Below are positions 1 through 34,291 of a stretch of DNA of 34,291 nt, one piece after another. Position 1 is the first letter of the stretch. Every line of letters starts with the position of its first letter. Below the pieces are notes generated by a model, which was not told the origin of the DNA, made no database searches, and saw nothing but the letters and a program-made list of their open reading frames with translations. Both the position numbers and the translations under genes were made by a program. The stretch lies in IMG/VR virus record IMGVR_UViG_3300047551_001904, positions 1 to 34,291 of that record. The stretch is one strand, 5' to 3'. The stretch comes from a virus.

Positions 1-836
1 GCATAAAAGTTTTCTTTGATAAAGTTTGCTTCTTCATAGCTGATATCAATGTCGATAGCCACACGCAGATGCATCTTAGGTTTGATAATTTTGTCAGCTT
101 CATCGATTAATTGGCTTAGTTTTATAGTTCTAAATGTAGGTTGATCAGGCCAACCAATGTGCCAAGGGTCCTCTCCCCAAGACATAATAGTCATTCCACG
201 CTCATCATCCCAGCTGTCTGAGTAGTTGTGAGGGAAAGCATTGCCAATATACATCATATTTTGTTTATTTTGACGTTTATGGAAGTGTCCGCTAAAGCCA
301 CGTTCATATTGTTTGAAGTGTTCTAGTTGTATTTCGCCGTGATCCGGCATCTGAACCATGGCATTCATATAGAACAAAGGTAGCTCGAAGTGCCCAAAAA
401 TGTATTGTGCTTCAGTTTTCTGAATTTTCTTCCATTCGTCTCCAACTAACCAAGGACACATAGTTACATTATCTATGGTCATAGGTTTGTCTACGATGGT
501 GATTCCAGGAACATACTTACCAAACTCTACACTATGAATATCTCGTTTGTCTTTGTAATATAAATCGTGGTTACCAGGAAAGAAGAAAAACTGATCAAAT
601 GCTTGTCCAAGTTTTTCTAACGCTCTAAGACTGTAATCCATAGTAGTAATATTAAGACTATTACGATTATGATGCCAATCACCAAGAAACATTCCAGTAT
701 CACATCCATGAAATTTTGCCTGTTCAATATACCAATCTACAAAATCTAAGCAATCTTGATTATGTGTATGACTGTTTGATTTTAGTCCAAAGTGTATGTC
801 TGTGAATAGTGCTACTTTATCGAATAGATTACTCAT
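1..836 (-). CDS. 47: gp47-like recombination endonuclease subunit (metallophosphoesterase), partial
   Basis: This is the catalytic subunit of the phage Mre11/Rad50-type (SbcCD-type) complex. In T4, gp47 works with the ATPase gp46 to resect DNA ends for recombination-dependent replication. The calcineurin-like phosphoesterase metal-binding motifs appear in order: DIHFG (residues 13-17), GDWHHN (52-57), GNHD (88-91), GHFE (about 148-151) and GHFHKR (about 183-188). The start is ATG at 836-834, preceded by the strong Shine-Dalgarno GGAGG. About 278 codons are present. The T4 protein has 339 residues, so roughly the last fifth lies beyond the left edge. The gene follows gp55 by 42 bp on the same strand and has its own sigma70-like promoter at 854-882. 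All visible active-site motifs are intact. The family is secure; the pairing with a gp46 gene is inferred, as that gene is outside the window. Confidence 0.9.
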   Translation of the reverse strand, partial: MSNLFDKVALFTDIHFGLKSNSHTHNQDCLDFVDWYIEQAKFHGCDTGMFLGDWHHNRNSLNITTMDYSLRALEKLGQAFDQFFFFPGNHDLYYKDKRDIHSVEFGKYVPGITIVDKPMTIDNVTMCPWLVGDEWKKIQKTEAQYIFGHFELPLFYMNAMVQMPDHGEIQLEHFKQYERGFSGHFHKRQNKQNMMYIGNAFPHNYSDSWDDERGMTIMSWGEDPWHIGWPDQPTFRTIKLSQLIDEADKIIKPKMHLRVAIDIDISYEEANFIKENFY

Positions 837-846
837 CTAGCCTCCG

Positions 847-882
847 TTGACCTATTATAACTGATATAATTTTTAAGGTCAA
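847..882. repeat. nested inverted repeats over the gp47 promoter
   Basis: The outer arms TTGACCT (847-853) and AGGTCAA (876-882) are perfect complements. Inside them lies a second pair, ATTATA (854-859) and TATAAT (865-870). The outer arm covers the -35 box and the inner arm is the -10 box. The element could be an operator or an RNA hairpin. Part of the inner symmetry is expected simply because TATAAT occurs on both strands in AT-rich DNA. Confidence 0.5.
854..882 (-). promoter_or_regulatory. sigma70-type promoter for gp47
   Basis: Read on the minus strand, TTGACC (882-877) and TATAAT (859-854) are separated by exactly 17 bp. The -35 box overlaps the gp55 stop codon. Transcription would start near 847, giving a leader of about 10 nt that is little more than the GGAGG ribosome-binding site. 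The match is 11 of 12 to consensus. It points to use of host RNA polymerase and separate transcription of gp47. Confidence 0.7.
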
Positions 883-1703
883 TCTTCATTATACTCATAT
901 CGTTTCAATGCTGCTGCGTGTTCTCCTTCGCTTGTTCTACTATAACTTGGATTCATGCCATTCATTTCTAGTAGGTCATCACGTATAACCTGGTTACGTT
1001 TTTCTATATTAATAATTCGTACAAAACTATTAGTCACTGCCGCTGTAAAGTAAGCGAACGGATTATTTGATTTGCTTTCATCAAATTGTAAACCAATTTG
1101 TGTAAGTTGCAGTATAGCCTGGCCTTTCATTTCATCGTTATAAGTATATCCTCTGACATTACCACGAGTAGCATACCTTTCACACAATTTAATGTACATT
1201 CGAGCTAGGTTATTAGTAATTTGCCCGTGTTCTTTATTAAACTTACCTTTTTCGATACTACCTTTCCAATGACTTTTACCTACACAGGTTAGGATATCTT
1301 CTTCGTTAAATTTCCAATGTTGAAAAGGAGGAAAATTTACACGATCACGACCATCGGCTTCACTTTTAGGATTTTTCTTTCGTGTAGCATTTAACGGAAT
1401 GTGTTCATAAGTCATTATTCTAAATACCAAGTCTACTTTTGGAATTTTTCTATAATCAATTTCGCAATCTGCCTGTTTAATTTTTTCACCAGCAGCTTTT
1501 CTTTGTTCAAAAATTTGCTGTCCTAGCCTTTTAGCACGATTTCTTTTGGCTTCAGCTATAGTTCTGATGTTAATTTTATCTATATTTGGAAGAATAATAT
1601 CATATTGATTATATTCTTGTTTTATAAAAGAGCAAAATGTGCTTTTGCTTTTGTGTATTTCGTCTAATAAATCTTTGTTGTTGAGGTAGTTAACTTTAGT
1701 CAT
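879..1703 (-). CDS. 55: gp55-like sigma factor for late transcription
   Basis: This is the T4-type late sigma factor, which binds host RNA polymerase core and directs it to late promoters. The diagnostic block is at residues 186-248: YTYNDEMKGQA, LQFDESKSNNPFAYFTAA and IEKRNQ-IRDDLLEMN. It matches the sigma region 2-like core as recalled from gp55 of marine T4-like phages. Recognisable homology begins near residue 125-140. The protein has 274 residues against 185 in T4, because of a basic N-terminal stretch of about 125 residues (for example RNRAKRLGQQIFEQRKAAGEK). The start at 1703 is supported by AAAGGA five bases upstream and by a consensus promoter just beyond it, so the extension is probably translated. 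The C-terminus is charged (KRYEYNED), without an obvious hydrophobic clamp-binding tail. It is transcribed away from the structural genes it would activate. Confidence 0.87.
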   Translation of the reverse strand: MTKVNYLNNKDLLDEIHKSKSTFCSFIKQEYNQYDIILPNIDKINIRTIAEAKRNRAKRLGQQIFEQRKAAGEKIKQADCEIDYRKIPKVDLVFRIMTYEHIPLNATRKKNPKSEADGRDRVNFPPFQHWKFNEEDILTCVGKSHWKGSIEKGKFNKEHGQITNNLARMYIKLCERYATRGNVRGYTYNDEMKGQAILQLTQIGLQFDESKSNNPFAYFTAAVTNSFVRIINIEKRNQVIRDDLLEMNGMNPSYSRTSEGEHAAALKRYEYNED

Positions 1704-1720
1704 AGAGGTCCTTTGTACAT

Positions 1721-1744
1721 ATTATAAACTATGCAGTTTATAAT
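1721..1744. repeat. perfect 10-bp inverted repeat in the gp55 divergent region
   Basis: ATTATAAACT (1721-1730) and AGTTTATAAT (1735-1744) are perfect complements around the 4-base loop ATGC. The repeat begins at the gp55 -10 box and runs through the spacer to the edge of the -35 box. It is therefore placed where a dimeric repressor or activator would bind. It places a TATAAT on the plus strand as well, but with no good -35 box there. Confidence 0.75.
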
Positions 1745-1749
1745 GTCAA
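1721..1749 (-). promoter_or_regulatory. consensus sigma70-type promoter for gp55
   Basis: On the minus strand, TTGACA (1749-1744) and TATAAT (1726-1721) are separated by exactly 17 bp, a perfect match to the bacterial housekeeping consensus. The predicted start near 1714 leaves about 10 nt of leader containing the AAAGGA ribosome-binding site. This fits expression of the late sigma factor by unmodified host polymerase before late genes are turned on. Confidence 0.85.
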
Positions 1750-1756
1750 CTAAATA
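1749..1756 (+). promoter_or_regulatory. late-promoter-like box before the tail cassette
   Basis: ACTAAATA lies 18 nt before the ATG at 1775 and matches 6 of 8 positions of the T4 late box TATAAATA. Its distance to the start codon equals that of the better boxes at 8183 and 24865 (17-18 nt). The first base overlaps the last base of the gp55 -35 element, so the two promoters share the region. Confidence 0.5.
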
Positions 1757-1774
1757 ATTGATAGGAGTTTCAAT

Positions 1775-2800
1775 ATGGGATTATTTGATCAAGCAGGTAG
1801 TGTATTTAACACTGTTGCATCGTCTGCTACAAGTTTAGGAAGTCAAATCCTTCCTGGGCTAGGAACTGCTGCCAAATTAGCCGGTGCTTTAAATAGTTTA
1901 GGTAATCCTGCTAATTTAGTATCAAAAATTAGAAGTATGAGCTTGCCTAAAGGAGCGAACCCTAATTATAAAGTTGGTGCTGCCCAGTGTTCTATTCAAG
2001 GTGATGATAGTGATTGGCGAGTGAGATTAAGTATTCCTCAAGTGGACCAGTTTACAAGTAGTCCTGTTTTAAAACCGTTAATAGATGCAGGCGGTTTAAT
2101 TTTTCCTTTTACGCCTACCATTCAGTTGACAGGTAATGCAACTTATGAAGGGACTCCGATTACGCATAATAATTATAGTTATTTTAATTATGTCAATAGT
2201 GCAGCTAGCAGTATAACTATCTCTGGGCCTTTTAATGTAGAAGATGCTATTCAAGGAGAATATTGGTTAGCAGCAGTTCATTATTTACGAAGTATCACTA
2301 AAATGTTTACTGGCGAAAGTGATAATTCAGGTAATCCTCCTCCCATGGTATATTTGAATGGGTATGGTGATTATGTTTTAAAAAATATTCCTGTAGTTAT
2401 TACTGGATTTACAGTAGAGCTTCCACAAGATGTAGCTTATATTGGTGTTACAGTAGGCAAAGGTATACCTACCACAGGTTTTAGCAGTGCGTTGGGCTCT
2501 GGAGGAAGAAGTATAGAAGCGGCTAGTGCAATGTCTGGAGTATTAGGCGGTGTTGCGGGATTTTTAGGTAATAGTAAAATAGCAAATACATTGTCTTCTG
2601 CCTCAGGTTTATTAAATGCAGCAAATAGTTTTTCTGGAGGTGCTAGTTATGCAAATATGGGAAGTAAATCTCATGTGCCAGTTAAGAGTACTATCAGTAT
2701 AACTTGCCAACCTGTATGGAGTAGACAAAAAGTCCGTAAATTTAACCTTGATGATTTTGTCCAAGGCAAGTATGTAAATGACAGGCCAGGGTTCTTATAA
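1775..2800 (+). CDS. 48: baseplate tail-tube cap / tube initiator (gp48/gp54-like)
   Basis: This is a structural protein expected to sit on the hub and seed tail-tube polymerisation. The middle of the protein, with blocks such as LIFPFTPTIQLTG (about 109-121), HNNYSYFNYVNS (about 131-142) and PPPMVYLNGYGDYVLKNIPV (about 188-207), resembles tube-cap proteins recalled from marine T4-like phages. The N- and C-terminal parts are rich in small residues (Ala, Gly, Ser). Length is 341 residues, close to T4 gp48 (364) and gp54 (320). The start has AGGAG seven bases upstream. It opens the late cassette, and its stop codon overlaps the gp53 start as TAATG. I cannot firmly separate the gp48 role from gp54; the cassette order favours gp48. 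Confidence 0.62.
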   Translation: MGLFDQAGSVFNTVASSATSLGSQILPGLGTAAKLAGALNSLGNPANLVSKIRSMSLPKGANPNYKVGAAQCSIQGDDSDWRVRLSIPQVDQFTSSPVLKPLIDAGGLIFPFTPTIQLTGNATYEGTPITHNNYSYFNYVNSAASSITISGPFNVEDAIQGEYWLAAVHYLRSITKMFTGESDNSGNPPPMVYLNGYGDYVLKNIPVVITGFTVELPQDVAYIGVTVGKGIPTTGFSSALGSGGRSIEAASAMSGVLGGVAGFLGNSKIANTLSSASGLLNAANSFSGGASYANMGSKSHVPVKSTISITCQPVWSRQKVRKFNLDDFVQGKYVNDRPGFL

Positions 2801-3105
2801 TGCCTAAAGCAGTTTATAAGGACGTTAGTCCCTGGAAAATGACGCCTATTAATAATAATTATTTAGGTTATTTTAAAATTAGACCTTTAATTGTTGAAAG
2901 TGATGATATTTTGTACTCTATCGAACCTCAGTATACATATAGACCGGACTTATTAGCTTATGATTTATATGGCGAAGCAAAGCTTTGGTGGGTTTTCACG
3001 CAGAGAAACTTAGATGTCTTAAGCGATCCGATATTTGACTTTGTACCAGGAGTAAAGATTTTTCTGCCAAAGATACAAAATATAAAATCTAGTTTGGGAT
3101 TATAA
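2800..3105 (+). CDS. 53: baseplate wedge subunit gp53-like
   Basis: This small wedge protein of 101 residues has the gp53 signature in its second half: TYRPDLLAYDLYG (about 45-57), then KLWWVFTQRN (about 61-70) and DPIFDFVPGVKIFLP (about 76-90). T4 gp53 has 196 residues, so this is a reduced form. The WW-F-RN pattern followed by a LysM-like G-I-LP strand is typical of the family. It overlaps the gene before it and the gene after it by one base each (TAATG twice), which suggests translational coupling. In T4, gp53 clamps neighbouring wedges around the hub. Confidence 0.78.
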   Translation: MPKAVYKDVSPWKMTPINNNYLGYFKIRPLIVESDDILYSIEPQYTYRPDLLAYDLYGEAKLWWVFTQRNLDVLSDPIFDFVPGVKIFLPKIQNIKSSLGL

Positions 3106-5468
3106 TGGACTATCCAAATTTAGGAGATGTGGCTACCTCTACAGGTAACACAAATAGAAATGTTTTACAAAACATAAGCCAAGTTACAGGGGGACTTAGC
3201 AATGTAAGCAATAGTTTGCCAATAAAGGAATTTAGTAGAATAGGGCTTACAAATTTAGGTAATGTTAACCCAGTAAGTAAAATTCCAGAATTACCCACTA
3301 CAAGTGAAGGTCAAAATTTTATTGATGTAAGTGGATCAAATGATGAAAACATTCCTAGAGTTGATGTAAGTGGTACAAATAATCCTCCTGCTCCTAAAGG
3401 AATATTACCTAATGAATTATTTGAATATAGTATTTGCAATTACCATTTTACTTTAAGTGTTTTAAGCAAAGTCGAATATAATGATAACACGTATATAGAT
3501 AATACTAGAGTCGGAGCTGTTATTTTAGCTAGTTCAGGCGCTGCAAAGGAAGAAGATTTAGTCACAACAAAAGCTGGAAAGTTAGATTTTTATTTAGATA
3601 ATTTAAAAATTTCTGGAATGGCAGGATTAAATGAGAATACAGGAAACACTAATGCCCTTAGTATAAGTTTTAGAGTTTTTGAACCTTATAGTATGGGATT
3701 ATTTTTTCAATCATTACAAACAGCAGCATTTGGACAAGGGTATTTAAATTATGCAGATACTCCTATGCTTTTAACAATTAAATTTACCGGGCATTATGAC
3801 CCTGACAATATGATGATTGAATCTAGGATTTCGAAAAAATTTCTACCCTTAAAGATTCGCGAAATTAATATGACTGTTGACAAAAAAGGTTGTTTTTATG
3901 ATGTTGAAGCATATCCATTTAATGAAGGCGGATTTAGCGATACATATAATTCAATGAAAACTGACACACAAATAATTGTTGACGATAATGCTCCTAAAAA
4001 TGTAGAACAATTATTAAGGAAAAGTGAAAAAAGTTTAAAACACGTTGTTAATCAATATTATAAAAATCGTGTAAAAAAGAAAGATGTTGTGTATTTTGAT
4101 GAAATAGATATTGTGTTTCCTGATGAATCAAGGGATGATGAATCAGTTAACAGATTAGGTTTAGCAGGATTAGGTTTTAATAATTATAATAAAGGTGAAA
4201 CTGGATTTGCAGAAGATAACTTTGTTTATGAGGATGGAGTTTATAAAAGAGGTAAGATGAAAGTCAATTCAAATAATGGTTTGTATACTTTCGATCAAGG
4301 ACAACTTATTACTGATATCATAACACAAGTGTTATTAACAAGCGATTATGTAAAATGGGCTCTTAAAAAGGAAAATTGGACTGCTCAAGGGCAAATTAGG
4401 TGGTGGAGGATTGATGTAAAAACTTATTTTAAAGGTAAAGAAGATCCTATTACCGGATATGCACCAAAGAAAATTGTATATAGGGTCGAAGAATATCTTG
4501 TTGATGCTGCTAAGATTTCTAATGCAAACAGTAAAAATCCAGGATTAGAGAATAAATGGAATGAAGTAGTTAAAAAATATTATTACAATTACACTGGTCA
4601 GAACTTAGATGTTATTGATCTAAGATTAGAATTTAAAAATGGATTTTACCGAGCTTTAACAGCAGATATGGGTAAAAATTCGGCAGGGCAGCAAGGGGTA
4701 GCTTCAGCTACGGGAGGTTCTAATTCTGAGCAAGTAGGAGAACCAGATGATCCTGCACAAAGAGGATCTAGCCCAGACAGTCATTTTGCTCCGGATACCA
4801 TAAAGCCGGTTTTAACTAAAACTAAAACTGCTAATCAAGGTGGAGCTTTTCAAGCAGATGATCCTGCGACATTAGCTGCAAGGCAGTTTCAAGATTTAGC
4901 GACTACTGGATATGATATGTTAAATCTTACTATGAATATATTAGGAGATCCATTTTATATTACTAGCAGCGGAACGGGTAATTATAGATCAGGCTTTACT
5001 GATAGACAAAATGTCAATCAAGATGAAGAAATGAATTACGAAAATGGTGAAGTTTACGTCGCAGTATTTTTTAGAAACCCAGTTGATCAAACACCAAGCT
5101 GGGATATAAAAGAATTTAATTCTCTTTATGACTTTGGAAACGAAGAAGTTCAATTTCAATTTAGCGGATTGTTCAGAGTTTTACAAATTGTTAGTAATTT
5201 TTCACGAGGTAAGTTTACTCAAGAACTAACATTAGTGAGAGTTCCTAATCAAGATAATCCTAATATACCCGAAGCTAAGAATGTTACTCCTAATAATCCT
5301 ACTCCTAATAGTGATGACACAGGTGTAGAACAACTTAGTGAGCTTGAAGAAGCTGATAATGCAGAATTTACAGGACTAGGAAGTTCAGACGTGGAATGGA
5401 CTGAAAGTTTAGAACCAACTTATGAGCAGGAAACTTATGCTCAAGAACTTAAAGATACAGATATATGA
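3105..5468 (+). CDS. baseplate hub protein, gp27-like by position
   Basis: A 787-residue virion protein lies directly upstream of the gp5 spike gene, where the hub that carries the spike is expected. Residues 1-100 are low-complexity (Asn, Ser, Pro, Thr). From about 108 a beta-rich domain begins (ELFEYSICNYHFTLSV). A second domain spans about 400-590. At about 683-716 the pattern FSGLFRVLQIV-NFSRGKFTQEL resembles the closing strand of gp27-type hub domains. The last 60 residues are acidic and probably disordered. T4 gp27 has 391 residues, so this is about twice as long. The start overlaps the gp53 stop by one base, and the end overlaps gp5 as ATGA. Virion structural role is well supported; the gp27 assignment is inference from order and the terminal pattern. 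Confidence 0.6.
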   Translation: MDYPNLGDVATSTGNTNRNVLQNISQVTGGLSNVSNSLPIKEFSRIGLTNLGNVNPVSKIPELPTTSEGQNFIDVSGSNDENIPRVDVSGTNNPPAPKGILPNELFEYSICNYHFTLSVLSKVEYNDNTYIDNTRVGAVILASSGAAKEEDLVTTKAGKLDFYLDNLKISGMAGLNENTGNTNALSISFRVFEPYSMGLFFQSLQTAAFGQGYLNYADTPMLLTIKFTGHYDPDNMMIESRISKKFLPLKIREINMTVDKKGCFYDVEAYPFNEGGFSDTYNSMKTDTQIIVDDNAPKNVEQLLRKSEKSLKHVVNQYYKNRVKKKDVVYFDEIDIVFPDESRDDESVNRLGLAGLGFNNYNKGETGFAEDNFVYEDGVYKRGKMKVNSNNGLYTFDQGQLITDIITQVLLTSDYVKWALKKENWTAQGQIRWWRIDVKTYFKGKEDPITGYAPKKIVYRVEEYLVDAAKISNANSKNPGLENKWNEVVKKYYYNYTGQNLDVIDLRLEFKNGFYRALTADMGKNSAGQQGVASATGGSNSEQVGEPDDPAQRGSSPDSHFAPDTIKPVLTKTKTANQGGAFQADDPATLAARQFQDLATTGYDMLNLTMNILGDPFYITSSGTGNYRSGFTDRQNVNQDEEMNYENGEVYVAVFFRNPVDQTPSWDIKEFNSLYDFGNEEVQFQFSGLFRVLQIVSNFSRGKFTQELTLVRVPNQDNPNIPEAKNVTPNNPTPNSDDTGVEQLSELEEADNAEFTGLGSSDVEWTESLEPTYEQETYAQELKDTDI

Positions 5469-7720
5469 GTGAAGAATTTAGACCGTCGCCGAATACCAGC
5501 ACAAAGGATGGAACTCCTTGTCTAGCTAAGGTTATTAGTGTTGTTGATCAAACTTATAATGGCGTTTTAGAAGTGCAATTATTAAGAGAAGTTGGCGGGG
5601 ATGAAAGCGCCAGCGCACAGATTAGAACAGTAAAATATCTTAGTCCTTTTTATGGGGTTACTAGTTATGATTATGTAGGACAAGATCCTGATACTCACGA
5701 CGAAACACAAAAGAGTTATGGATTTTGGATGGTACCGCCTGATGTTGGAAGTTATGTTGTTTGTATTTTCTTAAATGGGGATGAAAAGAAGGGTTATTGG
5801 ATTGGATGTCCGCTAATGAATGAGAATATGAATTTCAGCACTCCGGGCTTTGCATCTACAGAATATATAACTCAAGATAGCAGAAATACTGATACAGAAA
5901 AGACAAGAGTTCCTGGTACAGAGTATAATAAAAAAATACATGAAGGAAATGAAGATGGTACTAAAAAATTAAAACCAGAGCATCCTTTTGCAAAAGTTTT
6001 AGAAAATCAAGGTTTATTAAAGGATGATGTAAGAGGAATTACTTCAAGCAGTGCCAGAAGAGATATTCCTAGTATGGTTTTTGGGATAAGCACTCCAGGC
6101 CCAACAGACAAGCAGGGTAAAACAGGTAAAGTAGGAAAGCTTGAATCTAAGATTAATAATGCATTTGTAAGTCGTTTGGGCGGAAGTAGTTTTGTAATGG
6201 ATGACGGCGACGATAAATGGGAAAGGGCTGTGCATCCTTCAGAAGGTCCACCCGATTATAAAAATGTTGAAGAAAATGAATCAGGATTGCGTGATAGGCC
6301 ACACAACGAATTGATTAGGTTAAGAACTAGGACTGGACATCAGATACTGATGCATAACAGCGAAGATTTAATTTATATTTGTAACAGTAGAGGAACAGCT
6401 TGGGTAGAATTGACCAGTGATGGAAAGATTGATGTTTTCGCTGAAGATAGCATTAACATTAGAACCAAGCAAGATTTTAATTTTTTATGTGATCGAGATT
6501 TTAATTTAGAAGTTATGCAAAATTTTAATATCAAAGTCCACGGAGAAATGCACACTCATGTTATTAAGGATCAGGTTTTAATTGTTGATAGAGATCAAAA
6601 AATTCATATCAAAGCTAGAAAAGATGAAACAATTGATGAAGAATATCGTCAGACTGTAAATGATCATGTTAAAAAATATTATGCTACTGATTATACGCAT
6701 AATGTTGATGGAAGATTAGATTGGCGAGTAGCCAAAGGTGTAAGTTTTACTGGAGGATTAGGAGCAGCTGGGGTTAAGTTTGCTCCTTTTAAACCAAGGG
6801 TAGATGATCCAGCAGATCCAGTGGCTAGTGATCCAGATACAACTACGCCAGTAGAAGATGTAAATGGTGAAACTCCTGACAGGATAGATGTTATTATTAA
6901 TAAGGATATGCGTATTTGGCACATAAATGGGCACAACGTGGACCATCATATTACAGGATATGTTAAAACAAAAGTAGACGGTGATTATGATTTAAAAACA
7001 GAAAGCACATATGAGCACACTAATCAAGGCGGTATGGACATTAGGGTTGAAGGCGGACATTATCAGCTGTTCAGTCAAAGCGAAATGAATATTCATACAA
7101 ACAGCACTCTTAAGGTTCATTCTGATAGCAACATGGACGTTCATACTTCTGCTGATTATACATTATACTCTGGTGCTAACATGGATATGAAAGCCGGAGG
7201 CCATGTTTATACAACTAGTGGTGGCACTAATGAAACAAAAGCTGGAGGTAATATAATTGAAACTGCTCCACAAATTCATATGAACGGTCCTGGAGCAGCA
7301 ACCGCAGCTACAGCTGCCGAAGCTCCTGAGGCTACTCCAGCAGAGCCTCCAGAGCATCCTGAAGAAGCTAGGATTAGTGCTAAAAGTACAATTTTTTGCA
7401 CATTAAAAACTATTAATATGCCAGATATACCTAGTCAAGATGACTGGCAAGGACTTACATCCAAGTCGATAATTATGCGTCGTATGCCAACTCCGGAGCC
7501 GTATCCGCATCACGAAAATCTTGATCCTGAATTAGTAAAGCCTGGTCCAACACAGCGAGATCATTTTGATCCTAGAGGAACTTCGGTGCCTTTACGATAT
7601 AAAGATGTAGACAGTAAAGAAGTTGCCACCCATTGGAGAAAGTATACTACAACAATTGATACGTTTCAAAGAAATCCACCAGTAGAAGATAATACAGAAG
7701 ACGAAGGGAGTTGGGGATAA
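5465..7720 (+). CDS. 5: gp5-like baseplate spike (OB-fold plus beta-helix), no lysozyme domain seen
   Basis: This is the cell-puncturing spike at the tail tip. Residues about 19-117 look like the gp5/VgrG OB-fold (CLAKVISVVD, then YGFWMVPPDVGSYVV and GYWIGCPL). Residues about 234-365 (SRLGGSSFVMDDGDD, IRLRTRTGHQILMHNSED, GTAWVELTSDGKID) are the conserved entry to the beta-helix. Short repeats such as DINIRTKQDFNF and MNIHTNSTLKVHSDSNMDVH, through about residue 610, form the helix. An Ala/Pro/Glu linker (about 610-637) leads to a C-terminal domain with PYPHHENLDPE. T4 gp5 carries a lysozyme domain between the OB-fold and helix. Here that interval is only about 115 residues, with no lysozyme signature. 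The protein is 751 residues long. The gene overlaps its upstream neighbour by 4 bases and gp25 by 1. Confidence 0.82.
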   Translation: MSEEFRPSPNTSTKDGTPCLAKVISVVDQTYNGVLEVQLLREVGGDESASAQIRTVKYLSPFYGVTSYDYVGQDPDTHDETQKSYGFWMVPPDVGSYVVCIFLNGDEKKGYWIGCPLMNENMNFSTPGFASTEYITQDSRNTDTEKTRVPGTEYNKKIHEGNEDGTKKLKPEHPFAKVLENQGLLKDDVRGITSSSARRDIPSMVFGISTPGPTDKQGKTGKVGKLESKINNAFVSRLGGSSFVMDDGDDKWERAVHPSEGPPDYKNVEENESGLRDRPHNELIRLRTRTGHQILMHNSEDLIYICNSRGTAWVELTSDGKIDVFAEDSINIRTKQDFNFLCDRDFNLEVMQNFNIKVHGEMHTHVIKDQVLIVDRDQKIHIKARKDETIDEEYRQTVNDHVKKYYATDYTHNVDGRLDWRVAKGVSFTGGLGAAGVKFAPFKPRVDDPADPVASDPDTTTPVEDVNGETPDRIDVIINKDMRIWHINGHNVDHHITGYVKTKVDGDYDLKTESTYEHTNQGGMDIRVEGGHYQLFSQSEMNIHTNSTLKVHSDSNMDVHTSADYTLYSGANMDMKAGGHVYTTSGGTNETKAGGNIIETAPQIHMNGPGAATAATAAEAPEATPAEPPEHPEEARISAKSTIFCTLKTINMPDIPSQDDWQGLTSKSIIMRRMPTPEPYPHHENLDPELVKPGPTQRDHFDPRGTSVPLRYKDVDSKEVATHWRKYTTTIDTFQRNPPVEDNTEDEGSWG

Positions 7721-8163
7721 TGACAGCCAGTAGTAGACTATATGATAAGGTAGTATTAACTAAAGCAAATACTAAATCTGTACCAGGTACAAAGACTTAT
7801 CGTGGATTTAGCACAGTATCCACTGACGGAAATAGCTTTAGCCTTTATGATTTACAGTTAATTAAGCAAGATTTGATTAATAACTTTCATATTAGAATGG
7901 GCGAGAGATTAGAGCAACCTGAATTTGGAACAATAATTTGGGACGTAATTTTTGAGCCATTGACTGATGATTTAAAAATAGCAATTGTTCGTAATGTAGA
8001 GCAAATTATTAATTTTGACCCTAGAACTAAAGCAGAGCAGGTAATTGTAACTACCTATGAATCAGGTATACAGATTGAATGTGTCTTAACTTACTATCCG
8101 TATAATATTCAAGAGTCATTACAGCTTAAATTTGATCAAGAAAACGGTATTGCTATAGGTTAA
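7720..8163 (+). CDS. 25: baseplate wedge subunit gp25-like
   Basis: This protein of 147 residues belongs to the gp25 family, a core wedge protein conserved across contractile tails and type VI secretion (TssE-like). The motifs are FSLYDLQLIKQDLINNFHIR, then the family hallmark MGERLEQPEFGTIIWDVIFEP, then DPRTKAEQ and a beta-strand C-terminus. The EQPEFG segment is the widely conserved core. I chose ATG at 7720, which overlaps the gp5 stop as TAATG and has GGGAG ten bases upstream, over a TTG three codons earlier. T4 gp25 has 132 residues. It is the last gene before a 45-bp gap containing a late promoter. Confidence 0.9.
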   Translation: MTASSRLYDKVVLTKANTKSVPGTKTYRGFSTVSTDGNSFSLYDLQLIKQDLINNFHIRMGERLEQPEFGTIIWDVIFEPLTDDLKIAIVRNVEQIINFDPRTKAEQVIVTTYESGIQIECVLTYYPYNIQESLQLKFDQENGIAIG

Positions 8164-8182
8164 ATGCGTAGTTTTTAACTAA

Positions 8183-8190
8183 AATAAATA
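8183..8190 (+). promoter_or_regulatory. T4-type late promoter before gp6
   Basis: AATAAATA matches 7 of 8 positions of the late box TATAAATA and fits NATAAATA fully. It lies in the 45-bp gap between gp25 and gp6, 18 nt from the gp6 ATG. The following leader (ATATAAAACTGGAACAAAA) is A-rich with only a weak ribosome-binding site. Confidence 0.65.
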
Positions 8191-8208
8191 TATAAAACTG
8201 GAACAAAA

Positions 8209-11200
8209 ATGTCAATAACTGATAGACAAAATCGATTATTAGTTGCCGAGGATTGGCGTAGGATATATCAGAGTTTTCGCAACGCAGATTTTCAAAGCTA
8301 TGACTTTGAAAATCTTCGTCGGGTAATGATAAGTTATATTAGGGAAAATTACCCTGAAGATTTCAATGACTATATTGAAAGTAGCGAATATCTTGCCTTA
8401 ATAGATTTAATTGCTTTTTTAGGGCAAAGTATCGCCTATCGTATTGATCTTAACAGTAGGGACAATTTTTTAGAATTAGCTGAACGAAGAGAAAGTGTTT
8501 TACGATTAGCAAGGCTTCTTAGTTATAATGCTAAAAGAAATATTGCAGCCAGCGGATTATTAAAAATTTCAAGTGTTCAAACAACGCAAAATGTACTAGA
8601 TAGTAACGGCAGAAATTTAGCAGGGCAGGTAATTACCTGGAACGATCCTAGCAATGTAAACTGGTATGATCAATTTATAAAAATATTAAATGCAAGTTTA
8701 CCTGCAACAAAGCAAATAGGAAATCCAGAAGATAAAAAGACTATCTATGGAATCCCCACAGAGCAATATAGATTTCAAAGTAATAACTTAGACGTACCAA
8801 TTTATAGTTTCGATAAAAATATTGATGGTAGAAACCTTAGTTTTGAAATTGTTAGTTCTACCTTTAAGTCAACAGATGAGATATACGAAGAGCCGCCCAA
8901 TCGCGGTAATCGTTTGGCATTTTTATATAGAAATGATGGTAAAGGTAATTCTAGTTCTAATACTGGATTTTATATGCTGTTCAAACAAGGGCAGTTAAGT
9001 CAAGGGGTATTTAATTTTACACAGCCAGCTCCTAATCAAACTTTAGATATCGATGCAAATAATATTAATAATGATGATATATGGTTATATCGTTTAAACG
9101 CAAAAGGGTTCGAGGATGAATATTGGCAAAAATTGAGTTCTTTGGAAGGAAACAATGTAATATACAATAGCCTAGAAAAGTCTATTAGGAATTTTTATGC
9201 TGTAGTTACCCGTGTTAACGATAAAGTTACATTACAATTTAGTGACGGAGTATTTGGCAATTTACCATTAGGATCATTTAGAGTTTATTATAGAACAAGT
9301 GAAGGAGTAAATTTTACTATTAATCCTAGAGATATGCGTAATATCAGTATAGAAGTTCCTTATATTAGTAATTTTAATCAACCCGAAACTATTTTAATTA
9401 CTTTAAGTTTAGTAAGCAGTGTCAATAATAGTAGCCCTGCGGAGTCTAGTGCAAATATTAAACAAAGAGCACCTGCTACCTATTATACTCAAAATAGAAT
9501 GATCACAGCAGAAGATTATAGCCTAAGTCCATTTAGTGTTAGTCAGCAGGTAGCAAAAGTTAAAGCTGTCAATAGATCTAGTAGTGGAATTAGCAGATAT
9601 TTTGATTTAGTCGATCCTACTGGGAAATATAGTAAAACTAATCTATTTGCAGATGATGGAATAATCTTTAAAGAAGAATATATTGATAGTTTTCAATTTA
9701 AATTTGATACTAAAACTGATATCGAATCTATAATTTATAATCAATTATATGAGTATATGTCAAAGACAAGTCTTAGAGATTATTACTATGACAAATTTAC
9801 AAAAATAATTCCTACCGATACATATTGGGTAAGTGTAACAGAAGAAACTAACTTATCTACAGGATACTTTAAAAGCAGCTTTTCTGCTACAGCTTTAAAG
9901 GTAGGAGTTTATACCAGTAGTAGTTTAAAGGCAGTATTACCAGGAAGTTTACTAAAATTTAAAGCACCAGGAAACTATTATTATAACACATTAAATAATA
10001 ATTCTTTAACTTTAAATTCAAATCAATTTGGTGTTGCAAAATATATTTTCACAAAAGTTATTAGTGTATCTGGAGACGGAACACAAGGTGGAGAAGGTAT
10101 TTTAATTACAGGTTTAGGAACCATTAAATTTAATGACATTATTCCAGATGGATCAGAATTAGTAAGAATCGTCTCCCCTTTTAAAGTTACAATGAACAAA
10201 AATGTTATAAGTTCAATGATTGAGCTTATTAATTCTCATAAGCCATTTGGTTTGAGATATGACGCTACAACAAGTTCTTGGGCTATTATATATGAAGTCA
10301 ATCTAAATTTAACAGATAGCTTTAGCCTTGCACAAGCTGGATATAATACTAATGAAAAGGCAGATAGTAGTTGGATGGTAAGTTTTGTATCAAATTCAGA
10401 GTATTATACGGTTAGTTTTAGATTTTTAAGATATATTTTTGAAAGTGATAAACAAATCAGATTTTACTATGATTCAAGTGATAAGATTTATGATACTCGA
10501 ACCAACACTGTAGAAAAAGATAAAATTAGATTACTTAGTATTAATACAGATAACACAAGTTTAAGTCCGTTTACTGTAGATTTAGATTTAGAAATAGTTG
10601 AAGAATATAAAGGATTAGATGGTTACTTAGATACAAAAAAAATACAAATTAGTTTTGCAGATTCGGATGATGACGGAATAGTAGATAATCCAGATATTTT
10701 TGATTTGATAACTTCTACTGTATCTACTGATTTGCAGTCAAAATATATTGTTGAGCAATTATACACAATTGAAGATAATCAAGAAGATTACAAATACTTT
10801 AGTAATACAGATTTGAAAGTATTAGTAATGAATTCTGAAACAAGCTTAACAAATCTCTCAATTTATAATGACGGCCAGTATTTTTATTTCATAGATACAG
10901 ATGTTGTAAAAAAGCTTAATAAAACTACATCTGAGCTTATTGTTAGTCTTGATTATAAATGTTATAAAGGTAGAAGTAGTATTAAATTTCAATATATTCA
11001 TAATGCAGATTATGAAACAAGGATAGATCCGGGAATTACTAATATTATTGATATTTTTATTTTAACAAAACAATATGATAAAGAATTTAGAGAATATTTA
11101 GACGGAACACGGAGTATAATGCCATTACCTCCTAGCACGGATGCATTGTATCTAATGTTATCAAAAGATTTAAATTTAATTAAAACAATCAGTGATGAGA

Positions 11201-11655
11201 TAATTTATCATCCAGCTAGATATAAAATTTTATTTGGGTCAGCTTCTAGCATTGACCTTCAAGCATCTTTTAAAGTGGTTAAAAATCCAGAAATTGTAAT
11301 AAGTGATAATGATGTAAAATCCAAGGTGATAAGTGCTATAAATGAATTTTTTAATATAGATAATTGGGATTTCGGAGATAATTTTTATTTTACTGAGTTA
11401 TCTACATTCGTTATGAATAGATTAGCAACAAGTATCGTAAATTTTTTAATTGTGCCTAAAAAGAGTAATTTAACTTTTGGCAGTTTAATCGAGATTAAAG
11501 CTGAAAAAGATCAGATTTTTGTAAGTGGTGCTACTATTGATGATATAGAAATTATTAGTGCTGTTACAGCAACGAGAATAAAATCTACAGGTACAATTAG
11601 TAGTTTGTCAACTTATTCTATACAACAAAATATAATTAGTTCATCAGGAAGTTAA
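8209..11655 (+). CDS. 6: baseplate wedge subunit gp6-like
   Basis: This central wedge protein has homologues that dimerise into the continuous ring of the baseplate; its core is related to Baseplate_J proteins. Residues about 17-107 carry the N-terminal signature (RRIYQSFRNADFQSYDFENL, SSEYLALIDLIAFLGQSIAY, ERRESVLRLARLLSYNAKRN). The J-like core follows to about residue 480. The C-terminal block at about 1031-1072 contains FFNIDNWDFGDNFYFTEL, and SGATIDDIEIIS closes the protein. At 1,148 residues it is much longer than T4 gp6 (660). The excess is in the middle (about 500-960) and includes a perfect DxDxDG calcium-type loop at 818-826. The gene has its own late promoter at 8183-8190 and is followed after 2 bp by the giant structural gene. 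Confidence 0.92.
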   Translation: MSITDRQNRLLVAEDWRRIYQSFRNADFQSYDFENLRRVMISYIRENYPEDFNDYIESSEYLALIDLIAFLGQSIAYRIDLNSRDNFLELAERRESVLRLARLLSYNAKRNIAASGLLKISSVQTTQNVLDSNGRNLAGQVITWNDPSNVNWYDQFIKILNASLPATKQIGNPEDKKTIYGIPTEQYRFQSNNLDVPIYSFDKNIDGRNLSFEIVSSTFKSTDEIYEEPPNRGNRLAFLYRNDGKGNSSSNTGFYMLFKQGQLSQGVFNFTQPAPNQTLDIDANNINNDDIWLYRLNAKGFEDEYWQKLSSLEGNNVIYNSLEKSIRNFYAVVTRVNDKVTLQFSDGVFGNLPLGSFRVYYRTSEGVNFTINPRDMRNISIEVPYISNFNQPETILITLSLVSSVNNSSPAESSANIKQRAPATYYTQNRMITAEDYSLSPFSVSQQVAKVKAVNRSSSGISRYFDLVDPTGKYSKTNLFADDGIIFKEEYIDSFQFKFDTKTDIESIIYNQLYEYMSKTSLRDYYYDKFTKIIPTDTYWVSVTEETNLSTGYFKSSFSATALKVGVYTSSSLKAVLPGSLLKFKAPGNYYYNTLNNNSLTLNSNQFGVAKYIFTKVISVSGDGTQGGEGILITGLGTIKFNDIIPDGSELVRIVSPFKVTMNKNVISSMIELINSHKPFGLRYDATTSSWAIIYEVNLNLTDSFSLAQAGYNTNEKADSSWMVSFVSNSEYYTVSFRFLRYIFESDKQIRFYYDSSDKIYDTRTNTVEKDKIRLLSINTDNTSLSPFTVDLDLEIVEEYKGLDGYLDTKKIQISFADSDDDGIVDNPDIFDLITSTVSTDLQSKYIVEQLYTIEDNQEDYKYFSNTDLKVLVMNSETSLTNLSIYNDGQYFYFIDTDVVKKLNKTTSELIVSLDYKCYKGRSSIKFQYIHNADYETRIDPGITNIIDIFILTKQYDKEFREYLDGTRSIMPLPPSTDALYLMLSKDLNLIKTISDEIIYHPARYKILFGSASSIDLQASFKVVKNPEIVISDNDVKSKVISAINEFFNIDNWDFGDNFYFTELSTFVMNRLATSIVNFLIVPKKSNLTFGSLIEIKAEKDQIFVSGATIDDIEIISAVTATRIKSTGTISSLSTYSIQQNIISSSGS

Positions 11656-11657
11656 TA

Positions 11658-14600
11658 ATGGCCGTAGATAAAGATCCTCCAGTTCCAGTGACAAATAATA
11701 ATAAAAGAAGAACATCTGATCTTTTACCTCGATTTTATAGGACTGATGCAAATAAAAAGTTTTTAAATTCTACTTTAGATCAACTTACAAGTCCAGGTAC
11801 AGTTAAAAAGATAAGTGGATATATTGGAAGGCAATACGCAAAAAGTGTAAAAACAGAAGATATATTTTTATCTGCAACTGACAAGTTAAGGCAAGATTAT
11901 CAATTGGAGCCTGCTTTAGTTTACCAAGATGAGTTTGAAAATGTAAAATTTTTTAAGGATTACATTGATCATATTAATCAAATATCAGTGTTGAACGGAA
12001 TAACAACTAATCACGAAAGAATTAATAAGCAAGAATTTTATAGTTGGAATCCTAATATAGACTGGGATAAGTTTGTAAACTTTCAACAATATTATTGGCT
12101 TCCTAATGGACCAGATCCAATAACTATTTCAGGACAGCAGTTAGCGATAGATAGTACCTATACTGTACAGTTAGAGGACCAAGGTGACAATTATGCTTAC
12201 TTGTTCACTCCAGACGGTCTTACAAGAAATCCCACATTAATTTTATTTAGAGGGCAGACTTATAGATTTTCGATTACTAGTCCAAACAATCCGTTTAGTA
12301 TTAAAAATTTGAGAACAGAGGGTCCTTTAGATTTATATACAAATAATACTAACATTGTTAGTGATTCTTCAGTAGAATCAGGGGATATTGTTTTTAATGT
12401 TCCTTTTGATGCCCCTGATGAATTATACTATCTAAGTGAAAAAGATGCCAATGCTGGGGGTATAATTTTAATTAAGGACATAGAGGAAAATACTTTTTTA
12501 GATGTAGAAAAGGATATTGTTGGGAAAAAGACTTATACATTGCCTAATGGTTTAAGTTTAAGTAACGGAATGAAATTAGATTTTATTGGTAACACTAGTC
12601 CCGAATTTTATAAAAATAGTTTTTGGATAGTAGAGGGCGTAGGAGAAGCAATAAAGCTTATTGATATCAAGCAGTTAGAGATCTTATCTACTTTTACTGA
12701 AGAACAGGCATTGTTATTTGATAATGATCCTTTTGATAAAGTTCCATTTAGCTCTATTACTAATTACCCTAAAAGTAAAGATTATCTTGTCATTAATAGA
12801 TGTAGTAAAGATAAGAATGCTTGGAGTAGGACTAATCGTTGGTTTCATCAAGATGTTATTAAGGCAACAGCAGAGTACAGAGGGTCAAACTTAGAGTTAG
12901 ATCAATTTGCACGAGCTATTAGGCCTATAATTGAGTTTAATGCCGATCTAAAACTTTATAATTTCGGTCACTGTGCTAAGGCAAATGTAGATTTGATTGA
13001 TAATACCACTACAGATGTTTTTTCTACGATTGTGGGAACTTTAGGATATAATATTGATGGTATTGATCTAGTAGATGGTATGAGGGTGTTATTTACAGCT
13101 GACCCTGATCGTTTAGTAAATGGAAGAATCTTTCGAGTAGAATTTGTCGAGATAACAGTTCCAGGCAGAATGATTAATTTCAATGCTAATGCTCCTTCAG
13201 ATTCTACCGGTAGCGTTAACATTATAACAGATACTATTAAATGTGAATTAGACCACGGTTTAATAAATGGTGATCGAGTTATCTATCTAAGTAATAATAA
13301 TATTCAATTGCAAGGACTTACTCATAGGCAAATTTATTTTGTGAAAGTTATAGATCCTAAAACTTTACAATTGTATACAGATAGCTTTTTATCAAATGTG
13401 GTTGATATATATGCCACCGGAGATGGAATTCACAGTTTAGAGGTCTTTTCAGGTTTTAGACGACAAATAAATCTTATAGAAACTGAAGATTCAATTCCTC
13501 AACTTAATGAAACTGTTTTAATAAATCAAGGTATAGTTGACGAAATTAAATTAAATGATGATAAAATTATTAATGGTAATCAAGGATTAATGTATTGGTA
13601 TAATGGAAAATCTTGGTTATTAGGGCAAACTAAAACAGATATTAATCAAGCTCCATTATTCGATATATTTGACAGTTTAGGGAATAGTTACTCCGATGCA
13701 ACAGTATATGATGGAACTAATTTTAAAGGAACTCCTTTATTTTCTTACAAACAAGGTACTGGGTCTAGTGACAGTGAACTAGGATTTGCATTAAGTTATA
13801 GAAATATTAATAATGTTGGAGATATTGTTTTTAGTTTTAATTTATTAGAGGATGCTTTTTATTATAAAGATGTAACTAAAATTTATTCAAAAAGTTTAGA
13901 CGTTGGATATCTTAAAAAAATTATTAGTTTAACAGATTCTACTTATGAGAATGGATGGGTAAAAAATGAATTACCAAATGTTCAGCCTATAATTAGAATT
14001 TTTAAAAAACATAATATTGATGGAGTTATAACAGGTTTTCCTATTGATGTATTTGATGATCACGCAGATACTTCTGATTTAACAGTAAAAGTTTATATTA
14101 ACGGTAATAATTATAGGGACTTTACAGTAAAAAAAGGAACGGTAAGAAAAGAAGTTTTTTTCAGTAAAGCAGTAACAAGTACTGATGTAGTATATTTTAA
14201 ATTTTATTCAAAGCAACCTAAGAACGAAAATGGCCATTATGAATTTCCAATTAATTTTCAATACAATCCTCTAAATCACAATCTTACACAATTTACTCTT
14301 GGAGAAGTGATTGATCATGTTAGCTCAATAGTAGATAACTTATCTAATTTTACTGGGTTATTTCCAGGATATAGTAATCTAAGAGATTTAGGACATGTTA
14401 GTCATTTTGGAACTAGGTTTGTACAACATAGTGGTCCGTTAAATTTATCTTTATATAGTTTAGGATCTAAAGAATTTAATGTAATGAGTTCTTTAAGTAA
14501 AGCAAAGAATGAATACGGTAAATTCAAAACTGCTTTTTTAGTTAAAAGTTCTGAAATAGCAATGCAGGCTGAGCCTAAACAGTTAACAGATCGTATTTTA

Positions 14601-17600
14601 CAAGAATTAAACAAAGATAAACCAAAAACGGATTCCTATTATCTTAGTGATATGTTTGCCTATACAGCAAATAAAAAATTTGAATATCGAGTATTAGATT
14701 ATAGAACTAAAATATATCCATTGAATAACGTTTTTAGTTTAGATGTTTTGTCTAATAAATCAGTTTTAATTTATAAAAATAATACGCAACTATTACACGG
14801 TAAGGATTATGTTTTTAATTCTGACTACTTTGAAATTTTAACAGAGTTGGTCGACGATGATTTGTTGGAAGTTTACGAATATGAGACCACCGACGGAAGT
14901 TTTTGCCCCCCAACTCCTACAAAGTTGGGATTATATCCTTTATATCAACCAAAGAAATATATTGACGATACATATTTGACTCCAACTTTGGTTGTTCAAG
15001 GGCATGACGGAAGTATTACAATAGGGTTTAATGACTATAGAGACGATGTTCTTCTCGAATTAGAAAGCAGAATATACAATAATATTAAAATTAAGTATGA
15101 TACAAAGCTATTTGACATTTATGACTACATACCAGGAAAGGATAGAAGCTTAACATATTCTAAAAAAGAGCACGATGAAATTTTAAGTAAGTATTTTTTC
15201 GAATGGTCTTCTAATGTTCAGAATGATTATAGTCAGGTAGCATCGTATGATCCTGCTAATTATTTTACATTTAACTATAGAGGAGCATCGTTAGTTGATG
15301 ACACAGATGTATCTGCATTTTGGAGAGGAATTTATAAATGGGTTTTAGATACAGATCGCCCTCATACACATCCTTGGGAATGTTTAGGATTTAGCATTGA
15401 GCCATCTTGGTGGCAAGAGACTTACGGTCCTGCTCCTTATACTAGTGATAATTTTGTATTATGGGATGATATTAAAGACGGTATAATTAGAGAACCAGGA
15501 AAAACTTTACAATATAATAAAAAGTTTGCTAAAAGTATATTGGCTTATGGTAAACCTGTTAATTCTATTGGAAAATTAGTCGATCCTGTCACAAGTCTTT
15601 TTGTAAAAAATATCTCACGATTGTCTGAAGGAGGGTATTATGTGTTTGGTGATTGCGGACCAGTAGAAACAGCCTGGCGCCGTAGTAGTTATTGTCCTTT
15701 TAGTTTATTACAAGCTGCTATATTAATGAATCCTTGTAAGGTTATAGCACTTACTTTTGATAGAAGCAGAGTGAAAAGAAATGTAGTAGGTCAGTTAATT
15801 TATTCTGATACAGACGTAAGAATAAGATTAGATAAGCTGATATTACCATCTACAATAAATGATAATGTTAGGAATTATACAAGTGGGTTAGTAAATTATG
15901 TTATTGACAATTTATCTGTAGAGCTTCCTGTTTATATTGCCAAATACAAAAATGAATTGTTAAATTTAAAAAATAAGATTTCAACAAGATTAGGTGGATT
16001 TACTAGTAAAGAAAAATTAAAAATAATTTTAGATAGTAAAAGTCCTAGTAGTACAATGGGTATTTTTGTACCAGATGAAAATTATAAAATTTTTCTTAAT
16101 ACTGGTAGTCCTGTAAAGAAAGTTGATTATAGTGGTGTTATAATAACAAAGTTTGCGGACGGATATGACATAAGAGGTTATAACAAAGAATCTCCTTATT
16201 TTAAGTATTATACTTGGGATAGCCCAGGAAGAGGCGTAAATGTAGGTGGTATATCTGAAAGTTATATAGAATGGGAAATCGATAGTAGATATGTTTCTGG
16301 GCAAATAGTAAAATATAATAATGGTTATTATAGAGTTAACATTAGTCATACTACAGAATCTTATTTTGACAAAACTTATTATACGAAATTAAGCTCATTA
16401 CCTGTAGTTGGTGGTAGAGATATCTTAATAAGAAAATCTTTTGATAAACGTTTAGAACTTGTTTTAAGTTATGGAACAAAGTTAAGAACTATTCAAGAGG
16501 TTGTTGATTTTATTTTAGGATATGGTGAGTATTTGTCTGATCAAGGTTTTTTGTTCGATGATTATAACGCAAATTTAAAAGCTGTTGAAAATTGGGAAAC
16601 CGGCGCCAAAGAATTCGCATTTTGGACTACGCAAAACTGGTCAGCTGGCAGTGCTTTAAGTTTAAGCCCTTCTGCAATAAATCTAAATCTAGCTAGTAAT
16701 TATTCAGTTGTGGATAATTTGTTAGATGATTTTTATGGATATAAAATTTTTAGAGTAGATGGTGAACTGTTGTCATCTAATTTGACTAATAGTTATAGGC
16801 AAGATAATTCTTTTTCTCTAAGTCCTAAAAATACTAATCACGGGATATATGGTGCTACTTTAAGATTAGTACAAAAAGAACATATTTTATTATTAGATAA
16901 TATTACACTATTTAATGATATAATTTATGATATAGAGCCTGGCTATAAGCACGATAGGGTAAAGATGATAGGATACTTATCATCTAATTGGAACGGTGGA
17001 TTTGATATTCCAGGGTTTATATATGACAGAGCTGTAGTAGAAAGTTGGGAACCTTGGACTGATTATAATTTAGGAGACATCGTTTTTCATAAAGATTTTT
17101 ATTATAGTGCTAAAAAATTTATTCCTGGCACAGACAATTTAAAAGAAGAAGATTGGAACATTTTAGATTCTAAGCCAGAAAGTAGAATGTTGCCAAATTG
17201 GGATTATAAAGCGGAACAATTTACTGACTTTTATGACTTAGACAGTGACAATTTTGACTCGGAGCAACAACGGTTAGGGCAGCATTTAATAGGTTATCAA
17301 AAAAGACAATATTTAGAAAATATTATAAACGATGATATTAGCCAATATAAATTTTATCAAGGAATGATATCGGAAAAAGGAACGCAAAATGTACTCAACA
17401 AGCTGTTTGATGTATTAAGTGCCGATGATCAAGAGAGCTTAACATTCAATGAAGAATGGGCAATTCGTGTAGGAAGTTACGGAGCTAGCGATATCTATAA
17501 TGAAGTTGAGTTTAATTTAGATGAGCAAAAAATACAAATAAATCCTCAGCCAATATTGTTAACAGAGAATATTGGCTACGATCCTGATTTTATCTATAGA

Positions 17601-20600
17601 ATAAAGCAGTCTGATATAGTAATTAAGCCAGTAGATTATAGTCATAATATTTGGCCTACTTCTAATGTAAAAGATTTTTTAAGGTCTGCCGGATATGTAA
17701 GATACACAGATGTTCTTAAGAATTTTGATACATTGGAAGAAGTCCTAAACGAAGATATTAGTAATTATAGAGAAGGCGATTATGTTTGGACGGCTTTTTT
17801 AGCACCTCCAAAAAATTGGTCTGTATATAGGTTAACTAAGCATTCGTTTAGAATAGAAGTGATAGAGTATAGTTCAGGTACTTTAACAATAATGGTTGAT
17901 ACGATTCCTAATGTAAGTGTTGGCGATATTTTGGGTTTATCTAACTTAGAGCTAGTAAAAGGATTTTATAAAATTGCAGATGTTGTAGGTAGGAAGATTT
18001 ATATAAAGAAAAAATTGCCAGGCGGTGATATTCTAGTGACAGGCGATAGTTCGAGCTGTGTTCCATTTTATTTCACCGAATCAAGAGTTGATTTAATTGA
18101 TAATTTAAATGAAAATATTCCTAAAAGAATAAAAGATTCTGAATTAATATGGGTAGATAATAATGGATCAAATAACCAAGTAATTTTAGAACATTCAAAA
18201 ATTTATAAAAATGTTTATATAGATCATTTAAATATTGTTGAGTCTAATTTACAATTCGGAAGAGCTATAGCTGTTAATAAAGAAGGAACTATTGCAGCAG
18301 TAGGTGATAAAAAACAAGTTACTATTTTCTTTAAAAATATTGAAGATTCAGTTTGGAAACAACAATTTACTATTGTAAGTTCTTACTCTGATAGTAAAGA
18401 TTTTGGATTTTACCTAAGCCTAAGTCCAGACGGTAATTGGTTAGGTATATCTGAAGCAAAATTAGATAATAGTAGATATGTTCATTTTTATAGCAGAAAT
18501 AGTAACCTTGGTACTTTTAATTACAGGCAGACAATTACAGGAATTAGTGTAACAGCAAGTGATTTAGGATCTGGTATATCTATAGCCAAGGAGCTTGATC
18601 AATATATTGCTATTATAGCTGCTGCTAATAATAATAAAGCTTTTGTTTACACTATTTCTTTATCTGATACTGATAATTGGATATTACAACAAACCTTAGT
18701 TGAGTCTGGAAGTGTTTCTTTTGGTTATGATGTATCCTTATCTGATGATTCCAGTAAGATAGCTATTAGCGATCCTGGAACAGATAAAGTTTATGTATAC
18801 GAACGAACAAGTAATGGTTATAGTAATTTTCAAACAGTAAATGACATTACTTTAAGTTTAGATAGATTTGGACAATCTATAGCATTATCTGGAAATGGAA
18901 AATATCTTGCAGTTGGAGCGTCACTAGATGATAGCACACTTGCAGATAGCGGTAGAGTTGATGTTTATATTTTGAATGAACAATATGAGTTACAACAAAA
19001 AATAAAAAGTCATCGACCAGAATCGTTTGAGTATTTTGGTTATGAAATTCAGTTTATGAATGATGATAAAACTCTTGTTATTTTAAGTTTAAACGGTGAT
19101 GTTGATAACTTTGTAACTTTTGATAACGGAACAACTACTTTTGATAATCATACAAGTCGTTTTAATGATGTCCATATAAATGCAGGTCGCATTGATATTT
19201 ACGATAGGTATAATATAAATTTTGTATTTGGCCAAAGTTTAACTACTAATGAAGGTACAGATTTAGCTGACAATTATGGTTATGCGATTGGCGTTGGCGC
19301 TAATTCCGTTTTAGTTGGTGCCCCAAATGAAACTCAAGATACATTGTCTAAAGCAGGCAGAGTGTTTTCTTATTATAAGTTTCCTGAGTCGTTTAATTGG
19401 TCGATAAAATATGAGCAGGCAGATAGAGTTATAGTTGATAATTTTAAAAAGTCTTACCTATATGATTCGGTTGAACAGAAGCTTATTTCATATATAGATA
19501 TCTTAGATGTTACACAAGGAAAAATAGCCGGACCTGCTGATCAAGAAATTAGATTTAAAACCTTTTACGATCCTGCAACTTATAATATAGGAACTGACGA
19601 TGTAAGTGTTGATGATGGCCAAACCTGGAATAAAAAACAAGTAGGAGTATTATGGTGGGATCTAAACAAAGCTAAGTTTTTAGATGCTACAGTAGGAAAT
19701 GAAACTTACAGAGCAGCTAATTGGAATAAGTTATATGCTACAGCTAGTGTTGACATATATGAATGGGTTGAAACAAAATTTAAACCTTCTGAATGGGATA
19801 CGATGTCTGGCACAGAAAAAGGTGAAGCATTAGGTATAAGTGGTACATCTAAGTATGGTAATTTATGTTATAGTGTAAGACAATACTATGATAGAATAAG
19901 TCAAAGTTTTAAAAACATTTATTATTATTGGGTAAAAAATCCTACTATAATTCCTAATACACAAGATAGGTCTTTAAGCGCAAATGATGTATCTAAGCTA
20001 ATTTCCGATCCAGTCGCTCAAGGTTATCCTTGTCTATCCTTTACTTCGCCTAGCTCATTTATTTTGATTAACTTAGCTAACTACATTAAATCTACATCTA
20101 CTAATCTTAATATAGAATATTGGACAGTTGATAAACAGTATAGGACAACTAATAAACACAGTCAATGGAAATTAATCAGTTCTCATGAAAAAACGATAAT
20201 TCCTACTCAAATAGAACAGAAATGGTTTGATAGTCTTATTGGAAAAGACTCGTATGGTAGACTAGTTCCGAGTAATTTCTTACCTATTAAGAAAAAATAC
20301 GGAGTGCTCTTTAGACCTAGACAAAGTATGTTTGTTAATAGGATAGAAGCATTGAAGCAGTTTATAGAAAGAACAAATAAAGTTTTAAAATCTAGGATAA
20401 TCACTGACGATTATGATATATCAAGGTTGTTAGAAAGAGATCCTATTCCTAATATTTTTTCAGGTTTATATGATGTTGTAGTTGATACGGTTGATGAATT
20501 TAGATTTGTTAATACATCATTAGTAGAGACAGCAGGATTTACTCCTGTAATCAAAGATGGGAAAATAACTGATGTTAATATTATTAATCCTGGATATGGG

Positions 20601-23600
20601 TACAAGACAAGGGCATATCTCACTGTTTCAGGAACCGGTAAAGGAGCAGTTCTTAGAACAGTTATAAATGATTTAGGGCAGGTAATTGATGTAGAAATAG
20701 TTAATAAAGGTTATGGTTATACTGACTCTACAACTCTAAACATTAGGAATTTTAGTGTATTAGTTAATACTGATACAACTATATTAGGAATTTGGTCCAT
20801 TTATGAATATGTTAAACAAACCAACAACTTTTATAAAGTTCAAAGTGAAGGATATAATGTAACTAATTTTTGGAACTACATTGATTGGTACGATGTGGGC
20901 TACAGTCAATTTACAAAAATAGATCATTTAGTAGAAAACACAAATAGATTGTATTCATTGAAGTCTAATATAGGAGATGTTGTAAAGGTTGAAACAATAG
21001 GAACTGGTGGGTGGTTATTATTAGAAAAGTATAGCAGTAAAACTACTATTGATTATACACAAAATTACAAAGTTATCGGAAGGCAAAATGGAACTATAGA
21101 ATTAAGTTCGGGGTTATATGATTATTCTGCCAATATTATTGGTTATGATACTCAGCTTTTTGATAGTCAATTTTATGATTATTTTCCTGCTAAAGAATTA
21201 GAGATCATATTAAATGTTTTAAAAAATAATATTTTAGTGGATGATCTTTATTCAGAGTATTTAAATTTATTTTTTAGCAGTTTGCGGTATGTTATGTATG
21301 AGCAACCTTTTGTCGACTGGGTCTATAAAACTAGTTTTGTAAAATCAAAACATAATTTAGGAGAATTAAAACAAAAAGTTACTTACAAAAATGATAGTCT
21401 AGAGAATTTTGAAGATTATATTAAAGAGGTAAAACCTTACAGAACAAAGATTAGAGAGTATGTAAGTAGTTATACCAAGATTGAAAATACAAATTCAATG
21501 GTTACTGATTTCGACCTTCCAACTTTTATAGATAGTAATTTTACCTCAAAAACTGTTAATATAAACATTCAAGATGATTCTACTTTTAGTTCTATATTAT
21601 CACAATATCCTTGGAAAAATTGGAAAGAAAATGTCGGATTTAAGGTAAAATCTATAGAAATAGTTGATGGCGGTTCTGGTTATATTAGTAACCCTATAGT
21701 AAAAATTATCGGGGCTAGTAAACGTGCTGCTAAAGCTAATGCATTTATAAGTGCAGGTAAAGTTAATAGGATACAAATTACAGACTATGGATCAGGATAC
21801 CTATCAGCTCCTAAGATTATTTTAGACGGTGGATTATCTGTTACTGGAGTTCAAGCTAAATCTGTTGCTGTTATTGAGAGTGAGGTTGTAAAATCAACTC
21901 TTGTAGCAATAAAATTTGATAGAGTTTCGAAAACTTCTCTAACCGGATCTGATCTTGCAATAACAGAAACTTTTATAGGAACCGGCAGTCAATTGCAGTT
22001 TCAATTAAAGTATGCACCTCGAACACAACGGGATACTTACAATGTTACTGTAAATGGGCTAGACATTTTAAAAGACGATTTTATTGTTGCTGTAAAAAAA
22101 TCGTTATCACGAGGTTTTACTTCCTATTATGGAATACTTACTTTAGAAACTGCTCCGAGTCGAGGGGATATCATTGTTATAACATATCAAATTGGGTTTG
22201 AACATCTTAATGCTTTAGACAGAATAAAGCATTTTTATGACCCAAGTTTATATATGTTAGGTAAAGATTATGCACAATTAATGACGGGTATAGATTACGG
22301 CGGAGTTAACATACAAGGTTTAGTTAACTTTACCGGAGTCAAAGGATTTGATAGTGATTTGTTTGGAGAAACCGGCTGGGGTGCCGACAATGCTGAATTT
22401 GAAGATCAAATTTTTGTAATACCCAATGATAGTACATACGGTGAATTTGAGTTTGATTATATTCCGGCTTCAGGCCAGCACATAAATGTTTACCTTAAAA
22501 GGGCTATTCCAGGATCGATAAATGAGTATACTGAGATTAGGTTAGATGATATTAACTTTAATACATCTACCCCTGTTATAAACGCAAATGCAGTGATGTC
22601 TACAATAATAGGCAATGGCGTTACTAACAAATATGAATTACCTAATCCTACAAGTAATCCTCCATTAGAGCTTGTAGCTGATGATATTATAATTTTTAGA
22701 AAAAATACAAGCGATGGGAGTATTAAACCTAATTCGGAAGATTATGATACACAATTAGAAGGCGGCAATTTAAGTTATACGACAGCATTAGGGATTAACC
22801 CTGAAGATGTAGTAGTGGATGGGGATGGGTTGATTACTCCAAATACTAGTTTTGCTCCTGAAGAGGTTGTACCGGGACAGGTAGTTGATGCAGTTGCTAT
22901 TAAAGTATTCCAATCAAGTGTAAGAAGTTCTGCAAATATTTTCCAAAAAACATTTATAACTGATGGAACAAGGGTAGATTTTCAATTAGACCAGTTACCG
23001 CAAAATACAAGCGCAGTTTTTGTCAAAGTAGGAAATTTGATGAAACGCTTAAATGTAGACTATTCCTTTAATTGGCAAACAAGAAGTGTACATTTTTATA
23101 TAGCTCCGGCTAATAATCAAATCGTAACAATTATAGGAATGGGATATACTGCTGCTAAAATATTAGATTTAAATTATTTTGTATCGGACGGAAGCACATT
23201 GGAATTTGTAACTAATGCTCCATTCAATAATGAAACTTTAGGTCATATAGTTTTAGTTGATGGAGTCTCTGTTAATTATGAAATTTTCGAAACAGATTCT
23301 TCTTATACTGACATTTATAAAGTAGGAATAAGGTTTGGTGTAGCTCAACCTATAGATTCTGTTATCACGTACATGATAACAACAGATGAAAATTATAGTG
23401 CGAGCATAGTTAGGTCAGACCAATTGGCGATTGATGGTAGTACAGTTCAGTATCCATTAATAAGTCCAGTTGGAATTAAAGACCCGCTAGCTAATAATAT
23501 ACTTGTAATTAAAAATGGAGAAATTTTAAATCCTGGTATCTCTGAATGTTTTGTTTTATCTGATAATGATCTTACATACACAATGACGAAATATAAGCAA

Positions 23601-24869
23601 GCACCTGGAACAGTTAATCCCACGTTAATTAAGGTTTATTTAGATGGAGAAGAACTGAACTTAGGTTTAGATTATACTATTAATCTAGCAGGATTTTCAA
23701 TTACATTGAATGCCTTAAAGTATATTGAAGGAAGTATATTAACAGTGATGAACACGCAAACAAGTCAATATACTATAGAAAGTTCAGCATCGAGTAATAG
23801 TATTATCTTTGCTTCGGCACCTGCGTTAGGCTCAGTAGTCGATATTGTAAGTTTTTATAATCATGATATTTTGGATATTGTTAGAACTCAGGAGCTTATA
23901 AGCACTACAGCAGCTTTAGATATTGATACAGTTGATTATTATAGTTACAGTAGCTTAAAAGGTGGCAAATTTAAACTTTTTAGAAAAGTCAATTCAGATG
24001 ATTTTGTTTGGATAATAAAAAATAATAGGATGTTAACATCAGGAGTTGATTTTTATTTAGATGCAAGTTTAGAACAAATTATACTTAGCTCCCCAATCGC
24101 GTCTACTGATGTTTTAGATGTAATTTTATTTACATCAAAGAATAGCTCTTCTGGCTTCGCTTATATGCAATTTAAAGATATGTTAAATCGTTTTCATTAT
24201 AAGAGATTGAATAAAGCAAAAACAACAAGACTATCTCAAGATCTTATGCAATTCGATGCTGAAATTTATGTAGCTGATGGCGCAGTATTAGATCCGCCAG
24301 ATGTACCATTGAATAGGCCTGGAATAATTGAGATAAATGGAGAACGAATAGAGTATTTTCAGAAAAATGGTAATATATTAACAAAACTTCGTAGAGGAAC
24401 ACTTGGCACTGGCTCCCCAATAAAACATAAATCTAATACTCTTGTTGTCAATTTAGGACCATCAGAGACGATAGGATATCAAGATACTCAAGATATAACA
24501 CGAATAATAACTACAGGGCAAACTGATCAAGTAAGTCTAACTTACGCTCCAGGAATAAACAATGTAGAAGTTTTTGTAGGCGGTTTAAGGTTGAGAAAGT
24601 CTAGTTTAAATATCTTTAACCCTGACTTAGAGTTTCCGTATAGTCCAGAAGGAGATGTTGTAAATTCAGCAGAATTTACTGTTGATCAAAGCTCTAAAAC
24701 AGTGAATTTAACTAATTCAGTACCCGCAGAAAGAGAAATATTAGTAGTTAAAAGACAAGGGCAGATATGGCAGGATGATGCTACTACAGACTTAATTGAT
24801 TCCAACACTTCACAGGCTAAATTTATTTTAGCAGCAGAGCCATTTTATCCTGAATTCAGTAAATCATAA
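11658..24869 (+). CDS. giant multidomain virion protein (gp7-position baseplate wedge/adhesin)
   Basis: A single frame encodes 4,403 residues. The N-terminus (LLPRFYRTDANKKFLNSTLD, YSWNPNIDWDKFVNFQQYYW) and the blocks near 1235-1357 (HTHPWECLGFSIEPSWW, ETAWRRSSYCPFSLL) and 1848-1968 (EQQRLGQHLIGYQKRQYLEN, NEEWAIRVGSYGA) resemble the large structural protein recalled as lying after gp6 in marine T4-like phages. Other modules, in order, are: a cupredoxin-like fold (186-272); two CBM5/12-like modules (about 1538-1580, 1794-1837); a seven-unit FG-GAP-like propeller (2196-2575); GxGY repeats (2968-3031, 3327-3393); a conserved KPYRTKIREY helix (about 3260); tandem beta-sandwich repeats (3434 to about 4370), interrupted by a conserved RRGTLGTGSPIKHKS block. 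AGGAAG precedes the ATG by 6 bases. T4 gp7 occupies this position with 1,032 residues, but homology to it is not evident. Virion location is highly likely; exact role is inferred. Confidence 0.8.
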   Translation: MAVDKDPPVPVTNNNKRRTSDLLPRFYRTDANKKFLNSTLDQLTSPGTVKKISGYIGRQYAKSVKTEDIFLSATDKLRQDYQLEPALVYQDEFENVKFFKDYIDHINQISVLNGITTNHERINKQEFYSWNPNIDWDKFVNFQQYYWLPNGPDPITISGQQLAIDSTYTVQLEDQGDNYAYLFTPDGLTRNPTLILFRGQTYRFSITSPNNPFSIKNLRTEGPLDLYTNNTNIVSDSSVESGDIVFNVPFDAPDELYYLSEKDANAGGIILIKDIEENTFLDVEKDIVGKKTYTLPNGLSLSNGMKLDFIGNTSPEFYKNSFWIVEGVGEAIKLIDIKQLEILSTFTEEQALLFDNDPFDKVPFSSITNYPKSKDYLVINRCSKDKNAWSRTNRWFHQDVIKATAEYRGSNLELDQFARAIRPIIEFNADLKLYNFGHCAKANVDLIDNTTTDVFSTIVGTLGYNIDGIDLVDGMRVLFTADPDRLVNGRIFRVEFVEITVPGRMINFNANAPSDSTGSVNIITDTIKCELDHGLINGDRVIYLSNNNIQLQGLTHRQIYFVKVIDPKTLQLYTDSFLSNVVDIYATGDGIHSLEVFSGFRRQINLIETEDSIPQLNETVLINQGIVDEIKLNDDKIINGNQGLMYWYNGKSWLLGQTKTDINQAPLFDIFDSLGNSYSDATVYDGTNFKGTPLFSYKQGTGSSDSELGFALSYRNINNVGDIVFSFNLLEDAFYYKDVTKIYSKSLDVGYLKKIISLTDSTYENGWVKNELPNVQPIIRIFKKHNIDGVITGFPIDVFDDHADTSDLTVKVYINGNNYRDFTVKKGTVRKEVFFSKAVTSTDVVYFKFYSKQPKNENGHYEFPINFQYNPLNHNLTQFTLGEVIDHVSSIVDNLSNFTGLFPGYSNLRDLGHVSHFGTRFVQHSGPLNLSLYSLGSKEFNVMSSLSKAKNEYGKFKTAFLVKSSEIAMQAEPKQLTDRILQELNKDKPKTDSYYLSDMFAYTANKKFEYRVLDYRTKIYPLNNVFSLDVLSNKSVLIYKNNTQLLHGKDYVFNSDYFEILTELVDDDLLEVYEYETTDGSFCPPTPTKLGLYPLYQPKKYIDDTYLTPTLVVQGHDGSITIGFNDYRDDVLLELESRIYNNIKIKYDTKLFDIYDYIPGKDRSLTYSKKEHDEILSKYFFEWSSNVQNDYSQVASYDPANYFTFNYRGASLVDDTDVSAFWRGIYKWVLDTDRPHTHPWECLGFSIEPSWWQETYGPAPYTSDNFVLWDDIKDGIIREPGKTLQYNKKFAKSILAYGKPVNSIGKLVDPVTSLFVKNISRLSEGGYYVFGDCGPVETAWRRSSYCPFSLLQAAILMNPCKVIALTFDRSRVKRNVVGQLIYSDTDVRIRLDKLILPSTINDNVRNYTSGLVNYVIDNLSVELPVYIAKYKNELLNLKNKISTRLGGFTSKEKLKIILDSKSPSSTMGIFVPDENYKIFLNTGSPVKKVDYSGVIITKFADGYDIRGYNKESPYFKYYTWDSPGRGVNVGGISESYIEWEIDSRYVSGQIVKYNNGYYRVNISHTTESYFDKTYYTKLSSLPVVGGRDILIRKSFDKRLELVLSYGTKLRTIQEVVDFILGYGEYLSDQGFLFDDYNANLKAVENWETGAKEFAFWTTQNWSAGSALSLSPSAINLNLASNYSVVDNLLDDFYGYKIFRVDGELLSSNLTNSYRQDNSFSLSPKNTNHGIYGATLRLVQKEHILLLDNITLFNDIIYDIEPGYKHDRVKMIGYLSSNWNGGFDIPGFIYDRAVVESWEPWTDYNLGDIVFHKDFYYSAKKFIPGTDNLKEEDWNILDSKPESRMLPNWDYKAEQFTDFYDLDSDNFDSEQQRLGQHLIGYQKRQYLENIINDDISQYKFYQGMISEKGTQNVLNKLFDVLSADDQESLTFNEEWAIRVGSYGASDIYNEVEFNLDEQKIQINPQPILLTENIGYDPDFIYRIKQSDIVIKPVDYSHNIWPTSNVKDFLRSAGYVRYTDVLKNFDTLEEVLNEDISNYREGDYVWTAFLAPPKNWSVYRLTKHSFRIEVIEYSSGTLTIMVDTIPNVSVGDILGLSNLELVKGFYKIADVVGRKIYIKKKLPGGDILVTGDSSSCVPFYFTESRVDLIDNLNENIPKRIKDSELIWVDNNGSNNQVILEHSKIYKNVYIDHLNIVESNLQFGRAIAVNKEGTIAAVGDKKQVTIFFKNIEDSVWKQQFTIVSSYSDSKDFGFYLSLSPDGNWLGISEAKLDNSRYVHFYSRNSNLGTFNYRQTITGISVTASDLGSGISIAKELDQYIAIIAAANNNKAFVYTISLSDTDNWILQQTLVESGSVSFGYDVSLSDDSSKIAISDPGTDKVYVYERTSNGYSNFQTVNDITLSLDRFGQSIALSGNGKYLAVGASLDDSTLADSGRVDVYILNEQYELQQKIKSHRPESFEYFGYEIQFMNDDKTLVILSLNGDVDNFVTFDNGTTTFDNHTSRFNDVHINAGRIDIYDRYNINFVFGQSLTTNEGTDLADNYGYAIGVGANSVLVGAPNETQDTLSKAGRVFSYYKFPESFNWSIKYEQADRVIVDNFKKSYLYDSVEQKLISYIDILDVTQGKIAGPADQEIRFKTFYDPATYNIGTDDVSVDDGQTWNKKQVGVLWWDLNKAKFLDATVGNETYRAANWNKLYATASVDIYEWVETKFKPSEWDTMSGTEKGEALGISGTSKYGNLCYSVRQYYDRISQSFKNIYYYWVKNPTIIPNTQDRSLSANDVSKLISDPVAQGYPCLSFTSPSSFILINLANYIKSTSTNLNIEYWTVDKQYRTTNKHSQWKLISSHEKTIIPTQIEQKWFDSLIGKDSYGRLVPSNFLPIKKKYGVLFRPRQSMFVNRIEALKQFIERTNKVLKSRIITDDYDISRLLERDPIPNIFSGLYDVVVDTVDEFRFVNTSLVETAGFTPVIKDGKITDVNIINPGYGYKTRAYLTVSGTGKGAVLRTVINDLGQVIDVEIVNKGYGYTDSTTLNIRNFSVLVNTDTTILGIWSIYEYVKQTNNFYKVQSEGYNVTNFWNYIDWYDVGYSQFTKIDHLVENTNRLYSLKSNIGDVVKVETIGTGGWLLLEKYSSKTTIDYTQNYKVIGRQNGTIELSSGLYDYSANIIGYDTQLFDSQFYDYFPAKELEIILNVLKNNILVDDLYSEYLNLFFSSLRYVMYEQPFVDWVYKTSFVKSKHNLGELKQKVTYKNDSLENFEDYIKEVKPYRTKIREYVSSYTKIENTNSMVTDFDLPTFIDSNFTSKTVNINIQDDSTFSSILSQYPWKNWKENVGFKVKSIEIVDGGSGYISNPIVKIIGASKRAAKANAFISAGKVNRIQITDYGSGYLSAPKIILDGGLSVTGVQAKSVAVIESEVVKSTLVAIKFDRVSKTSLTGSDLAITETFIGTGSQLQFQLKYAPRTQRDTYNVTVNGLDILKDDFIVAVKKSLSRGFTSYYGILTLETAPSRGDIIVITYQIGFEHLNALDRIKHFYDPSLYMLGKDYAQLMTGIDYGGVNIQGLVNFTGVKGFDSDLFGETGWGADNAEFEDQIFVIPNDSTYGEFEFDYIPASGQHINVYLKRAIPGSINEYTEIRLDDINFNTSTPVINANAVMSTIIGNGVTNKYELPNPTSNPPLELVADDIIIFRKNTSDGSIKPNSEDYDTQLEGGNLSYTTALGINPEDVVVDGDGLITPNTSFAPEEVVPGQVVDAVAIKVFQSSVRSSANIFQKTFITDGTRVDFQLDQLPQNTSAVFVKVGNLMKRLNVDYSFNWQTRSVHFYIAPANNQIVTIIGMGYTAAKILDLNYFVSDGSTLEFVTNAPFNNETLGHIVLVDGVSVNYEIFETDSSYTDIYKVGIRFGVAQPIDSVITYMITTDENYSASIVRSDQLAIDGSTVQYPLISPVGIKDPLANNILVIKNGEILNPGISECFVLSDNDLTYTMTKYKQAPGTVNPTLIKVYLDGEELNLGLDYTINLAGFSITLNALKYIEGSILTVMNTQTSQYTIESSASSNSIIFASAPALGSVVDIVSFYNHDILDIVRTQELISTTAALDIDTVDYYSYSSLKGGKFKLFRKVNSDDFVWIIKNNRMLTSGVDFYLDASLEQIILSSPIASTDVLDVILFTSKNSSSGFAYMQFKDMLNRFHYKRLNKAKTTRLSQDLMQFDAEIYVADGAVLDPPDVPLNRPGIIEINGERIEYFQKNGNILTKLRRGTLGTGSPIKHKSNTLVVNLGPSETIGYQDTQDITRIITTGQTDQVSLTYAPGINNVEVFVGGLRLRKSSLNIFNPDLEFPYSPEGDVVNSAEFTVDQSSKTVNLTNSVPAEREILVVKRQGQIWQDDATTDLIDSNTSQAKFILAAEPFYPEFSKS

Positions 24870-24872
24870 ATA
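24865..24872 (+). promoter_or_regulatory. T4-type late promoter before the fibre cluster
   Basis: CATAAATA fits NATAAATA exactly and matches 7 of 8 positions of TATAAATA. It overlaps the stop codon of the giant gene (24867-24869) and ends 17 nt before the next ATG. Its layout, an A/T box followed by an A-rich leader ending ACAAAAAATG, mirrors that at 8183. Confidence 0.65.
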
Positions 24873-24889
24873 TAACAGCGAGACAAAAA

Positions 24890-25498
24890 ATGCACGGAAA
24901 AGATCTTACTGGCTTACATATTGAAGGGCATATACACATATATGATCCTATTGATAAAGTAACCTTTATTAACAAAAGAAATGCTATACATTATGAAAAT
25001 ATGAGTATAGCTTTAGCAGAAAGTATTGCTAATTCGGGGCAAGGCTTTGTTTATAAGCTTGCATTAGGTAACGGTGGAACAACTGTAGATCCGACAGGGA
25101 TAATAACTTACTTAACACCAAACAGTACTGGAACTAATGCTAGTTTATACAATAAAACTTACAGTAAAATTGTAGATGACAGATCTGTTTTAAATGTAGA
25201 CCCGTTAAGAAACAAAATCGAAACAAGGCATACAACAGGAAAAAATTATACAGATGTGTTTGTTACTTGTTTGCTTGATTATGGGGAACCGAGTGATCAA
25301 GAAGCTTTTGATAATACTACAAATAATAATGGTGTTTATGTTTTTGATGAGCTTGGTTTAGAATCTTATAATCCTGACGGAGATGGCCGTTTGCTTACTC
25401 ATGTAATTTTCCATCCGGTTCAAAAAAGTCTTAATCGCTTAATTCAAATTGATTACACGGTAAGGATACAAAGCCTTACAGGTTTAAGCGAGGTGTAA
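24890..25498 (+). CDS. virion structural protein, baseplate-to-fibre region, unknown role
   Basis: This protein has 202 residues. The N-terminus (HIEGHIHIYDPIDKVTFINK) is followed by an amphipathic segment. A central part then follows with LALGNGGTTVDPTGIITYL (about 57-75), and a C-terminal part with YVFDELGLESYN (about 150-161) and LLTHVIFHPVQKS (about 168-180). The ALGNGG and DELGL patterns recur in small tail proteins next to fibre genes in marine T4-like phages, by recollection. No signal peptide or membrane segment is present. The gene has its own late promoter, a weak ribosome-binding site (AGCGAGA), and a one-base gap to the tail-collar protein. It may occupy the place of gp8 or another peripheral baseplate component, but no clear similarity to T4 gp8 is visible. 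Confidence 0.6.
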   Translation: MHGKDLTGLHIEGHIHIYDPIDKVTFINKRNAIHYENMSIALAESIANSGQGFVYKLALGNGGTTVDPTGIITYLTPNSTGTNASLYNKTYSKIVDDRSVLNVDPLRNKIETRHTTGKNYTDVFVTCLLDYGEPSDQEAFDNTTNNNGVYVFDELGLESYNPDGDGRLLTHVIFHPVQKSLNRLIQIDYTVRIQSLTGLSEV

Positions 25499-25499
25499 T

Positions 25500-27869
25500 A
25501 TGGCTTATACTATTAATTTTACTAATCCAAGTAACCCTCGAGGTAGCAGTCTTACTGTAGCAGATGGATTAGTAAATTCTACTCTTACTAGTCTTAATTT
25601 AGTAGGAAAAAATGCACCAGGTTATGGATCAGCTTTTGCAGAAAATTTTCTTCATTTATTAGAAAATTTTGCTGGTCCCACACAACCTACAACTGGCAAG
25701 TCGGTAGTAGGGCAGCTTTGGTATGACTCTAGTAATACACAGTTAAAAGTTTTTGACGGACAAAATTACGTACCTGCTGGGAATGTAATTAAATCTTATA
25801 CTGCTCCTACTAATAAAACAACTGGTGACGTATGGGTTGACCTTACTAATAAACAAATGAAGTTTTGGTCGGGGTCAGCTTGGGTATTGGTTGGCCCGCA
25901 GTTCAGTGAAGGATTAAATACTGGTCCAGTTATTGAAAAAGTTTTAGATACTTTTAATTCGGAACATACAATTATACGTTTAGTTGTATCTGGCGAAACA
26001 ATCGCTATTTTAAGCAAAGATAAGTTTACACCTAAAATAACTATAGAAGGTTTTTCTGAAATAAATCCTGGAATAATTGTCAGTAATAAAACATTGGTAT
26101 CAGGAGTCACGAATAAGTTATGGGGCATAGCAGAAAAGGCTAGTGCTCTTTTAGTTGGAAATGTAACTGTTGATTCTAGTAAATTTTTAAGATCTGATGT
26201 TGTTGGTACAACTAATTATGGATTAACAATTAGAAGTAATAGCGGGTTAACGTTAGGGGATAGTGCAAGCTCAAGTCTTACCTTAAATGCTAATGGTGAA
26301 TTAATAGTTGAAAATCGAACTGACGGGTCTAGTATTTCGTTTTACACAAAGACAAATACTGTGTCAAATAGTGTTTTGACATTGCAAGGAAATAAAATAG
26401 GAATCAATAACTCTGTTCCTATTGAAAATTTAGATATAGTAGGCACTGTAAAGATTGCTCCTCCAGCTGGAAGCGTAGTGGGGCTCAAGCTTGTTGATGC
26501 AACAGATGTAGCAACTAATACAAGTGTTACTAACCTTACCGGTAGTTTTACTACCACTGGTGGAATTAGTATTGCGAAAAAATTGTTTGTAGGTTCAGAG
26601 ACTACTTTAAATTCTACAGCTACTACAAAGAGTATTGTTCCTACAACAACAACAAGTTTTAACCTGGGAGACACGAATAAAAAATGGCAAACTTTGTATG
26701 TTTCTAATATTGTAGCAGATTCTATCACAGTAACAACGTCTAATATTACAAATTTAGGAATAGGAAGTGTGGCAGAGTCTGCTACCAAGTTATTATCACC
26801 TACAATTTTTAGTATTACAGGAGATGTAAAAACTACTACTGGAGGAACTGTGTCATTCGACGGTGCTACTGGTGGTACTGCAAAATCATTTACAGTGGAG
26901 ATTGATCCAGAATTCCTTTATAACAAGTCTGAATTAACAAGTTTAGCAGAAGACTCAGGGGATTTATTTTTAGTATACCAATCAAATACTCTTAAGAAAA
27001 CTACTAGAGCTAGTTTATTTGCAAGGGTGGCTACAGTTCCAATTGGTTCAATATTTCCTTTTGCAGGTTCTTCCCCTCCTATTGGATATCTATTGTGTGA
27101 TGGAGCTGAAATTTTACGGTCTCAGTATGCTGACCTTTATTCTGTTATTGGAAACATTTATGTTAATGGGCCGTTACAAGGAACAGGAACATTTAAATTA
27201 CCTGACTTAAGAGGTAGGTTCGCACTTGGCGCAGATACTATGAATAATGGTATCGAAGTTCCTCAAGCTTCCACTCAAGTTTCCGGACTTTCAGGAGTAA
27301 TTTCGTCAACAGCCACAACTACTTCAATAACATCAATGAATACAACAGTAGGGTTAACTGTTGGGATGACTCTTTTAAAAGTTACAGGTGTTGGCGCATT
27401 TGGTGGCACTGCAACTATAACATCAATTAACAGTTCAACTTCTATTACAATAGTATCTACAACAGCTAATACTATAGGTTCAATTAATTTTGTTGCAATT
27501 ACCGTTACATCATATATTTCGACTGTAGGAACTAGTGCCAATCGAATTACCAGTGTAACAGGTGATATCTTAGGTGGTGAAGGAGGAGCAGAATCAAAAA
27601 CCTTATTAGTAACTAATTTACCAGAACATACTCACGATTTGCAAAGTCCTAATAATACACAATTTAGCGCTCTTATCAATCCTTCTACGCCTGTTTCAGG
27701 AAGTCAAAGTGGGGTTAATTATAATCAATCTGTTCCTTCTTTTAATAGCACCGGCGCTTTATTGAATAATAGTGGAGGCATATCATCGGCTACACTAGGT
27801 CAGCCTTTTGATGTGTTAAATCCTTACTTAACTATAAATTACATAATTTTTACTGGAAAATTTGACTAA
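25500..27869 (+). CDS. tail fibre-like protein with phage tail-collar domain
   Basis: This protein has 789 residues. The N-terminal module (residues 1-140: LNLVGKNAPGYGSAFAENFL, GQLWYDSSNTQLKVFDG, GDVWVDLTNKQMKFWSG) is shared with the next two genes and probably attaches the fibre. The middle is Ser/Thr/Asn-rich and beta-structured. A tail-collar domain begins at about 514 (GSIFPFAGSSPPIGYLLCDG, then GTFKLPDLRGRFALGADTMN) and resumes at about 680 with GTSANRI, LGGEGGAES and LPEHTHDL. It ends at PYLTINYIIFTGKFD. Between residues about 594 and 680 the domain is interrupted by a Thr/Ser-rich insert. The start has GAGGTG 4 bases upstream, and its stop overlaps the next start as TAATG. Such proteins usually form or cap receptor-binding fibres. 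Confidence 0.82.
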   Translation: MAYTINFTNPSNPRGSSLTVADGLVNSTLTSLNLVGKNAPGYGSAFAENFLHLLENFAGPTQPTTGKSVVGQLWYDSSNTQLKVFDGQNYVPAGNVIKSYTAPTNKTTGDVWVDLTNKQMKFWSGSAWVLVGPQFSEGLNTGPVIEKVLDTFNSEHTIIRLVVSGETIAILSKDKFTPKITIEGFSEINPGIIVSNKTLVSGVTNKLWGIAEKASALLVGNVTVDSSKFLRSDVVGTTNYGLTIRSNSGLTLGDSASSSLTLNANGELIVENRTDGSSISFYTKTNTVSNSVLTLQGNKIGINNSVPIENLDIVGTVKIAPPAGSVVGLKLVDATDVATNTSVTNLTGSFTTTGGISIAKKLFVGSETTLNSTATTKSIVPTTTTSFNLGDTNKKWQTLYVSNIVADSITVTTSNITNLGIGSVAESATKLLSPTIFSITGDVKTTTGGTVSFDGATGGTAKSFTVEIDPEFLYNKSELTSLAEDSGDLFLVYQSNTLKKTTRASLFARVATVPIGSIFPFAGSSPPIGYLLCDGAEILRSQYADLYSVIGNIYVNGPLQGTGTFKLPDLRGRFALGADTMNNGIEVPQASTQVSGLSGVISSTATTTSITSMNTTVGLTVGMTLLKVTGVGAFGGTATITSINSSTSITIVSTTANTIGSINFVAITVTSYISTVGTSANRITSVTGDILGGEGGAESKTLLVTNLPEHTHDLQSPNNTQFSALINPSTPVSGSQSGVNYNQSVPSFNSTGALLNNSGGISSATLGQPFDVLNPYLTINYIIFTGKFD

Positions 27870-28864
27870 TGGCCTACAAAATTAATAAAACAGATGGATC
27901 ATTACTTACAGAAGTACTTGACAGTACGATCGATCAGGTAGCGACTGATTTAACCCTAATTGGTAAAAATACTTCCAATTTTGGTGAGTACCTTAATGAA
28001 AATTTTATAAAATTATTAGAAAACTTTGCATCAACAAGTCAGCCTAATAATCCTTTAACTGGACAAATATGGTATGATACTAATGAACTGAGGCTTAAGG
28101 TTTATAGTGGACAACAATGGAAGCAAGGAAGCGGACCAATAGTATCAGGAACTGCACCATTAACTGCTAGTTTAACTCAAGGAGACTTCTGGATAGATAG
28201 TGCTGAAAATCAGCTTTATTTTTATGACGGAGAGGATGGTTTACAGTTAGCCGGCCCTATATATAAAAAGAGTCAAGGGGTAAGTGGATTTGAAGTAAGA
28301 ACAATTAAAGATACCGATAATATCGAAAGAGTAATTTTAATTTTATGGTTAGGTGGATCAGTATTAGGAATTTTCAGTAAAAATACAGTAAATTTTACTA
28401 TTCCTACAGGCATTTTTAGCACAGGAGTCGTTAATAATCCTATTAAACCTGGGTTCAACATATGTAATATACCAGCTGGTGGGCCCAATGTTTTAAAGCT
28501 TAATGCAACTGCTTCGGTAGCGCAAACATTAAGTTTGACAGATGGCTCTATAGTAACTGGGGATTCATTTGTAAGAAATGATGTATCTCAGCCTACAATG
28601 CAAGGAACATTAAACCTAGTTAGTAGTAATAGTTTAAAGTTAGGACCAGCTGGACAAGTGTCTATTGGCGTAAATTCACAAGGTAGGTTGACTATTTCTG
28701 GGACTATTTCTACTATTCTAATGAATGATAAATTAAGATTACCGATTTATACAACTACATTACGAGATGCTCGGACTGATCAAGAAAATGGAGAGATAAT
28801 TTATAATAGCTCGGTGAATAAGGTACAAGCATATGCTAATGGTGTATGGGTAGATTTGCATTAA
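27869..28864 (+). CDS. short fibre-like virion protein, paralogue of neighbours
   Basis: This 331-residue protein has the same N-terminal module as both neighbouring genes: LTLIGKNTSNFGEYLNENFI (about 29-48), then GQIWYDTNELRLKVYSGQQW (about 65-84) and GDFWIDSAENQLYFYDG. The rest is a beta-rich shaft with a glycine-rich stretch. The C-terminus, with LPIYTTTLRDARTDQENGEI and NKVQAYANGVWVDLH, is a common ending in marine phage fibre proteins. Neither a collar nor a G2-like domain is present. It is translationally coupled to the upstream gene by TAATG. The role is probably a minor fibre or decorating tail protein; the receptor is unknown. Confidence 0.65.
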   Translation: MAYKINKTDGSLLTEVLDSTIDQVATDLTLIGKNTSNFGEYLNENFIKLLENFASTSQPNNPLTGQIWYDTNELRLKVYSGQQWKQGSGPIVSGTAPLTASLTQGDFWIDSAENQLYFYDGEDGLQLAGPIYKKSQGVSGFEVRTIKDTDNIERVILILWLGGSVLGIFSKNTVNFTIPTGIFSTGVVNNPIKPGFNICNIPAGGPNVLKLNATASVAQTLSLTDGSIVTGDSFVRNDVSQPTMQGTLNLVSSNSLKLGPAGQVSIGVNSQGRLTISGTISTILMNDKLRLPIYTTTLRDARTDQENGEIIYNSSVNKVQAYANGVWVDLH

Positions 28865-28865
28865 T

Positions 28866-28873
28866 TATAAATA
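28866..28873 (+). promoter_or_regulatory. perfect T4-type late promoter
   Basis: TATAAATA matches the T4 late consensus at all 8 positions. It begins 2 bases after the stop codon of the upstream gene, in a 31-bp gap. It is followed by a leader of about 16 nt with the strong ribosome-binding site AAGGGG (28882-28887) before the ATG at 28896. Confidence 0.8.
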
Positions 28874-28895
28874 TATTGAACAAGGGGTTTAAGTA

Positions 28896-30377
28896 ATGCC
28901 ATACGAGATTAACAGGTATAATGGAAGTCAAATCGCTACAATAGCGGATGGAACAATAGATTCTACGACTTCCTTAAAATTAATTGGCAAAAATTATGCT
29001 GGATACGGCGAAGCCCAAAACGAAAATTTTCTTCATCTTTTAGAAAGTTTCAGTAATCCTACTGCACCAGTAGCTCCTATTTCAGGACAAGTTTGGTATA
29101 ATAGTAGCACAAAAAGGTTGCATTATTACGATGGAACAAGTAAATGGAAATCAGCTAGCGGAGCAGAAGCTAGTTCATCAGAGCCTTTAGGACTTACTGC
29201 TGGAGATTTATGGTTTAAAAGTTCTACAAAACAATTGTATGTTCATAATGGTGTTGATTATACACTTGTCGGACCAGATGTAGTAGAAAATTTTGGTGCA
29301 ACACAATTTAGATCTAGAAATGTTTTAGATGTTTCTGATGCTTTACGCCCTATTATTGAATGTATTGTAGATGATGAAACAATTTATATTATAAGTAAAT
29401 CTGCGTTTACTATTAAAGCAGGACAAATTGTAAGTGGCGGTTTTACTGATATAAAACAAGGGTTAACTTTAGTTAACACTCCTAGCACTGGCGTTACTAC
29501 TTCTGCTCATAGATATTGGGGCACATCTAGTAATAGTTTGAAATTAAATGGGTATAGTTCTTCTGATTTTGTTTTGGCAGGAAATGCAACTTTTAATAGT
29601 ATTGTTAGGTTCGCAGATGTTGGTTATACCGTAGGTAATGATAATGATTTAGCGGTATATATAGACACTGATGGTACAACACCTGTTATAAGGAATGCTG
29701 TAAGCTCAACAATAAGATTTCAAACTACTTCTTCTGGAACAAAATATGCTTTAGAGATAGTTGGTAGAGATTTACTTCCAGGATATGATACTACAGGGCT
29801 ACCAACATCTGGTGTTAATAATATAGGATCTAGCTCTCGTAAATTTAATACAATTTATGCTAGTAGCTTTGATGGAAACGCATCTGGGGCTAATAATCTT
29901 TTAGTTAATACTACATATCGTTCAGCTGCTACAACTGCTACTGCTAATACAATAGTTGCAAGAGATGCTAATGGTGATGTATATGCTGGAGTTTTTAATG
30001 GAGTTGCCACTAGTGCTCGTTACGCTGACCTTGCAGAAAAATATCTAGCTGATGCCGAATATGAACATGGTACAGTTATGGTAGTAGGCGGAATTAAGGA
30101 AGTAACAGCTAGTTCATTAGGACAACGTGCAATAGGAGTAGTAAGTCATTCTCCTGCTTATATTATGAACAGTGATTTAGAAAATGGAACTTTAGTTGCT
30201 TTAAAAGGAAGAGTTCCTATTAAAGTTTCCGGACCGATTCGTAAAGGTGATAAATTAATAGCAGCTAATAACGGAACAGCAATTAGATCAATGGGTACTA
30301 CAGCTGATGTATTTGCAGTAGCCTTAGAAGATTCAGACGATCATGGGATCAAGTTAGTAGAGTCAGTAATACTATAA
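28896..30377 (+). CDS. fibre-like virion protein with G2-like C-terminal domain
   Basis: This 493-residue protein shares its N-terminal module with the two preceding genes (LKLIGKNYAGYGEAQNENFL at about 28-47, GQVWYNSSTKRLHYYDG, GDLWFKSSTKQLYVHNG). A beta-rich middle part follows. The C-terminal domain (376-493) starts ARYADLAEKYLADAEYEHGT and continues QRAIGVVSHSPAYIM, LKGRVPIKVSGPIRKGDKL and GIKLVESVIL. This beta-domain is common at the ends of phage fibres and recalls the peptidase G2/IMC-type domain that can self-cleave; I cannot confirm catalytic residues. AAGGGG lies 8 bases before the ATG, and the gene has its own perfect late box. A host-binding role is inferred. Confidence 0.7.
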   Translation: MPYEINRYNGSQIATIADGTIDSTTSLKLIGKNYAGYGEAQNENFLHLLESFSNPTAPVAPISGQVWYNSSTKRLHYYDGTSKWKSASGAEASSSEPLGLTAGDLWFKSSTKQLYVHNGVDYTLVGPDVVENFGATQFRSRNVLDVSDALRPIIECIVDDETIYIISKSAFTIKAGQIVSGGFTDIKQGLTLVNTPSTGVTTSAHRYWGTSSNSLKLNGYSSSDFVLAGNATFNSIVRFADVGYTVGNDNDLAVYIDTDGTTPVIRNAVSSTIRFQTTSSGTKYALEIVGRDLLPGYDTTGLPTSGVNNIGSSSRKFNTIYASSFDGNASGANNLLVNTTYRSAATTATANTIVARDANGDVYAGVFNGVATSARYADLAEKYLADAEYEHGTVMVVGGIKEVTASSLGQRAIGVVSHSPAYIMNSDLENGTLVALKGRVPIKVSGPIRKGDKLIAANNGTAIRSMGTTADVFAVALEDSDDHGIKLVESVIL

Positions 30378-30386
30378 GGATATAAA

Positions 30387-31358
30387 ATGGGCTTTGGTGC
30401 TGGGCAATTAATCGAAGATATAGATTATACCACAGTGTATAATAAAATTGTTGCCGTCTATGGGAGAAATGACGACGGATACGGACAAACTGTAGTTAAC
30501 AACCCAGTAGCAGATGGAGTTTTAGTATATGCTAGTCATTGGGACACATTAAGAACCTATATTGTTAATTCAAGAATACATCAAATCGGCACAGCTAGTT
30601 TAACTGATGTAGATACTTCAACAATAGTATCATATACACACCTAAGTAGTTATAATTCAATGGCAGATAGTTGTGTTACTGATAAAAGATCAGTTGCAAA
30701 TGGACAGTATACTCCAGACGAGTCTAAGACCAGTGGAACAAGGCAAAGTAGTGTAAGTGGCACTTGGGGTCAGCAAAGTGCAAATAATCAAGTTTTAACG
30801 GCAACATTTACTGTAACAGGTGCTGATATGAATAGTGATGGCGCTCGCAGAGGATTAAGATATTTTTTCAATGCGGGAGGTAAAGTTAAATTTAATCTTT
30901 CATTAGCAGGATTTACAACTGCATCAGATCCAGCGGGTCAAGGTAAAGGTCAAAAATGGGCCGATTTATTCAGTGGTGCAGGCACTATTGTTATTGATTA
31001 CACACAAACAACTTGCACAGGTAGTGGAACTACAACAGGAGTTGGTGCTTTAGAGTTATCTACTAGTGATTCGACTATATTTACTAAGACAGTGGGTAGC
31101 GGAGTTTATTCGGAAAATTATTTTAGAATTTTCGCTAGATTTTCTGATAGTAATGAAACATCAATAGTTTTTACAATTAAATGTTACGATTTAGATACAG
31201 GCGATCAACGTACAGGAGTGCTTCCAGGGCCAGCGATAGATGAAGCAGTCGATGGTAATTTAACAGTAGCAATATCACAAGATCGTCCTTCGGGTAGCTA
31301 TGTTTCGGTTTCAAGTCCGTCATATAGCTCGATAAACTTTAGTACTGGTACAACGTAA
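30387..31358 (+). CDS. virion structural protein, first copy of a tandem pair
   Basis: This 323-residue protein is strongly similar along its whole length to the next gene. It has a short helical N-terminal part (LIEDIDYTTVYNKIVAVYGR, then SHWDTLRTYIVNSRIHQ) that looks like an attachment segment. A larger beta-domain follows, with SSVSGTWGQQSANNQVLTA, VTGADMNSDGARRGLRYFFN, GQKWADLFSGAGTIVIDYTQ and GVYSENYFRIFARF. AAGGA lies 6 bases before the ATG. By recollection, proteins with this head-and-domain pattern occur in multiple copies near the fibre genes of marine T4-like phages and are labelled virion structural proteins. No enzyme motif is visible. A short fibre or baseplate-decorating role is possible. 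Confidence 0.65.
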   Translation: MGFGAGQLIEDIDYTTVYNKIVAVYGRNDDGYGQTVVNNPVADGVLVYASHWDTLRTYIVNSRIHQIGTASLTDVDTSTIVSYTHLSSYNSMADSCVTDKRSVANGQYTPDESKTSGTRQSSVSGTWGQQSANNQVLTATFTVTGADMNSDGARRGLRYFFNAGGKVKFNLSLAGFTTASDPAGQGKGQKWADLFSGAGTIVIDYTQTTCTGSGTTTGVGALELSTSDSTIFTKTVGSGVYSENYFRIFARFSDSNETSIVFTIKCYDLDTGDQRTGVLPGPAIDEAVDGNLTVAISQDRPSGSYVSVSSPSYSSINFSTGTT

Positions 31359-31365
31359 ATAAAAA

Positions 31366-32325
31366 ATGACTATAGGAACAGGTCTTGTATTTGAAGATAC
31401 CGATTTTACCGGAGTTTACAACAAGATAAATGGTGTATACGGTAGAAATGATAATGGCTATGGTCAGGTTTTGGCGTCTAATCCAGCAGCAAATGGAGTT
31501 GCTGTAACTTCTGCGGATTGGAATAATCTTAGAACATATTGTGTTAATACACGAATTCATCAGGCAGGAAGCTCAAGTCCTACAAGTGTGTCTAGCGGTG
31601 CTGTTATTCAGTCTGCTCTTGTTACTGAATTAGATACACTAGCAGATACTTGTACTACTAATCGATATTCAATAGCTGCTGGACAGTTTACCGCAGACGA
31701 AGCTAAATCAAGTGCTACAAGACAAAGCAGTGTGAGTGGTACCTGGGGAGTTCAATCTTCATTCAATCATGTATTAACTGCCACCTGTACTGTAACTGGT
31801 GCAGATATGAACAGTGATGGACCTCGTAGAGGACTTAGGTACTTTTTTAATGCAGGTGGAAAGGTTAAACTTGCCATAAGTTTAGCTAATTTTACAGGTG
31901 GAGTGTCTGGTAAAGGTCAAAAATGGGCCGACTTATTCAGTGGTGCAGGGACAATTTATATGGATTACACACAAACGCTATGCACAGGCACTGGAACAAC
32001 AAGTACAGTTGGTGGGCTAGACTTAACATTAACGGATCAACAAATTTTTAGAAAAGATGTTGGCAGTGGCGTTTATTCGGAAAACTACTTTTTAGTCTAT
32101 GCTCGGTTCTTTGATGTTAACCAGACAGGAATAATTTTTACAGTAAAATGTTATGACATGGACACCGGTGATCAACAGGCCGGTTTTCTTCCTGGACCAG
32201 CAGTTGACGAAGCAGTTGATGGCAATTTAACAGTGGCATTTACACAAGATCGCCCATCAGGTAGCTATGTTAGTATCACTACTCCTACTTACAGTGCGGT
32301 AACTTTTAGTACCGGCACTTCATAA
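31366..32325 (+). CDS. virion structural protein, second copy of a tandem pair
   Basis: This 319-residue protein is the paralogue of the preceding gene. It has the same helical N-terminal part (FEDTDFTGVYNKINGVYGR) and the same beta-domain (VTGADMNSDGPRRGLRYFFN, GKGQKWADLFSGAGTIYMDY, LPGPAVDEAVDGNLTVAF). It lacks about four residues of a loop (TTASDPAGQG in copy one, GGVSG here). The ATG follows the upstream stop by 7 bases (TAAATAAAAAATG), and no Shine-Dalgarno is visible, so translation may depend on coupling to copy one. The Cys pair in KCYD and TLCTG is also present in copy one. Function is unknown beyond a likely tail-surface role. Confidence 0.65.
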   Translation: MTIGTGLVFEDTDFTGVYNKINGVYGRNDNGYGQVLASNPAANGVAVTSADWNNLRTYCVNTRIHQAGSSSPTSVSSGAVIQSALVTELDTLADTCTTNRYSIAAGQFTADEAKSSATRQSSVSGTWGVQSSFNHVLTATCTVTGADMNSDGPRRGLRYFFNAGGKVKLAISLANFTGGVSGKGQKWADLFSGAGTIYMDYTQTLCTGTGTTSTVGGLDLTLTDQQIFRKDVGSGVYSENYFLVYARFFDVNQTGIIFTVKCYDMDTGDQQAGFLPGPAVDEAVDGNLTVAFTQDRPSGSYVSITTPTYSAVTFSTGTS

Positions 32326-32334
32326 ATCAAGCTC

Positions 32335-32363
32335 TTGACATTATTTCCGTATAATTATACAAT
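32335..32363 (+). promoter_or_regulatory. sigma70-type promoter for the glycosyltransferase cluster
   Basis: TTGACA (32335-32340) and TACAAT (32358-32363) are spaced by exactly 17 bp (11 of 12 to consensus), after the last late structural gene. The start would fall near 32370, leaving a 17-nt leader with GGAG (32378-32381) five bases before the ATG at 32387. The -35 and adjoining bases, TTGACATTAT, are identical to the gp55 promoter. This suggests that the following genes are not solely late-transcribed. Confidence 0.75.
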
Positions 32364-32375
32364 ACTAGTATAATT
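32353..32375. repeat. 8-bp inverted repeat across the -10 region
   Basis: AATTATAC (32353-32360) and GTATAATT (32368-32375) are perfect complements around a 7-base loop (AATACTA). The repeat spans the -10 box and the predicted transcription start. It could bind a dimeric regulator or fold in the leader. Chance is more plausible here than for the 10-bp repeat at 1721. Confidence 0.5.
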
Positions 32376-32386
32376 CCGGAGATATT

Positions 32387-32737
32387 ATGGAACCCAAAGT
32401 ACAAAAAGCTTTTGAAGTTGCTTCATATATGGCAACTTTGCATAATCAGCAGCGTCTTTTAGAAGAAGAATTTGAGCAAACTTTGCTTTATTATTTTGGA
32501 GGAGGAGCTTTTAAAGCCACTGAGCAAAGATTATCTTTTTTAGCTGGTGTTATAACTAAACAAATTGACAGTTTAGTTGTTCTTGATGATAATCGTGTAC
32601 CAATATTAATAGAAAATATAAACGAATTTTATGCTAACCTTTTAAGTCATTATACCGAAGCTACTAATTCTTACTATTACAAATATAAAAAAATAACTTC
32701 CAGTAAAACTGTAGAAAGTATAATTGATAATGTCTAA
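32387..32737 (+). CDS. conserved small phage protein of unknown function
   Basis: This 116-residue, mostly helical protein has no recognised domain. A Gln/Glu-rich helix (HNQQRLLEEEFEQTLLYYF) is followed by a glycine turn (GGGAF). A strand pair then follows (DSLVVLDDNRVPILIENINE), and a Tyr-rich helix (ATNSYYYKYKKI). I recall similar small proteins, with a helix, the V-DDN-IPI-I strand and a terminal helix, in cyanophages, but no function is known to me. The start has GGAG five bases upstream and a sigma70-type promoter. The end overlaps the first glycosyltransferase-like gene by 8 nt, so the three genes probably form one operon. Confidence 0.75.
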   Translation: MEPKVQKAFEVASYMATLHNQQRLLEEEFEQTLLYYFGGGAFKATEQRLSFLAGVITKQIDSLVVLDDNRVPILIENINEFYANLLSHYTEATNSYYYKYKKITSSKTVESIIDNV

Positions 32738-33548
32738 AGGCGTATTGTTATTTGCTCTAAATACAGAGTTTAAGTACACTGAATTAGCAGAAATTTGTGC
32801 TAAAAGAGTTAAAGAGCATCTTAAATTGCCTGTATCTTTGGTTGTAAACGAAGATTATGCGGATCCACAAAATTTATTTGATAAAATAATTAAGGTTGAC
32901 GAGGAAAAATCACAAAGTAGAATATTAAATGACGGTTTAGATAGTTCTAAAACTGTAAAATGGATTAATTTTCCTAGACCTAACGCATACGACTTAACTC
33001 CATACGATAAAACTTTAGTCTTAGATGTTGATTATGTCCTAAATAGTAGTCATTTAAAGATTTGTTTCAATCTAGAAAAAGATTTTGCAATCTTTAAAGA
33101 AGGTATAAATTTATTGTCTTCTCGGCAGTTTCCAGAGTTTGATAACTTAAATCCTTTTTCTATTAAATTTTACTGGGCGACAGTATTTTATTTCAAAAAG
33201 ACTAACCTAAATGAATTATTTTTTAATCATTTAAAATATATACGGGAAAACTGGCCATATTATTGTAGTCTTTATCAAATTAAGGAAACAAAGTTTCGTA
33301 ATGATTTCGCATTTAGTATTGGTATACATAATATTTTTAGTAGTCGTGTTTCAAAAAGATTTGGGTTTATCCCAGGAAAATTATTTTATACTATAGATAG
33401 GGATACTTTAATAGAATCCGTAGATAAGAAACTCGTTTTTCTTATGTCGAATAATACAGATACTAAATTACAACCAGCAGCAGTTAATAATACTGATGTC
33501 CATATAATGAATAAGTTTAGTCTTTTAAGGACAATGAACAATGAGTAA
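32730..33548 (+). CDS. glycosyltransferase-like protein (GT-A fold, DXD), first of a pair
   Basis: This 272-residue protein looks like a nucleotide-sugar-dependent glycosyltransferase. It opens with SKGVLLFALNTEFKYTELAE, a Rossmann-type strand and helix. It then has LPVSLVVNEDYAD, and a DVD motif at residues 99-101 after TPYDKTLVL, placed as in GT8-like enzymes that bind a metal and UDP-sugar. WATVFYFKKT (about 150-159) fits the acceptor-side strand. The C-terminal 45 residues are Asn/Thr-rich. I chose ATG at 32730 over TTG two codons upstream; it overlaps the preceding gene by 8 nt. It overlaps the next gene by 8 nt in the same way, and both begin Met-Ser-Lys-Gly. Donor and acceptor are unknown; virion glycoproteins, host surface sugars or DNA bases are all possible. 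Confidence 0.65.
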   Translation: MSKGVLLFALNTEFKYTELAEICAKRVKEHLKLPVSLVVNEDYADPQNLFDKIIKVDEEKSQSRILNDGLDSSKTVKWINFPRPNAYDLTPYDKTLVLDVDYVLNSSHLKICFNLEKDFAIFKEGINLLSSRQFPEFDNLNPFSIKFYWATVFYFKKTNLNELFFNHLKYIRENWPYYCSLYQIKETKFRNDFAFSIGIHNIFSSRVSKRFGFIPGKLFYTIDRDTLIESVDKKLVFLMSNNTDTKLQPAAVNNTDVHIMNKFSLLRTMNNE

Positions 33549-34291
33549 AGGTCACCTAATATTTGCACAAAATTCAGACATAGATTATATTAGGCAGGCT
33601 TATGCTCTTGCTTTATCGATTAAAAATTTTAATAAAATAAATCAAGTATGCTTAGTTACTAATGACCCAGTGCCGCTTGAATATATTAATGTTTTTGACC
33701 ATATTGTAAAATATCCGTGGGGAGATATGGCCAAAAAATCTGAATGGAAAATCGAGAATAGATGGAAAATAATACATTGCACGCCATTTAAAGAAAATTT
33801 AGTTTATGACTCTGATATGCTATTACTATCTAGTAATGATCATTTATGGTATTGGTTAGATGGTTCTGATGTGCAATTAACAAGTAAAGTTTATAATTAT
33901 AGGGGAGATATCATTACAAAATATAATAATCCATATAGGAAAACTTTTGCTGCTAATAATTTGCCAGACGTTTATTGTGGATTATTCTATTTTAGAAAGT
34001 CTAAGCCTTCGTTTGAATTCTTTAGATGGATCGAGTGTATGATGAAAGATTATGAAAGGTTTTATAATTTATATACTCCAAAAATTACTCAGAAAATATG
34101 TAGTATGGATGTTTCTGCTGCCATTGCATCCAAAATACTAAATTTACAAGAAAATAAAATTTTATCTTTTACTCATATGAAAACAGGAGTTCAAGGGTGG
34201 GGTATTAATGATTTGGATAATTGGAATCAATATGTTATAAGTCATTTTAATAATGATTTGAGACTTAATGTAGCAAATTATGTTCAGTCTG
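33541..34291 (+). CDS. glycosyltransferase-like protein (DXD), second of a pair, partial
   Basis: The 250 codons present begin SKGHLIFAQNSDIDYIRQAY and continue ALALSIKNFNKINQVCLVTN, a GT8-like first half. After KENLVY comes DSD at residues 90-92, then MLLLSSNDH. The strand DVYCGLFYFRKSKPSFEFF (about 145-163) matches the usual acceptor-side region, and FTHMKTGVQGWG (about 211-222) contains a histidine where GT8 enzymes often have a third metal ligand. The gene runs off the right edge. AAGGA (33527-33531) precedes the ATG by 9 bases. It resembles the preceding gene in its first 20 residues and in its DXD placement, which suggests an old duplication. It belongs with its neighbour in one operon. 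Confidence 0.68.
   Translation, partial: MSKGHLIFAQNSDIDYIRQAYALALSIKNFNKINQVCLVTNDPVPLEYINVFDHIVKYPWGDMAKKSEWKIENRWKIIHCTPFKENLVYDSDMLLLSSNDHLWYWLDGSDVQLTSKVYNYRGDIITKYNNPYRKTFAANNLPDVYCGLFYFRKSKPSFEFFRWIECMMKDYERFYNLYTPKITQKICSMDVSAAIASKILNLQENKILSFTHMKTGVQGWGINDLDNWNQYVISHFNNDLRLNVANYVQS

Follow-up and report, generated by a model that had tools for sequence, protein, structure and literature searches.

An uninterrupted 4,403-codon gene in the gp7 position of a viral baseplate cluster and its possible role as a wedge scaffold with a docking arm

Giant wedge-region proteins in described phages

The (gp6)2-gp7 wedge is a shared scaffold of contractile tails, as seen in T4, XM1, and A-1(L) (PMC10457771, PMC10966104). 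In T4 the genes stand in the order gp25-gp6-gp7, and gp7, a protein of 1,032 aa, is the one-per-wedge partner of gp6. Far longer gp7 proteins occur in cyanophages, where those of P-HM2 (4,454 aa) and ACG-2014f (4,225 aa) are both annotated as baseplate wedge initiator and that of S-SSM4 (6,932 aa) as a virion structural protein. Each has a clear gp7 core near its N terminus (E values of 1e-22 to 1e-28; 1e-28 in P-HM2), and gp8 follows, carrying that annotation in P-HM2 and ACG-2014f. In cyanophage S-MbCM6 (L091:14732-28192) the corresponding region is divided between a gp7 of 1,274 aa and a neighboring structural protein that spans ∼5,640 aa and contains propeller repeats; therefore, giant wedge regions exist in both fused and split form.

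A second group of baseplate and tail proteins is defined by XD-type jelly rolls that dock other trimers. XD2 and XD3 dock gp11 and gp12 in T4 gp10, and other tailspike proteins (TSPs) in CBA120 TSP4 (PMC8825819); the five XDs of RaK2 gp528 have been proposed to branch the tail fiber (PMC10253068). Each of these three proteins forms trimers and has between two and five XDs, whereas the protein described here is a chain of ∼4,400 residues in the gp7 position.

The closest relatives of that protein belong to PHROG 10938, a family represented in RaK2, GAP32, 121Q, PA5oct, and Atu_ph07. Our literature search found no paper on what the PHROG 10938 protein does.

Reading frame, family, and gene order

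The window, by which we mean the whole 34,291-nt stretch of IMG/VR record IMGVR_UViG_3300047551_001904, contains a gene at 11658-24869 on the plus strand that begins with ATG and runs for 4,403 codons with zero internal stops. At the 31% GC of the window the chance of a stop is 0.086 per codon, which gives the giant frame a log10 P of −172, and among 200 first-order Markov copies of the window no frame exceeded 186 codons. GC content at the three codon positions of the giant gene is 0.41/0.34/0.19, and its codon usage correlates with that of the neighboring genes in all 500-codon blocks (r of 0.87 to 0.95). When the gene was compared with its nearest relatives (L006 and L002, 73 to 75% identity), pN was 0.11 to 0.23 and pS 0.62 to 0.73 in nine of nine blocks; synonymous sites are near saturation, and pN/pS is meaningful here for direction only. 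Because pN is below pS in all nine blocks, we concluded that the entire gene is under purifying selection. The preliminary description had claimed a single uninterrupted frame, more than four times as long as T4 gp7 and under coding selection over its full length, and on each of these points the data agree with it, with chance excluded as the source of the frame.

Among families, the giant protein matches PHROG 10938 ("virion structural protein") best, with 1,013.7 bits in five stretches, a profile match that extends over the conserved blocks. A scan of IMG/VR identified 414 stretches encoding relatives, and in all 79 loci that were fetched the relative is one unbroken frame. Uncut frames (n = 47, the window included) range from 3,680 to 5,609 aa, with 46 of the 47 being at least 4,249 aa, and a single annotated giant gene of 3,323 to 4,555 aa is found in each of nine named phage genomes. 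A PHROG 10938 search returned one gene per genome in 12 of 12 giant-bearing records and found the giant absent from T4, RB49, and S-MbCM6. An IMG contig from another sample (L019, 10001-12166) encodes a protein 100% identical to giant residues 1 to 722, at which point the contig ends; it was assembled independently, from the same virus or one nearly identical to it. Since relatives in other loci and in isolates are likewise one long frame, the sequence evidence, as far as it goes, rules out a chimera or collapse of the giant gene, a concern the preliminary description had raised.

Relatives of the giant are present in virions. The PA5oct protein gp355 was detected by ESI-MS/MS according to its record note. 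Mass spectrometry recovered 21 virion peptides (7.7% coverage) of CBB_236, which adjoins the gp6-like CBB_237 (PMC5259590), and 17 peptides (7.6% coverage) of phAPEC6 gp245, a 381.88-kDa protein listed directly after baseplate wedge gp244 (PMC7247149); both are taken as family members from neighbor and size, without separate alignment. By analogy with these relatives, the giant is probably a virion protein. It is a further member of a known, widespread, and uncharacterized family of large tailed phages.

On its minus strand the window encodes a late sigma factor and SbcD. These are followed on the plus strand by a structural gene, gp53, a second structural gene, the gp5 hub/spike, gp25, gp6, the giant, a 202-aa gene, and fiber genes, as assigned by PHROG and annotation matches. 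The gene ends of gp6 and the giant nearly touch, gp6 ending at 11655 and the giant starting at 11658. This arrangement is not peculiar to the window: gp6 lies immediately upstream of the giant in 69 of 70 testable loci, gp25 precedes gp6 in 66 of those 70, and in 43 of 51 loci the next gene after the giant is the 202-aa gene. RaK2, 121Q, and PA5oct have the same gene order as far as the giant. The gp7 position that had been proposed is therefore borne out by the order gp53 - hub - gp5 - gp25 - gp6 - giant.

Conserved blocks and modules

We aligned 34 metagenomic and nine named giants. Family-wide conservation is concentrated in blocks at about residues 1-180, 290-500, 610-1000, 1081-2050, and 2596-3290, with variable modules between them (Table 1). 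Folds were assigned from two structure models that cover residues 1-2262 only, with a mean pLDDT near 71 (moderate confidence).

Table 1. Positions of the giant protein's blocks and modules, and of adjacent genes, in the window
Feature	Residues	Coordinates	Strand	Remark
gp25 baseplate wedge gene		7711..8163	+	
gp6 baseplate wedge gene		8209..11655	+	directly upstream of giant
N-terminal conserved block	1-162	11658..12143	+	helical, low-confidence model; no detectable gp7 N-terminal motif
Cupredoxin-fold module	163-281	12144..12500	+	2dv6, Z 10.7, rmsd 2.3, 100 residues
"HGL" inserted module	521-594	13218..13439	+	ten giants in all, plus cyanophage gp7s
XD-like/T7-tail-N-like module	787-851	14016..14210	+	
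XD-like jelly roll	1003-1079	14664..14894	+	CBA120 TSP4 187-250 (XD2 region), 7rfv; Z 9.2, rmsd 1.7, 64 residues
Most conserved family block	1081-2050	14898..17807	+	common to RaK2, GAP32, Atu_ph07
CBM5/12-type module	1538-1582	16269..16403	+	
Second CBM5/12-type module	1797-1840	17046..17177	+	
FYxGxIxxKGT site	1888-1926	17319..17435	+	sole candidate gp7 core, sub-threshold
Small beta-barrel	2058-2141	17829..18080	+	like endosialidase lectin-type barrel/E1 FCCH domain; 3ju4, Z 9.0, rmsd 2.4, 77 residues
FG-GAP-type beta-propeller repeats	2155-2572	18120..19373	+	most variable part
Second family-wide conserved block	2596-3300	19443..21557	+	
GSGY module within second block	2962-3029	20541..20744	+	also in cyanophage gp7
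GSGY module	3329-3391	21642..21830	+	also in cyanophage gp7
XD-like/T7-tail-N-like module	3425-3519	21930..22214	+	
Five XD-like modules in a string	3750-4161	22905..24140	+	
Conserved GExIxY module	4226-4298	24333..24551	+	
Last XD-like module	4276-4365	24483..24752	+	
202-aa gene, PHROG 11259		24890..25498	+	directly follows giant

Sequence comparison revealed no solved structure resembling the giant over long stretches, and Foldseek/VIA searches with residues 1-2262 listed single modules only. T4 gp7 was absent from all of these lists, which carries no weight against a gp7 identity. A profile match (E = 0.003) between region 2263-3300 and ribosomal protein L21 was dismissed as chance. The cupredoxin module lacks copper ligands, and we rejected the idea of a copper site: of the 34 window-clade sequences counted, 28 have no Cys in it. 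CBM5/12 is present at the corresponding region in 33 of 34 relatives. In Vibrio phage 2.275.O (L087:12022-15885), the CBM5/12 annotation falls in the gene that occupies the gp6 position, immediately ahead of the giant, which suggests that sugar-binding-type modules move between neighboring wedge genes.

The only baseplate protein with domains that recur in the giant is gp10, through its XD jelly rolls, and not gp7. A profile seeded from residues 1003-1079 and the C-terminal T7-tail-N-like units detected the XD module nine times in the window protein, where seven of the copies lie in the last quarter; PA5oct has three copies, and Atu_ph07 and the gp7 of S-MbCM6 have two each. It also matched T4 gp10 weakly, with a domain E value of 0.0043 after iteration and 0.024 with an earlier model. 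PF03906, the T7 tail fiber N-terminal domain, was matched in the C-terminal quarter by 12 of 34 relatives. RaK2-like members of the family (3,323 to 3,341 aa) share the place after gp6 and the single frame with the window giant but lack the cupredoxin module, and the XD profile detected no XD modules in them.

We also considered a hypervariable receptor tip at the C terminus and rejected it: pN is even along the gene, and variability peaks internally, in the propeller (residues ∼2050-2600). The preliminary description had inferred a receptor-facing fiber at the outer end of the chain. The data do not bear this out: the C terminus is not hypervariable, and XD-like modules are docking sites for other fibers in T4 and CBA120 (PMC8825819).

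Relationship to gp7, candidate roles, and flanking genes

To place the giant relative to gp7, we relied on profile comparisons. In control hhalign runs, short gp7s were matched by T4 gp7 at an E value of 1e-11 and by cyanophage gp7 at 1e-15, whereas no block of the giant was significant against the T4, short, or cyanophage gp7 profiles, the GSGY modules excepted. A gp7 alignment search found gp7 in T4, RB49, S-MbCM6, and Ochrobactrum phage OC (E values of 1e-8 to 1e-51). In nine complete genomes and three contigs that bear the giant it gave no convincing match, those in GAP32 being marginal or in a frame containing stops. With a gp8 alignment we likewise found no recognizable gp8 in the nine complete genomes; T4, RB49, and S-MbCM6 have both gp7 and gp8, without the giant. 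Two further leads failed. An N-terminal LPxFxR match to gp7 that had been spotted by eye did not survive the HMM test, and a 400-residue BLAST match to the gp7 of ACG-2014f (E = 1e-8) rests on a GSGY module, the remainder not being conserved. The mosaic of conserved blocks and adhesin-like modules that had been described earlier is real, and the supposed wedge-like resemblance of the blocks to T4 gp7 is not upheld by the profiles or the N-terminal motif. We therefore call the giant gp7 by position and by exclusion, without demonstrated homology. A single chain reaching outward from the wedge has a precedent in the cyanophage gp7s, which resemble the giant in their place after gp25-gp6, their length, and their GSGY and HGL modules; PHROG 10938 forms a separate lineage, without a recognizable gp7 core.

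Given the gp7 place and the string of XD modules, a wedge scaffold with a fiber-holding arm would be the simplest reading. We lean, with some reserve, toward the view that the giant is a baseplate wedge scaffold in the place of gp7, and apparently also of gp8, that continues into a long multimodular arm. It would replace these proteins beside gp6, with blocks 1-500, 610-1000, 1081-2050, and 2596-3300 forming a scaffold that most likely packs on gp6/gp25 and on neighboring wedges. The gene, its selection, its position, its family, and its modules are established; the contact with gp6, the docking of fibers, and the copy number are inferred. The nine XD-like jelly rolls would most likely dock separate trimeric fiber or spike proteins, for which the products of the downstream genes starting at 25500, 27869, and 28896 are candidate clients, and the giant would thus probably hold fibers as a long baseplate arm rather than being a fiber itself. 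The CBM5/12, barrel, and propeller modules would be surface insertions that may touch polysaccharide, whether surface-bound or loose.

Several points count against the scaffold reading. The conserved blocks have no sequence or fold match to gp7 or gp8, the XDs of gp10 and TSP4 act as trimers whereas a gp7-type subunit is one monomer per wedge, and the long fibers of RaK2 attach through a separate protein, gp528. The moderate confidence of the two models and their limit to residues 1-2262 weigh on the same side. Moreover, docking cannot have been what the family as a whole originally did, since the RaK2-like members yielded no XD modules with this profile. The ancestral protein probably served as a scaffold, to which the window clade, PA5oct, and Atu_ph07 would have added the docking arm.

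A widespread group of phages has kept gp6 and gp25, shows no gp7 or gp8, and has a protein of 3,300 to 5,600 residues there instead, which makes these phages a clear target for baseplate cryo-EM. The giant marks a large group in which gp7 and gp8 either diverged past recognition or were replaced. Through the module map, a "virion structural protein" so far unnamed in phages of the RaK2, PA5oct, and Atu_ph07 types gains a testable role.

The first alternative, a refinement of the preliminary description that we regard as possible if doubtful, is that the giant is a true but extremely diverged gp7, a wedge monomer extending into a receptor-contacting arm, whose core (an N-terminal helix-turn-helix and an FYxxKGT segment) has been split by an insert of ∼1,800 residues. 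The position after gp6 and the lack of any other recognizable gp7 in giant-bearing genomes are consistent with this, as are the cyanophage gp7s, in which the N-terminal core is followed by 3,500 to 6,200 residues and, in S-MbCM6 and S-SSM4, ∼690 residues separate the two core motifs. In addition, a gp7-core HMM built from 172 sequences matched 33 giants at all, and in 23 of these its best match fell at residues ∼1900-1916; 20 column-shuffled or reversed control models clustered 2 to 8 times, except for one that reached 18. The same site emerged from pairwise profile comparisons with T4 and cyanophage gp7s, and it was modeled as long, low-confidence helices of the kind expected of a bundle needing partners. 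Against this, the matches score near zero bits (P = 0.008 to 0.3), so that no single one is significant, and the giants are related, so that the 23 are not independent; the N-terminal gp7 motif was not found; and the likeness through GSGY reflects a promiscuous module common to giant and cyanophage gp7s. We therefore take the FYxxKGT-like site as a sub-threshold hint of a gp7 core.

Also doubtful is an extended form of replacement, in which one chain of 3,300 to 5,600 residues took over from gp7, gp8, and part of gp10 in a large jumbo-type myovirus group, running from the (gp6)2 bundle to a fiber-presenting arm with multiple docks. We consider it improbable that the giant is instead a homotrimeric tail fiber or tailspike protein hung on the baseplate, with another, unrecognized small protein acting as the wedge gp7. 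Its T7-tail-N, CBM5/12, endosialidase-type barrel, and FG-GAP modules are indeed typical of fibers and spikes, but its place right after gp6 is invariant, large blocks of it are conserved throughout the family, a hypervariable tip is lacking, no gp7 core was found elsewhere in the nine complete genomes, and the long fibers of RaK2 come from a different gene cluster (PMC10253068). That the gene is an assembly chimera, a frame-joined pseudogene, or a tape-measure protein, for which we found nothing but the sheer length, is scarcely credible given the same long frame in 79 loci and nine isolates, purifying selection throughout, and residues 1-2262 that are predicted to be mostly strands and loops, without long helices of the tape-measure type.

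Several features of the flanking genes were also noted. The gp5-type hub gene (5465-7720) has hub/lysozyme family matches only outside their middle part, so that it may lack the lysozyme domain that its counterparts in 121Q and RaK2 contain. Near the other end of the window, two tandem genes (30387-31358, 323 aa; 31366-32325, 319 aa) are clearly alike and have no PHROG family match. The three fiber genes (25500-27869, 27869-28864, and 28896-30377) have a common N-terminal region with the motif LxGKNxxxxGxxxxENFLxLLExFxxPxxPxxGQxWYD (PHROG 15511/14394). Their C termini differ, the first ending in a tail collar domain, the second in none, and the third in a Peptidase_G2-type autoproteolytic domain, and the three look like paralogues using one docking domain.
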